Positions 1 to 64,000 of a stretch of 64,000 nucleotides of DNA are shown in pieces (positions within the stretch are counted from its first letter, which is position 1; each line of letters starts with the position of its first letter). Position numbers and translations under genes: made by a program. Under the pieces are notes generated by a model. The model was not told where the DNA came from and searched no databases. It worked only from the letters and a program-made list of their open reading frames with translations. The stretch spans positions 41,461,431 through 41,525,430 of the forward strand of contig OZ024882.1 in the NCBI GenBank assembly GCA_964017185.1. The letters run 5' to 3'. Origin of the DNA: Rugalucina vietnamica (taxonomy: Eukaryota > Mollusca > Bivalvia > Lucinida > Lucinidae).

Positions 1-1169
1 TTACGGCAAGGTCAACTTGGGTCACCAATGCATTTGAATGGGAAAAAATGGTAAAATGCTATTTAATGGGTAAAACTTACTGGGAATAGGCAAATGGACA
101 GAAGATTAATGTTAATGGAAAATTTTAGCCCCTGGGGGTTGTCTGCCCCTGCCCCGGGGCTATATACATGTCTATTTCCATAATGATGAAACATCTCCCC
201 TGAAACCGCTTGGCCAATCAAAGCCAAACTTCATATGGAGCATCCTTGGGAAGGGGGAAAGAAAGTTTATATAAATGGCCAAGGTCACATGACCAAGATG
301 GCCACCATGGCTATAAATAGCAAAAGCCTTTAAAAATCTTTTTCTCCACAACCAGAAGGCCAATGATTTTGAAACTTGGTGTGAAGCATGAGTGACTGGA
401 GCTCTACAAAGGTTATATAAATCATGACCCTGGGATGACCTTGACCTATTTTACGGCAAGGTCAACATAGGTGGCTCATGCATTTGAATGGGAAAAAGCG
501 TTAAAATGTCATTTGTATGGAAAAAATTGCAGGAAATGTGCAAATGGGCTTAAGATTGATGATTCTGAAAAAATTTGGACTCCATGGGTCTGTCTGCCCC
601 CACCCCGGGGCAATATACATGTATATTACAGTGATATTCAAATATCTTCTTTTCTGAAACTGCTTGGCCAATCAAAGCCAAACTTTATGAGGAGCATTGT
701 TAGGAAGTGGGAAAGAAAGTATGTATAAATGGTCAAGGTCACATGACCAAGATGGCTGCCATGGCTATAATTAGCAAAAACCTTTAAAAATCTTCTTCTC
801 CAGAACCAGTAGGCCTATGATTTTGAAACTTAGCATGAAGCATCAGGCAATGGAGTTCTACAAAGTTTATATAAATCATGACCCTTGGATGACCTTGACC
901 TATTTTACGGCAAGGTCAACATAGGTCGCCCATGCATTTGAATGGGTAAAATTGTTAAAATGTCATTTGAAGGGCAAAACTTGCAGTAAATTGGCAAATG
1001 CACTGAGGTTTTATGTTTTCAAAAAGAAATTGACTCCAGGGGTTGCTCTGACCCGGCCCTGGGGTTATATACATGTACATGTACATTACCATTCTAGTCA
1101 AACATGTTTATTGGTATATATCTCGGGGTTTCAGGTGAGCGTTTACAGGACCATTGGTCCACTGGTTTT
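1..1169 (+). repeat. Head/tail tandem-repeat element, copy 1 (left end outside window)
   Basis: This is the right-hand part of an element made of ~450-bp tandem units. Each unit has the same ordered blocks: a TTGGCCAATCAAAGCCAA box, GGTCACATGACCAAGATGG, a Glu/Gln-free AT-rich spacer, TGACCTTGACCTATTTTACGG and CAAGGTCAAC. The copy ends with the palindromic tail AGGACCATTGGTCC followed by ACTGGTTT. No protein is encoded; short ORFs here are chance. The same head and tail recur at the ends of other copies, so I treat it as a transposable unit rather than a plain satellite. Confidence 0.75.
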
Positions 1170-1778
1170 ATTTAGGCATTACTGATCAACACGCCAACAG
1201 GGCATGTGGTATTAAGGTAGGATGTGTTCCGTGATACATTTATTCAAATTGTAATTCATCCCATGATGTTGCGGTTCCTCAAAGTTTAGTGTATGTTTAC
1301 ATTGTCATGAAAATGCCTCAAGGTGTGAAAGGAGCAGTGTTTGTCCACTGCTCACGGGTACAATAAAAACATGTTAGGGGATATTCTAGTTTTTATGACA
1401 CTTGAGCCTGGCCACAAGAAAACATATTAGAACTTTTTAAACAAAGACTTAAGTGCAGTTTCCACACAGCTTATCACCAACACCCCTGCTTCACTACTTA
1501 TAATTAGCAAAATTCCTAAATATCCAGTCTTACATTCATCTTAAACAAGATATGCACTTGCGTTTTTCTACACTTTAAGAGTCTCTCTTATAGAACTGAA
1601 TCAAATATTAAAAACATTTTAATATTAATATGATGTTTGTTTTTCACACTTTGAGACGCGGGCATGGTAGTGATGGTTAAGCAACTTATCATGGCTATAT
1701 AATATTATTATCATCTGAATGCATCTTTGGAAACTTCATACTTTTTTTTCAGCTGCTGTGTGGCAGGCTGCAATGTTT
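1170..1778. other. Non-repeat spacer
   Basis: About 600 bp of AT-rich sequence between two copies of the tandem-repeat element. I see no coding exon, RNA gene or repeat in it. Confidence 0.5.
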
Positions 1779-3908
1779 AGCTCACCTGAGCCGAAGGCTC
1801 ACAAGGTGAGCTTATAGGATGGCCATGTTCCGTCGTCCGTCGACAACAATTCCAAAGATCTTCTCCTCAGAAACCGTTTGGCCAATCAAAGCCAAACCTC
1901 TTGTGAAGCATCCTTAGGATGGGGGAACAAAAGTTTATATAACTGGTCCAGGACTCCAGGTCACATGACCAAGATGGCCGCCATGGCTATAAATAGCAAA
2001 AACCTTTAAAAAATCTTCTTCTCCAGAACCAGTGGGCCGATTTCCACGAAACTTGATAAGTAGCATCGGGGACGCATGCCCATCATAATTTATATAAATC
2101 ATGACCCTAGGATGACCTTGACCTATTTTACGGCAAGGTCAACTTAGGTCGTCAATGCACATGAGTGGGAAAAAATGGTAAAATGCTATTTAATGGGTAA
2201 AACTTACTGGGAATAGGCAAATGGACAGAAGATTAATGTTAATGGAAATTTTAGCCCCTAAGGGGTTGTCTGTCCCTGCTCCGGGGCTATATACATGTAG
2301 ATGACCATAATATTCAAACATCATCTTCTCTGAAACTGCTAGGCCAATCAAAGCCAAACTTCATGTGGAGCATTCTTGGGAAGGGGGAATGAAAGTTTAT
2401 ATAAATGGTCAAGCAGTGGCGGATTTAGAGGGGGTTCGGGTGGTTCGCTTGAACCCCCCTCTAGGACCAAATTTTTCAATTTCATGGGGAAATTTAGGAA
2501 AAGTCAGGTAAAATGTTGAAAACGAACCCCCTCTTGATGGATTTGAACCCCCCTTCCAGAAATCCTGGATCCGCCCCTGTCAAGGTCACATGACGAAGAT
2601 GGCCACCATGGCTATAAATAGCAAAATGTTTAAAAATCTTCTTCTTCAGAACCAGAAGGCCTATGATTTTGAAACTTTGTGTGAAGCATCTGGGAATGGA
2701 GTTCTACAAATTTTATATAAATCATGACCCTGGGATGACCTTGACCTATTTTACAGCAAGGTCAACTTAGATCTACCATGCATTGGAATGGGGAAAAATA
2801 GGAAAATGTAATTAAATGGCAGAAAACTTGCTAGAAATGAGCAAATTGACAGAAGATTTATGTTTAAGAAAATATTTTGGGCCCATGGGGTTGTTTTCCC
2901 CTGCAAAATGGCTATGTACATGTATATGACCATACATAATATTGAAACATCTTCTTCTCTGAAACCACTAGGCCAATCAAAGCCAAACTTTTTGTGGAGC
3001 ATCCTTAGGAAGAGGGAATGAAAGTTTGTATAAATGGTCAAGGTCACATGACCAAGATGGCCGCCATAACTATAAATAGCAAAATGTTTAAAAATCTTCT
3101 TCTTCAGAACCAGAAGGCCTATGATTTTGAAAGTTGGTGTGAAGCATCTGGGAATGGAGTTCTACAAATTTTATATAAATCATGACCCTGGGATGACCTT
3201 GACCTATTTTAAGGCAAGGTCTACTCAGGTTGTCCATGCATTTGAATGGAAAAAAAATAGGAAAATGTCATGTAATGGCAGGAATGAGCAAATGGACAGA
3301 AGATTTATGCTTATGAAAATATTTTTGGCCCAGGGGTTGTCTGCCCCTGCCCCGGAGCTATATACATGTAGATGACAATAATATTCAAACAACTTTTTCT
3401 CAGAAACTGCTTAGCCAATCAAAGCCAAACTTTATGTGGATCATCCTTAGGAAGAGGAAATGAAAGTTTATATAAATGGTCATGGTCACATGACCAAGAT
3501 GGCCACCATGGCTATAAATATAAAAAAAAATAAAAAACTTCTTCAGAACCAGAAGGCCTATGATTTTGAAACTTGGCATGAAGCATTAAGGAACGGAGTT
3601 CTACAAAATTTGTATAAAATGACACTGGGATGACCTTTAACTATTTCACGGCAAGGTCAACTTAGATTGCCCATGCATTTGAATGGAGAAAATTGTTAAA
3701 ATGTCATTTGAAGGACAAAACTTGCAGTTAATTGGCAAATGGACTGAATTTTTATGATTTGAAAAAGACATTGACTCCAGGAGTTATTCTGACCCTGCCC
3801 TAAGGTTATATACATGCATTGTACCATTCTAGTCTAACAAGTTTATTGGTACGTGTATATATCTCAGGTCTCAGGTGAGTGTTTACAGGACCATTGGTCC
3901 TCTGGTTT
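1779..3908 (+). repeat. Head/tail tandem-repeat element, copy 2 (complete)
   Basis: This copy has both ends. The head is a hairpin (1779-1812, AGCTCACCTGAGCCGAAGG and its complement) followed by TTATAGGATGGCCATG and GTCCGTC. The tail is TTTACAGGACCATTGGTCC then TCTGGTTT. Four unit repeats lie between: the AAGATGG block recurs near 1968, 2590, 3051 and 3495, a ~450-bp period once the 171-bp insertion at 2414-2584 is subtracted. Palindromic ends around internal tandem repeats resemble HINE/Helentron or 'pearl'-type non-autonomous elements of bivalves; that family call is inference. Confidence 0.75.
2414..2579. mobile_element. 166-bp MITE, hAT-like ends, 5-bp target duplication
   Basis: The insertion interrupts a tandem unit of copy 2. 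The ends are inverted repeats, CAGTGGCGGATTT and ATCCGCCCCTG, and the 5-bp direct repeat TCAAG flanks it at 2409-2413 and 2580-2584. Removing the element and one TCAAG restores the GGTCAAGGTCACATGAC seen in neighbouring units. CAG-GGGCGGA termini are common in hAT MITEs, but hAT normally makes 8-bp duplications, so the superfamily is uncertain. Confidence 0.75.
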
Positions 3909-4042
3909 GCAGGACAAACCCCAATTTTGTAGGACAGTTCTATATATAATCATAGTAATTTTGGTATTTTTTTGCCAGACATTTGTCTGACAGAATAATT
4001 TTTTTTTGTCAGACAGAATTTTGCTGGTTTTGACTGACAGGG

Positions 4043-4229
4043 CCTGACACAAACCGACTTGTACAAGCACAGACAAGAGCTAGAACGTTGAAATTTCAGA
4101 TTTCAGTAGAAGAAGAATTGTACTATCCGAGTAGCGAAAACAAAGGCGCCGATCAGCAGTTACTGCGAAGCTGATCTGTGCCTTTGTTTTTTACTATAAA
4201 GATTGTTGTTTTTCCCATGTGGCGGCTCA
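4043..4229 (+). mobile_element. GAGCCGC-family MITE, left-truncated copy
   Basis: It keeps the interior (GACACAAACCGACTTGTAC, then ACTATCCGAGTAGCGAAAAC, then the internal palindrome GCTGATC...) and the right end GGCGGCTCA of the ~236-bp family whose full copies are at 16545, 41221 and 52034. The left terminal repeat is missing. It sits directly upstream of the EF-hand exon fossil. Confidence 0.65.
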
Positions 4230-4253
4230 TATATCATTCATTGATTTTTCCAG

Positions 4254-4409
4254 AGGCTTTCAATTTGTATGACATTGACAAGAATGGTTTTATCACCATG
4301 AAGAAGATGACTGACATCATTGATGCTATTTCAAGCATGGTTGAGAACTCATAGATGAAGATATGCCAGAGAAGAGAGTCAGGAAGAGGTTTCTCTCAGA
4401 TGGAAATGG
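4254..4409 (+). pseudogene. Decayed EF-hand exon, Kv-channel-interacting / neuronal calcium sensor type
   Basis: After a plausible 3' splice site (TTGATTTTTCCAG) the frame reads AFNLYDIDKNGFITMKKM, then TDIIDAISSMVENS and a stop. AFNLYD-D-x-D-x-N/D-G-x-I-T is the signature of the third EF hand of KChIP and frequenin-like proteins, where an intron commonly precedes AFNLYD. Position 12 of the loop, normally Glu, is Lys here, which should weaken Ca2+ binding. Past the TAG, another frame reads DEDMPEKRVRKRFLSDGNG, resembling the linker into the fourth EF hand, so a frameshift is likely. No neighbouring exons are visible. It reads as a gene fragment stranded among repeats; a live exon with an odd splice pattern is less likely. 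Confidence 0.5.
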
Positions 4410-4431
4410 TTAGCTTTTGTCAAAGCTTATC

Positions 4432-5160
4432 AGCTCACCTGAGCTGAAGGCTAATGGGGAGCTTATAGGATGGTACTCAAGCCGGCATCCCTGCATGTGT
4501 GCGTTCACATTTTCAAAGATTTTCTTCTCTGAAACAGCTTGACCAATCAAAGCCAAATTTCGTATGAGCATCTATAGGATGTTGGGACCAAAGTCCAACG
4601 TCTATATAAATAATTCAGGTTACATGACCAAGATGCTCAACTTTGCGTGAAGCATGAATCACTAAAGTACTACAAAGTGTATATAAATCATGACCCTGTT
4701 TAGAACTTGGCATATTTTACTGCAAAATCATCATTGGTCGCTTATGCTTTTGAATGGGAAAAACTGGTTAAATGTCATTTAAAAAGAATATCTTGCATGG
4801 AATGGGCAGCAGGACTGAATATAAATGATTCTGAAAACTTTCCACCCCACAGGCTCATCTGCCCCTCCCCCCATTTTGTGAAGAAGTAGGACTGAATATT
4901 ACTGATTTTAAAAAAGATAAGACCTCAGGGGTTCATCTGCTTCCACCTGGGGGCAATATTATGTATACAACCATAATTTTTAAACCTCTTCTCAGAAACT
5001 GCTTGGCTTATCAATGCCAACTTAAAGGAAGTGGGAACCAATGTGTATACAAAAAATCCTGGTCAAGATGGCTGCCATGCCCATGCATGGTAAAATCCAC
5101 GACTTCTTTTCTTTTGTCCAGTGAATGTATTTTTTGACTCTCAGGAGAGCGTTCATTGCA
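4432..5160 (+). repeat. Head/tail tandem-repeat element, degenerate copy
   Basis: The head AGCTCACCTGAGCTGAAGGCT and GCTTATAGGATGG, the CCAATCAAAGCCAA box, the Lys-free CATGACCAAGATG block and a CTCAGGAGAGCGTT tail remnant are recognisable. It has one to two diverged units and no coding potential. Confidence 0.55.
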
Positions 5161-5696
5161 TTTGGGCTAATTGTTGAGATAATGAGTTACTTGATTCTAA
5201 AATATTTTTCACAAGGGGTGTTGCTGGTATTTCAGACAGGATGTAGCTGCGATGTCAGGCCAAAAACTAATATCATATAATAAATCAGCTTTTAATCTCA
5301 ACTGAAAATTTGTAAAAACCTGTTTAAAATCATATTGATTCCTAATTTGATTTGAAGAAGAGTGTCAATACAAATGCTGTAAATGCCATGTACAGATAAT
5401 TTTGAGCCTGGGTCAAAAGATAGAAAGCCCAATGGATAAACACTCAAAATTAGTAACTTTTTAATTTCAGGCTGGAGAACATTTTTCTGCTTCCTGCAAT
5501 TATAATGTTGCAACTTCATGGTAATATGTTTGATTAGCACTAAGGTGAACCCAAGAACAGCCCTAAATCAGCAAATCTTTTATTGGTATGTAGATTTTGC
5601 TCATGAAAATATTCTTCCTCTTCTGCTCATACAAATGTAACATTAGTCTGTTGTGAAAGAAATTTGCATTAAACACTAGTAACCTGCCTATGGGAA
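5161..5696. other. Spacer, nothing recognised
   Basis: AT-rich sequence between two degenerate repeat copies. No exon or repeat structure is evident. Confidence 0.4.
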
Positions 5697-5753
5697 GCTA
5701 ACCTGTGAACTGGAGGGCTTATAGGATAGAATGGACCGTAGCTGTTTACCATG

Positions 5754-5915
5754 GGGGACCGGTAAAGTATTGTAAGCCAAATGAGCAGCTATTTTCCCAA
5801 TAGGTGGCCACTCAGTTACCTTAACTAAAAATATGAAAACATACATAAGGCGCCAACAGCACCAAAAATTTTAAACACCAAGACATAAAACAAAAAGAAC
5901 CACCTCAGAAGTATC
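5754..5915 (-). repeat. Dispersed repeat E2, partial copy
   Basis: Read on the minus strand it shares TTAGTTAAGGTAACTGAGTGG, GGGAAAATAGCTGCTCATTTGG and the ACAAG-free 'GGTGGTTCTTTTTGTTTTATG' type blocks with the fuller copy at 11872-12272. E2 has no ORF. I do not recognise a named family. Confidence 0.6.
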
Positions 5916-6149
5916 TAAAGTCTTCTACTCCAGAGCTAGTGCACCAGTTTCAACAGAACTTGGGATGTTGCAGGCGGAAACAATCTATGCTTATAAATTA
6001 CGACTTTCACTGTCATTGACCTACTTGAGGCAATAGTGAACTCTAGGTTTCCTGGGCATTTGGTTTGGGAAAACTGAAGAAAATGTCATTGAGAGGGAAA
6101 ATCTTGCACAAAATTAGCAAATTGACAGAATATGCTGCATGAGTCTGAC

Positions 6150-6150
6150 C

Positions 6151-6182
<32 letters not shown>

Positions 6183-6183
6183 A
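6150..6183. repeat. (CAA)n microsatellite
   Basis: Uninterrupted AAC/CAA trinucleotide repeats inside a degenerate tandem-repeat element. Confidence 0.9.
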
Positions 6184-6330
6184 AAGGATCCCAAGAATTT
6201 ATCTGTCAGCACCTTGGATTGATATACATGCATTTGACCATTTATAGTATTCATACATGTTTTAATATTGTTATTCATGTATATACCAGACCTCAGGTTA
6301 TCATTTACTAGACCATTGACCCTTTCGTTT

Positions 6331-6817
6331 CAGAGAACCTGCCAGTCTCAAATTAGGCCAGTTCTTTCAACCACCAGCTCATCAACTCAGGCAGTGCTAA
6401 ATGCAGAGATATTCCTGGGAAAAGATGACTGAAAGAAATTACTTTGTCATTAATGGAATTTGATGATAATTTTCAAAATTTGTTGAGCTCATTGGCTTGA
6501 AAATGACAAGTATACCAAAAACCATGACAGTTTTAATAAATGGTGAAAAAATATGAATTAAGATGGACTGCAAACATAACAGAAACAGTAAGAGTGTATG
6601 ATGAGAATGCTTCAGACAACGCGGCTATTCTTGGTCTACACATTAATGTCCAGTACAAAAGAAAATATTGAAATGCTGAAATGCTCAGTTTAAGTAAATG
6701 ATAAATGGATACTGTGTCTTTTTCTTATTAAAACCGGCAATGTATGTGATATTGAACTCTAAAAATCTGATTACATATCATAACATTCTTCACAGAACAC
6801 ATACAGTATTTCAAAAA
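6331..6817. other. Spacer, nothing recognised
   Basis: AT-rich sequence with no exon, repeat or RNA gene that I can support. Confidence 0.4.
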
Positions 6818-7066
6818 AGGTACAAGTAGGCAAAGATCAGGAAAAGGCACAATCAGAAAAAGAATCCCACTCCAAAAACCCGAAGTGGGAAAAAAACAAG
6901 CTAACAATCAGGTACTTATACCTTGAAAACATTTCGTAAGCCGATTGAGCAGCTATTTTCCCAATAGGCGGCCAATCAGTTAACTAAAAATATGAAAACA
7001 TACATAAAGCGCCAACAGCACAAAAGTATTAAACACCAAGACATAAAACAAAAAGAAGCACCACAG
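6818..7066 (-). repeat. Dispersed repeat E2, near-complete copy
   Basis: It begins at GGTACAAGTAGGCAAAGATC and runs through the blocks shared with 11872-12272 (AAAAGGCACAATCAG, GAGCAGCTATTTTCCC, TAAAGCGCCAACAGCAC) in reverse orientation. It is not visibly flanked by target duplications. Confidence 0.65.
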
Positions 7067-7187
7067 AAGTTTGCATCTGAATCTGAATGGTTTACCAGTG
7101 ACTCGCCAAATTGACAATACTTCACTAGGGTTTGCACCAGGAGGGAAATTAGTCCAACACATATGCCATCTCAAAAACAAGTTCTAC

Positions 7188-7226
7188 CTCAACTGAGCCA
7201 AAGACTCACTGGTGAGCTAATAGGTG
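7188..7226 (+). repeat. Isolated head hairpin of the tandem-repeat element
   Basis: A stem-loop of the form CTCAACTGAGCC...GGTGAGCTAATAGG, matching the element heads at 1779 and 15034. No unit repeats follow, so it is a solo or deleted head. Confidence 0.5.
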
Positions 7227-7689
7227 CTAGTTTAGCTAAAAGGATTGGCATGTCATGGCGCCAGTCGGCTTTGTCAATTTTATTTGTACATGATAAATGA
7301 AAATCTCCTCTAAACCTCATGGTGTATATTAACCAACTTTCAAATCGAAATCTTATTCCAATTTGTCACAACGTTTCCCACAGTAATATCTTAGAAATGC
7401 CTAAGAAACAAAATTTGACATCGCCACAAAATGGGTTAAAGTCATCTTTGGATCAAATAGTGACTGCTTTCCCAGTTTTGTTTGGTTTACTTTAGTTAAA
7501 TGATGGCTTATTTAACTTTCCAGTCAAATTATTTTGTCATAGTGAGAAGCCACTACTTTCTGGGTTATAAACTATGTAAAATCTGCCTTCGTTTCTAAAA
7601 ACTTTCTAGTAATATGATGGAGATAATTCATTTTGCATGTAGCAACGCCATATATAATATGAATACTTCATATTATATTTTTCTTGTTA
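7227..7689. other. Spacer, nothing recognised
   Basis: AT-rich sequence between the isolated head and the next inverted element. No feature supported. Confidence 0.4.
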
Positions 7690-8384
7690 CCATATATGGG
7701 CATTGCGGCCATCTTGGTCATGTGACCTGGATTATTTATATATACACTGATTACCCCTTCCTATTGATGCTTCACATTAAAATTTGGCTTTGATTGGCCA
7801 ACCGGTTTCAGAGGAGATGATGTTTGAATATTATGGTAATATACATGTATATTGTCCCGGGGTGGGGGCATATGAGACCCTGGGGTCCAATTTTTTTCAG
7901 AATCATTAAAATTCAGTCCTACTGCCCATTTCCTGCAAGACTTTCACTTTAAATGACATTTTAAAAGTTTTCCCCATTCAAATGCATTGGCGACCTATGT
8001 TGACCTTGCCGTAAAATAGGTCAAGGTCATCAAAGGGTCATGATTTATATATACATTGCAGTGCTTGAGCCATCAATGCTTCATGCCAAGTTTCGTTGAA
8101 ATCAGTCCACCGGTTCTGGAGAAGAATATTTTTGAAGGGTTTTTACCATTTATGGGCATGGCGGCCATCTTGGTCATGTGACCTGGATTTCTTACATACA
8201 CATTGGTTCCCCCTTCCTATAGATGCTTCATATAAAATTTGACTTTGGTTGGCCAAGCGGTTTCAGAGAAGAAGATCTTTGAAATTGTGGACGGACGGAC
8301 GGACGGACGGACGGACGCCGGACGGACGCCGGATCATGGCCATCCTATAAGCTCACCTTGTGAGCCTAACGGCTCAGGTGAGCT
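7690..8384 (-). repeat. Head/tail tandem-repeat element, inverted copy with head at right
   Basis: One and a half ~450-bp units read on the minus strand, ending in the head hairpin at 8350-8384. A (GGAC)n tract lies just inside the head (8288-8335), as in other copies. The tail is missing. It abuts the plus-strand copy at 8388 with only a few bases between, forming an inverted pair. Confidence 0.7.
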
Positions 8385-8387
8385 AAA

Positions 8388-9724
8388 AATTGGACCCCAG
8401 GGGCTCATATGCCCCCACCCCGGGGCAATATACATGTATATTACCATAATATTCAAACATCATCTCCTCTGAAACCACTTGGCCAATCAATGCCAAATTT
8501 TATGTGAAGCATCAATAGGAAGGGGTAATCAATGTGTATATAAATAATCCCATATAATGACCAAGATGGCCGCGATGCCCATATATGGTAAAAACCCTTC
8601 AAAAATCTTCTTCTCCAGAACAGGTTGATCGATTTCAAAGAAACTTGGCATGAAGCATCGATGGCTGAAGTACTACAATGTGCATATAAATCATGACCCT
8701 GTGATGACCTTGACCTTTTTTTACGGCAAGGTCAACATAGGTTGCCAATGCATTTGAATAGGGAAAACTTTTAAAATGTCATTTAAAGTGAAAGTCTTGC
8801 AGGAAATGGGCAGTAGGACTGAATATTAATGATTCTGAAAAAAATTGGACCCCAGGGGCTCATCTGCCCCCACCCCGGGGCAATATACATGTATATTACC
8901 ATAATATTCAAACATCTTCTCCTCTGAAACCGCTTGGCGAATCAAAGCCAAATTGTATGTGAAGCATCTATGGAATAGGGGAATTAATGTATATATAAAT
9001 TATCTAGTTCACATAACCAAGATGGCTGCCATGCCCATATATGGTAAAAACCCTTCAAAAATCTTCTCCGAATTTTGAGGACCGATTTCAAAGAAACTTG
9101 GTATGAAGCACCAATGGCTGAAGTACTACAACGTATATATAAATCATGACCCTGTGGTGACCTTGACCTATTTTACGACAAGGTCAACATAGGTCGCCAA
9201 TGTATTGGAATGGGGAAAACTTTTAAAAAGTCATTTGAGGTGAAAATCTTGCAGGAAATGGGGTAGTAGGACTAAATATTAATGATTCTGAAAAAAAAAT
9301 GGACCTAAGGGCTCATATGTCCACACCCCGGGGCAATATACATGTATATTACCATAATATTCAAACATCTTCTCCTCTAAAACCACTTGGCCAATAGAAG
9401 CCAAATTTTATGTGAAGCATCTATAGGATGGGGGAACCAATGTGTATATTAATAATCTAAGTCACATGACCAAGATGGCCACCATGCCCATATATGGTAA
9501 AAACCCTTCAAATATCTTCTTCTCTGAAACCAATAGATTGATTTTAATGAAACTTGGCGTGAAGCATCCATGGACAGAATATTGATTATTCTGAAAAAAG
9601 AAAACGGACCAAGGGCTTCATCTGCCCCTGCACTGGGGTTAAATACCATAATATTCAAACATGTTTATTGGTATATGCAGCAGACTCAGGTGAGCGTTTA
9701 CAGGACCATTGGTCCTCTGGTTTA
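8388..9724 (+). repeat. Head/tail tandem-repeat element, headless copy
   Basis: It starts mid-unit at TTGGACCCCAGGGGCTC, carries nearly three units (AAGATGG blocks near 8560, 9018 and 9470) and ends with the tail GTTTACAGGACCATTGGTCC and TCTGGTTT. No coding. Confidence 0.7.
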
Positions 9725-10269
9725 ATTTCCAATCGGAAACAAAATGATCTTAGAGTAGGGTCCAATGATGCGCATGCGCAATAACAACAAAACAAAACAA
9801 AAATAGGTATATGTCAATAACAACCATTTTGCTTCGATTTCTAGAGGACCAATGGTCCTGTAAACGCTCACCTGAGACCTGAGATATATACCAATAAACT
9901 TGTTTGACTAGAATGGTAATATACATGTACAGTGGTGTTATGGCTAAAAACCCAAATTAGCCGTTTTAACGGCTAATTTGTTAATGGCTAATTGTAACAT
10001 TTCGCGGCGAAATTGTGTGAAAAATAAAATTTCGCCGCGAAATATAGGATGTCGATTGTCAAAACCTCACTGTATACAAGGCACAATACACTAGAAAAAG
10101 GGAGGATACTGTGTTTAAAACAAAGTATTGTAGTTCATACTTGTACACTAATTTTGTGTAAAAAAATGGGTCATATATGAAGTTTTCAGTTAATTTCGGA
10201 ACACATATACAGAAAGGGCCACGAGTACGCTCCGCATGCGGCATAAATCGATGGTGAATAGATTAATTA

Positions 10270-10480
10270 GAACAAAGTTGAGCGCAGAAGCCTAGTGGTG
10301 GATTGTAGGAATTGACAGGAATCAAAATGTCCTGTGTTCGATTCCTATATTCGTTGGGTTTCGTACTTGAGCAAAACCGTGTATTACCCTGAAAGTGTTG
10401 TCGCCATGGGACTCAAACATTGTTGACTGTTAAACTGAACTCAGGATGATCTTCGCTAGTGGTACTTCTACAAGGAAAGT
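10270..10480 (+). repeat. Degenerate tRNA-derived SINE-like segment
   Basis: GCCTAGTGGT (box-A-like) and CCTGTGTTCGATTCC (box-B-like) are spaced as in a tRNA head and are followed by TACTTGAGCAAAACCGTG and ACTCAAACATTG. The copy is worn and lacks clear ends, so the call is tentative. Confidence 0.35.
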
Positions 10481-10807
10481 ACAATGTATAAATCGATATG
10501 ATTGCGATTAGCCTTGTGCTGGCATTCATAGAGCGTGATCAGAGGGGTAACCAGCAAGTCCAAATGTCTATATATGTCTCTTTTTGTTATGTCGTTTTTA
10601 CAAGGTTGAGCTCAAATTAAGTTATCGTAGTTCACACCTTAAACGCTATAAAGTGAAGCAATTTAGGAAAATGTTCAAAAATGAAAGCAAGAAATCTAAC
10701 TGTTTATTGAGCAATACCCTTTAGACAATGTTTGTGCTACAAAACACGGAACAAAATTAGATGGCCCCTGCCCATTGGGACCTAAAGAAATATAAGGGCT
10801 GTTTGTG

Positions 10808-10924
10808 CCTCCAGACAAAGCTTATACGCTATTTACTGATAACTGGTTTACCGCTCAGGTCTGTGCCTGCCTAGGAAAAATGGTTTCAAGTCAAACTACC
10901 AATAAAACTTGTTGGATATCATGA
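10808..10924 (+). pseudogene. Fossil fragment of a piggyBac-like transposase
   Basis: One frame reads PPDKAYTLFTDNWFTA followed by QVCACLGKM. The TDN-W/F-F/Y-T-S/A pattern, with an upstream aromatic/hydrophobic strand, is what surrounds the second catalytic Asp of piggyBac-family (DDE_Tnp_1_7) transposases. The frame stops at TGA 10922-10924 and no further domain is recognisable. It is probably a captured scrap rather than the source of the TA-flanked ends, since piggyBac targets TTAA. Confidence 0.45.
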
Positions 10925-11871
10925 CGTCCCATAAAATGGAGGCAGCGTCCCGACATAACCACTGCAGTCGATTGGGACGTAAAGCATCTATTCAAACAAA
11001 CAAACAAAGTTATATTCAATGAGCAGGCTCAGTATGTTATAAATATTTTCGTCTATCCGTGGTTTTGCTATCGTACCATGTAATACGACTGGAAAATGTG
11101 CACGTAAATCACGATCTATACTAGGAACAGATGAATCATAGTGCGATCATTTAATTAAAAATAAATAATTTTATGTTAACATTTACAGGTCTTCGCCGTG
11201 TTTCGCGGCGAAATAGGATATTTAAACTTACCTGTTGTAAACGTTAAAAAACGAATTTCGCCGCGAAACACGGCGAAATTTCACCGCGAAAATCGGATTT
11301 TCCAGCGAAAAAATAAATCGATTAAACGTTTAAATTTTCCCTTGGCTGGTGAAATTTCGCGGTGGTTTCGCCGCGAAAAATCACAGGCGATCAGCTCGAA
11401 CTGTGCAAAAGTGGGTTTTCAGCCATAACACCACTGTATATAACCCCAGGGCAGGGTCAGTGCAAACTCTTGGAGTCAATTTCTTTTTAAAATCATAAAG
11501 ATTCAGTCGATTTGCCCATTTACTGCAAGTTTTGCCCTTCAAATGACATTGTAACAATTTTCCCCATTCAAATGTGTGGGCAACCTAAGTTGACCTTGCC
11601 GTAAAAAAGGTCAAGGTCATCCCAGGGTCATGATTCATACAAACTTTGTAGAGCTCCATTGCCTGATGCTTCATGCCAAGTTTCAAAATCATAGGCCTTC
11701 TGGTTCTGGAAAAGAAGATTTTTAAAGGTTTTTGCTATTTATAGCCATGGCGGCCATCTTGGTCATGTGACCTTGACCAGTCATACAAACTTTCAGTCTG
11801 TGAGTCCTGGTTTTTGATTCATCAGGATGTTTATCATGATTTATTTGTTTGTTCTTGATGATTCATTGACT

Positions 11872-12272
11872 AGTTAGAGATTCACCACGAGGACCGAATA
11901 ACTAACTAAATGATATGAACCACTGCAGAAGCTGAGGGTGAGGTTATGGCCATGTAAAACCGGTTTAAGCCCGCCAGTAACTTTGTGTTACTGATCGTTC
12001 CAAGTCGATACTTCTGTGGTGGTTCTTTTTGTTTTATGTCTTGGTGTATAAAAATTTTTTTGTGCTGTTGGCGCCTTATGTATGTTTTCAAATTTTTAGT
12101 TAAGTTAAGGTAACTGAGTGGCCACCTTTTGGGAAAATAGCTGCTCATTCGGCTTACGATATGTTTCATGGTATGAGTACCTGATTGTTAGTTTCGTTTT
12201 TTCCCACCTCGGTTTTTGGAGTGGGAACCTTTTTCTGATTGCGCCTTTTCCTGATCTTTGCCTACTTGTACC
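11872..12272 (+). repeat. Dispersed repeat E2, reference copy
   Basis: This is the fullest E2 copy: ACCACTGCAGAAGCTG, AAGCCCGCCAGTAAC, TTACTGATCGTTCCAAG, CTTCTGTGGTGG, TGGCGCCTTATGTATG, GGGAAAATAGCTGCTCATTC, TTGCGCCTTTTCCTGATC and TGCCTACTTGTACC, in that order. It is the reference for the copy split by the LTR retrotransposon at 19.9/37.2 kb. No ORF or tRNA-like promoter was found. Confidence 0.7.
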
Positions 12273-13504
12273 TTTTCATTCACTCTTCCTAAGAATGCTC
12301 CACATAAAGTTTGGCTTTGATTGGCCAAGCAGTTTCAGAGTCTAAGAAGATCTTTGAATATCACTGTAATATACATGTATATTGCCCCGGGGTGGGGGCA
12401 GACAGACCCCTGGGGTCCAAATTTTTTCAGAATCATCAATCTTAAGTCCATTTGCCCATTTCCTGCAAGTTTTTTCCTACAAATGACATTTTAACACTTT
12501 TCCCCATTCAAATGCATGAGCGGCCTATGTTGACCTTGCCGTAAAATAGGTCAAGGTCATTCCAGGGTCATGATTTATATAAACTTTGTAGAGCTCCAGT
12601 CACTGATACTTCACACCAAGTTTCAAAATCATTGGCCTTCTGGTTCTGGAGAAGACTTTTAAAGGTTTTTTTCTATTTATAGCCATGGCAGCCATCTTGG
12701 TCACGTGACCTTGGCCATTTATATAAACTTTCTTTCCCCCTTCCCAATGATGCTCCATATGAAGTTTGGCTTTGATTGGCCAAGCGGTTTCAGGGGAGAA
12801 GATGTTTCATTATTATGGAAATATACATGTATATAGCCCCGGGGCAGGGGCAGACAACCCCCCAGGGGCTAAAATTTTCCATTAACATTAATCTTCTGTC
12901 CATTTGCCTATTCCCAATAAGTTTTACCCATTAAATAGCATTTTACCATTTTTTCCCATTCAAATGCATTGGCGACCTAATTTGACCTTGCCGTAAAATA
13001 GATCAAGGCCATCCTCTAGAGGGTCATGATTTACATAAACTATGATGGACCCGCGTCCTCGATGCTACATACCAAGTTTCATGGAAATCGGCCCACTGGT
13101 TCTGGAGAAGAAGATTTTTAAAGGTGCGGCCATCTTGGTCATGCGACCTGGACCATTTATATAAACTTTCGTTCCCCCTTCCTAAGGATGCTCCACATGA
13201 AGTTTGGCTTTGATTGGCCAAGCGGTTTCAGAGGAGAAGATCTTTGAAATTGTGGACGACGGACGGACGCCAGAGCATGGGTATACTATAAGCTCACCTG
13301 TGAGCCTTCGGCTCAGGTGAGCTAAAAATGCTGAAAAATACATAGGAAACAATATTTTTGCTCCATGAACATTAGCAACGTGAGAAATAGTAAATATTTG
13401 GGTACGTACAAAAACCATGAGTTATCTCCACCTATTTGCATTTAGAATGGCTGCTAAATCCATGTATACCCATTAATACAATTTAAAAGTCTACTTAAAT
13501 TTTT

Positions 13505-15034
13505 AACCAGAGGACCAATGGTCCTGTAAACGCTCAACTGAAACCTGAGATATATACCAATAAACTTGTATGAATAGAACTGTAATATTCATGTATATAA
13601 CCCCAGGGTTGGGTAAGAGCAACCCCTGGTCAATCAATTTCTTCTTCAAATCATAAAACTTCGAACCATTTGCCAATTTACTGCAAGTTTTGCCCTTCAA
13701 ATGACATTGTAACAATTTTCCCCATTCAAATGCATGGGCGACCTAAGTTGACCTTGCCGTAAAATAGGTCAAGGTCATCCAAGGGTCATGATTTATATAA
13801 ACTTTGTAGAGCTTCATTGCCTGATGCTTCATGCCAAGTTTCAAAATCATAGGCCTTCTGGTTCTGGAGAAGAAGATTTTTGAATGTTTTTGCTATTTAT
13901 AGCCATGGCGGCCATCTTGGTCATGTGACCTTGACAATTTATGTAAACTTTCATTCCCACTTCCTAACAATGCTCCTCATAAAGTTTGGCTTTGATTGGC
14001 CTAGCAGTTTCAGAGAAGAAGATCTTTGAATATCACAATTAATATACATGTATATTGCCCCGGGGTGGGGGCAGACAGACCCTGGGGTCAAAATTTTTTC
14101 AGAATCATCAATCTTAAGTCCATTTGCCCATTTCCTGCAAGTTTTTCCCTACAAATGACATTTTAACACTTTTCTCCATTCAATGCATGAGCAACCTATG
14201 TTGACCTTGCTGTAAAATAGGTCAAGGTCATCCCAGGGTCATGATTTATATAAACTTTGTAGAGCTCCAGTCACTGATGCTTCACACCAAGTTTCAAAAT
14301 CATTGGCCTTCTGGTTCTGGAGAAGAAGATTTTTAAAGGTTTTTTTCTATTTATAGCCATGGCAGCCATCTTGGTCATGTGACCTTGACCATTTATATAA
14401 AAAAATTTTGCCCCTTCCCAAGGATGCTCCATATGAAGTTTGGCTTTGATTGGCCAAGTGGTTTCAGGAAAAAAGATGTTTCATTATTATGGAAATATAC
14501 ATGTATATAGCCCCGGGGCAGGGGTAGACAACCCCCAGGGGCTAAAATTTTCCATTAACATTAATCTTCTGTCCATTTGCCTATTCCCAGTAAGTTTTAC
14601 CCATTAAATAGCATTTTACCATTTTTTGCCATTCAAATGCATTGGCGACCTAAGTTGACCTTGCCGTAAAATAGGTCAAGGTCATCCTAGGGTCATGATT
14701 TATATAAACTATGATGGGCCCACGTCCCCGATGCTACATACCAAGTTTCGTGGAAATCGGCCCATTGGTTCTGGAGAAGAAGATTTTTAAAGGTTTTTGC
14801 TATTTATAGCCATGGCGGCCATTTTGGTCATGTGACCTGGACCATTTATATAAACTTTCGTTCCCCCTTCCTAAGGATGCTCCATATGAAGTTTGGCTTT
14901 GATTGGCCAAGCGGTTTCAGAGGAGAAGATCTTTGAAATTGTGAACGACGACGGACGACGACGACGACGGACGACGGACGCCGGAGCATGGGTATACTAT
15001 AAGCTCACCTGTGAGCCTTCGGCTCAGGTGAGCT
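13505..15034 (-). repeat. Head/tail tandem-repeat element, complete inverted copy
   Basis: The cleanest full copy, 1.53 kb. Tail AACCAGAGGACCAATGGTCC is at left and the head hairpin GCTCACCTGTGAGCC...GGCTCAGGTGAGCT at right. The GCCATCTTGGTCATGTGACC block recurs near 13,909, 14,364 and 14,812, giving a ~450-bp unit. A (GAC)n/(GGAC)n tract (14,942-14,985) lies just inside the head. Each unit carries AGGTCAAGGTCA and AAGATGGC(C/T)GCCATGG motifs. Confidence 0.8.
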
Positions 15035-15269
15035 AAAAAGACACAAAGACCGAAAAGTATTGAGAAAAGTGCGTGTGTTCATTAGCAGAAATATGTGCAG
15101 GAATTTCTCTGAAAGTCTCAGAAAAATTTGAAAACCTATATATTACAGGCAATTGCTGCAAATGAAGGCACTGGTTGTCGATTCGTTTTGAACTCCAAAG
15201 AAATCGAACGTTTTTTCCGTTGCTATGCACATGAAAATATCATTGCGAGCGGCCTCTGTGTATCTGCTG

Positions 15270-15458
15270 ATTGGCTATATAGGCGAGGTGTGTTAGAATC
15301 ATTTATTAAAATATATAAAAAAACTGGGGTTTGATGGGGTATACCTAATTTTCTTATTTTTGCTTTAAAACATAGATTGTGGGTACTCGTTAGAACTGCC
15401 TCGCCGAGGCGGTTATAACGTATACCCACAATCTATGTTTTGAGAAAAATAAAATAAA

Positions 15459-15496
<38 letters not shown>

Positions 15497-16040
15497 ACTG
15501 AAAATTTTCATTTTTTACAACTTTAAAAATCTCTGTTTCTAACACGCCTCGCCTATATAGCCAATGGTAAAAAAAGTGTTATATTGTGCAACAATTTCAC
15601 TGGGCGAATAAGCGTGACGTTACTTTGCGGCATTTGTGACGTCAGCTATCCCACAAAGCAGCGTTAGACGGTGAAACGTCGTTTTAGCGCACAACAAACG
15701 TAATAAGCACACGTAATAAGAGCATTACAGTCAAATATTTGGCGGGATATCTGCAATGCAATGGCGGAAAGCTGAACGATATCGACAGTTTCAGCAACAT
15801 TTATTCCGTTTATTGTGTGTTAGAATCGAAATAGATCAGCTCAAGTGCGTGAATTGATGAGTAATAATTCACTGTTTGTCGGTCAGTTGTAAGAAGATAA
15901 ATCACTCGCGCTACGCGCTCGTGATTTGATCTTCTTTACAACTGACCTCCAAACAGTGAATTATCATAGTTACTCAACAATTCACTGCTAGAGCTGATCT
16001 ATTTCTTAAATATTGCATGGGCAAGTGTTTGTAATGTGAA
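15270..16040. repeat. Composite of nested palindromes
   Basis: An outer inverted pair (GGCTATATAGGCGAGG near 15,281 and its complement near 15,548) encloses a hairpin whose arms carry ATAGATTGTGGGTACTCGTT (15,373-15,440) and a poly-A tract (15,460-15,493). A second palindrome at 15,830-15,995 has arms ending ATAGATCAGCTC and GAGCTGATCTATTT around GCGCTACGCGC. GCATGGGCAAGTGTTTGTAATG at 16,015-16,037 matches the right end of the ACATGTCC TIR family. It looks like several MITEs inserted into one another; no gene is visible. Confidence 0.55.
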
Positions 16041-16544
16041 GACGCATTAGCAGTGAAGAGAAATACTCAGTGTCACAAAATTGCCCGAGTATGAAGTCGC
16101 TTGTTGCAAGACGAGAGGTCGCTTTAAAATTTATGGTACTGTTACAAGTTTGTTAGTTTCCTTCGGGATTAATATAAGCTATGACATGTTTGTAAATGCT
16201 CTTACTGAAAATGAGTTCGATAAGCGTGGTTAAAAGTCTGATATTTCAACAAGAAACACACGTGTATTGCTGGCATACAGAAATCATTTTATATAAACAT
16301 CAGTGTCATTTATTAAAATGTACAATTTGTCAGCTCATTGGTACAATGCATGAGTTTATAACCTATAGAAGAAAAGTGTTCAAGCGAAATACATGAATCA
16401 CATTATTTATACGAGTAAATACAGTTGAAAAAAATGGTTTAAAGTAAGTTTCTAAATTGAACCTCACGGGCAGGTCAATGTTAAAAATAATGATAATTCA
16501 AACGTTTCCTAGAATTCCGAACTGTAACGCTTATTCTTAATATA
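16041..16544. other. Spacer, nothing recognised
   Basis: AT-rich DNA. Short ORFs lack any recognisable motif. Confidence 0.4.
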
Positions 16545-16780
16545 TGAGCCGCCTCGTGGGAAAACAAACAATGTGGCTTCCGACCAGGTCTGACACAAAC
16601 CAGCCTGTACAGTCACAGAAGCATGCTAGAAGCTTGAAATTTTGGATTTAAGAAGAAGAGGAAGTATACTATCCGTGTAGCGAAAACAAAGGCGCTGATC
16701 AGCTTCGCGGTTACCGCGAAGCTGATTTGCGTCTTTGTTTTCGCATATGCAGATTGTTGGTTTTCCCATGAGATGGCTCA
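16545..16780 (+). mobile_element. GAGCCGC-family MITE, full copy, TA flanks
   Basis: A 236-bp element with ends TGAGCCGCCTCGTGGGAAAAC and TTTTCCCATGAGATGGCTCA, flanked by TA at 16543-16544 and 16781-16782. The interior carries ACTATCCGTGTAGCGAAAAC and the palindrome GCTGATCAGCTTCGCGG/CCGCGAAGCTGAT. Non-coding. Confidence 0.75.
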
Positions 16781-16901
16781 TACATTTAGGATGTGAGGTG
16801 TTATTTAAAGGTTAACTTACGAACAAGAGTCCAGTTGGTCATTCACTTGGTGAGGACAAGGTACCACTACCGGACATATTAAAACCCAGGTAACCATTGA
16901 G

Positions 16902-16904
<3 letters not shown>

Positions 16905-16943
<39 letters not shown>

Positions 16944-16963
16944 GCACGCACGCACGCACGCAC
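16905..16963. repeat. (CA)n/(CGCA)n microsatellite
   Basis: CA dinucleotides pass into CACG tetranucleotides. Confidence 0.9.
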
Positions 16964-17079
16964 AAAATAAATTTCATCTAAAACGATTACAATTACAATT
17001 ACAATTACAATAATTTATTGTTTCATCTCAAAGCATACATATGAGACATTAACAATATCAAATTACAACTATATCTCAT

Positions 17080-17146
17080 TACACACACACACACACGCAC
17101 ACACACACAGAGAGAGAGAGAGAGAGAAAGAGAGACAGAGAGAGAG
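17080..17146. repeat. (CA)n(GA)n compound microsatellite
   Basis: CA repeats followed directly by GA repeats, immediately downstream (minus strand) of a possible LINE C-terminus, as expected for a retrotransposon tail. Confidence 0.85.
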
Positions 17147-17164
17147 TTCATTTCTTAAGTGTTA

Positions 17165-17375
17165 TTTGTCATATTTGCCGTATAAAAGAACCTGGCAACA
17201 GCTTTCACAATTGGGCCATCGGAATTCAAAAGGTAATTGAATTGATCACAATCATTACCTAAAACGTAACTAAAACGAAGAGTTCCATTTAGAATTTTGT
17301 TTGTTTGATTTGTTGCCTTACGTCCAAACACATTACGAAAACACCCCCATGAAATATAATGATACTTTTTAAAAC
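17165..17375 (-). pseudogene. Possible C-terminal remnant of a second non-LTR retrotransposon
   Basis: A minus-strand frame without internal stops includes FRNVFGRKATNQTNKILNG and ends VKAVARFFYTANMTNNT-stop, with a microsatellite straight after the stop. Short hydrophobic/basic C-termini followed by a microsatellite are usual in LINE ORFs, but I recognise no diagnostic motif, so this is only a suggestion. Confidence 0.3.
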
Positions 17376-17588
17376 CTTAAAAATAGAAAATAATGAATGC
17401 TTTATTATTTTTGCTGAAATTATAGATTATGGGTACCACACTTTCAGTGCGACTAAAGGTAGTATACTTTATATGGACATATTATTCTTTGGGCTTGTCG
17501 AAAGTTGTCTCTATGCTATGGGACTTCTATCCATGCAAAAAAGTAACTAAACCTTATATCACAGCTGAGAAACACGTGGTACGGAATA

Positions 17589-17638
17589 GGAAGAAGAAGA
17601 AGAAGAAGAAGAAGAAGAAGAAGAAAAAGAAGAAAAGT
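17589..17638. repeat. (GAA)n microsatellite, LINE 3' tail
   Basis: On the minus strand it reads (TTC)n directly after an AATAAA-bearing 3' end (GTGAATAAACTTTTC), so it probably grew from the tail of the LINE at 18.3-19.8 kb. Confidence 0.75.
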
Positions 17639-17639
17639 T

Positions 17640-18309
17640 TATTCACATTCCAAAAAGCCGTAAGGCCCATGAGGATACAATATTTACAACATTTGCAAAG
17701 ACAGTGCAGTAAAAAGACAACATCGTGACATAGACATAAATAATAATCATCATAATCAAAAATCATATGTATATGATATGACTGTGGAAAAATATATCAC
17801 GATCGAAAAAGCATATCAAAATGTACTTGACATGACTACAACGTAAGTTTATTAGAATGAACCATATATCTAGTCTAAATGTAACTGACATGGCTGTGAC
17901 ATGACCGTGACACAACGAAAATCGTGCATAATGATAATAAATGTGATTCTTTATGACCACGGTACAGTATCTGCGGAGAAGGTGTATACATTTCGACATT
18001 ATATATACACACAATAATTAAACTGATTCCATACATGATGTTCATATTAGACATTTATATGTTTGATTAATTGCTGATACAGCAAGGATTATACTAACAA
18101 GCATAAAGTGACAAATACAAATACAAAACATGCAAAAATACAAGTCAAACATTACAAATACAGGAATACAAGTACGACGTTCGATAACTACAATTATACT
18201 CTGATTAGCATTACAGAATACGGTTTTAAACTTGAGGTTGATAAATTACACAGGATATCATTTCAAAAATAGTTTTAAACTTGAGGCTGATAAATGACAT
18301 GTATGTTTA
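17640..18309 (-). other. 3' untranslated region of the LINE
   Basis: Non-coding sequence between the LINE stop codon and its (TTC)n tail. It includes CATGGGCCTTACGGCTTTTTGG near the 3' end, a GGGCC-rich block of the kind found in invertebrate LINE 3' ends. Confidence 0.45.
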
Positions 18310-19850
18310 TTATGCGTAAAGCATTTCAGATCGTGGTTTAAAAGCTTGATATACAAAAGAACCAAATTTCTTCATGAGTGTATTATTCTCTGTAGTAACC
18401 AATTCAACAAATTTATACATACTAGGCCTTTGAAAATAGTATTTAGGAATATATTTCTTTCTTAGCTCATTGTATCTATTACATTCTATTACAAAATGAT
18501 ATTCGTCTTCCATTACATTACATAACCTACATTTTCTTTCATTTACCGGAACCCTTTCATTAACCCTCACCCACCTACCAGCTTCAATTTCCAGACGATT
18601 AGATGCCATTCTCAGTTTGCTAATTGCATTACGGAATTTTGTTACATTAAGAGATTGTAAATAGGGTTGCAACTGAAGTGAGGCAATAGATCTGTAAAAT
18701 ATTGCTCTTGATGATTCTTCTAAACGCGAGTGCCAGTTCTGAATGAAATTATCAGTAAGTCTTTGTTTTAAAATAGTCATGAACCCTTCGTAATTACCGA
18801 CTCCCTGAGCTTCCCAAACATAATTAAAACCAAGAGAAAATAATAATTTCCTAACTAAAGACGCCCAATTTTCCTTGTTAGGATACCTATCTAAATCATT
18901 CAGCATAAGTCTATATACCAATTTGCTATACTTATTTTCATTAACAGATAAAATCTTAAACCAGTACTTTAAGATGATAAAATATCTTCTAGTTATCAGT
19001 TTGGTTCTTCCAAGTTTCCCGTAAACAAAGTCATTTTGTGTGGATTTTTTAACTCCTAATAATTTTTGCAAAATTGCAGATGAACTCTTTCAATAGAATT
19101 AGCTTGTATAAAGCCCCAAACTTCTCTTGAATAATTCAGAATTGGCGCGATTAACTTATCAAACAATTCTAATTTATGTTTTGGTGAAATATATGTGAAT
19201 TTGTACAGATATCTGTTTAACTTAAAAATTGAGCTTGACCTGAAAGTGCACTCTGTGCCGCAGCAAAAGAACCCCCCGTCGTAAACACTAACCCTAAATA
19301 TTTGAACTTATTTCTAATGGTTCTCCATTATAATAAAAAGCCAAGTCACGAGGTAATATACCACCGTTTCTGAACACCATTACTTTAGTTTTTGAAATAT
19401 TTACAGTTAATTTCCAAATATAACAATAATTCGACAATAAGTCTAAGCTACGTTGCAATTCGTCGGGACTATTAGCAAAAATTACAATATCATCAGCATA
19501 CAATAACATAAACATTTTAAACATATTGACATCTATACTCTGTAAACCTGAATTTAAAAACTGTGACAGACAAAGAAATTCTGTCCGAAGTTGAGACGAG
19601 AAATTCGCGTTTTCTCCTATTATAATAGCGTTTCTTCTAGTTACAGGTGCTGTCAATGCAGAAATTGAACAGTTATTGAAAGAAAGTAACATAAGGAACA
19701 CTTCCACCCCATGAACATAAAGTACTTCCATAACAATAACATTGACAGAAGTGTTTGCAAAAACGAAATAACCGGGATTTCTTATGCTACTTTCTTTCAA
19801 TAAATGTTCAATTTCTGCATTGACTGCACCAATCTATCAGTCAGTAGGAG
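18310..19850 (-). pseudogene. Degraded non-LTR retrotransposon (reverse transcriptase C-terminal half)
   Basis: Three frames on the minus strand together give the back half of a LINE polymerase. At 19,294-19,800 is the RT catalytic motif LLYADDIVIF followed by LTVNISKTKVMVF (palm). Next come KFKYLGLVF and KLELFDKLIAPILNYS (thumb region) near 19,090-19,280. At 18,310-19,071 are KLLGVKKSTQNDFVYG and a C-terminal Cys-His motif, CRLCNVMEDEYHFVIEC. At least three 1-nt frameshifts break it (near 19,294, 19,220 and 19,070; the last fits loss of one A from an A-run). The endonuclease and N-terminal RT are missing, as in 5'-truncated insertions. The Cys-His tail suggests a jockey/CR1/L2-like lineage, not certain. 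Confidence 0.8.
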
Positions 19851-19857
19851 AAAAAAA

Positions 19858-19943
19858 CTAACTAAATGTTGTGAACCACTGCAGAAGCTGTGGGTGTGGT
19901 TAGGTACCTGTGATTCGATTCAAGCCCGCCAGTAATTCTATAT
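19858..19943 (+). repeat. E2 repeat, 5' part, split by the LTR retrotransposon
   Basis: CTAACTAAATG, ACCACTGCAGAAGCTG and AAGCCCGCCAGTAATTC match 11,872 onward and stop exactly at the LTR boundary. The continuation lies at 37,198. Confidence 0.8.
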
Positions 19944-20510
19944 TGTAGCCCCCCATGTCTGTCTACACCTGTCAGCAAACCAACATCGTTGTACATGAAT
20001 TTTTTTCTTCATGTACATTTTGGACATGAAACTGGGTCAATGGGTCTGACTTCGAGACAGATTTATTCATCTTGTAAGAATAATTTCTTTGTTCAAAATA
20101 CACTTTTTAGCATTAGTTACTTATGTACTTGTGCGCTATAACCTTTTTATTCGTGGCAGTTCTGCGCTTTTTAGAAATTCAGTCTACTTTCGTTTTCTCT
20201 TTCGTAACGTATGGTACTAGTATTCGGAAGACCGGAGTAGTTCGTCATTACCTGTTTCCCTTCGAAGTCCGTTTGTTTGACATAAATTAAATCCCATTTA
20301 AGTCCAATTCGCATCTTGTGAAGATGCTTTAAAGTCTGATATGCATAACTTTCCACTAGAAACCCTGTCCGATGAGTTTTTGTGCGAATTTGGATCGTCT
20401 ACGAAACTGAGTGACAAAATATGGCGTCTGTTTCTTCTTGCTAAAGATATTCGGTCACTCTCGGCTCTCTTCGCCTAGCGCCGAGAGTTCCAAATGTTTT
20501 TTTTGTATCG

Positions 20511-20590
20511 TGACGTTTGATTGGTCACGTCACTTTGTCACGTGGTTTCCCAAGACTATATATACGGCAATTTTCCTCAGCTTCAGTTGG
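20511..20590 (+). promoter_or_regulatory. LTR promoter: CRE-like sites, inverted CCAAT, E-box, TATA, Inr
   Basis: TGACGTTT (20511), ATTGG (20520-20524), ACGTCA (20527-20532) and CACGTG (20539-20544) precede TATATATA (20557-20564). TCAGTT (20583-20588) lies 28 nt from the TATA start to its A, which fits an initiator. The order and spacing are those of a standard RNA polymerase II core promoter, so transcription probably starts near 20585. The 3' LTR has the same arrangement. Confidence 0.7.
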
Positions 20591-20818
20591 GCTGTTGTCT
20601 TCGTGACGATAACCCACTACAGTTGCGTCCCTTGGAACTACAATAGACCACTTCGACCAACGAACTGCTATATACTACTTCAACAACTTCTCCAACTACT
20701 ATATAGTAGTTCAGCTCAGTCAGCTTACCCAACTGATATATACTACTTCAGCCAGAATCTGACAATGTCTAAACACTATGAAAGACACATTACTACCAAT
20801 GAAGAGGTTAATAATTCA

Positions 20819-22052
20819 CCCGGCGGTGGCACTCTTAAAATTTTTTTGACCCCATGCTCGTTCCACGTTTTTGAAAACACCCCCCTTATGTCGCAAAAAC
20901 AAGGACTTCCTGGAGCATTTTTACCCCCCTTTCATCGCAAAAACAAGGACTAACTGCTGTAAAAATACCCCCTTTCGCGCGAAAACAAGGATATTTGACA
21001 GATTTTATACCCCTTTTATCGCAAAAACAAGGACAGCCTACTGTCAAAATAACCCCCTTTTCAGAAAAACTTGGATATTGTACATAATTATTACCCCCTT
21101 ATATCGCAAAAACAAGGACAACCTGCTGTCAAAATACCCCCTTTTTTGGCAAAATCACGACATTGTACAAAGTTATCACCCCCTTTTATCGTAAAAACAA
21201 GGACAACCTACTGTCAAAATACCCCCCTTTTTTTTTGAAAACCAGGACATTGTACAAAATTATCACCCCCTTTTATCCAACCAACTAGTAAAGTCAAACC
21301 CACCCACCCCACCCACCAACTCCGTGATTGACCAACTTTTGAACCATCCAAATTCATGTGCGAAATTGCTATTTTAACTCTACATCCTTACCAAGCTCGT
21401 GCTGCCCCGGTGGGCAACCGCAGTATGCACACCTAACTGCCCCAAATTCACTTATGAAGCTACAGTCAGGGCAATTTCGGCAGGCCCCACGCCGATTGCC
21501 CCGACAATCGACGTCCATTTTAGTAAGTTTTGGAGCCGAGAAAAAATCCGACACAAGATGGAATATCCTCGTTGATTGGTTGATTTTATATGCATCTCAT
21601 CATTTATTTGTTGATTTTAAAAATCATTGTCCAATAGAAAAACGTTTTATAAAATTTGACTGGTTTGGTTTCCACAAAAAATTACGGAAAGTCCTCCCGT
21701 TCCCGTAAGCGTAAACGAAAACACCATTTCTGTGGGAAACGCGGAGGGGCGGAATTAAAATACCCCTTAACGCGGAGGGGCGGAATTTAAGTACCCCTAA
21801 CGCGGAATTAGAATCAGATAAAAACACCCCCTTTCCATCGAAAAATGCGGCGAGAGATTTTAAACACCCCTAAACGCGGAAATACAGTGAAATGAAAAAC
21901 ACCCCTAAATATGGAAAACGAGGAACCCGATCTGAAATTACCCCCCTTTTTACCGAAAACGCGGTCCGCGTTTTGACCTCAAAAGTACCCCCTTTTCCGC
22001 GATTTTTGGAACAAGCATGGTCCCAAAAAAATTCAAGAGTGACACCACCGGG
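20819..22052. mobile_element. 1.23-kb TIR DNA transposon with 8-bp target duplication
   Basis: Ends CCCGGYGGTGKCACTCTT in inverted orientation, flanked by ATAATTCA at 20811-20818 and 22053-22060. The 3' LTR has the empty site with a single ATAATTCA, proving insertion after the retrotransposon. The left part has about six degenerate ~60-bp tandem units, each with CGCAAAAACAAGGAC and CCCCCTTTT. The right part has repeated AACGCGGAGGGGCGGAAT and related blocks. An 8-bp duplication fits hAT, MULE, P or KDZ-type elements; the CCCGG start does not let me choose. A small Cys-rich ORF lies on its minus strand. Confidence 0.85.
21369..21554 (-). other. Short Cys-rich ORF within the 8-bp-TSD transposon
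   Basis: 61 codons. After a basic start it has C-R-G-N-R-R-G-A-C-R-N-C-P-D-C and then CAYCGCPPGQH, eight Cys and a His with zinc-ribbon-like spacing (CxxC ... CxxCxCPPxxH). It could be a remnant exon of the transposase or of a captured gene. No start context or splice sites are obvious and I do not recognise the family. Confidence 0.3.
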
Positions 22053-22104
22053 ATAATTCAGAATTAACTATTGTTTACCATTCCCCACCCACTTAATGGT
22101 TGAG

Positions 22105-23345
22105 TAGTTCAGTAGTCCCTGAACTTCTACGTAGCACTTCGAACTACTACGTATTACTTCTAACCCTAATTCACCAATATGAACCACTACGTACAACTTC
22201 CAAATACTAATATACCTTTATTAACTGTTACGTACCACTTGAACTGCTACGTACCACTTGAACTGCTACGTACTACTTCGGAACTACTATATATCACTAT
22301 GAACAGCCATGTAAGACTTCAAACCTTGGTAATGATCTCAGAAGTGCTCAGTAGCACTTGAACTGCTACGTACAGTTAAACCTCTATAAAAGCGCCACCT
22401 TTGGGAGTGAGCTAAGCTGGCTGTTATACACAGGTGGCTGTCTTATCAAGGTTCAGTCAGAGCAGTTGTCACGTAGAAAATACTCTTACTGTCACAAGAA
22501 AAATCCTTTGTAAGGAAGGACTACCTGTATCTGTTTCATAAGTTGACATCATTTCATGCTTCATTACACAAAAATATATACAAAGCCTCATGGGTATTAA
22601 CTTAATTGATTTTTTCTGCTAATTAACTGTTTTAAATACAATAATGAATAACAATTGTCCAATTAACAGCTTGTAAATGGGAAATTTGACTTTAGGCAAG
22701 TATGATGTGGCTGTCTTATAGAGAGTTATAAGCATTTTGGGATTGATTTTACTGGCTGCTGGTTGTCTTGTGGAGGTGGCTGTCTTATGCAGAGATAAAA
22801 TATAGTGAAAATGATTGGGACTGTTTCAAACTGGCTCTCTTATGCAGGTGGAGCTCTTATAAAGGTGGCTGATTCAGCAGGTTCAACTGTAGTACTTCAC
22901 AACTGCTACGTACCACTTGAACTGCTACGTACTACTTCGGACCTGCTATATAGCACTTGAACTGCTACGTACCATTTGAACTGCTATGAACCACTTGAAC
23001 CGCTACGTACTACTTCGGACCTACAATATAGCACTTGAACTGCTACGTATCACTTGAACTGCTATGTACCACTTGAACTGCCATATACCACTTGAACCGC
23101 TATGTACTACTTCAGAACTACTGTATACTACTATATAGCACTTGGACTGCTATGTACAACTTGAACTACTACGTAGTACTTGAACTGCTACGTACCACTT
23201 GAACTACTACGTACTACTTCAGAACTACTATGTAGCACTTGAACTGCTACGTACTGTTTGAATCACTATGTTATACTTCAAAATGCTGTTTATTATCTGA
23301 ACTACATGTACTACATACCACTTCAACGTCAAGTACTACTTGATT
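22105..23345 (+). repeat. TACGTA minisatellite of the 5' LTR (interrupted by a MITE)
   Basis: Degenerate ~19-20-bp units of the type CACTTGAACTGCTACGTAC repeat for about 0.7 kb, excluding the MITE at 22373-22889. Every few units contain the palindrome TACGTA. It lies downstream of the predicted transcription start, so it should be in the 5' leader. The same array is in the 3' LTR at 36,065-36,785. Confidence 0.85.
22373..22889. mobile_element. 517-bp Tc1/mariner-type MITE in the 5' LTR
   Basis: Ends CAGTTAAACCTCT and its near-complement AGGTTCAACTG, flanked by TA at 22371-22372 and 22890-22891. The 3' LTR shows the unoccupied site (GCTACG-TA-GTACTTC). The interior repeats 'CTTATAxAGGTGGCT' motifs near both ends. 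Non-autonomous. Confidence 0.85.
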
Positions 23346-23764
23346 TTGTGACATAAGTAACAACTAATTGATAGTCTCGTTGTCACTCTCTGTTGACCCA
23401 GATACATATATAACCTGATGATTTATTGCTCGTCTATATGCCATGTTCTGTTCACGTGTTCAGAGTTTATCGTTGGTTAAATTACAAAATTTAACTATTC
23501 TTCATTGTATTTTCAAGTCCATCTCGCACCAAAGTCCAACACCAAGCGGACTCACAACTGTAGCTCTTTCCCGGAAAACCAGATAGTGCCTTGTCCGATA
23601 CACTTATATTAATGTATAAATGAGATACTGGTTAAGCAACAAAACTGATTGTGACTTAGAAGCATGGTTGTGATAAAGGAGATCAAATCTGTCTAGATCA
23701 GACTCAAACCAAATAACGCCATCTGACAATTTTACCATCATCACCCCCCTTGCGAGCTACATTT

Positions 23765-23784
23765 TGGTGTCGTAGAAGTGGGAT
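23765..23784 (+). other. Primer-binding site
   Basis: Three bases past the 5' LTR the sequence TGGTGTC-GT-AGAAGTGGGAT begins with TGG, the complement of a tRNA CCA end. From memory it resembles the complement of a tRNA-Leu acceptor/T-arm end (TGGTGTCAGAAGTGGGAT) with two extra bases. The tRNA identity is inference. Confidence 0.6.
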
Positions 23785-24307
23785 AGAAATCAACCTTTTT
23801 CTGCCTTCAGGTGCTGATTTAAAGAGAGACAATCTGCGCAGTAGAAAATTGATCATTCCAGTCCATAGATCATTTCAACAGACACTGGCTACCTCTAGAA
23901 TCTTCCGTATCTGCTGTACAGTGTTTATGCCTGACCAGTCTGATTAGACATATTGAGCCAGAAGTTTACCATTTTGCAATGCACATTCAAAAATGATAAA
24001 CTGTTAATGATGGACAACAAAGAGAATAAACACACAACAACATATAAATTTTATTACAACAGAAGAGGTCTATTTTCAATTCATATTATCATTTCAGATA
24101 CAGTGAAAGTTTATGTCTTCTTAGAATCTTCACATCATAAGGTGATTAAATACATTGACGACATCTGCATCACTCCAATTTAGACTCTGATCAACTCATC
24201 TTCCTTAGCACCACCTGAAAGTAGAAAATAGAGCTTTTGATCATACCTTGGTGTATGGTGGGTGTGATTTGACTTGAAAATCAACAAATTCTTCAACATT
24301 ACAAATA

Positions 24308-25657
24308 ATGGCAGAAAATGTGGCAGAACAGCCTGCGGAGTTGCCGCTTCCTGGTCAACAGGAGGAGGGCAGCGATGATGAATCGGTTGTTTCCAATGAG
24401 CCAGACAACACTCATCAACTATCGCAACTAGAAAATGAATTAAAAGATGAAATGAGCTCCATTGCGAGACAGATTAAAGAGACCGTCTTAGGCATGAATC
24501 AACAAATGGAGAGAAAATTCTCCCAACTTGATCGACAAATGCACAACCTAGAATCGCATCTGCGTGACCAAAACAACAATCAGGCCATGTCGCACTTTAG
24601 AAATAGTACTCCCGTGCAAATTAATACAGATGGTGGTCTACCCTCGTCAAACCTGCCATTGACAAATTCCGTACCGAATAGCGAGAATGCGCTTAATCAC
24701 TTCCAACCATCTAGAGTTGATTTCAATCTACCAGGTACGACATCAAACACAGAAACCTCAACCAGTACTTCAAATACAGGGGCAGAGAACTCCATTAAGC
24801 TCAAACCACAAAACTTTACTGGTACCAATGATGACTTTGAGGATTTCTTGACTCAATTTGAGATTACGGCAGAGATTAATGGTTGGAGTTACCGATCGAA
24901 ATCATTGTACTTGGCCAACTGCTTGACGGGGGCTGCTCGAGCCCTGCTTAATGAACTCAGCGAAACACAGCGTCGTGATTTTCGATGTCTCGTACAAAAA
25001 CTTAAGGAGCGATTTGGGTCCGAAAACCGAGCTGAAGTGTTCCGTTCTCAATTAAAGGCTAGATCTAAGGGTAAAGGGGAGACTACTGCTGAATTAGCGC
25101 AAGCTATCCGTAAACTCACCAGACAAGCATACCCGCAAGTATCACTAGATATGGTCGAGGTCTTGAGTATTGACCACTTCATTGAGGCCTTACCAGAATC
25201 TGAAATCCGACTACGATTAAGAGAGGTTGGTCCTACAACTCTTGCAGAAGCAGAGCGCATAGCGGTTAGAATGGACGCACATAGGCAAGCTGACAAACAA
25301 CGAAACCGGTTTGTTGGCAAGGTAGAACAAAGCGAACAAAATAAGAGCTTTCAAGAGCAAAGCACAGCACAGCAAATGGAAGCAATTAGTAAGAGAATGG
25401 ACTCTCTTTCAAAATCTGTCCAAAATTTGACCAATCAACAAAGAACCCATGCACCAGTGTACCCTCGAAACTTCCAGAACTACGGCCCCAATCAGAGACC
25501 TAATAGACCAGGGTTTTATAACATCCCTCCACCAAGACACTTCCCACTAAGGGGAGGTAATCCCAGATTTCCTAATCAGCAAAATCAGAGAAATCAACCC
25601 AGACTGCAGGAAAACTTCCGTCAGCCTGTACAGGTGCCCAGAGCCAGGCTGAATTAA
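24308..25657 (+). CDS. gag: Gag polyprotein
   Basis: 449 aa; the main structural protein, expected to package element RNA into particles. Residues ~1-30 are acidic; ~35-85 are a likely coiled coil (QLENELKDEMSSIARQIKE, MNQQMERKFSQLDRQM); ~160-330 match the retrotransposon Gag/capsid fold in pattern, with FTGTNDDFEDFLTQFE, SLYLANCLTGAARALL, LKERFGSENRAEVFRSQL and ELAQAIRKLTRQAYP. The C-terminus (~370-449) is rich in Gln, Asn, Pro and Arg. I see no CCHC zinc knuckle, so RNA binding probably rests on the basic tail. The first ATG after the LTR leader with this long frame is used. The pol frame is -1 relative to gag and is open through the end of gag, so ribosomal frameshifting is possible, though no canonical slippery heptamer is evident. 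Confidence 0.93.
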   Translation: MAENVAEQPAELPLPGQQEEGSDDESVVSNEPDNTHQLSQLENELKDEMSSIARQIKETVLGMNQQMERKFSQLDRQMHNLESHLRDQNNNQAMSHFRNSTPVQINTDGGLPSSNLPLTNSVPNSENALNHFQPSRVDFNLPGTTSNTETSTSTSNTGAENSIKLKPQNFTGTNDDFEDFLTQFEITAEINGWSYRSKSLYLANCLTGAARALLNELSETQRRDFRCLVQKLKERFGSENRAEVFRSQLKARSKGKGETTAELAQAIRKLTRQAYPQVSLDMVEVLSIDHFIEALPESEIRLRLREVGPTTLAEAERIAVRMDAHRQADKQRNRFVGKVEQSEQNKSFQEQSTAQQMEAISKRMDSLSKSVQNLTNQQRTHAPVYPRNFQNYGPNQRPNRPGFYNIPPPRHFPLRGGNPRFPNQQNQRNQPRLQENFRQPVQVPRARLN

Positions 25658-25680
25658 ATGAGGGGCCCGAATTAATTGCC

Positions 25681-28600
25681 ATGCGACGAAACTGGTGCTT
25701 CGAGGAAGGTTATTTTGTTACTGTGACAATTGAGAACATACCTATTACTTTCTTAATTGACACTGGATCAAATATAACCATCTTGAGTAGGAGCTTGATG
25801 GAGCGAATGCCAGTCCACATTACTTCTTCTGTTCAACCTACAAATACAAAAATGTTGACCGTTACGGGGGAGGTAACTCCTTTTCTTGGGAAAACTGAAC
25901 ATGAACTCAAAATAGGGAAACAGAAATTTAAACATACACTGTTGATTGCTGATATTGAGAATGACGGCAACCTAGGTATGGACGTTTTAAAAGCCCATAA
26001 TTGCGACTTGGTACTTTCTCGACAAATTATGAAAATAAATGGGGAAGAAGTGTTGTGTTTCCCAAACAGCAGAAATCCGCCACTGCAATGCTGTGGAGTA
26101 GCTGTATTACAACCTGTACAGATTCCGCCAGAATCCGAAGTGATTGTACCCGGGTATACCAAGGGTGTCATAGACAAAAGTGGTACTGGTTTGATAGAAG
26201 CTCATGAGAAATTTGTGAACAACAAGGGTCTACTGGTTGCTAAAGCTTTGGTCTGCCCCACCACTGGCACGGTACCGGTCCGTATTGTAAACCCATATAG
26301 TGAAGGTTGCACTCTCTACAAGGACACCATCATCGCAACATATGAGCCTATAGAACCAGAGCAACTTGTGTCTGTGAATGCCACCCAGTCTCAAGAGTCA
26401 ACATCTGAGCCCTATAATAATCAAGGTATACCAGAGCATTTGAAAGAGCTTTACGCCAACAGCTCTAAACTACTCAACAATGATGAACAGTCTCGTCTAG
26501 AACAGCTTCTCATTGAGTATCAGGACCAGTTTTCCAAAGATTCACATGACCTGGGACGCTGTACCCTGTTAGAACATCATATCAACATTGTACCAGGTAC
26601 AAGACCAATCAAGCAACAGCCCTACAGGTTACCCCTAGCCAAACGACGCGAAGCCGAGGCTGAGATTGCGGCTATGGCCGAGAGAGATATAATCGAGCCT
26701 TCCACCAGTCCATGGTCTTCTCCTGCCATTATAGTACCCAAAAAGAATGGCGGGATAAGATTTTGTATTGACTACCGTCGCTTAAATAAAGTTACCATTC
26801 CTGACAGCATGCCGCTGCCTAGATGTGACGATTCTCTGGATGCTTTAGGTGGATCGAAATGGTTTTCTACCCTTGATCTTCGCTCAGGCTTTTTCCAGAT
26901 AGGTCTCGACAAAGAAAGTCGTCCTTTGACAGCGTTCTGCATACCGGGTAGCGGTTTATGGCAATTCAAAGTTGTCCCATTTGGAAGTATGACCAGCCCA
27001 GCTTGTTTTGAGCGGGTGATGGAAAGAGTTTTCTCTGGGCTTACATTTGTCACCCTACTGATCTACTTAGACGATATTATCGTCTTTGGCAAGACTTTTG
27101 ACACACATTTGAGAAACCTAGAAGAAGTTATGAAGCGACTAGAGGCATCAAACTTGAAACTGAACCCAGAAAAATGTGTGCTCTTTAACACCCATGTTTC
27201 CTTCCTAGGTCATCTGATCTCGTCTGAAGGTATAGAGGTAGATCCTGCAAAGACGAAAGTAGTACGAGATTGGCCTGTTCCAAAGAATGTATCAGAACTC
27301 AGGTCCTTTGGGGGACTATGTAGTTATATGAGAAAATTCATACAAGGATTTAGTTCCATATGTAAACCACTTCATGTACTTACTCAGAAAGACAAGAAGA
27401 TTGAATGGAATGACCAGTGTCAACTAGCATTTGAGAAACTGAAGTTAGCTTTGACCACAGCACCTGTTTTAGGTTTTCCACAGGACTCTCAGGGCATGTT
27501 TACTGTCGACACAGATGCTTCAAAGGATGCCCTTGGAGGAATTTTGTCACAAGAGCAAGACGGACAAGAGAGAGTGATTAGTTATTACAGCAAGTGCTTC
27601 AGCAAAGCCGAGAGACGATACTGCACCACACGCAGAGAGCTACTCGCCGTCGTCTGCTCAATAAAACAATTCCATGTTTATCTCTACGGGAGAAAGTTTA
27701 GAGTACGAAGTGATCACGGTAGCCTCAGATGGCTCATGAACTTCAAGATCTGTGAAGGCGCCCTAGCACGGATCCTGGAAACTCTGGCAATTTATGACTT
27801 CACCATTGAATATAGACCTGCCGCTGGGCACAAGAATGCAGACAGCGTTTCCCGTCGACCATGCATTGATCAAGCGTGCGCACATTGTGAAAGATTTGAG
27901 AAGAGATACAGTGAAAATTCACCTGGACTGGCCACCAGGAAAACCGGGGTTATGAGTGAGGAGAGTGTAACAAAGGGGGAAAGTCAGACGGAAAGCAAAG
28001 AGCACGAAGGTTCAACTGAAAAGCTGAAGGAACCAGTTCCTTCAGAAGATTGTATAGAAGAGAAAAGTGTGTGTTCGAAGCAGGGCGCGCTTCTAACGCA
28101 TAACTTGTTGAATGGTACCGAAAGCTTGTTGAATGGGGGGATCCGACAGAACACTACTCCCACTCCAGGTGGTCCACAGGAAAGTGAACATTCGCTCCCT
28201 AGAAAAGAGATACAACAGTCTCAAGGAGAGAATGAAAAATGCCGAATGAGTCTCGACTGCGAGTCCATACGGGTTCCTGAAACAACCCGGGAGGAGCAAC
28301 TAGAGCCGAGACCAAGAGTGGAAACTCAACTGTCCTGTTATAGCAGGGTGCCCAAAACCACCCTTGGGGGAGAGTTGAGTATGGACGAAAGTATGGACCC
28401 ATATCAACTGAGCTGTACTGAAGAGACGGACAGCGACAGTTCTTATTATGATGCTGAAGAATGGAGAGAGGAAATAAATAGCGACGAGGAAAAACAGAAT
28501 ATGAAGTCTGAGTCCACAAATGTGAGAAACATAGAAATAATCAACATAGACAGTCTAACGCCAGAGCACATCAAACATGAACAAGACCAGCAGCCGGAAA

Positions 28601-29064
28601 TTCATATGATAAAACAGTGGAAAAACAGTGACGAGAAACCAAACTGGGCCCAAATAGCACAGTATGGACCAGAATTAAAAGCATATTGGTCTTCCTGGGA
28701 ATCTCTAGTACTCATAGATGGTATATTGTATAAGAGAAAACCCAATGAAATGCCACTCGACAACAAACCACGAATAGTATTACCAACAAATCTACGAAAG
28801 AAATGCTTCACCCTGTTACATGATAATGTATCAGGTGCACACCTAGGCTCTCAAAAGACATTAGGTAAAATCAAAGAAAGATTCTACTGGTATGGTTGTC
28901 GTAAAGACATAGAGTATTGGTGCAGAACTTGTGATATCTGTGCCTCCAGAAAACCACCTTATAGACGGGCGAAAGCGCCAATGAAACAATTCAACGTGGG
29001 GTACCCTCTAGAGCGATGCAGCTTAGACATTATGGGACCATTACCCAGCCCCAACAATGCATGA
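25681..29064 (+). CDS. pol: Pol polyprotein: protease, reverse transcriptase, RNase H, integrase N-part
   Basis: 1,127 codons to an in-frame TGA. Aspartic protease: FLIDTGSNITIL with catalytic D27. RT: FCIDYRRLNKVTIPDSMPLP, FSTLDLRSGFFQI, and the active site YLDDIIVFG around residue 462. RNase H: TVDTDASKDALGGILS (~608), RRELLAVV and RSDHGSLRWL. A ~250-residue acidic/Ser-rich linker (~740-990) follows and is unusual. Then the integrase zinc-binding HHCC (HLGSQK..., CDICAS; ~1045-1100) and the first core motif SLDIMGPLP. The frame is open upstream of Met1 (AELNEGPELIAM), consistent with a Gag-Pol fusion. The TGA (29062-29064) falls within the integrase core, leaving the rest in the following segment. 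Confidence 0.95.
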   Translation: MRRNWCFEEGYFVTVTIENIPITFLIDTGSNITILSRSLMERMPVHITSSVQPTNTKMLTVTGEVTPFLGKTEHELKIGKQKFKHTLLIADIENDGNLGMDVLKAHNCDLVLSRQIMKINGEEVLCFPNSRNPPLQCCGVAVLQPVQIPPESEVIVPGYTKGVIDKSGTGLIEAHEKFVNNKGLLVAKALVCPTTGTVPVRIVNPYSEGCTLYKDTIIATYEPIEPEQLVSVNATQSQESTSEPYNNQGIPEHLKELYANSSKLLNNDEQSRLEQLLIEYQDQFSKDSHDLGRCTLLEHHINIVPGTRPIKQQPYRLPLAKRREAEAEIAAMAERDIIEPSTSPWSSPAIIVPKKNGGIRFCIDYRRLNKVTIPDSMPLPRCDDSLDALGGSKWFSTLDLRSGFFQIGLDKESRPLTAFCIPGSGLWQFKVVPFGSMTSPACFERVMERVFSGLTFVTLLIYLDDIIVFGKTFDTHLRNLEEVMKRLEASNLKLNPEKCVLFNTHVSFLGHLISSEGIEVDPAKTKVVRDWPVPKNVSELRSFGGLCSYMRKFIQGFSSICKPLHVLTQKDKKIEWNDQCQLAFEKLKLALTTAPVLGFPQDSQGMFTVDTDASKDALGGILSQEQDGQERVISYYSKCFSKAERRYCTTRRELLAVVCSIKQFHVYLYGRKFRVRSDHGSLRWLMNFKICEGALARILETLAIYDFTIEYRPAAGHKNADSVSRRPCIDQACAHCERFEKRYSENSPGLATRKTGVMSEESVTKGESQTESKEHEGSTEKLKEPVPSEDCIEEKSVCSKQGALLTHNLLNGTESLLNGGIRQNTTPTPGGPQESEHSLPRKEIQQSQGENEKCRMSLDCESIRVPETTREEQLEPRPRVETQLSCYSRVPKTTLGGELSMDESMDPYQLSCTEETDSDSSYYDAEEWREEINSDEEKQNMKSESTNVRNIEIINIDSLTPEHIKHEQDQQPEIHMIKQWKNSDEKPNWAQIAQYGPELKAYWSSWESLVLIDGILYKRKPNEMPLDNKPRIVLPTNLRKKCFTLLHDNVSGAHLGSQKTLGKIKERFYWYGCRKDIEYWCRTCDICASRKPPYRRAKAPMKQFNVGYPLERCSLDIMGPLPSPNNA

Positions 29065-29877
29065 TACCTGCTACTAGTCTCTTGTTATTTCACCAAGTGG
29101 TTGATGGTAATCCCTTTAGAAACTATAGATGCCAAAACTGTGGCTACCAAGCTCATAGAGAGGTTTGTATCAGTCTTTGGAGTGCCTGTTACCTTGCATA
29201 GCGACCAAGGATCCAATTTCCAAAGCAATGTGTTTCAAGAAGTGTGTTCGATACTAGGAATTGAAAAGACCCGCACCACGCCAGGTCGACCACAATCTGA
29301 TGGAATGATAGAGAGAGCTTGTCGCAGTGTTCAGTCAATGTTGGCTGCATATGTCAGTCAAAACCAGAGAGATTGGGCAACTTATATACCTTTGATAGTT
29401 CTAGCCTACAACTCTGCAGTGCACGACACAACTCGCTGTACACCCGACTCCCTCATGTTAGGTCGTCAACTTCGTCTCCCAATTGATCTAGCATTAGGTA
29501 CACCTGAAACGAGACCGAGCACAAGTGAAACAGATTACGCTTACTGCTTAGAACAACAACTTCTTCGCATACATGAGATTGCCCGAAAACACATCAAACT
29601 TAGTAGCGAAGGCATGAAAAGGTACTATGACCGCAATGCGAACTTCAAAGAATATGCTGTAGGTGATCCTGTATGGTATCTGTATGTTGAGCGGAAAGTA
29701 GGGATAAGTACCAAGTTGACTAGAAGTTGGAAAGGTCCTTACGTTATCACGCGGAAGTATGGCGACGTATTATATCAAATTCAACGCAATCCTCGCGGCA
29801 AGCCGAAGCTTGTACATGACAAACTCAAACCCTACTTGGGTGAGAATAAACCAACTTGGTTTAATGCGACACCGTAA
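29065..29877 (+). pseudogene. pol: Pol, integrase core and C-terminus beyond the in-frame stop
   Basis: This continues in the same reading frame after the TGA. It has the F-T-K-W strand, the second catalytic Asp in LHSDQGSNFQ, the catalytic Glu in GRPQSDGMIERACRS, then the helical LAYNSAVHDTTRCTP. The GPY/F-like C-terminal module follows (VWYLYVERKVG, SWKGPYVITRKYG, VHDKLKPYLG). No chromodomain follows. Only one codon interrupts an otherwise intact integrase, at a position usually occupied by Arg in the family; a CpG-transition nonsense mutation is a simple explanation. Read-through in vivo cannot be excluded. As written, this copy should make a truncated integrase. Confidence 0.9.
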
Positions 29878-30509
29878 GACAACAGTTGTTGACTATCCTA
29901 TCCCTTTGAAATACAGAGAGTGATATACGAGCAAACTAGGTTTACAGAGCTGGGATTGATATTTAGAAGCCTACATAAAATATGTCAGCACTTCGTCCAG
30001 AATCATAATTTCCAGTTAAGTTCATACAACTGCGAAACTTCAGACTTTTGAAATTTCATCGAGAGATATGACTCTACCGTTGATCTCCAGCTCTGTAAAA
30101 TTATATGACCATACCTCTTATTATTCTTACCATGAACTGAACCAGTGAGAAAGAGTCTGAGTTCACCTCTAGCTTCTGAAACACCAGACTCAATCATCCC
30201 AAGGCATGAAGTTTCTGAGTCATCATTAAACTGCTAGTCCCTAAATTGTCGCTGATCAGCTTGCTTTTGAGTCTTCACTGGGTCTGTCTTCTGAGTCATC
30301 ACTGATCCTCTAGTTCCCAAATCAACCCTGGGTGAGAGTCACCCTACAACATAGAACAACAAATACATGGTTATAATAGAAATTAAATGAGTCTGAACTG
30401 CTTTACAACTACAGCAAAATTTGCATATAACTGAAACTTTTGGTCTGAGTTTTAGTTATTGTGTCTGCTAGCTATCTACTGAGAGAATATAATGACGATA
30501 GATTGACCA
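29878..30509 (+). other. Non-coding spacer between pol and the accessory ORFs
   Basis: About 630 bp with no long frame. It contains runs of CTGAGTC/TCACTGATCC-type repeats (30,200-30,320). It might hold a splice acceptor or promoter for the accessory ORFs; none stands out. Confidence 0.45.
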
Positions 30510-31202
30510 ATGATTGAGAACTCAAGTACCCAGGTGAACATGGTCGGAAAGATCTTCTCGAAACAACTCACTTATACCTGTCGTACAACACTTGTTTTGC
30601 AGGGTTCCATGTTCCAGTGCCTGGTGTGTGTTGACAGGGCCTATGCTAAATACTATCAGGTTAAGAATCATCTGTTAGAGTACCACTCCGGCATCGGCTA
30701 CTATTGTGAGGTCTGTGACAAGACTTTCCCTCGTCGCCTTACTCACCTTAAGTGCCCAGCAAAACCACAGGACCTGGTAGTGTGCCACCGGGAAAGTCAG
30801 AAGAAGGGGGAGGAGGCCGAAGAGATACTCAACCACTATCGCTTCACCATAATGCCGTCCCACTGGAGAGAGCACAGCAAATCAGAGTGGGAAGTGGTCA
30901 AGAAATCCCTACCCAACCCAAAAGCAGAATTTCATGTTCCGGCACCGATCAGTCCTCTGCGTCATAGCCCTCTTCCTCGTAAGAGCCCACTGGAACGGGT
31001 TGACCCGGGAAAACCACCCATGACCTACTGCAGAACAAGGAAACGTCCGTCCGCCACAGCCTCAGCCACTCCACCATGCGAGGGCAAGAGAACTCGGGAC
31101 AGTTCAAGAGGATTTAGGCCAGGAACCGATGGACATATTGGACTATCCCCTGGGATGTCAGCCCCTGAAGCCAAATCCTGCTTGGAAGGGCGTCCATTTT
31201 GA
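30510..31202 (+). CDS. Accessory ORF 3: C2H2-like zinc-finger protein of the retrotransposon
   Basis: 230 codons, in the place where env lies in retrovirus-like elements. Residues ~35-62 form a C2H2-like finger (FQCLVCVDRAYAKYYQ, then H-x4-H in NHLLEYH). A second degenerate finger follows at ~69-87 (YYCEVCDKTFPRRLTHLKC, Cys replacing the last His). The rest is basic and Pro-rich with nuclear-signal-like runs (RTRKRPSATAS, EGKRTRD). There is no signal peptide or transmembrane segment, so it is not an envelope protein. The final ~25 codons overlap ORF 4 in another frame, and the sequence of this frame becomes less protein-like there. The two may be one gene with a +1 shift. Function unknown; nucleic-acid or protein binding is an inference. 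Confidence 0.75.
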   Translation: MIENSSTQVNMVGKIFSKQLTYTCRTTLVLQGSMFQCLVCVDRAYAKYYQVKNHLLEYHSGIGYYCEVCDKTFPRRLTHLKCPAKPQDLVVCHRESQKKGEEAEEILNHYRFTIMPSHWREHSKSEWEVVKKSLPNPKAEFHVPAPISPLRHSPLPRKSPLERVDPGKPPMTYCRTRKRPSATASATPPCEGKRTRDSSRGFRPGTDGHIGLSPGMSAPEAKSCLEGRPF

Positions 31203-32862
31203 CCCACCCATCAAGGTCACCACCAATTTGTCAGACAGTTCCAGTGAGGATGATGATGACTTCATCGAGGTGCCCGAGCCTGAAGTGATAATGTCTGTGG
31301 ATGACATCCTAGCAAAGCATAAAAACCACAAAGACGACACTGATGAAAACAACAACAACAGAAATGATAAAGACATAAATAAAAAATCTCAACCTACAGT
31401 AAAATCCAAAGTCGTAAAAGTAGACGCGACCACAAAAACAAATTCAACAGTGAAATCGTCCACAACTGAAACAACCAAATCAAAGAACAATGAAACAAAA
31501 CCCAATTCTACTAAGAAACAATCAAAAACTACTGAATCCAAAAGTAAAACAACTGAAAATCCACGAGAGACTTCTGAAAGTGAAAATAAATCAACCGAGG
31601 CTCAACTAGATACACATGAAACTACAAATAAACCAACAAACAAACAACACAAGACACTGGAAAGTAAAAATAATTCAAATGAGGACCCACAAAAGAGACT
31701 TGATAATAAAAGTAAGACAAGTGACATTCAACCAAAGACATGTGAAACCAAAAATAAATCAACAGACACACAACCAAAGACATGTGAAACCAAAAGTAAA
31801 TCAACCGAGACTCAACCAAAGACATGTGAAACTAAAGCTAAATCCACCAACGCTCAAACAAAGACATGTGAAACTAAAAATAAATCAACAGACACACAAC
31901 CAAAGACATGTGAAACCAAAAGTAAATCAACCGAGACTCAACCAAAGACATGTGAAACCAAAAACAAATCAACTGACGTCCAACCAAAGACTTCTGAAAC
32001 TAAAAAGACTCAGCAAAAGACTTCTGAAACAAAAATCAAATCAACAAATGAATCTAAAACCACAAAACCAACAAAACCTAGAACTATCAGTGACAATAAA
32101 AACAGTAAAGATAATTCTGAAACAACTACTTCGACAAACTATGAACATGTAACTGATACCAGGAGAGTTGAACTGAAAGCCACCTGCCCCAGAATGCCAG
32201 TACAACCAGACACAGAAGTCCAGTCAGGTCACATTGACCTGACTATTGTTGACGACCGACCTACCGTCACGATACCTGGGAGCATGTCAACTGAAGCCAT
32301 ATCTCAACCACGACCATCAACCAGACTTGACTCCTCAATGGACATTCAACCCTTCATTATGGAAGAGGGAGATTGTAGGGCGTTTCTCGCTGACAATATT
32401 AGATTACGGCATCCAACCTCAACCACATTAAGATCCGCCACCCCAAGACCAATAGACATGTCAAGACGGTTAGCGGAGGAACTTAGTTCAAACATTCTAA
32501 GGCATTTACAACACTCACAGGAGGAACAATTAATTCTTCGCATCGGAGAAAGAGATTTCTGTACGTCCAGAGTCATGTTAAGGGCGGACTCTGAGTCCAT
32601 ATTTGCTGCAATGTTGGAGCCCGATAGCCCTTTTCGTCCCTATGGACGTAATATGTATTTTATAGATAGGGATAGTACCCATTTCAGATTAATTCTGATG
32701 TACCTAAGGAACGGGGCCCATATTGATGCCGGAGTACTCCCAGACGACAGGCGGTCCCTCCTGGAGTTATTGGTGGAGGCTCGTTTCTACATGTGCCAGC
32801 GGTTGCAGGAGATTATCTGCGAAAAACTCCAGCAGGTAACTGGGAGCAAGGATCAGTTCTGA
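31129..32862 (+). CDS. Accessory ORF 4: repeat-rich protein with C-terminal KCTD-type BTB (T1) domain
   Basis: 577 codons. Residues ~35-50 are a Ser/Asp/Glu patch (SDSSSEDDDDFIEVPEPE). Residues ~65-335 are Lys/Thr/Ser-rich low complexity with six 14-aa repeats (PKTCETKNKSTDTQ type). Residues ~464-565 are a BTB domain of the KCTD/Kv-T1 class: LILRIGERDFCTSRVML, IFAAMLEPDSPF, MYFIDRDSTHFRLILMYLRN and LLELLVEARFYMCQRLQEI. In KCTD proteins this domain oligomerises and often binds cullin-3; here that is only inferred. The frame is open for at least 60 nt upstream of the ATG and overlaps ORF 3. It lies inside the element between pol and the 3' LTR, so it travels with it. I know of no standard Ty3/Gypsy protein with this domain, which points to capture of a host gene. 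Confidence 0.85.
   Translation: MDILDYPLGCQPLKPNPAWKGVHFDPPIKVTTNLSDSSSEDDDDFIEVPEPEVIMSVDDILAKHKNHKDDTDENNNNRNDKDINKKSQPTVKSKVVKVDATTKTNSTVKSSTTETTKSKNNETKPNSTKKQSKTTESKSKTTENPRETSESENKSTEAQLDTHETTNKPTNKQHKTLESKNNSNEDPQKRLDNKSKTSDIQPKTCETKNKSTDTQPKTCETKSKSTETQPKTCETKAKSTNAQTKTCETKNKSTDTQPKTCETKSKSTETQPKTCETKNKSTDVQPKTSETKKTQQKTSETKIKSTNESKTTKPTKPRTISDNKNSKDNSETTTSTNYEHVTDTRRVELKATCPRMPVQPDTEVQSGHIDLTIVDDRPTVTIPGSMSTEAISQPRPSTRLDSSMDIQPFIMEEGDCRAFLADNIRLRHPTSTTLRSATPRPIDMSRRLAEELSSNILRHLQHSQEEQLILRIGERDFCTSRVMLRADSESIFAAMLEPDSPFRPYGRNMYFIDRDSTHFRLILMYLRNGAHIDAGVLPDDRRSLLELLVEARFYMCQRLQEIICEKLQQVTGSKDQF
31734..31990 (+). repeat. 42-bp coding repeats in ORF 4
   Basis: Six near-identical 42-bp units keep the reading frame (14 residues each; CCAAAGACATGTGAAACC starts most units). 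One pair of units is duplicated almost exactly, suggesting recent expansion. Confidence 0.9.
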
Positions 32863-35135
32863 TTGGTTCTTGGTCCTGGGGACTTGCTCGAGTGGTAGTC
32901 TCCTGTAATCGTGGGAGCCTTCACCTTTAGCTCAGGTAATTTTCGCCTCTCTTCTGGTGGTTGCTAAATTCTGAAATTAATAGTAGAAATTCATTTTGCT
33001 GTAAAAATCTTTCTATATTCAAATAATGTAATCTTTTACTTTTTTTTGAATGGTTATCAAATTGTAATATTATTTAGGCCTTAAACATTTTTCAGACCAT
33101 TCAAAACTTTATAGGCTGATTTATGTCCGTGTTCCTTGGTACATCTTATCTCTTTCTGCGCAAGTTAATAAAAGTGTCAGTGATATATTTGTGATAAATT
33201 CAAAGGATTCTGTGTTATAAATGAAAATGGATATTCTGCGGAAAAATAGTGTTACCTATATTACGCGATACAATATATAGATCTGGATCACAGAATTTGA
33301 TAATGTATAGATAAATACATAGTATACCCATTCCAGTCTACTTGAAGGTATTGGTTCAAGATAGTCTGTCATCTTGGTATGAAGTAGTTAACTGTCTCAA
33401 GTACCTGTTGAAAGATACATATCAAATAAATAACTGAATTATTAAGTTAAATCATCTTTGTTCTGGCGAAGTTAGTTTACGGGGAGCAATCTTTGCCAAA
33501 TACTGCATTTTTCTTAAATTATCTATTTCCAAGTCTGATAATTTGACAGAGGTGGCTCTTCCTTGAAATGACCTTTTCAGGACAACTAGATGCTCATATC
33601 TAGAAGGTTTATGGTAGACTTTTTATAAATTCTTAAAGGAAATAGTAATGTTTTCTTTGTTACATTAGTTGCTAATTTGTTAGCATTGTAGAGTTTCTGG
33701 TCAAAGGGAGATAATCCAGAGTTTGAAACCATTCAACTACACTATAGTGAGACATATACCTAGGCTGTTCTTGCATGGTTCAGATTTTAGTTGAGAACCT
33801 GTAAATATGTTTGTATTACTGAAATAGTTGTCAGGGATGCAACTGCAGGAGTGAATGGTATGATGATGAAATATTTCTCACTACAAATTTTCAATGTCCG
33901 GATGGTGAGATAGTTTTTCATTTTCATTATAGACTGCATGAATTCTTGAGCTCTTATAAGCTGTTTCGAGTTAGTGTTTTGTTCTTTATGGAGCACAAGA
34001 AAAGCGTGAAAGTTGTTTTAGTTACCTTTGGAGTAAATGTTTGTTCTGACTGAATGACAATACATGATGTCTGTGCATGCTCGTCTGATTCTGTGCACCT
34101 TGTCTGATGGTTGAAGAAACCTGTGTAACAAATACGAACAATGTTAGGATTTCTCATGACAAGGGATAAAATTAATTTAATCAGATAAAGTCATAGATAT
34201 TTAGAATGAATGATATGTGTAAATGTAGTTTTCTTGTTACAAATTCACAAATATGTCTGCAATGATTAAATTATGAGTAATACTTTTGATTTTCATGAAC
34301 CATGATGTTTGAATGAACTTTCAAGATTATCATGAGCAACGGCAATGATGATAGAACATTTAAGAATGAGTTCAAGACATAATAATCTCATTATATTACT
34401 CATTCCATATTTGAAGCAGATAATTTCAACTTGTGAAATGTTAGCGTAAATGTTTACAGTATGACTGAGATTTTGTTAATTAAGTTATGAAGATTTCCGG
34501 ATGCTAGGATACTTTTCCGAATGCTTGACAACCTGATGTTCTCGATCCAACCCCAATTTATTGTTGAGACCTACTTCCTCTTGATAGACAGTTATCCATA
34601 TCCTCAAGACCTGCCCTTTAGTTCAGTATATACCTGATGTGATGTGGTGCGACCTCTTCCTTTACTTAACCCGATCATTGATAGACCTTCTCTTCTTGTT
34701 AGCATTCGGAAAGACACCTGTATCTTGGGATATTACTGTAAAATAGCAGCATGGATTTAAAATATATGTTTGTATAAATAACATGATGTTACTTAAATGC
34801 ATTTATTGAAAGTTTGTTTGATAAGGTTGAATGAGCATTTGAAGTTTTGTCCAAGGTTGTCAAATTTAAGAATTCTCTGAGTGCTGAAAGAGAACACTTT
34901 TGCTCAAGTCAAGGCATAAATGTATATTTAGTTTTCTTATTGATATAGTATGTAAAATGGCATACTTCATAATTTTGATTCTGATGTACAGATGCTGTGT
35001 TGGATGACAGATATGATGTTGTGTTTGATGACAGATTGTAGACAGATAATTGTGGTTCTGATCAGACTTAAACATCCACATTTCCATGCTATATACTCTG
35101 CTTGCCTTCCGATTTGGGGACCAAATCCTTTTTCT
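32863..35135 (+). other. Long 3' non-coding region of the retrotransposon
   Basis: 2.27 kb without a coherent frame, between ORF 4 and the polypurine tract. It is AT-rich and not visibly repeated. It is unusually long for the family; it may be a captured 3' UTR of the BTB gene or a decayed coding region. Confidence 0.5.
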
Positions 35136-35148
35136 AGGGAGGGTGCAA
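35136..35148 (+). other. Polypurine tract
   Basis: AGGGAGGGTGCAA directly precedes the 3' LTR start TGTAGCC, the expected plus-strand primer position. Confidence 0.75.
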
Positions 35149-35713
35149 TGTAGCCCCCCATGTCTGTCTACACCTGTCAGCAAACCAACATCGTTGTACA
35201 TGATTTTTTTTCTTCATGTACATTTTGGACATGAAACTGGGTCAATGGGTCTGACTTCGAGACAGATTTATTCATCTTGTTAGAATAATTTCTTTGTTCA
35301 AAATAGTTTAGCATTAGTTACTTATGTACTTGTGCGCTATAACCTTTTTATTCGTGGCAGTTCTGCGCTTTTTAGAAATTCAGTCTACTTTCGTTTTCTC
35401 TTTCGTAACGTATGGTACTAGTATTCGGAAGACCGGAGTAGTTCGTCATTACCTGTTTCCCTTCGAAGTCCGTTTGTTTCACATAAATTAAATCCCATTT
35501 AAGTCCAATTCGCATCTTGTGAAGATGCTTTAAAGTCTGATATGCATAACTTTCCACTAGAAACCCTGTCCGATGAGTTTTTGTGCGAATTTGGATCGTC
35601 TACGAAACTGAGTGACAAAATATGGCGTCTGTTTCTTCTTGCTAAAGATATTCGGTCACTCTCGGCTCTCTTCGCCTAGCGCCGAGAGTTCCAAATGTTT
35701 TTTTTTTGTATCG

Positions 35714-35793
35714 TGACGTTTGATTGGTCACGTCACTTTGTCACGTGGTTTCCCAAGACTATATATACGGCAATTTTCCTCAGCTTCAGTTGG
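35714..35793 (+). promoter_or_regulatory. Promoter block of the 3' LTR
   Basis: Same order as in the 5' LTR: TGACGTTT, ATTGG, ACGTCA, CACGTG, TATA at 35760, Inr-like TCAGTT at 35786. It could drive transcription into the DNA downstream of the element. Confidence 0.65.
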
Positions 35794-36064
35794 GCTGTTG
35801 TCTTCGTGACGATAACCCACTACAGTTGCGTCCCTTGGAACTACTATAGACCACTTCGACCAACGAACTGCTATATACTACTTCAACAACTTCTCCAACT
35901 ACTATATAGTAGTTCAGCTCAGTCAGCTTACCCAACTGATATATACTACTTCAGCCAGAATCTGACAATGTCTAAACACTATGAAAGACACATTACTACC
36001 AATGAAGAGGTTAATAATTCAGAATTAACTATTGTTTACCATTCCCCACCCACTTAATGGTTGA

Positions 36065-36785
36065 GTAGTTCAGTAGTCCCTGAACTTCTACGTAGCACTT
36101 CGAACTACTACGTATTACTTCTAACCCTAATTCACCAATATGAACCACTACGTACAACTTCCAAATACAAATATACCTTTATTAACTGTTACGTACCACT
36201 TGAACTGCTACGTACCACTTGAACTGCTACGTACTACTTCGGAACTACTATATACCACTATGAACAGCCATGTTAGACTTCAAACCTTGGTAATGATCTC
36301 AGAAGTGCTCAGTAGCACTTGAACTGCTACGTAGTACTTCACAACTGCTACGTACCACTTGAACTGCTACGTACTACTTCGGACCTGCTATATAGCACTT
36401 GAACTGCTACGTACCATTTGAACTGCTATGAACCACTTGAACCGCTACGTACTACTTCGGACCTACAATATAGCACTTGAACTGCTACGTATCACTTGAA
36501 CTGCTATGTACCACTTGAACTGCTATATACCACTTGAACCGCTATGTACTACTTCAGAACTACTGTATACTACTATATAGCACTTGGACTGCTATGTACA
36601 ACTTGAACTACTACGTAGTACTTGAACTGCTACGTACCACTTGAACTACTACGTACTACTTCAGAACTACTATGTAGCACTTGAACTGCTACGTACTGTT
36701 TGAATCACTATGTTATACTTCAAAATGCTGTTTATTATCTGAACTACTACATACCACTTCAACGTCAAGTACTACTTGATTTTGT
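36065..36785 (+). repeat. TACGTA minisatellite of the 3' LTR
   Basis: Uninterrupted version of the ~19-20-bp CACTTGAACTGCTACGTAC array. Confidence 0.85.
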
Positions 36786-37197
36786 GACATAAGTAACAAC
36801 TAATTGATAGTCTCGTTGTCACTCTCTGTTGACCCAGATACATATATAACCTGATGATTTATTGCTCGTCTATATGCCATGTTCTGTTCACGTGTTCAGA
36901 GTTTATCGTTGGTTAAATTACAAAATTTAACTATTCTTCATTGTATTTTCAAGTCCATCTCGCACCAAAGTCCAACACCAAGCGGACTCACAACTGTAGC
37001 TCTTTCCCGGAAAACCAGATAGTGCCTTGTCCGATACACTTATATTAATGTATAAATGAGATACTGGTTAAGCAACAAAACTGATTGTGACTTAGAAGCA
37101 TGGTTGTGATAAAGGAGATCAAATCTGTCTAGATCAGACTCAAACCAAATAACGCCATCTGACAATTTTACCATCATCACCCCCCTTGCGAGCTACA

Positions 37198-37473
37198 ATA
37201 TTACTGATCGTTCCAAGGCGATACTTCTGTGGTGGTTCAACTTGTTTTATGTCTTGGTTTTTTTGTTTGTTTGTTTTTTTACATTTTTAGTTAAGTTTAG
37301 GTAACTAAGTGGCCACCTATTGGGAAAATAGCTGCTTATTCGGCTTACGATATGTTTTCATGGTATAAGTACCTAATTGTTAATTTAGTTTTTTCCCACC
37401 TCGGTTTTCGGAGTGGGGCTCTCTTTCTGGTTGCGCCTTTTCCTGGTCGTTGCCTACTTGTACCGTATGTAGA
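37198..37473 (+). repeat. E2 repeat, 3' part
   Basis: It starts with the target duplication ATAT and continues TTACTGATCGTTCCAAGGCG through TGCCTACTTGTACCG, completing the E2 copy begun at 19,858. Confidence 0.8.
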
Positions 37474-38214
37474 CAAATAATCACTGAACGAATATTCTCG
37501 CAGATTTGCAGATACATGTAATTTAGTGCTATATGCATCTAGGGAATGGGGCTGTAAGTATCAAAACACTTTATAGGGTAGAAATTTTAAGGTACTCTAC
37601 TTTAAGTGCCATAATTATGTTGATGTGTATACATGTACATGCATTCATTGGCGTATGCTTTCGACATCGTTATGAGAGGCCAGTTTAGATACCATTTGCA
37701 ATCAGTTTTTTTTTCTCGCTCGCTTCGCTTGCTCGACAAGCATTGATGAATCCCTACCTCTGATTTTCAAGAGGGCAATTTAAATTAATTTTTCTTCATC
37801 CGATAAAAAGATAATTTACATGTAACGTTTGCAATTCTGTTAGATTGCCTATTATATAGTGTTAAATACATGACAATAAATAAATAAATAAATTAAATAG
37901 ATATAAACAGCGCAAAAAGCTGCTTGTCCAAATAAACCCGTACATGTACATGTACCGAAGGCTGTATCATGACTCGGTCGATAGCAGGTTCTTTCGCTTT
38001 TTGTTATATCGTTCCTGCGTAATTTTGTTGTTGTATTATGTTGTTTTTGCTTTTAGTTTGACACCGTTCCTGGGTCCACCTTAACCAGTACTTATAGCCC
38101 ATAACGTAATCAACGGTGAAACTGAAGGAACATGATTAATCTGAGTTTCAAACGCGATAGCCTTTAACATGCCTTTTGAAATTCATCTATTTATGCAGTA
38201 CTTATGCGGCTTTC
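37474..38214. other. Spacer, nothing recognised
   Basis: AT-rich DNA with a few ACATGTAC runs. No exon or repeat is evident. Confidence 0.4.
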
Positions 38215-39377
38215 ACACTAGAGCACGATCTGTTACGAATACCACGATTGACAAATCGCAGCTAATCGGGACATTTTGCCAAGATTTGACGTTCTGATAC
38301 GAGTCGTTGCGTTTGGATACGACCTGTTGCGATCTGATACGATAGGGTGGCGATCGGTCAAAATTTGGTGACACGATATTAGTCCCGGATAGATACGATT
38401 AGTTGCGATCCGATAAGATTATTACGATTAAACCCCGATTCTAATGCGATCTGACACGATTATCACGATACTTGACCGCGATTTGATACGAACTGATACG
38501 CTTAGATGCGTTCTGGTACGAGTCTCAAGAACTGATACGATATGTTGCGATAGTTTACGATTGTTGGCTTGATTTTTGGTGATTGTGGCCACGATTGTGT
38601 CACGATGAGACCGCGATTGGTATATTTACTTCGAAAACAAACATATACCTCATTACGTTTTTAATCTCTGAAGCCGAAACAACATTGATGATGGAGGAGT
38701 AGAGAATGACGAGAATGCGACATGTGCATTATTAATGCCTTATCCTCCCCTTTCCATCCCTGTCTCTGCTGCCATTTCCTGGCATCCTTCAGACTACGAA
38801 TTAATACTGAAAAGGACCACATTGATATTTACTTCTCTGTTGTTGATCAAGGAATAAAAGTTATCTTGCCCGATGTATCTAATGTATTGATAATTCGTAA
38901 CAGATCGTAAGCATCCGTGGCAAAAGCGTGGCTTGTCGTGTCTCATCGCATTTACTCGTATCAGATCGTATCCTATCGGAAGTCATTCGCATCGCCTCGT
39001 AGTTTATCGGGCCAGGCATTTTTTCTCGAATCGTAACAGACCGTAACAAATCGTAGGAGATCGCAACTCATCTCAACAGATCGCGGTGTTTTGGTCGATA
39101 CCGATCACCGCGATTTAGGAACAAGATGAGATACGATTTGTTGCGATTTGTTACGATGTCATACGATCTGATGCGATGGTCACGATAGCCCCGCCAATCG
39201 TGGTAATCGTGGCAAAATTTTTGGCAGCCAAAAATTTTTCCACGATTAGCCCGATTATCACGATTGATATCAAGATGTGATGCGATCTGATAAGATTGGA
39301 TACGATAGTCCCGATTGGTCCACGATGAAGACCACGATACCAATCGTGGTCGAATCGTGGTAAGTGTGAAAGCTGCA
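38215..39377. mobile_element. 1.16-kb TIR element, TTA target duplication (PIF/Harbinger-like)
   Basis: Ends TGCGGCTTTCACACT and AGTGTGAAAGCTGCA, flanked by TTA at 38212-38214 and 39378-39380. A 3-bp TTA/TAA duplication is typical of PIF/Harbinger. The interior is filled with degenerate ~20-bp units such as TGATACGATYTGTTGCGAT, which flip orientation near 38,900 and again near 39,080. No transposase is present. Confidence 0.7.
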
Positions 39378-39468
39378 TTAGCTATGTAAGTGCTTCATAA
39401 TTTGTTCGCTTGGCATATTGCATTTGTGGAAGCACAGCTTAATTTAACCTCCTTTGAAATATTGTAAA

Positions 39469-39699
39469 GCGGCCCCCGTGGCCGAGCGGTTAAGAGCGCT
39501 GTTTCTTAATCACTCGATCATCTCACCGCTGTGTCTGGTGTGGGTTCGAGCCCCGCACTGGCCACATGTGAGACAAGCCATGTTCTGCTTGCGGGTGTGC
39601 CAGGTGGTTTTTCTCGGGGTTCTCCCGTTTTCGCCCACCTACTGATTGGCCCGTCTCATATGAGCTGAAATAATCTTGAAAGGGACGTAAAACTGAATG

Positions 39700-39738
<39 letters not shown>
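39469..39738 (+). mobile_element. tRNA-derived SINE with poly-A tail, copy A
   Basis: The head has a box A (TGGCCGAGCGGTTAAG) and box B (GGGTTCGAGCCCC) with a long variable-arm-like spacer, as in Ser/Leu tRNAs. The body contains GGTGGTTTTTCTCGGGG and TCTCATATGAGC and ends GGGACGTAAAACTGAAT followed by ~40 A. A 12-bp target duplication, AAATATTGTAAA, flanks it (39457-39468 and directly after the A-run), so retroposition is clear. Not a functional tRNA gene. Confidence 0.9.
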
Positions 39739-39741
<3 letters not shown>

Positions 39742-39894
39742 TGTAAATACAAGTATTGACTTTTCGTATTGTCGGTTGACAACCTTGAAGTGCTCAGTAC
39801 TCATAAAAATGTCTCCTTGGCGTAATATTCGTCTCGATAACTAACAAAGGCCCGCAGGTGCGATCCTTGGCTTTCCCCCCTTTTTTTGAAAAAG

Positions 39895-40510
39895 ATTTTA
39901 AACTGAGGGTGCTATTACATTTGCGCACATTTTTCAAAAAATTCGTTTGCGCACAGTTTTCATTTGCGCGCAGAAATGTATATCATTTGCGCACAATTTT
40001 AATGTTACATTTGCGCGCATGTTTTGGCCAGCTGCTGGTATTTTATTATATATTTTATTATAAAAAGGTACGATAAATAAAATATACTCACTGTTACCCC
40101 TGTTCGCCGACCTGGTGGTGGAAGAGTTCGAACAGACTTACTTAAAGTCATTTAAAATCAATTTTTAGTTTTAGTTTAACGCATATTGCTGAAGTTTGAT
40201 TTGTTCATTTGGCATCATCACGCACTGTCTTTATACTTTCTCGTATTTATTTTTTATTTTACATAATCATCATAGGCTGTGCCTTGGATAATGCCATCTG
40301 TCTGACAAACTCCTTACTGGTGTATTCCCTTGGCTTGCAAACGCAAACATACCATTAATACCTTAGAAAATCTGATGTGCGCAAACGTAACATTTACCTG
40401 GAGAAATTGTGTGCGCAAATGAATACGTCTACCTGGGAAAATTGTATGCGCAAATGAACCACATTCTTTTAAAAATGTGCGCAAATGTGCTGCCACCAAA
40501 CTGAGAAATT
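39895..40510. mobile_element. Fold-back element with ATTTGCGCACA subterminal repeats
   Basis: Inverted ends read AAACTGAGGGTGCTATTACA at left and, complemented, AACTGA(..)GGTGGCAGCACA at right. Each arm contains four to five spaced copies of CATTTGCGCACA. The middle is AT-rich and non-coding. No clear target duplication. Confidence 0.6.
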
Positions 40511-40699
40511 GTCCCTTGTAGTATGTTCATAGTTGTTTTGTGAAAAGTAAACCCCCAACTGAATAACCAACCAACGCAGATGTAAAAAATGAAAGTTGTA
40601 ATGGACTGAAAGGATAATTTGACACTGACTAGTACACTTGATATATTTCTTTCAATAAGGTAAGACTAGATATCACATAATTTGAAACAACATAACATG

Positions 40700-40935
40700 T
40701 GTCTGTATGGCGTAATGGTTGAGCGCGCTGGCCAAGTGGTAGACCGTCAGACTCACAGACTCAGAATCGAGAGGTCCTGTGTTCGAACCCCACTGTAGTA
40801 CCGTAGCTGTGACCCTTAGCAAGACATGCTTACTCCCTCAAGTACTCGTTAATACCCCAAAAGCGGTGACTACGAATCGACATGATTGAGAAATTGTTGA
40901 TTGGACGTTAATCCTCTTGGGATCGTAGTAGACAC
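40700..40935 (+). mobile_element. tRNA-derived SINE of a different type
   Basis: CTGGCCAAGTGGTAGA (box A-like) and CTGTGTTCGAACCCC (box B) are followed by a conserved-core-like ACCCTTAGCAAGACATGC and a TTGGACGTTAATCC tail. Ends are not sharply defined. It is related in layout to the worn segment at 10,270. Confidence 0.6.
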
Positions 40936-41220
40936 AAGCCACAGATTTACTGTAATAAATCTGAATGACACGCCTGTTCAAATTGGTCAAATACACTCAT
41001 TCCATTCATAATTCTGACGGTAAATCTCTGACGTGGGTCTATTAAGACATCTTTCAAAAGTTATGTTTTTGACTTAACATAAGAAGTGAATGTCAAAAAC
41101 AACAAGATCAACAACAACAAATAAAAAGTCAGTCGCTAAAATAATTTGATTTTTTTTGTGAATTTACATCCGTATAGTGTCCAGAACACACTGAACAAAC
41201 GGTCGCGATGTCTAATGAAA

Positions 41221-41456
41221 TGAGCCGCCTCGTGGGAAAACCAACAATGTGGTTTCCGAATAGGTCCGACACAAACCGGCCTGTAAAGTCACAGAAAAGA
41301 CCTAGAAGCTTGAAATTTCGGATTTTAGTAGAAGAGGAATTGTACTATACGAGTAGCGAAAACGAAGGCGCTGATCAGCTTCGCAGTTACTGCGAAGCTG
41401 ATCTGCGCCTTTGTTTTCGCCTATGCAGATTGTTGGCTTTCACATTTGGTGGCTCA
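41221..41456 (+). mobile_element. GAGCCGC-family MITE, full copy, AA flanks
   Basis: 236 bp, ends TGAGCCGCCTCGTGGG and GGTGGCTCA, flanked by AA on each side. Interior as in the 16,545 copy, with GATCAGCTTCGCAGTTACTG and its complement. Confidence 0.75.
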
Positions 41457-42321
41457 AATACAACATTCATTCTAATAAGTGCACTTGCACTAATAAGCGC
41501 CCGCAATGTTTTTTTCTCGACATAATGAAAAGTTACAATGAAGTGTTTCTTGTTGGTTTCTATTATATACGTTTTGAATATATATGCGCCAAGGATTTGG
41601 TCATTGTAATGTTTTGTTTACATGAACCTTTTATAAGATAAATCAAGCAGTTTCATTTGTTTATTTTCTTTTATCACTTTTGTGTTTTGTGTCAAGAAAG
41701 TTGTCATTTGATACAGTATCTAAATCTAGGAATAACTCAGTATTTACACAATGGTACGCACATCACACATTTTATGCGTACTGAATACACTGTGAAAAAT
41801 AATTATATACAATGCCTAAGCCCACTATGTTCTGAGTAGAACGAATACGGTAAGATAAAGCTAAATTGTTGACCGCATTTAATATGGCACATTTCGTGGC
41901 AAAACCATTGTTTTTCATAACACCTTTCGCAAGTGGGTGAAATTAATATTCACAAAAACATCTCTCACGTGGTTAGAACTAAAACTGACAACGTTTCTGT
42001 CGTCACTTGACACCTTTCACATGGCTTGAATAGTTAAAATTCACACCTTTATCATTGCCAATGACATTTGACATATTAAATTCCATACATGGTATCACAC
42101 TTGGTCTTGGCACTGTAGATAACGGTAAAATATTTCCATCTAACATATATGCAACTGTATACTTTTGTAAAAAAAAACACATAGACTAAAATTAATGTTC
42201 ACCATGGTCCCAGGCTTAGATTTGAGTAAACCAGATTTTCATGATAAAACGAATACCGGCTGTTGAAACTTTGAACTGTAAAACAAATAAACCTAAAAAT
42301 ACGGTAATGGAGCTTTCAGTG
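41457..42321. other. Spacer downstream of the synaptotagmin gene
   Basis: AT-rich; nothing supported. It may include the far 3' UTR of the minus-strand gene. Confidence 0.4.
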
Positions 42322-42529
42322 CATCAGGAAAACATGTCCGTGAAATAAATACCCCCTTATACCCCACTTTTATATAGTAAAACTGTGGTATACCTATTTT
42401 TGGCCGAGGCGGTTCTAACGTACACCCACAATCTATGTTTTGAGCAAAAATAAGAAAAAAATTCTGAAAATTTTCATATTTTACAACTTTAAAAATCTCT
42501 CTATTTTGCATGGGCATGTTTTTGTAATG
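42322..42529 (+). mobile_element. ACATGTCC-family TIR element, short copy
   Basis: Ends CATCAGGAAAACATGTCCGTG and GCATGGGCATGTTTTTGTAATG are inverted repeats. Only one arm of the central hairpin remains (GAGGCGGTTCTAACGTACACC). It lies ~130 bp past the synaptotagmin stop codon, so it is probably within or near that gene's 3' UTR. Confidence 0.7.
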
Positions 42530-42658
42530 GTATGCAGCTGGAAAAAATGGTGTCAAAACTGGAACAGCTTAGAATTCTAAGAATAAAATACAATTCTTGC
42601 ACCGAGATTAAAATACTGCCCTACATGTATTGTTACAATACGTGAACATATTTTTGCC

Positions 42659-42966
42659 CTAGTTCATTATCTTATAAGAGCAAACAATCTTTTTCCGTGT
42701 ATTATGCATCATGTTTGTCCAGTGCTCACGTGCTGTGACGTCAAAATTAAGTCCAACATATACTCGACCAATCAGCTTGCTTCTTTTACTGTCTTTTTCG
42801 TAGTGGCAGATAGCCAATGAGAAATAGACTTTGTCTAACTCGTTCTGAGGGACATCGAATGAAAAGCTCTCGTTGAAAACTGGGTTCAAACTAGCTGCGC
42901 GAACTGTAGTTTTGACACGCTTCAGTTGTTTTCCATCGTACATAAGAAACGCCTTCACACAGGGAT
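42659..42966 (-). CDS. Synaptotagmin exon 5 (C2B, C-terminus)
   Basis: Acceptor CTTGTTTGTTCCAG ends at 42967. The exon opens with AT completing an Asp codon (DPCVKAFLMYDGK), runs through VKTTVRAASLNPVFNESF and REHWTNMMHNTRK, and stops at TAG (42659-42661). Confidence 0.9.
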
Positions 42967-43131
42967 CTGGAACAAACAAGATCATGTACAAAGGGACACA
43001 GGATCATCATGAAATATGGAGTGACAACTCACAGTAAAAATGTGCGCAAAATGTTTTACATTATCTGTATATGTCATTAAAAGACTGATCTAAAATTGTT
43101 GGAACTCGCCATGCCCATGGTCCCACTATAC

Positions 43132-43162
<31 letters not shown>

Positions 43163-46100
43163 ATGTTTTGTTTCCTGATTTTAATGATTTTTTTAACGAA
43201 CTGTTGGCATATTTGTTTCTTTCTGGATTTGCTTTTATGTCACTTATCTAGTGTAACGTTGAAACTTTTTTTATACAGATGTGAAGGCTTTATCAATATA
43301 CTTATCTGTTGTGTAACTACTTGGTTATTCAAAACTCTGAAAGTGTTGTCTAGTCCACAATTATAATATATGCACTTATCCAACCCAACAATACGCTTAT
43401 TTGAGCCGCGACGCGAGAAACCCGGTCTTCGGGGTTTCCGACCAGGTCCGAAGCTTGAAATTTCGGATTTAGGAAGAAGAGGGATTGAACTATCTGTGTG
43501 GCGAAAACAAAGGCGCTTACCAGATTCGCAGTTCGCATAGGCAAAATCCGGTTTTCTCATGGCGCGGCTCATTTCTAAGTTGGTCAGTAATTCTCGGTTA
43601 TGCTTACCAGTTGACTTGGTCTGTTTATCCATGACCTTTAACCCCTTGATGTCTTCTACAGTCAGATATAGCTTCTCTGATGTGGGGAGATAACTCAGAC
43701 CTAGACTGATCTCTCCTAACTCATCCTAAAATCATATAGAAATCGATTACATGTGGAAAAGTTAATTTTGTACAATTGCGAAAACAAAGACGCGGGTCAG
43801 CGCTATGAAGTTAATCGGCACTTTGAAGGTAGCAATCTGAAGTATCAAGCTGTCCTGTGTAGCTGTACAGTCAGACGGTTTGTGTCCCTGTTTCATGCAC
43901 GTGTTATCAGGGAATCGCCACCATGTGCGCAAAACGTGCACAAATGCAATGTGCCCTCAATTATCACCCTATAGATTCACTGTACACCGTAGAATCAGTG
44001 AAAGACTCTGTACCAGTAATTGAACACATTTTTGGGGCAAAATATGTGAGATAGTGGTAAGTATTTTGCATGTTTTTGTGTTATAAGCTTTGTTTCTGTG
44101 ACGTAGTATTCAGTTGATCACTTCAGTACATGTTATTGTTTCATCATATGGTTGACAAACCGCAAAAGGTGTTCGTGATAGCATACGGGAGGCATTCGTT
44201 TTGGACGAGAGTTGTAAAACTGTTAAAACTCGCTGCATTTTCTCATCTAGTTTTAAAATCAAACAATTTTGAGAAAATAAAATACGCCCAAAAGAAAGAT
44301 ATACTTCGGAACTTTCAATATAAGAAAGTGCATGCTGATCCGCTTCATCGATTCCGAAATTTCTAACAATAAAGGACTGTACGTTCGAAATTCAGTGAAA
44401 GGAACTACTGTCCCAGTGAATGAGAGGTATTGTACGAAGTAAAAGCCTCACAGTGTTAGAGGTTCTGTACCCAGTGATAGGTACAGTCGTTCAAATTTTC
44501 GTTAATTAGGATGTGCGCAATGCGAACGATGCACTTGAAAAATGTGTAAATGTGTATTTTATCCTTACCTTATGTTGATAAACGATATATTTGAAAATGT
44601 TTTATATGATAATCAATTTTCTTTTCTAAACTTATTTTGATTCCCTCTTTGTACCTATTAGATTAACATCACATTCTATGTATAACTGTCTTCATGAGAG
44701 GTCTCCGGAGACAATATACGTGTCTAAGAACAACCAATGCAGATGGAATCAATTAGAAAAAATTGTGATTAAGCGCCTATATTTGATTTGTTTGCATACA
44801 GTACATGAAGTGGTCATAACAGCTATTCTGGTGTGAACATTGTTCGGACAATGTCTTTTTTCACGAGTGGTCATAATAGGTACGCTGGCACGAGTACGGA
44901 ACGCCAATGCTGTCTGATGGTAAAGAATAAAAACATTTGATTCATCATCTTCATTTTATCCTGCTCACATTTGATTATATAATGTATAGTGTGCATTATA
45001 TAATGAGAAAAGTACATTTAAACGTTGGACCAGGTTCTTTATATTATGAAACGTTTCATCATATGATGAGTAAAAATCTTTATATTATGTTAGACTTACA
45101 TTATATGATGATTAAACATCTTTATATTATGGTAGACTTACATTATATGCTGATACAACCTCATTATACTATGTATGTTTCTCATTATATTATGGGCTAA
45201 TGTCTTTACAGGTGCGTTCACTTATTAATATACCCCTGTGATATTCAGAAATAAATTGACAACTTTTCTTGTTTTTGAACAATCGTCACTGGCAAGAAAT
45301 AGACAACTGGATAAATTTGTTTATATAATATGTAAAGAATGTCTATAAATATGTACTCTGTATATAAAACTTCCAGATCGTGTAATGCTGTATGCCTAAA
45401 TTGATTACATAACATATGGAGCCAGATTTTTAACAAAAAAATCGCTGATATTCGGGTTTCAAAGATTCCACAAGGAACGATGGTTCAGAGTTACACCCTG
45501 ATTTTCATTTATTGTACATTTTAGAATTTCATGATAAAGCGGTTGTTACAATATAAAACTAAGCATGTAAGTGTTATTTTGCAAGAAAACAAATATTCCA
45601 TAGGGCGGTTATTCGACCAAAGCTTGCTAGTGGGTTCCTTCATAAGGTAAGCATGTCTTAAAGCACTTTGGAGTCACCCGTGACTTTTTATTCTGCCAAA
45701 ACGTGGGTTGGCATTTCATCATACAATTCATGATTGTTTCCTTCGTACCGAGGGGCTAAGTGGGCTAAATTTATTGTTGGACAATGGCTCACATCTCCTC
45801 TTCGTGATATTCCAAACCTCTTCTATAGCGATTAAGTCACGGAAATTAACATGCCAATAAGGGATGTCAAAATGGTATTTATTAAGAGCAAATGTTCTTT
45901 GTATTCATCCCTATTATTGATATTAGAGGAACGTCTGTCTTTGAATGTCCTCGTGATTTCCTTGATTTTATGCCTAAACAAGAGGATTTAAATATCATGA
46001 ATATGAGCAATGAGAGATAGTCTAAGTATGAAAGTTTCTCTGTGAAAGTCCCAGTCCCCTATCGTATTCTGTGCCGAGAAACAAACCATGAATTGTATGA

Positions 46101-47647
46101 TGAAATGTCAACCCATGTTTTGGCAGAATACAAAGCCATATGTGACTCCACAGTGCCTTACGGCATGCTTACCTCATAAATGAACCCACTAGCAAGTTTC
46201 GTTCGTAAAACCGTCCTGGTAGAATAATAGTTTTCTTGCAAAATAACACTGACATGCTTAGTTTTATATTGCAAAAACCGTTTTACTACGAAATTCTAAA
46301 ATGCACAATAAATGAAAATCAGGGAGTAACTCTGTAAATAGTGCTCACAAAGACATAATTCAAACTTGACTTATTTACTACATTCTGGTTGGTTGTTTGG
46401 AAGACTTTATACTTCGATAAAAGCAATGCGTAAGAATACTCCGTTTTCACCTTAAAAACGGCGTGACGTTACGTGATTACGTGACGTTTCTTCGGAGAAA
46501 CGTTGACGTCACAAAATCTAAACGTCATAAAAACAATGGATGAACGCGTTTTGAAGGCGTCGAAATGAATATTTGGAATTGTAATTAACATGGACGCTTT
46601 TTCTTATAACAGGACACCGTACGGTAAGTGTTTTAATCTTCTTGTTGTGCGTTGAAATTTGACGTTTGAATTTGTAATGTTTCGAGCCCCAGTTCAAAAT
46701 CGACATGTCTTTCTATCGGTCCAGACGGCGATATTTTCTACCAAAAGAACAATTTTGAATGAAGGAAATATGTTTTAAAGCTCTCGCTTTTACAGCCTAC
46801 CAATAGCAAGCCAGTTATAGCTTCTATTGATTGCGAGTAGCGATTTCTTTGCTTTAGAAATTTTCAAGATGGCTGCCTCATGAATAACGTTTTGCTCTAT
46901 TTTCCTTCCGCTGACTATAAAAAATTAAATAAATGTAGACAAATGCAGTGTAAATGAGACAAGGTTGGAATTATAAGGAATGAATTATTATTTTTGTTGA
47001 TTTTATCGATGTGTAAACTCAGGCGAATCACTCACAAACTTTAGTTTGTGAGAGATTCGCCTGAGTTTACACATCGATAAAATCAACAAAAATAAAATTC
47101 ATTCCTATAACCAAATTTTCAGCCGTAGTACAAAAATGGCTATTCTTTTATCATTTATAAACAAAATTACATCCTATTAGCCATGGTTCCTTGTAGAATC
47201 TTTGAAACTCAAATATCAGCGAATTTTTTGTAAAAAATTTGGCTCCATATGTTATGTAATCAATTTAGGCATACAACATCACAAGATCTGGAAGTTTGTT
47301 ATACAGAGTAAATATTCAGACATACTTAACATATTATATAAACAAATTTATCCAGTTGTCTATTTCTTACCAGTAACGATTGTTCAAAAACAAGAAAAGT
47401 TGTCAATTTATTTCTGAATATCGCGGGGGTATATTAATAAGTGAACGCACCTGTATATGCGGCATCAAGTTGATTGTATGGTTCGCAAACTTATTATATG
47501 CGCAAAATTCATTGAATGCGCTAACTTCATTTTATGATGTGACAACTACATTATATGATGTGGACGATTTTTCGAGAAAAAGAATTACATTGACACCGTT
47601 AAGAGAGATATTGTATACATGCCAGGACTACCGGACATATTGCTGAT

Positions 47648-47712
<65 letters not shown>

Positions 47713-47762
47713 AATCATCGTAATCATGATCAATAATAATAATAATAATCATCATCATCATT

Positions 47763-47807
<45 letters not shown>

Positions 47808-50800
47808 GTCATTATGATCTATCATCATCAATATCGATCATCATCGTCATCATCATCATCAACATCACCATCATCATCATCATCATCATCATCATCATTA
47901 TGATCAAACACCATCGTCATCGTCATCATCATCATCATCATCAACATAGATCATCACAATGACGATCGATCATCATCATCATGATCGATCATCATCACGG
48001 TTGATCATCATAATGATCGATCATCATAATCGATCATCATCATCATGATCGATCATCATTCTGATCGATCATCATCATCATTATCATCATGATCGATCAT
48101 CATGATCGATCATCATAATCGATCATCATCATCATGATCGATCATCATCACGATCGATCATCATGATCGATCATCATAATTTATCATCATAATCGATCAT
48201 CATCATGATCGCTCATTATCGTGATCGATCACAATCATCACCATCATCATCATCATCATCATCATCATGATCGATCATCATCATCAACTCTCTAAACATG
48301 CTAAACGGTGTCAATGTAATTCTTCTTCTCGCAATATCGTCTACATCATATAATATGATATATATAATGTAGTTGTCACATCATCATGATCGATCATCAT
48401 CATCAACTCTCTAAACATGCTAAACGGTGTCAATGTAATTCTTCTTCTCGCAATATCGTCTACATCATATAATATGATATATATAATGTAGTTGTCACAT
48501 CATAAAATGAAGTTTGTGCAAATAATGAAGTTTGCAAATATAATGAAGTTATCGAACCATATAATCAACTTGATGCATATAAAGACAATTGCCAATAATA
48601 TAATGAGGAACATACATAATATAATGAGGTTGTATCAGCATATAATGTAAGTCTACCATAATATAAAGATGTTTACTCATCATATAATGAAAAATTTCTT
48701 AATATAAAGAACCTGGTCCAACATATAATGGACTTTTCTCATTATATAATGCACACTTTACAACATATAATCAAATGTGAGGCTCACATTTTATTACATG
48801 TTGTAAAGTGAACATTATATAATGAGAAAAGTCCATTATATGTTGTGAGCAGGATATATTGACGATGATGAATCAATTGTTTTTATTCCTTACCATCAGA
48901 CAGCTTTGGCGGTCCATACACGAGCGTTATAGTACTTTTTTTTCGCTAACTGTTTTTGCAGTAAATGGGGTTGACAAAATGCAAAGGTAAATCGAGGAGA
49001 TGTAATATACTAATATGGTTTACAAACTGGCCCATTATTTTTAAATAAGGCACATTTCTTCGCTTACAAGGCAATTTTACTCGCTAGCAGTTTCAATAAC
49101 TTCGTACAGCCAATTGATATAACTGGGTACAAAAAATAAATCGACCTCTCTTTGACTGGGCCAGTAGTTCCTTTCACTGAATTTCGAACTACAGTCCTTT
49201 ATGGTAAGAAATTTCGATATCGACGGAGCGGATCAGCATGCGCTTTCTTATATTGAAAGTTCCGAAGTATTTCTTACTTTTGCGCGTATTGTATTTTCTC
49301 AAAAGTGTTTGATAGTAAAACTAGAGGAGAAAATGCAGCGATTTTAAGCATTTTTACAACTCTTATCCAAAAGGAATGCCTCCTGTATGCTCCCACGAAC
49401 ACCTTTTGCGGTTTGTCGACCATAAGATGAAACAAGAACATGTACCGAAGTGATCAACTGAAAACTATGGCACAGAAACAAAACGGATAACACGAAAACA
49501 TGCAAAATACTTACCACTATCTTGCATTTTTTGCCCCAAAAATATGTTCAATCACTGGTACAGTGTCTTTCACTGATTCTACGTTGTACAGTGAATCTAT
49601 AGGGTGATTATGACTTGTCGTGTAAAAGTGCCGTAGGAGAAAAGTAAACTAAAGCCGTCACGGTTCATGTACAGTTAAGTCCGACAGTTCGTATCGGTGC
49701 AATTGGGAATTAAATTCCTGTTTCGTGTAATAAATAGCTGGGAATCGCAAACCAAAAATGCGCAAATGCAATGCACCCTCCAAATGACTTCTCTTGTACG
49801 AGTACCGGAGGGGAAAGGTAAACTAAGACAGAACCTAGCAATAAGCCTACCGCAGCCGCAAAACCTGCAGAATTTCGTGTTAGTGCAGATTTTGCGGAAC
49901 TAATTATGAAGCACATATCGGATGGTGCATCATTTGCTTCATTATAATGCTTAACCCATATTTGACGAATGGATTCTCCCATCCTTATCAATTGGGTGAG
50001 TCCACTTTCATTTTTAGGGGTGTTAGGTGTGATTTTAAATTTTTATCTCATTTTTCGATGAAATTTCTCAGTGCAAACAGAATAGCCCCAGATGGGACGC
50101 CGCGTTCTGCGGCGTCACATCTGAGGCTATTCTGTTTGCCTATGTCCCATAAAAGGGACGCCAGGCTTAAATGAGTTAAAGTACGATGCATCATCCGAAA
50201 TACTTTGCATACAAAAACAGCGGTCAAGGGGATAATTTAGGTGCGACAAAAAGTGAATTCTTTGCAACATGATTCATATACATGTACATGTATATTTGTA
50301 CAAGTATTATCGTAATCATCAGTTTCTGGGTCGAAAACGTTGGTTTGTGTATGGTCTTTGTAGGTTCCGAACACAGGATTTTTCGAAATATGGTCCAATT
50401 AATTAAAATATTCAATTGTCTCATGTTTTGTTTGGGTTCCGTTTCCTTCATTAAGATAGCATATGTAGGCCACACAGAGATTTGATCATAAGGGAAGTCT
50501 CATCGCGAATTATCTTCGTACAATATAAACACTATTGCAAACTTGCAAAATGCAAGGGTTGAGTTTGTCTGAATAACTATAAAGTGTTGGGGCTGTTGCT
50601 CTGGTAAATCTTTCCCAACGTGACTGAAAAACGTTGACTGGGACGTTAAACCACAACATTATCTAACAATATGGGTAGAACTAATCGTGTGGTAAAGTAA
50701 ATGTCCCCGTGATGGCGGTTACATTAAGTCTTTACAGGCCTGTACAAAATAGACGGGCGATGAAATTGTAAAAAAGCTATTATTTAGACACATGTCTACG

Positions 50801-52554
50801 CGCATTTGATACCCCAATTGCTCGCGCTTTTCAAACAACGTCACGGAGTGATTTTCGCGCATTTGATATATGACCGTCTATTACGAAAACACTTCCATGC
50901 AATAATACAGACTTTTTTTTGTAGTAAAAATGAAAATTTTCATAGAAAAAAAAATTGATATTTTTCTTATTTTTGCTCAAAACATAGATTGTGGGTACAT
51001 GTTAGACGAGTACCCACAATCTATGTTTTGGAGCAAAAATAAGAAAAATACCGGCCTGCATACCCCAGTTTTGCTATATGAAAGTGGGGTTCAAGTGGGG
51101 TTCAAGGGGGTACACATTACACGGACATGTTTTCGTGATGTACGGGGCTAATCCATGTGAAAATTGGGAGTCGACCCCTCTTGGCAAGTGTAAAATTGGC
51201 ACCAATATTGACCAAAACGTCAATGTGCTGATCAGCAAAGGTTTGATAATGCAAACTATGATTTTATATATGATATGCTATTTTAAGCGTAGCTATGTTT
51301 TTGTAATGAAATCATTGTGGAAACATGGTGAAGTAAGAATAAAGGCTAGTAGGTGTCATAATTATGTAGATTTTTGCTGAGATTAAAATGGATGAAAGTC
51401 AACATGAAAACCGCAGCGAAACTGCGTAGGCTTCAGTTTACATGTATTATCTGGTTATCAAAGAAATTAATAGGAATCAGGTTGTAGCATCTGGCAAGGA
51501 AACACCAGTTCGGTTTGAATATTGCTTAAAATCCCGGTCATCATTTTGTTTTTCAGGTATATCGGTACGAAAACGCAGATTCAATTACAATACACGACCG
51601 AGGCAGGAAAAGAACCCAGGCATCGAGGTTATACATTGTAAAACATTTTTTCATTCTCAGCTCAGCTGAGACTAAAATTTATCCTCCTCATAAATGTTAA
51701 AATGCCAGCAATTTATGAGCAGGGTAAATTACAGGCTTTGGCAATTTGAACATGAAATTTCAACCAATTTTGGTTATTTCCGTAATTATAAGCAGTTTAA
51801 ATTTCATGCTCAGCTGAGCTGAGCTTGAGAAAAGTTCTATAGCCTTGGGGCCAAGTGTTTGTGCACCAGAGTCCTAGGTCTGTACTAGTCCACAGTGCTT
51901 CCATGAAATTAAAAAATGACAAGATCGCGTATCAACACAAATGAGTCGAAAAACCGGCCTCGGTAGCTCAGTAGGTAGAGTGTCCGTTCTGAGATCGGGA
52001 GGTACCGGGTTCGATCCCGAACAAACAAACAAATGAGTCGTGTCAAAAGAAAACCAACTATGTTGTTTCCGAACAGGTCTGGCACAAACTGAGCTGCATA
52101 AGCATAGAAGATGACTAGAGACTGGAAATTGGGGATTTAGAAAGAAGAGGAATTGTACTTACCGTGTAAGGAAAAAAAAGGCCCTGATCAGCTTTGCAGT
52201 GACTGCGAAGCTGATCTGCGCCTTTATTTTCGCATATGCAGATTGTTGGTTTTCTTATGAGGCGGCTCAAATGTTAATTGTAAAGTTTAATGCCATATTT
52301 GAAAAGTGAATGTCCTGTGCGACTATAGTTAACAAGCTCTTTGTTTTACCTTATTCATGTCAATTTAGCCTTTCGGGCATACATAATTAATTAATATTTG
52401 TAATGATCATATGATAACTGAACAATAACCGTTAAAGATGACCTGCAGCAAGTTGCAGTAAAATGCCAGCAGTTGCAGTCACGGTTTCATACCGACATCG
52501 ATGATACAATTAAACACAAATGTTTGTCGGATTGTCTATTTTGATTTTTTTCTT

Positions 52555-52588
<34 letters not shown>

Positions 52589-54880
52589 GACAGACAGACA
52601 GACAGACACAGGGCCAGATCCAGAGGGTCTGTGTGTGTGGGTGCGTGGGTGGGTGGGGGGGGCACACAAGATTTTTGTTTGCTTGAACGAACGAATGAGC
52701 CGTGCGATCGAGGAACATTTTGTGAAAATGGAATAGATTCCATGCCTACAGAGGGCATTCTAGATAGAAATTTACAAAATAAATCCTGCTTATTTTCAAG
52801 TTCAGAAAACTGAGACAGACAAACAGACATAGACTGGTATCAGTCCACTAAATGCATATAAATATTTATAGTTATATAAAGCTATGAAAAATATCACATC
52901 ACAAAAAAATCTTTCCTCTCTGATAGCTCTATTTAGTGCTAATGTCTAAGCCCAAGATTGAAAGGAGAAAAAGTTCTTGAATTACTATCATGGCTGACAG
53001 AATGTTATATTGACTTAGAGAAAAATTTGACATTAGAGACTGGGACCAGTCTAAGACAGACAGTGAGGGAGGAGAAAAAATATTCGATATCTATATTTAT
53101 TTCATAACACTGTGGGAACATTCCATCAAATGATGCAATGGTAAAAATAACATTCCCTTACCTCAATGGGCGCTTGAAGTTCCTGACTAAACTTCAGTTC
53201 GCTAGAGCTCGGAATCTCGACTTTCTTCAGCACCAGCGTTGTCTCGCCGAGTATCACGTGGCGCGAGAGCTTGTTCATATCACAGAGCAGAAAACGGACC
53301 GTGTAACTTTTGAGAATATCCCCGGGAATTTCGACCTCAAATACTTCCTTGTAAGTCAGCGTCCCGTTCGGTCGTTGCATTTTCGTCTTCATTTCTTTGT
53401 CGAGATTATTAATCACTTGGTCCTTTGTTGGACTTCCGCCAAATGTGAAAAACTGTTTCGGAGACCGGTACAGCCTGATACAGACATACGGTGACACGAG
53501 TTCAGTTCCTTCTGACAGCTTTAACTCGCGTATTTCTTGTACAAATATTGTAAGTTTGCTGTCCAGTTCGGAATATTTTACAGAGAAATCAAGAACACCA
53601 CTCAAAAGTTCTCCATCCATTGAACCGTTTGAATTTCCATTAGGGAGTCCATGCTTTGTTAGTTTCGATTTCTTCTTTAGCTGAAAATAAGATTAAAAAT
53701 CATATACATGTACTCTTTGACTTTGTCTTAATTACAACAAAAACATTCGACACAATTGCAGATAAACATCGACGCATTTATTTTTAACCAGTCTCTTGAT
53801 GGAATAAAAATGGTAGATTAACAGAATTATGAAACAACAAGTACGGAAGCAAACAATGGCTTGGTAGGGGGGTTTCAGCAAAAGCGAACATCCAATTACA
53901 TAAGCTCTGATGCCCTACTAAGGTAGTTTTCTGCTACCAGCTCTCTTAAATTCCCCATTGTTTTGTCGTCTTCCTTAAAATTATTTGGCTCATCCTCCCC
54001 CAAATCCCCAGCTCCGCTAAAACAGTAATTACTAGTTCTCCCCAACTCCCCGAAAATTTATTGCCCTTTTCGAATCTTCAGCTCCCTAAAACCCCTGGTA
54101 GAGCCTCAGCTCTTGATGAAACGTATTAGCTGGCAACCTCGAAGACTTCCTCACCCTTTCTAACTTTATCACTTCATATCCGGGACCACTCCCAGTATCT
54201 GACGACCAATCAGATGGCGCCGTATCATACTCTTTTATGATGTCGAGTGGTTTGGGTTTCGTTGGGGTCCCGAGGTCGCCATACTGTGGTACGGCATAGT
54301 AGTAGTCAGATTCTGTGGAACCATAACTGCTTTTACTGCTTGTTGACTTCTGGGAACCTGGACAGTAAATAAAACATTTAACATAAAATGATGAAAATAT
54401 ATACGAGCCGTATAGTAAAAACGTTTCGGAATTATTAGCCAATTTCATTAACCAGACCGGAATGGTTTGAGAAAATCCCGAATAAGGACGTGCACCGAAT
54501 GGAAATGCAACAGAAAACATATATGCACTCTCAAGTTTTGATGATACAAACTTCCATCGTAATTCCTTAATACATTTTAATATTGGAAAGAAAATTCCAG
54601 AGTGTCAAAACATTAAACATTATATAATAAGATGCATTTGATATACATGTAATTTTAATTGAAAACGCTTACCTATTTTTCGTTTCTTTTTCTTCGACTC
54701 GTCCGAATCAGCGCAGCACAAGGTGTGTAATATACACTGGGGACATAGGATACATGCCATACATAGTGATAACAACAGAAGGAATCCGCATGATCCGGCG
54801 ATAATGGCGACCTTGTCCCAGAATGTTAGAACAATAAAGTGTACCGTCGTTCCATCTGATGTTGTTGCGGTTTCTGGCAT
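42659..54880 (-). CDS. Synaptotagmin-like protein, five coding exons (451 aa)
   Basis: A membrane-anchored tandem-C2 protein; the family acts in vesicle docking and exocytosis. Exons (minus strand): 54673-54880, 54155-54357, 53162-53680, 43608-43725, 42659-42966, all with GT-AG junctions and matching phases (1, 0, 0, 1). Residues 24-45 are a transmembrane helix followed by Cys-rich CPQCILHTLCC, a likely palmitoylation region, and KKKKRK. Residues ~70-160 are an acidic/Ser-rich linker. C2A is ~162-300 and C2B ~312-448. C2A has SPYV instead of DPYV, and loop 3 reads CDMNKLS, so it should bind Ca2+ poorly. C2B keeps DPCVKAFL and FDVPQNEL, but loop 3 is CHYEKDS (His and Glu for Asp). The C-terminal REHWTNMM with W is typical. 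Closest in feel to Ca2+-independent synaptotagmins; I cannot fix the subtype. Confidence 0.9.
43131..43159. repeat. Poly-A tract
   Basis: ~29 consecutive A in the intron between exons 4 and 5. Confidence 0.9.
43402..43571 (-). mobile_element. GAGCCGC-family MITE, 170-bp copy, TT flanks
   Basis: Ends TGAGCCGCGACGCGAGAAACC and CATGGCGCGGCTCA; TT at 43400-43401 and 43572-43573. An internal deletion removes most of the central palindrome. It lies in a 641-bp synaptotagmin intron. Confidence 0.7.
43608..43725 (-). CDS. Synaptotagmin exon 4 (start of C2B)
   Basis: Acceptor TTTTAG before 43725 and donor GTAAGC after 43608. It encodes DELGEISLGLSYLPTSEKL and YLTVEDIKGLKVMDK, the first strands of C2B with its first loop Asp. 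118 nt, phase 0 in and phase 1 out, matching exons 3 and 5. Confidence 0.88.
46978..47104. repeat. Near-perfect 127-bp hairpin
   Basis: Arms of ~60 nt (GTTGATTTTATCGATGTG, then AAACTCAGGCGAATC and complement) meet at ACAAACTTTAGTTTGT. It sits in an insertion in the right arm of the giant palindrome. Confidence 0.85.
47649..47712. repeat. (ATCT)n microsatellite
   Basis: About 16 perfect tetranucleotide units. Confidence 0.95.
47731..48290. repeat. (ATC)n and GATCGATCATCAT simple-sequence block
   Basis: ATC trinucleotides grade into a higher-order motif ATGATCGATCATCATC, rich in GATC and self-complementary GATCGATC. Translation gives poly-His, which is an artefact of the repeat. Confidence 0.9.
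48266..48503. repeat. 119-bp tandem duplication
   Basis: Two visually identical 119-bp copies, each containing CTAAACATGCTAAACGGTG and GTAGTTGTCACATCAT. Part of the unit is also inverted at about 47,530-47,610. Confidence 0.85.
49612..50072. other. Intronic spacer
   Basis: The segment 49,700-49,790 is in direct (not inverted) similarity with 43,880-43,960 outside the other end of the palindrome (both contain CAAATGCAATG and GGGAATCGC). Nothing coding. Confidence 0.45.
50073..50140. repeat. Hairpin
   Basis: GCAAACAGAATAGCCCCAG and its complement, with a GACGCCGCG/CGCGGCGTC-type tip; stem ~30 bp. Probably a MITE remnant. Confidence 0.7.
50141..50878. other. Intronic spacer
   Basis: A GGGACGTTAAACCACAAC SINE/LINE-tail-like motif occurs near 50,640; otherwise nothing recognisable. 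Confidence 0.4.
50879..51140 (-). mobile_element. ACATGTCC-family TIR element, 262-bp copy
   Basis: Ends TATTACGAAAACACTTCCATG and ACACGGACATGTTTTCGTGATG. The central hairpin is AACATAGATTGTGGGTAC and its complement around a short loop (50,978-51,032). Opposite orientation to the 42,322 copy. Confidence 0.7.
51141..51955. other. Intronic spacer with an inverted CTCAGCTCAGCTGAG pair
   Basis: TCTCAGCTCAGCTGAGACT near 51,654 and CTCAGCTGAGCTGAGCTTGAGA near 51,811 are inverted ends of a ~190-bp MITE-like unit. The remainder is unremarkable. Confidence 0.45.
51956..52021 (+). mobile_element. tRNA-derived SINE head (truncated)
   Basis: GGTAGCTCAGTAGGTAGAG (box A) and GGGTTCGATCCCG (box B). Flanked by ACAAATGAGTCG on both sides (51937 and 52029), a target duplication that overlaps the left end of the next MITE. 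Confidence 0.65.
52034..52269 (+). mobile_element. GAGCCGC-family MITE, full copy, AA flanks
   Basis: Ends TGAGTCGTGTCAAAAGAAAAC and TTTTCTTATGAGGCGGCTCA, flanked by AA. Interior as in the other copies. Confidence 0.7.
52270..53161. other. Intronic sequence upstream of exon 4
   Basis: Contains an (ACAG)n microsatellite at 52,556-52,610; otherwise nothing supported. Confidence 0.5.
52556..52610. repeat. (ACAG)n microsatellite
   Basis: CAGA tetranucleotides with one interruption. ORFs across it in several frames are artefacts. Confidence 0.9.
53162..53680 (-). CDS. Synaptotagmin exon 3 (linker end and C2A)
   Basis: Acceptor TTATTTTCAG before 53680, donor GTAAGG after 53162; 519 nt, phase 0 at both ends. 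It encodes LKKKSKLTKHGLPNG, then C2A: GVLDFSVKYSELDSKLTIF, ELVSPYVCIRLYRSPKQ, YKEVFEVEIPGDILKSYTV, HVILGETTLVL. Confidence 0.9.
54155..54357 (-). CDS. Synaptotagmin exon 2 (linker)
   Basis: Acceptor TACTGTCCAG before 54357, donor GTGAGG after 54155. It encodes the Ser/Tyr-rich linker (SQKSTSSKSSYGSTESD, YEVIKLER). 203 nt; it completes the Gly codon begun in exon 1. Confidence 0.87.
54673..54880 (-). CDS. Synaptotagmin exon 1 (N-terminus and transmembrane segment)
   Basis: ATG at 54880 is the first in-frame Met: MPETATTSDGTTVHFIVLT, then the membrane helix IIAGSCGFLLLLSLCMACIL. Donor GTAAGC follows 54673. 28 nt of 5' UTR precede it in the same exon, after acceptor TCTCTCTTACAG (ending 54909), so a further non-coding exon lies upstream. 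Confidence 0.87.
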
Positions 54881-54908
54881 GATTTTACGTCATTTTATTC
54901 GACTAGCT

Positions 54909-55425
54909 CTGTAAGAGAGAAACCAAAATATGTTAAAAATAGAAAGAAGAAGTAGTAGAAGTAAAAATAGAAGAAGAAGCAGACTACAAAGAAAACGGCA
55001 AAGAAGAAGACAAAATAGAAGATTAGGATGTGTATGATGACGTAGAAAGAAGAAAACGATCAAAGATGGTGATGAAAACGAGGAAGAAGATAATAAATGG
55101 TGATAGTGGGTTGAAGAAAGAAACAGAACTGAGATGGATGCAAATAGACAAATTGGGAAAATAAGACTACTAAACTTACATCCAAAGACTTTATAGTGGC
55201 ACTCAACCAGTTTGTCCTTAATTGTGTCCGACCAGATATATTTTGAGGAAATTGATAGTTTTTTTTCTTCAAAATGCAGGCTTGTAACAAATATAATTAC
55301 TTAAATAGTTTAATCCATTTGTTTTATTCTCATTCTCTTCTGGATCAAGTTTATTCACATGAGTTTGCAACACCTTCGCATTTATAAACAGAGAGATAAA
55401 TTTAATGCTATTAATATGATATTTT
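54909..55425. other. Upstream intron/flank of the synaptotagmin gene
   Basis: 54,940-55,130 is strikingly purine-rich (GAAGAA/AAGAAG runs) on the plus strand. No first exon or promoter could be placed. Confidence 0.4.
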
Positions 55426-55659
55426 AAGCCGAGTCATGACGAAACCTGTTTCCGGGGCTGCCTACTATGCCCGACTTACCGTGCTGTATAATCACATAAG
55501 AGAAGTGGCAGAAATGTTCGAATTCGGGTAGTTAAGAAAAGTTTATATTTTGTATGAAGCGAAAACGGAGGTGATGATTAGTAGTGCTACGTGTACCTGG
55601 CGCCTACGCCAAACAACCTACGCCTTTGTTTTGCAGAGAAGTTTTCATAATGTGGCTCA
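55426..55659 (+). mobile_element. GAGCCGC-family MITE, diverged copy
   Basis: AAGCCGAGTCATGACGAAACC at left, TTTTCATAATGTGGCTCA at right, with the AAGCGAAAACGGAGGTGATG interior block. Diverged at both ends. Confidence 0.5.
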
Positions 55660-56780
55660 TTGTTATTATGTCAATGCCAGTGTTAAACATTTAAGTTCTA
55701 CTAGAGATAAGGAGAAATCACATGGATAGTATAAACGTGTCGTTTAAGGTCGCCTCCTCACTTTTATAAGTCAAGATCGAGTGCATTTATCACATGCCTC
55801 GCATATTATGGCTTATATTTAACTTAAATCACAGAGCTCGTATGCATGGCTAACTGATCGTTGCCTACTTGTACCTTTCGATAAGGAAAACAACTGACCA
55901 CTCCGACATGACATATACTGTTGACCGTGGAAAAAAGAAATGCATATATAATTAAGAAAAAAAGAAAGAATAAAAACATAAGCAAACAAACAAACACCTC
56001 TGACTTGCCTTTAATATGGGGCATTTCGCAGCCTGATGTGCGAGCAGCTGAATCATAAGTAAACTGAGGCATTAGCAGCCTTGGCCATTGATATTTTTTT
56101 TCTAACCATTATTTTTTTAAAATTTCTTATGGAATTTTCTAGACTGAAGTAGGATCCTGAAGCTACCATAGAGGCAATATATATACCCAATAAGAGATAG
56201 AATTATATACAGAATTTGAGTAGTATCAGTCTATATATACACTACAGCTACATATACAAAATATTCACATACCTTATTCCCACAAACTTTTCATTGTTTC
56301 AGTGTTTTCATTTCTATACGACATGCAACATGATAGCATGTTTATGTAAATGCCAATCCATTTTCGAATTTTATATCCTGTGTTTATAGCCATAAATGCT
56401 ATAGACCTACATATTTCATTTTGTTTGTATGTGAAAATCATAAAAATTTCCAGTAACTGTCTTATAGAATGCATCAACAACACAAAGAAATTCCAACGTC
56501 AAGCATGAATTTACTTCTAGCAAGAAAAAAATCGGCTATATTTCACTATGTTTTGATGCGACATATTGCGAAAATGTCAAACTTCTGACAAATAGTTCCG
56601 GCTTATTATATCAAAGGTCACCCAGAAATATTTTATTATGGCTTTGCACTTCTGGTTAATCAACTCTTTGTACTAAAAACAATAAAAAGCATGTGATAAA
56701 TAAAGTGGTACAGTGTAACAAGAACCAAATGCTTTAACCCAAAAGTGAACTCAAAGTACATTGAATCGCAAAAATATATA
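55660..56780. other. Spacer with an E2 scrap
   Basis: TGATCGTTGCCTACTTGTACC near 55,855 matches the end of E2. Otherwise AT-rich with nothing coding. Confidence 0.4.
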
Positions 56781-57510
56781 CTGAGTTCCACAGCCAACGC
56801 AACTTAATTTTTTCCTCTCTTCTTTTAAATTGGTCAACCATGTGAAAACATTTGTGCTCTCTCATCATAATGACTCGAAAATCCTTGTCTGTTATCAAAT
56901 CTGAAATTTTAGTGCGCATGCGCGGGAACACGCCTCAGGGTACAAAACTGCATTTTCCGTGCCCAACGCTCGAGGGCTCGAAATTTTTAAAAACAATTCA
57001 CACGATTCAAATCTTGGACGATCGTCAGAAATATGTATGGCAAAACCAATGTTGAAACCCACGGCTCAACGGCAGAAATTGGCATTGATTTTCAGTACCC
57101 GAAAAATGCTTGTTTTTAGGCGTTCAACGTCACGTGGTCATATGGTCGACGTCAATGCAAATGTCAACCATATGCTTTATTTTGTGTTGGCAACCTAGCC
57201 TTATTGAATAAAGTGTATTACATTTAGGGAAAGTCGTTTTTCAATGTGTTTCGTTGCTTTAGATTAGGGTGGTTTGCACAGTTAAGCATGAAATTCATGA
57301 AAATCGCTGAATTCCGTCACTTTTCAAAATGACCCCCTTCGCCAGTTTTTACTCAATTGTAGGCGAACGAAAAAAGTCTGACGGCTGATTTTCACAGGTC
57401 GTCTTTCAAAATGGTTTGACTACATATATTCAGAATTTCGGATGAATCGACAGAAACCATCAAAAGTTATTAAAAAATTAATGACGAATTGCGTTGGCTG
57501 TGGAACTCAG
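56781..57510. mobile_element. 730-bp TIR element, TA target duplication
   Basis: Ends CTGAGTTCCACAGCCAACGC and its complement GCGTTGGCTGTGGAACTCAG, flanked by TA at 56779-56780 and 57511-57512, as in Tc1/mariner-like MITEs. The interior is AT-rich with CAACGTCACGTGGTCATATGG. No transposase. Confidence 0.8.
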
Positions 57511-57686
57511 TATACATAATAAAGGGCCAAATAAAAGTAAACGCATGCCTATTGTTACAGGCCTGTAGTATCAAACTACTAGGCAATAAAATATAAAACA
57601 CTCTGGACTGCCTGTGGATGCACAATTTCCATTCTTTCATCTGCTAAAAGATTATTTATCCTCTAAAACGTAAGAGTACATTTTAA

Positions 57687-58552
57687 CATCAGGAAAACAT
57701 GTCCGTGTATATATATACCCCCTTGAACCCCAATTTTATATAGTAAAACTGGGGTTTTTAGGGGTATACCTATTTTTCTTATTTTTGCCCCAAAACATAG
57801 ATTGTGGGAACTCGTTAGAACCGCCTTGGCGAGGCGGTTCTAACGTGTACCCACACTCTATGTTTTGAACAAAAACAAGAAAAATATCAAAAACATTTCT
57901 AATAATTTTTTACAACCCCCAAAAATTCTGTTTTTTACTGTAAAATACGTTCTTTTTACATATGCGATACAGGCGCAAGTCCTATGCTTGTATCGGGACA
58001 CCATATCTCGAAAGCTGTATCAGTTCAAAATTTGTCAAAATCCATATCTCCCTAGGGAGATATGGACTCATATCACACCCCCATATCACACCCCAGAATT
58101 TTTTTTCATTCTCTCTTTTTTCCACTTGAAATTATGTTGGGAAAGCTGTATCAGTTCAAAATTTGTCAAAATCCATATCTCCCTAGGGAGATATGGACTC
58201 ATATCACACCCCCATATCACACCCCAGAATTTTTTTTTTTCATTCTTTCTTTTTTCCACTTGAAATTATGTTGGGAAACATTTTGTGCATTGAACTGTAT
58301 CAAACACTTTTTTTTTTTTCAATAAAAATATATGATAAAGAGATCATGATATGGCAATTTTCATATCATACCCCGTATCAACCCTCGACTTCCGTATCAG
58401 CCCTCGACTCCCATATCAGCCCTCGGGCCTTCGGCCCTCAGGCTGATATGGGAGTCTCGGGCTGATACGGAAGTCTCAGGTTGATACGGGGTATGATATG
58501 AAAATTGTCATATAATAATCTCTTAATATTGCATGGGCATGTTTTCGTAATG
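57687..58552 (+). mobile_element. ACATGTCC-family TIR element, long copy with two hairpins
   Basis: Ends CATCAGGAAAACATGTCCGTG and GCATGGGCATGTTTTCGTAATG. It contains the family hairpin (GGGAACTCGTTAGAACCGCC..., 57,797-57,864), two tandem ~131-bp copies (58,009-58,272, each with CCATATCTCCCTAGGGAGAT), and a 180-bp hairpin (58,341-58,520) made of TATCAGCCCTCG-type words around GGGCCTTCGGCCC. ORFs over the duplication are artefacts. An ~80-bp direct repeat flanks the element on both sides. Confidence 0.75.
58341..58520. repeat. 180-bp hairpin
   Basis: Two ~88-nt arms, each with three spaced repeats of TATCAGCCCTCGAC / GTCTCGGGCTGATA type, tip GGGCCTTCGGCCC. Arms differ at a few positions. Confidence 0.85.
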
Positions 58553-58690
58553 AAAAATATAAAACACTCTGTGTTTCCATTCTTCATCCGCAAAGATTAT
58601 TTATCCAATAAAACGTTAAGAGTACATTTTAATGGAATCGTAAAAGCCGGCAGATGTTTCACTGACTCATAGAATCATGGTGATATCAAA

Positions 58691-58928
58691 TCAGCCGCGA
58701 CGCGAGAAAACCGGTCTTCGGCGTTTCCGACCAGGTCTGACTCAAGCCGGCCTGTACAGTCATAGATAAGTGCTAGATGCTTGAAATTTTGGATATAAGT
58801 AGAAGAGGAATGGTACTATCCGTGTAGCGAAAACAAAGGCGCTGATCAGCTTCGCAGTTACTGCGAAGCTGATCTGCGCCTTTATTTTCGCATATGCAAA
58901 AATTCCGGTTTTCTCATGACGCGGCTCA
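58691..58928 (+). mobile_element. GAGCCGC-family MITE, full-length copy
   Basis: Ends TCAGCCGCGACGCGAGAAAAC and TTTTCTCATGACGCGGCTCA; interior CTATCCGTGTAGCGAAAAC and GATCAGCTTCGCAGTTACTG palindrome. No matching 2-bp flank. Confidence 0.7.
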
Positions 58929-59630
58929 GTCATAATTTTATTATCCAAATCAGACAAATAGCCATAAACCTGCCGGAATCTTTGCCAGGAAAATTGCAGA
59001 AATTTAAATTAATAGCATAGAGTTTGTGAAGTTAACCTAGGGTAAAACAGAAGTAGAAAACCGTATTCGTGCATCGAGATAAAGCGCGTGATTACAATGT
59101 ACAAACGGAAATGCGCTTACGAATATGTGAACTCAATATGGACCAGCAAACAGTGAGATTGCACTAACGATTATATAGTCTAGGACAGTAACATGTCTGC
59201 TGTCCCGTTGAAAAGTGTTTTAACTCTTCGTCAATATAAGAACTACGTGAGTGACTTTCAGGGGTTGATAACTCAAAGCCATCTAAAGCTTAAGATCAAC
59301 ATATATCTCTTATAGGGGATTATGGGGGAAAGGGACCATAAGTTACCATTACAACTTAACAGCATTGTAACTCAAGCCCACCTTAGGGTCGTCTTATCTT
59401 GCGAAGTAGCACATTTCATTTCAAAAAGTTACGATGGCTTAGAGGAACTAGAATAGCAAGGGCTAAAAATTAATTTTGAAGTGGTCATCTTAAGTTTGTC
59501 GTAAGTTGGGGAACTTACGATGCCTTCGAGCTACTAACCCCTGGACCATAAGCACTTTTAGAGGATTGAGCATAAAGAGGACTTTATGAAACATTCTAGA
59601 GGACTTGACGATTTATTGAAATTACATTTG
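58929..59630. other. Spacer, nothing recognised
   Basis: No exon or repeat is evident. Confidence 0.4.
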
Positions 59631-59850
59631 GCGGCCCCCGTGGTCGAGCGGTTAAGAGCGCTGTTTCTTAATCACTCGATCATCTCACCGCTGTGTCTGG
59701 CGTGGGTTCGAGCCCCGCTCTGGCCACAAGTTCTGCTTGCGGGTGTGTCAGGTGGTTTTTCTCGGGGTTCTCCCGTTTTCGCCCCACTACTGATTGGCCC
59801 GTCTCATATGAGCTGAAATAATCTTGAAAGGGACGTAAAACTGAATAAAA
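59631..59850 (+). mobile_element. tRNA-derived SINE, copy B
   Basis: Same family as 39,469: GCGGCCCCCGTGGTCGAGCGG, box B GGGTTCGAGCCCC, core GGTGGTTTTTCTCGGGG and tail GGGACGTAAAACTGAAT. A ~16-bp internal deletion (the GTGAGACAAGCCATG stretch) and a very short A-tail distinguish it. Confidence 0.85.
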
Positions 59851-60490
59851 ATGACATTAATAAGAAAAAAGTCGCCGACTCGTTTAATCTGAAAGAATCC
59901 CAAAGTCATAAACGAAGACAAAAATCAAAACACAATGATACCTTTAATGCAAGCAAAATGTAGACGACGGTGTTATAAGTGTATATGAATTAACACAACT
60001 CAAAGCAAATTATTTACATGTATTTACATCTAACGAAACGGAAGAAAGACAAAATATATAAATGAATGAATAATATATAACGTGATTTCAAAATAAACTG
60101 GAACTACTCACAAAAATCTACATGGTCATGGTTAGCACCTCTCTGTTGACCAAAACTCCAAGTATCCCTTTGATGTTTGTACTTATTGTTCGTACTTATT
60201 TATCGGTATATCCTCAAAGCTTTATCGAAACATCTTTTATTAAAATCATCCGCATTCTGAGAAATTAAACTTCGTGAAAGTACCTTCCTTATTCTCTGGT
60301 TTCAACCGCCACTCATCAAAGCGAAATGAAATACCTATTCTGGAAAACGCGAAAGGCGCAAATAGCAATACAAAGTTGACGAGTGGAGTGATAGACCTTA
60401 GAATAAAAGAAAATGTATGCTCTAGGTGTGCAATCCACAAACGTTTGATGACTTTTCCCCGAAAGCTACCTTATTATTGATGTGCTTATT
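59851..60490. other. Spacer, nothing recognised
   Basis: AT-rich; no feature supported. Confidence 0.4.
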
Positions 60491-60726
60491 TCAGCCGAGT
60501 GATGAGAAAAACGGATTTTTGCGAAACCAAAGGCGCAGATCAGCTGTCACTGTGCAGTAACTACGAAGCTGATGAGCGCCTTTCCTATGCTCCTAAGATA
60601 GTACCATTCCCCTTCTTTTTAAATCCGAAATTTAAAGCTTCTAGCTTTCTTCTGTGGATATACAGCCCGGTTTGTTTCGGGCCTGGTCGTACTTCCCGAA
60701 TACCGGTTTTATCGCGTCGGGACCCA
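60491..60726 (-). mobile_element. GAGCCGC-family MITE, inverted diverged copy
   Basis: Left end TCAGCCGAGTGATGAGAAAA, interior AACCAAAGGCGCAGATCAGC and CATTCCCCTTCTTTTTAAATC on the reverse orientation, right end GGTTTTATCGCGTCGGGACCC. Confidence 0.6.
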
Positions 60727-60825
60727 TTTTAAATCAATGGAAAATAATAAAATGTTCTGTGACAGCTGGTACTTTGACATCATGAGTACATGTAGATTTA
60801 CATCTGTAGCGAAAATATTGGGTCA

Positions 60826-61022
60826 TTATAAGGATGATTTGAAATTAATAAACAATGATAATAATTTATTCATCGATTCTAAGCCTACATTGAGAGCCTC
60901 AGTTAGCCTCTTATTGAGTGTATACCCCAGTATATGCTTGAGCCAGAGCCCGTTTCTTTCTTCGATCACATGATCAAGAGGGTCGCCAGGATACATTGAC
61001 ATCACCACGTACAGGGACCCGG
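60826..61022 (-). CDS. Possible terminal exon of an unrecognised gene
   Basis: After an acceptor-like TTTTCATACTTCAG the minus strand reads PGSLYVVMSMYPGDPLDHV, IEERNGLWLKHILGYTLNK and RLTEALNVGLESMNKLL to a stop at 60826. The composition is protein-like (amphipathic, no low complexity), unlike the surrounding ORFs. I do not recognise the family and find no upstream partner exon within the window, so it may be a chance frame. Confidence 0.3.
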
Positions 61023-62021
61023 GACTGAAGTATGAAAACGTTAGAGGACGAATGTGGGAAAATTGGGTTCAAGAAGCAGCAACAAATCCCTAAAAACTGG
61101 AGCGATTCTCTCGAATGCAGTTAATATCAACACATGCTGAAAAAGTATTCCCTTAAAGCATTTACACCCTGTCCAACGTTGACGCCGGTGAAACGGCCCC
61201 AACACCGGTTACTACGGTGCTTTCGCTACAAAATTTGATGGAAGCGAATAAATTTCTTGTGTTGTTCAATGTTACATAAACGTTTGCGATGAAGTAAAAC
61301 GCGTATCTAATGGAGAATTAACTTGATTTTTTATTTCTGCTTGAACGAAAAACTGCTTTTGTATATTTTTTCCAAACATTCGATTCAAAGTTGGTAAACA
61401 AGGTTCGGCCAAGGCCTATTCGGCCGATTCCTACAGAAACTGTTCGTATTTTCCAAAATACGCACAAAATGTGAGCAAACGGGCATTTTGATATGACTTG
61501 TAGGCAAGATTGTGGGACGTTTGCATCGTTCTCGATAGATTTTCCCCCGAAAAATGCACAGGAAGAATTTTATGGCAAAAAGTAAACACAACGCCGGTTA
61601 CTACGGTACCAGAATTACCTGGATTATTGGATAGATGGGCATTCTAGCTTTACAAGATGCGGATTGTGTTACTAATTCGTGCCCAGCTTCTGCCTACATA
61701 ACTCTTTTATGTAGTTTAGGGAACTATACGTTCATTGACATGGTTATCAACCCTAGAATGAAGAGATTCTAATGAAACAGTTCCGTATTGTTATGAGATA
61801 GAAGTGGTTCCAAAAGGAAAACAGGGCTTGTCCATGACTCACCAATTGCACGTAATTATACTTTGAGGTACCTTGGTATTATAAGTTACACCAACCTTTC
61901 TGCAACCCTTATAAATTGAAGTACTTTCTTGCTTGTACTTACTTACTTACTTACTGGCTCAATGACTTTATGACTGACTCACGCATTCGGAAGTTTCGAG
62001 TCGAAACATTATCCAGTATGT

Positions 62022-62078
<57 letters not shown>

Positions 62079-64000
62079 CTTTCATGTAGGTTTCGGGAAC
62101 TTTACTTTCATTAGTCTATAGTTTTTTTTTCTTTTTAATGAAACGGTTCCGTATAAGATAGATCGTGTCTCATTGTAGAAAAGGTTGCCGTAAGCCATAT
62201 AAGACACTACTCATTTCTAATTAAACTTCTTCGTATTTTTTCTTACTTCATAACTGACTAATTAAGATTAAGATGTTTCTAACAACTCTTAACAAACTAA
62301 AAACCCTAAACAATAACAACATACCTTACTGTTCTGGAAAATAAACGTTCCTCTGATCAACCTGATTTTCTCCCATGAATTAGAGTTTTTAAAAGTATTT
62401 AAAAAAATGCATACGCCATATAGTAAAATAACTTCTTTGTCTGTCTTATTGACAATCAATGATTAAAACAGATCATTTAAGAGCAATGAACATATTAATG
62501 AGAAAGGGGTGGGTCATACCGCGGTTTAGGATTCTCAAGTGACCCTTTAGATTTGGCAACAAAGAGAATTACTGTAAATTTGTAACATTCAAGAGGGAAG
62601 TCAACACAAAGACTAGTATTATCCAAATGGCAAAGTATCGTATTGTTTCTCGCAGAATAAGACAATATAAGTGGAGAATGCGAAAGGAGTCATCATTGAC
62701 CTTTAAATAAATCAAAGAAAAAAAATCACAAAGATCCGTATTCGTTTCAAACGCGAACCTTAGAGACTTTCATTGAAGACCGATCTCCAAGTGAACTAAG
62801 AAGTCCAGTATCTGCTGAAAATATAATCTTCTCCCCATTGAAAAGCTCTTGTTTGGTTGGGATTTTCTGACAAAAAATAAGTAAACATATACGTATCAAT
62901 ATTTAGTGTATTTCGGGTATGGCATTCCAAATAACCATATGAAGCAATATACGGTTAACATAAGGTGCATGTATGATGTCACTGAGGGGGAGATAAATTA
63001 TTTGTTTGTATATTTGTTCTTGCTTTAACTTCCAGTCAACAGTAACTGTTGTGGCCAAATTGGAAATGGCTTCGACTGCTATTCTAGATTGGGGTGCCAT
63101 TTGAAATCCTTTTTTTGCTCCAACACAGCATACAATACAGCAACGCGAGTGATTTATCTGCATACATCTGACTGACAAATAGTGAATTGTTATTCAACAA
63201 ATCACGCACTAGAGCTGATCTTTTTTATTCTAACATACAATAAACAAAATAAAATCATTTTAAACCTTCAGTTTCTTAATAACTTTTCGACCATTGCACT
63301 GATGAAATTCCGCCAAACTTTTGACGTTACCGCAAATGTCTACACATTTTCAATATTCAATACATGTAGTTAAGAATGTTTTCGATGGAAACTTATGTCA
63401 TATTCAATAGAAGCAAGTTCCCGGCGGGACTACTTTCGATAGTACAGTAGGTCGCCATTGAAAAAATATCTGGCAGCCATTTTCCATTTCCATTTCAACT
63501 AAACGAACGACGAAACTAGGAAAAATACAGATGTCCTCGCACAATAAATACATAGGGCCTCGGGGAAATAAATGAATAAATAGGGCCTCGGGGAAGATTG
63601 ACTTAGCCAACCGTGTTACCCACTCTAAATAAAGGAATTACTTACTTACTTTACTTACACAAAACTTCATTTCATGACAAATACCTCAAATTTTGGAAGA
63701 ACGATGATTCAAAAGTGTTTGTACTCCGAATTTCTAACTTTGTTCATGAAATTTCCGATCGCAACGACACCAAAGAGTCACGTCGACGTCATCAATTTTA
63801 CTGCAACGTCAAAGTTCTCGCGTACACTAAGGCCAAGCAGGACTGGAGATGCCAGGAATAAGCATTTACAAACCTTCCATTGCGAGGTTACTGAATGAAA
63901 ATCGTAAACTCATATGGCTGAGATTCACTCGCAAGCTCGTGCGTCCTCGCAATATGAACTCATTCAGAATAATTTTCGACATTCATTCAATAACCTATTA
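61023..64000. other. AT-rich region without supported genes
   Basis: Contains two direct copies of CCGGTTACTACGGT (61,206 and 61,600), a (TTAC)n run near 61,937, an (AAT)n microsatellite at 62,021-62,079 and, at 63,181-63,250, a scrap matching the palindrome at 15.8-16.0 kb (GTGAATTGTTATTCAACAA, GAGCTGATCTTTTTTATTC). Short ORFs have no recognisable motifs. Confidence 0.5.
62021..62079. repeat. (AAT)n microsatellite
   Basis: About 19 perfect ATA/AAT trinucleotides. Confidence 0.95.

What the first reader, a model, noticed from the sequence alone, without database searches (positions are those of the whole stretch)
30510..32862. LTR retrotransposon carrying a captured zinc-finger plus KCTD-type BTB module in the env position
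Seen: two long ORFs between pol and the polypurine tract; ORF 3 has C2H2-like fingers and ORF 4 ends in a T1/KCTD BTB domain (FIDRDSTHFRLILMYLRN, LLVEARFY). Known: this BTB class oligomerises and many KCTD proteins recruit cullin-3 ubiquitin ligase; Ty3/Gypsy elements normally encode only Gag-Pol, sometimes Env. Inference: the element acquired a host regulatory gene, which may modify host defence, particle fate or transcription.
Basis: partly seen in the sequence, partly recalled or inferred. Interest (0 to 1): 0.92.

Follow-up and report, generated by a model that had tools for sequence, protein, structure and literature searches.

The report
Jumping genes with zinc-finger-BTB cargo gene
A family of virus-like jumping genes in an animal genome (probably a clam-like mollusc) carries, where related viruses keep their envelope gene, a gene for a zinc-finger protein fused to a host-type BTB assembly domain; selection preserves it and near-identical elements can carry different versions of it.

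Summary
Observation confirmed, with one correction: ORF 3 and ORF 4 are one gene, split by a frame change in this copy. The element is a 17.3-kb Ty3/Gypsy retrotransposon (19944-37197). Other copies have the env-position gene as one frame (770, 784 aa): finger-like motifs, charged linker, KCTD-type BTB (Pfam E 8e-10). It marks a clade: of 43 scored integrases at >=49% identity, 42 are followed by the BTB (fingers seen in 34, 8 not read); of 99 less similar ones none gave a BTB hit. Six of the 99 were read: finger-like ORFs, no BTB. BTB dN/dS is 0-0.065 in six pairs. A splice-acceptor-like AG precedes the fingers in seven lineages, suggesting env-like expression. Two elements 99.3% identical in gag-pol and 98.9% after the gene are 71.7% identical across it: a cassette exchange. 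CUL3 recruitment is not supported: key contacts are lost. I favour an oligomeric nuclear factor acting on the element's own LTR repeat array; that step is inference.

The parts
19944..23761 (+). 5' LTR, 3818 bp, TG...CA; about 1.2 kb (20819-22052) and 0.5 kb (22373-22888) have no counterpart in the 3' LTR
   Evidence: self-BLAST blocks 98.7-99.2% identical; ends by exact match
19940..19943 (.). 4-bp target-site duplication ATAT (left copy)
   Evidence: flanks printed; a similar uninterrupted stretch, a paralogue of the insertion site, lies at 11897-12272
37198..37201 (.). 4-bp target-site duplication ATAT (right copy)
23762..23785 (+). primer-binding-site side of the 5' LTR; tRNA not identified
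24308..25657 (+). gag, first ATG to stop; overlaps pol in another frame
25576..29064 (+). pol: protease, RT, RNase H, integrase zinc-binding part; ends at an in-frame stop inside integrase in this copy
   Evidence: Pfam RVT_1 4.6e-37, RT_RNaseH_2 2.5e-31, Asp_protease_2 1.7e-11, Integrase_H2C2 1.5e-18
29065..29877 (+). rest of integrase: catalytic core and C-terminal part
   Evidence: Pfam rve 1.1e-11, Integrase_p58_C 1.1e-8
30583..30602 (+). predicted splice acceptor of the env-position gene (pyrimidine-rich tract + AG), 15 nt before the first finger cysteine codon at 30618
   Evidence: same place in representatives of lineages A, B, C, E, F, G, H
30618..30755 (+). two C2H2/C2HC-like fingers
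   Evidence: pattern in sequence; Pfam zf hits below cutoff; aligned with relatives
31516..32006 (+). 42/126-bp tandem repeats coding the Lys/Thr-rich part of the linker
   Evidence: TRF
32536..32805 (+). KCTD-type BTB (T1) domain
   Evidence: Pfam BTB_2 8e-10; AlphaFold model and Foldseek to KCTD10/13
35134..35148 (+). polypurine tract
   Evidence: sequence before the 3' LTR
35149..37197 (+). 3' LTR, 2049 bp
35866..36742 (+). array of 19-bp units (AACTGCTACGTACCACTTG-like), 26 units with at most 4 mismatches; a TATA-like match at 35760 lies upstream (one of ten such matches in this LTR)
   Evidence: 24 units in the 5' LTR

Best explanation
A clade of Ty3/Gypsy LTR retrotransposons carries, between pol and the 3' LTR, one accessory gene for a protein with N-terminal zinc fingers, a long charged linker and a C-terminal KCTD-type BTB. 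SHOWN by sequence: the gene belongs to the element, marks the clade, is under purifying selection and is exchanged between elements as a cassette. PREDICTED: it is expressed like env, from a spliced subgenomic RNA. INFERRED: the BTB assembles it into a pentamer-like oligomer and the fingers bring it to nucleic acid, most likely the short tandem units in the element's own LTR, so that it works as a self-made chromatin or transcription factor (insulator-like or anti-silencing). Exchange of cassettes would then follow host counter-adaptation or changes of the LTR array.
For: Linkage: 35 of 43 integrase hits at >=49% identity have a BTB hit 1.1-3.6 kb downstream, one more in L040, six more in L043-L048: 42 of 43; fingers seen in 34 of these 42, 8 not read. 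0 of 99 integrases <49% have a BTB hit. gag-pol-ZnF-BTB follow in order in L037-L040 and L035. Selection: BTB dN/dS 0, 0, 0.036, 0.036, 0.061, 0.065; ZnF 0.12 and 0.15 in the two diverged pairs; linker 0.12-0.46 in five of six. Splicing: AG 15 nt before the first Cys codon in 21 of 22 loci where the finger pattern was found; in lineage G it is TAG, a stop, so not kept as a codon; no ATG before the fingers in 5 of 7 lineages. Cassette: gag-pol 6026/6068, gene 1235/1722, after it 462/467 identical. One BTB source: 18 retroelement BTBs plus P0006 lie on one side of a 100/96 branch. LTR arrays with different units in lineages A and F.
Against: No expression, binding or localisation data. The fingers are below Pfam cutoffs and only two, few for a site-specific DNA binder. 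No splice donor was found, and one G copy lacks the acceptor AG. LTR arrays were looked at in only two lineages, and tandem repeats in LTRs are common. The 43rd integrase (L055) has finger/linker remains but no BTB hit, and L036 keeps an integrase end and fingers without a BTB hit. 17 of 52 BTB sites have no integrase hit upstream; of seven of these read, one is a host gene, two (L031) are host-like, three are gene remnants, one (L042) shows no ORF of this type. The genome screens scored only 62 of 746 BTB and 142 of 3026 integrase candidates. In near-identical pairs with few changes BTB dN/dS reaches 0.57 and 0.82, and one linker pair gives 1.8 (p 0.55).
Confidence: 0.5

Rival explanations
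1. The gene is a CUL3 adaptor: the BTB docks the cullin, and the fingers or linker hold a host defence protein for ubiquitination.
For: Nearest solved relatives KCTD10/KCTD13 bind CUL3 (PMC5664961, passages seen). Of the KCTD7 contacts, D98 is kept in 19 of 19 aligned retroelement BTBs and Y131 is Tyr in 5 and Phe in 14. Burro elements of planarians carry ubiquitination-type domains (PMC6431247, passages seen).
Against: KCTD7 contacts R84, H85 and R65 are kept in none of the 19 aligned retroelement BTBs; the a2-b3 loop is the least conserved of five regions compared and is largely deleted in lineage F; three mollusc host KCTDs keep Arg-His. Known binders also vary in this loop, so binding is not excluded.
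Confidence: 0.17
2. The protein acts in the particle or RNP: the fingers bind element RNA and the BTB scaffolds assembly or transport.
For: Pfam found no zinc knuckle in Gag, so a finger protein could supply RNA binding; the LTR array lies downstream of a TATA-like match, so it may be in the RNA.
Against: Six of six distant elements read have the finger-like ORF without BTB; the gene is exchanged while pol stays nearly identical, which fits an interaction with a changing partner better.
Confidence: 0.25
3. A recent passenger gene or an assembly error; ORF3 has no role for the element.
For: The window copy is broken.
Against: 42 of 43 linkage and dN/dS far below 1; in three cases a relative of the gene and a pol of the same clade sit on a contig of the same exact length in other sources.
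Confidence: 0.02

Closest known systems
Ty3/Gypsy (Metaviridae) LTR retrotransposons with env or env-like ORF3, including plant 'additional ORF' elements (PMC7264820 search listing only; PMC11963269 passages)
   Same: LTRs, gag, PR-RT-RH-IN, extra gene between pol and 3' LTR, predicted spliced expression
   Different: The extra gene is ZnF-linker-KCTD BTB; Pfam finds no envelope domain in it
Bdelloid rotifer LTR retrotransposons with captured ORF3 (PMC5408684, passages seen)
   Same: Non-env ORF3 in the env position, shared between element types, family-specific
   Different: Those are GDSL esterase, DEDDy exonuclease, coiled-coil or TM proteins; the paper reports no significant departure from neutrality, whereas here BTB dN/dS is 0-0.065 in six pairs
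Burro giant Gypsy elements of planarians (PMC6431247, passages seen)
   Same: Animal Gypsy with ubiquitination/apoptosis-type extra domains
   Different: MATH-TRAF, BIR, ankyrin, BCL2-like; the word BTB does not occur in that text
Drosophila gypsy insulator: 12 reiterated Su(Hw) sites bound by the host ZnF protein Su(Hw), with the BTB protein CP190 (PMC6441048, passages seen; that Mod(mdg4) has a BTB is recalled)
   Same: Reiterated sites in a Gypsy element, ZnF plus BTB
   Different: There both proteins are the host's; here the element would encode both parts in one protein (binding untested)
KCTD family
   Same: BTB_2/T1 fold closest to KCTD10/KCTD13
   Different: C-terminal BTB behind fingers; CUL3-contact Arg-His lost; protein ends soon after the BTB
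KCTD1 isoform b, a Crypton fused to a KCTD gene (PMC3212892, passages seen)
   Same: Joins a transposon-derived part and a KCTD BTB
   Different: Opposite direction: a host gene gained transposon sequence

Membership tests
Ty3/Gypsy (Metaviridae) | PR-RT-RNase H-integrase order | tested here: met
   same order in L035 and L037-L040
Ty3/Gypsy (Metaviridae) | two LTRs with TG..CA ends and 4-6 bp target duplication | tested here: met
   (window copy only); in lineage F only a presumed 3' LTR start was seen
Ty3/Gypsy (Metaviridae) | tRNA primer-binding site next to the 5' LTR | tested here: inconclusive
   sequence at 23762 seen; not compared with a tRNA set; no tRNA gene in window
Errantivirus-like (env-bearing) | membrane fusion Env protein | not tested
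   ORF3 matches ZnF and BTB models only; no transmembrane prediction was run
Env-like expression | subgenomic spliced RNA | tested here: inconclusive
   acceptor conserved; donor not found; no RNA data
KCTD family | T1/BTB_2 domain | tested here: met
KCTD family | oligomer (mostly pentamer) | not testable with these tools
   only monomer models offered
CUL3-binding KCTD | contacts named for KCTD7 in PMC10856315 (R65, D74, M76, M80, R84, H85, D98, Y131) | tested here: inconclusive
   R65, R84, H85 kept in 0 of 19 aligned rows; D98 in 19; Y131 Tyr in 5, Phe in 14; M76 mostly Leu; lineage H did not align. Known binders vary at these places
C2H2 zinc-finger proteins | Cys/His finger pattern, scored by Pfam | tested here: inconclusive
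   all finger hits below gathering cutoff; the cysteine/histidine pattern itself is kept across lineages

The most novel reading that the evidence does not exclude
A retrotransposon lineage carries its own insulator or anti-silencing system: a spliced env-position gene encodes a ZnF-BTB protein that oligomerises on tandem arrays in the element's LTRs, and elements swap this gene as a cassette to keep ahead of host silencing or to match new arrays.
Probability: 0.3. Interest if true: 0.92.

Novelty: new variant of a known kind. Interest (0 to 1): 0.8.

Why it matters
The accessory genes of LTR retrotransposons named in the papers I saw are mostly envelope, fusogen or enzyme genes of uncertain benefit. 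Here a whole clade keeps a gene that looks like a host chromatin or ubiquitin adaptor under strong purifying selection, and near-identical elements can differ only in which version they carry. That makes an old question testable: do retrotransposons encode their own regulators against host silencing, and does the host drive their exchange? It also gives a natural series of ZnF-KCTD proteins without key CUL3-contact residues.

Tried and rejected
Rejected: assembly error or single host gene (42 of 43 linkage); two separate genes (single frame in relatives); recent single capture (synonymous sites saturated in the pairs compared between lineages A-G); CUL3 adaptor as first choice.

Led nowhere: viral contigs and genome-contig scans found no relative (13 and 21 pattern matches, none confirmed); splice donor search; tRNA and Rfam scans of the window gave nothing. 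A plasmid search with the integrase gave three records, the best a Wolbachia-labelled one at 44.6%, not followed. A genome-wide count of the window's LTR was asked 15 times and never answered.

Literature: seven searches aimed at precedents listed no paper that I recognised, from title and start of abstract, as reporting a BTB or KCTD gene inside an LTR retrotransposon. Six of the seven showed only the top rows of longer lists; only open-licence PMC text is held, and no Repbase. Searches were on other subjects.
Full report
WHAT IS THERE. The finding lies inside a Ty3/Gypsy-type LTR retrotransposon at window 19944-37197. The 5' LTR is 19944-23761 (3818 bp), the 3' LTR 35149-37197 (2049 bp); shared blocks are 98.7-99.2% identical. 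The ends are TGTAG...CTACA, the 4-bp target duplication is ATAT, and a polypurine tract precedes the 3' LTR. A similar uninterrupted stretch, a paralogue of the insertion site, lies in the same window at 11897-12272. Gag (ATG 24308) and pol overlap; pol has protease, RT, RNase H and integrase domains, with an in-frame stop inside integrase in this copy.

ONE GENE, NOT TWO. Database proteins P0001 (773 aa, 98% identical) and P0002 (720 aa) have both parts in one frame, and two other copies in the same genome have single frames of 770 and 784 aa. The order is two C2H2/C2HC-like fingers, a Lys/Thr/Glu-rich linker partly made of tandem repeats, and a C-terminal KCTD-type BTB. Pfam BTB_2 E = 8e-10. 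An AlphaFold model of the last 160 residues has mean pLDDT 81.8 with the BTB core mostly above 90. Foldseek's best solved matches are KCTD10 (TM by target 0.87 for the best chain) and KCTD13 (0.88-0.90), followed by chains of KCTD1, 16, 17, 15, 5, 9 and 7.

A CLADE FEATURE. The window lies on contig C14 of a 1.09-Gb, 47-contig genome. A search with P0002 gave 79 matches; 62 of 746 candidates were scored. A search with the window's integrase scored 142 of 3026 candidates, with a gap between 49% and 42% identity. Of 43 hits at 49% or more, 35 have a BTB hit 1.1-3.6 kb downstream on the same strand. One more has it in L040. I read 5 kb downstream of six of the seven exceptions and all six carry fingers, linker and BTB, whole or broken. 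The seventh (L055, four stops in its integrase) has finger/linker remains and no BTB hit. So 42 of 43 have the BTB. Fingers were seen with it in 34 of the 42; the other 8 were not read. One further locus, L036, keeps an integrase end and fingers but gave no BTB hit. Of 99 integrase hits below 49%, none has a BTB hit, but that screen is a lower bound. I read six of the 99 (L049-L054): all six have an ORF with finger-like motifs after or fused to integrase (best finger model E from 2.8e-4 to 0.12, none at cutoff), and none shows a BTB at Pfam E <= 0.5. The finger ORF therefore looks older and the BTB a gain of this clade; homology of the fingers was not tested. 17 of 52 BTB sites had no integrase hit upstream. 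I read seven of these 17: L041 is a host DUSP-KCTD gene, L031 holds two host-like copies, L018, L022 and L024 are remnants of this gene, and L042 shows no ORF of this type.

OTHER GENOMES. Database relatives P0002, P0004, P0008 and P0010 are 81, 76, 61 and 55% identical to the window's BTB part. P0002's best-scoring match in this genome is 61% identical, with short pieces up to 81%, so it comes from elsewhere (inference). Among 120 listed pol hits most are unnamed; named ones include MAGs labelled Sedimenticola and Thiodiazotropha (symbionts of clams, recalled), Pinctada, Ruditapes and Patella, but also arachnids (Cordylochernes, Trichonephila) and a few others. A bivalve host is my inference.

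SELECTION. NG86 on pairs of open copies. BTB dN/dS: 0.036 (F_C8/F_C4d), 0.036 (F_C8/F_C10), 0.061 (B_C9a/B_C11a), 0.065 (A_C13/A_C9), 0 (F_C8/F_C13c, H_C13b/H_C11c); Fisher p 2e-29 to 0.01. ZnF: 0.12 and 0.15 in the two diverged F pairs, 0.25-0.27 (p about 0.2) in two near-identical pairs, 0 in one, no change in one. Linker: 0.12-0.46 in five pairs, 1.8 (p 0.55) in F_C8/F_C13c. A_C13/B_C9a, between lineages, is saturated at synonymous sites. In one search near-identical BTB pairs with one to five changes gave scattered values, up to 0.57 and 0.82.

CASSETTE EXCHANGE. F_C4c (L038) and F_C8 (L035) are identical at 6026/6068 sites in gag-pol, 902/927 between pol and the gene, 1235/1722 in the gene and 462/467 after it. 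Identity falls at the first finger and returns just before the stop. F_C10 against F_C4c is 1720/1744 across the gene, so two gene types occur on one element backbone. In B_C9a/B_C11a the break is in the linker: 879/895 before, 790/1091 after, and the sequence stays different downstream (276/436). E_C4b/E_C7c share a pol at 95-100% per 150-nt step with a gene at about 50-75%. Of the other six pairs, B_C14/B_C11a shows the same break as B_C9a/B_C11a, four (B_C9a/B_C14, F_C10/F_C4d, F_C10/F_C4c, A_C9/A_C13) are 88-100% throughout, and G_C2c/G_C4e is 86-98% up to the BTB and diverges from there on. Recombination between co-packaged RNAs is the ordinary route (recalled); the low dN in the exchanged parts argues against hypermutation.

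EXPRESSION. Of 31 BTB-clade loci in the set, 22 matched the finger pattern, and in 21 of these a pyrimidine-rich tract ends in AG exactly 15 nt before the first finger cysteine codon; one of two G copies lacks the AG. These cover lineages A, B, C, E, F, G and H. In G it reads TAG, a stop in the gene's frame, so it is not kept as a codon. In B, C, F, G and H there is no ATG between the upstream stop and the fingers, so the start should come from another exon, as with env; A and E do have upstream ATGs. L049, L050 and L054 of the outgroup have a similar AG at the ORF start; L052 and L053 do not obviously. Lineages D and I were not examined. No donor was found.

MECHANISM. CUL3: of the KCTD7 contact residues named in PMC10856315 (passages seen), R84, H85 and R65 are replaced or deleted in all 19 aligned retroelement BTBs; D98 is kept in all 19, Y131 is Tyr in 5 and Phe in 14; three mollusc host KCTDs keep Arg-His. 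Of five regions compared, the a2-b3 loop is the least conserved (mean entropy 2.1), b3-a3 the most (0.99). This favours conserved folding and assembly over cullin docking, but does not exclude it. The window LTRs hold 24 and 26 copies of a 19-bp unit (at most 4 mismatches), downstream of a TATA-like match, one of many in these LTRs. The presumed 3' LTR of F_C8 holds ten exact copies of the core of an unrelated 16-bp unit, also downstream of a TATA-like match, and the same array recurs upstream of gag in two of four F copies. An oligomeric finger protein acting on such arrays would resemble the gypsy insulator, where 12 reiterated Su(Hw) sites are bound by a host ZnF protein with BTB partners (PMC6441048, passages seen). 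Binding is untested here.

ORIGIN. In a tree of 40 BTBs, the 18 retroelement rows plus the Pecten protein P0006 (long branch) lie on one side of a 100/96 branch; the grouping of the 18 alone has 65/45. One capture from a host KCTD is likely, not proven; lineage H was left out because it did not align.

NOVELTY. Extra genes in LTR retrotransposons are known: bdelloid rotifers (PMC5408684, passages), Burro (PMC6431247, passages), plants (PMC11963269, passages), and sORFs of the MDG1 group, which lie upstream of gag (PMC11952523, one section and passages). I recognised no report of a BTB/KCTD gene in one among the papers listed by seven searches of an open-licence library.

Noticed in passing
L031 (C1:18664850-18674750, minus strand): Two copies 5.9 kb apart of a KCTD-type gene (ORFs 596 and 399 aa) flank ORFs that look like a MULE-type transposase (judged by eye), as if a DNA transposon carries a host KCTD gene.
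   Followed up: partly
L049-L054: Six distantly related Gypsy elements read here all carry an ORF with finger-like motifs at or after the integrase end, without BTB; some are Ser/Thr- or Pro-rich.
   Followed up: partly
window 1-15000: Dense array of diverged direct and inverted repeats with roughly 450-bp offsets.
   Followed up: no
window 20819-22052 and 22373-22888: About 1.2 kb and 0.5 kb of the 5' LTR are absent from the 3' LTR, the first with 43/85-bp C-rich tandem repeats.
   Followed up: no
window 47636-48290: A further tandem repeat array outside the element.
   Followed up: no
L041 7255-8301 and 9054-9470: Host DUSP-KCTD gene in separate exons, with the Arg-His loop that the retroelement BTBs lack.
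   Followed up: partly
plasmid record NZ_CP087956.1 (hit H1): A Wolbachia-labelled 5.3-kb plasmid record encodes a Gypsy-type integrase 44.6% identical to the window's (E 1e-58); possibly host sequence filed as plasmid.
   Followed up: no
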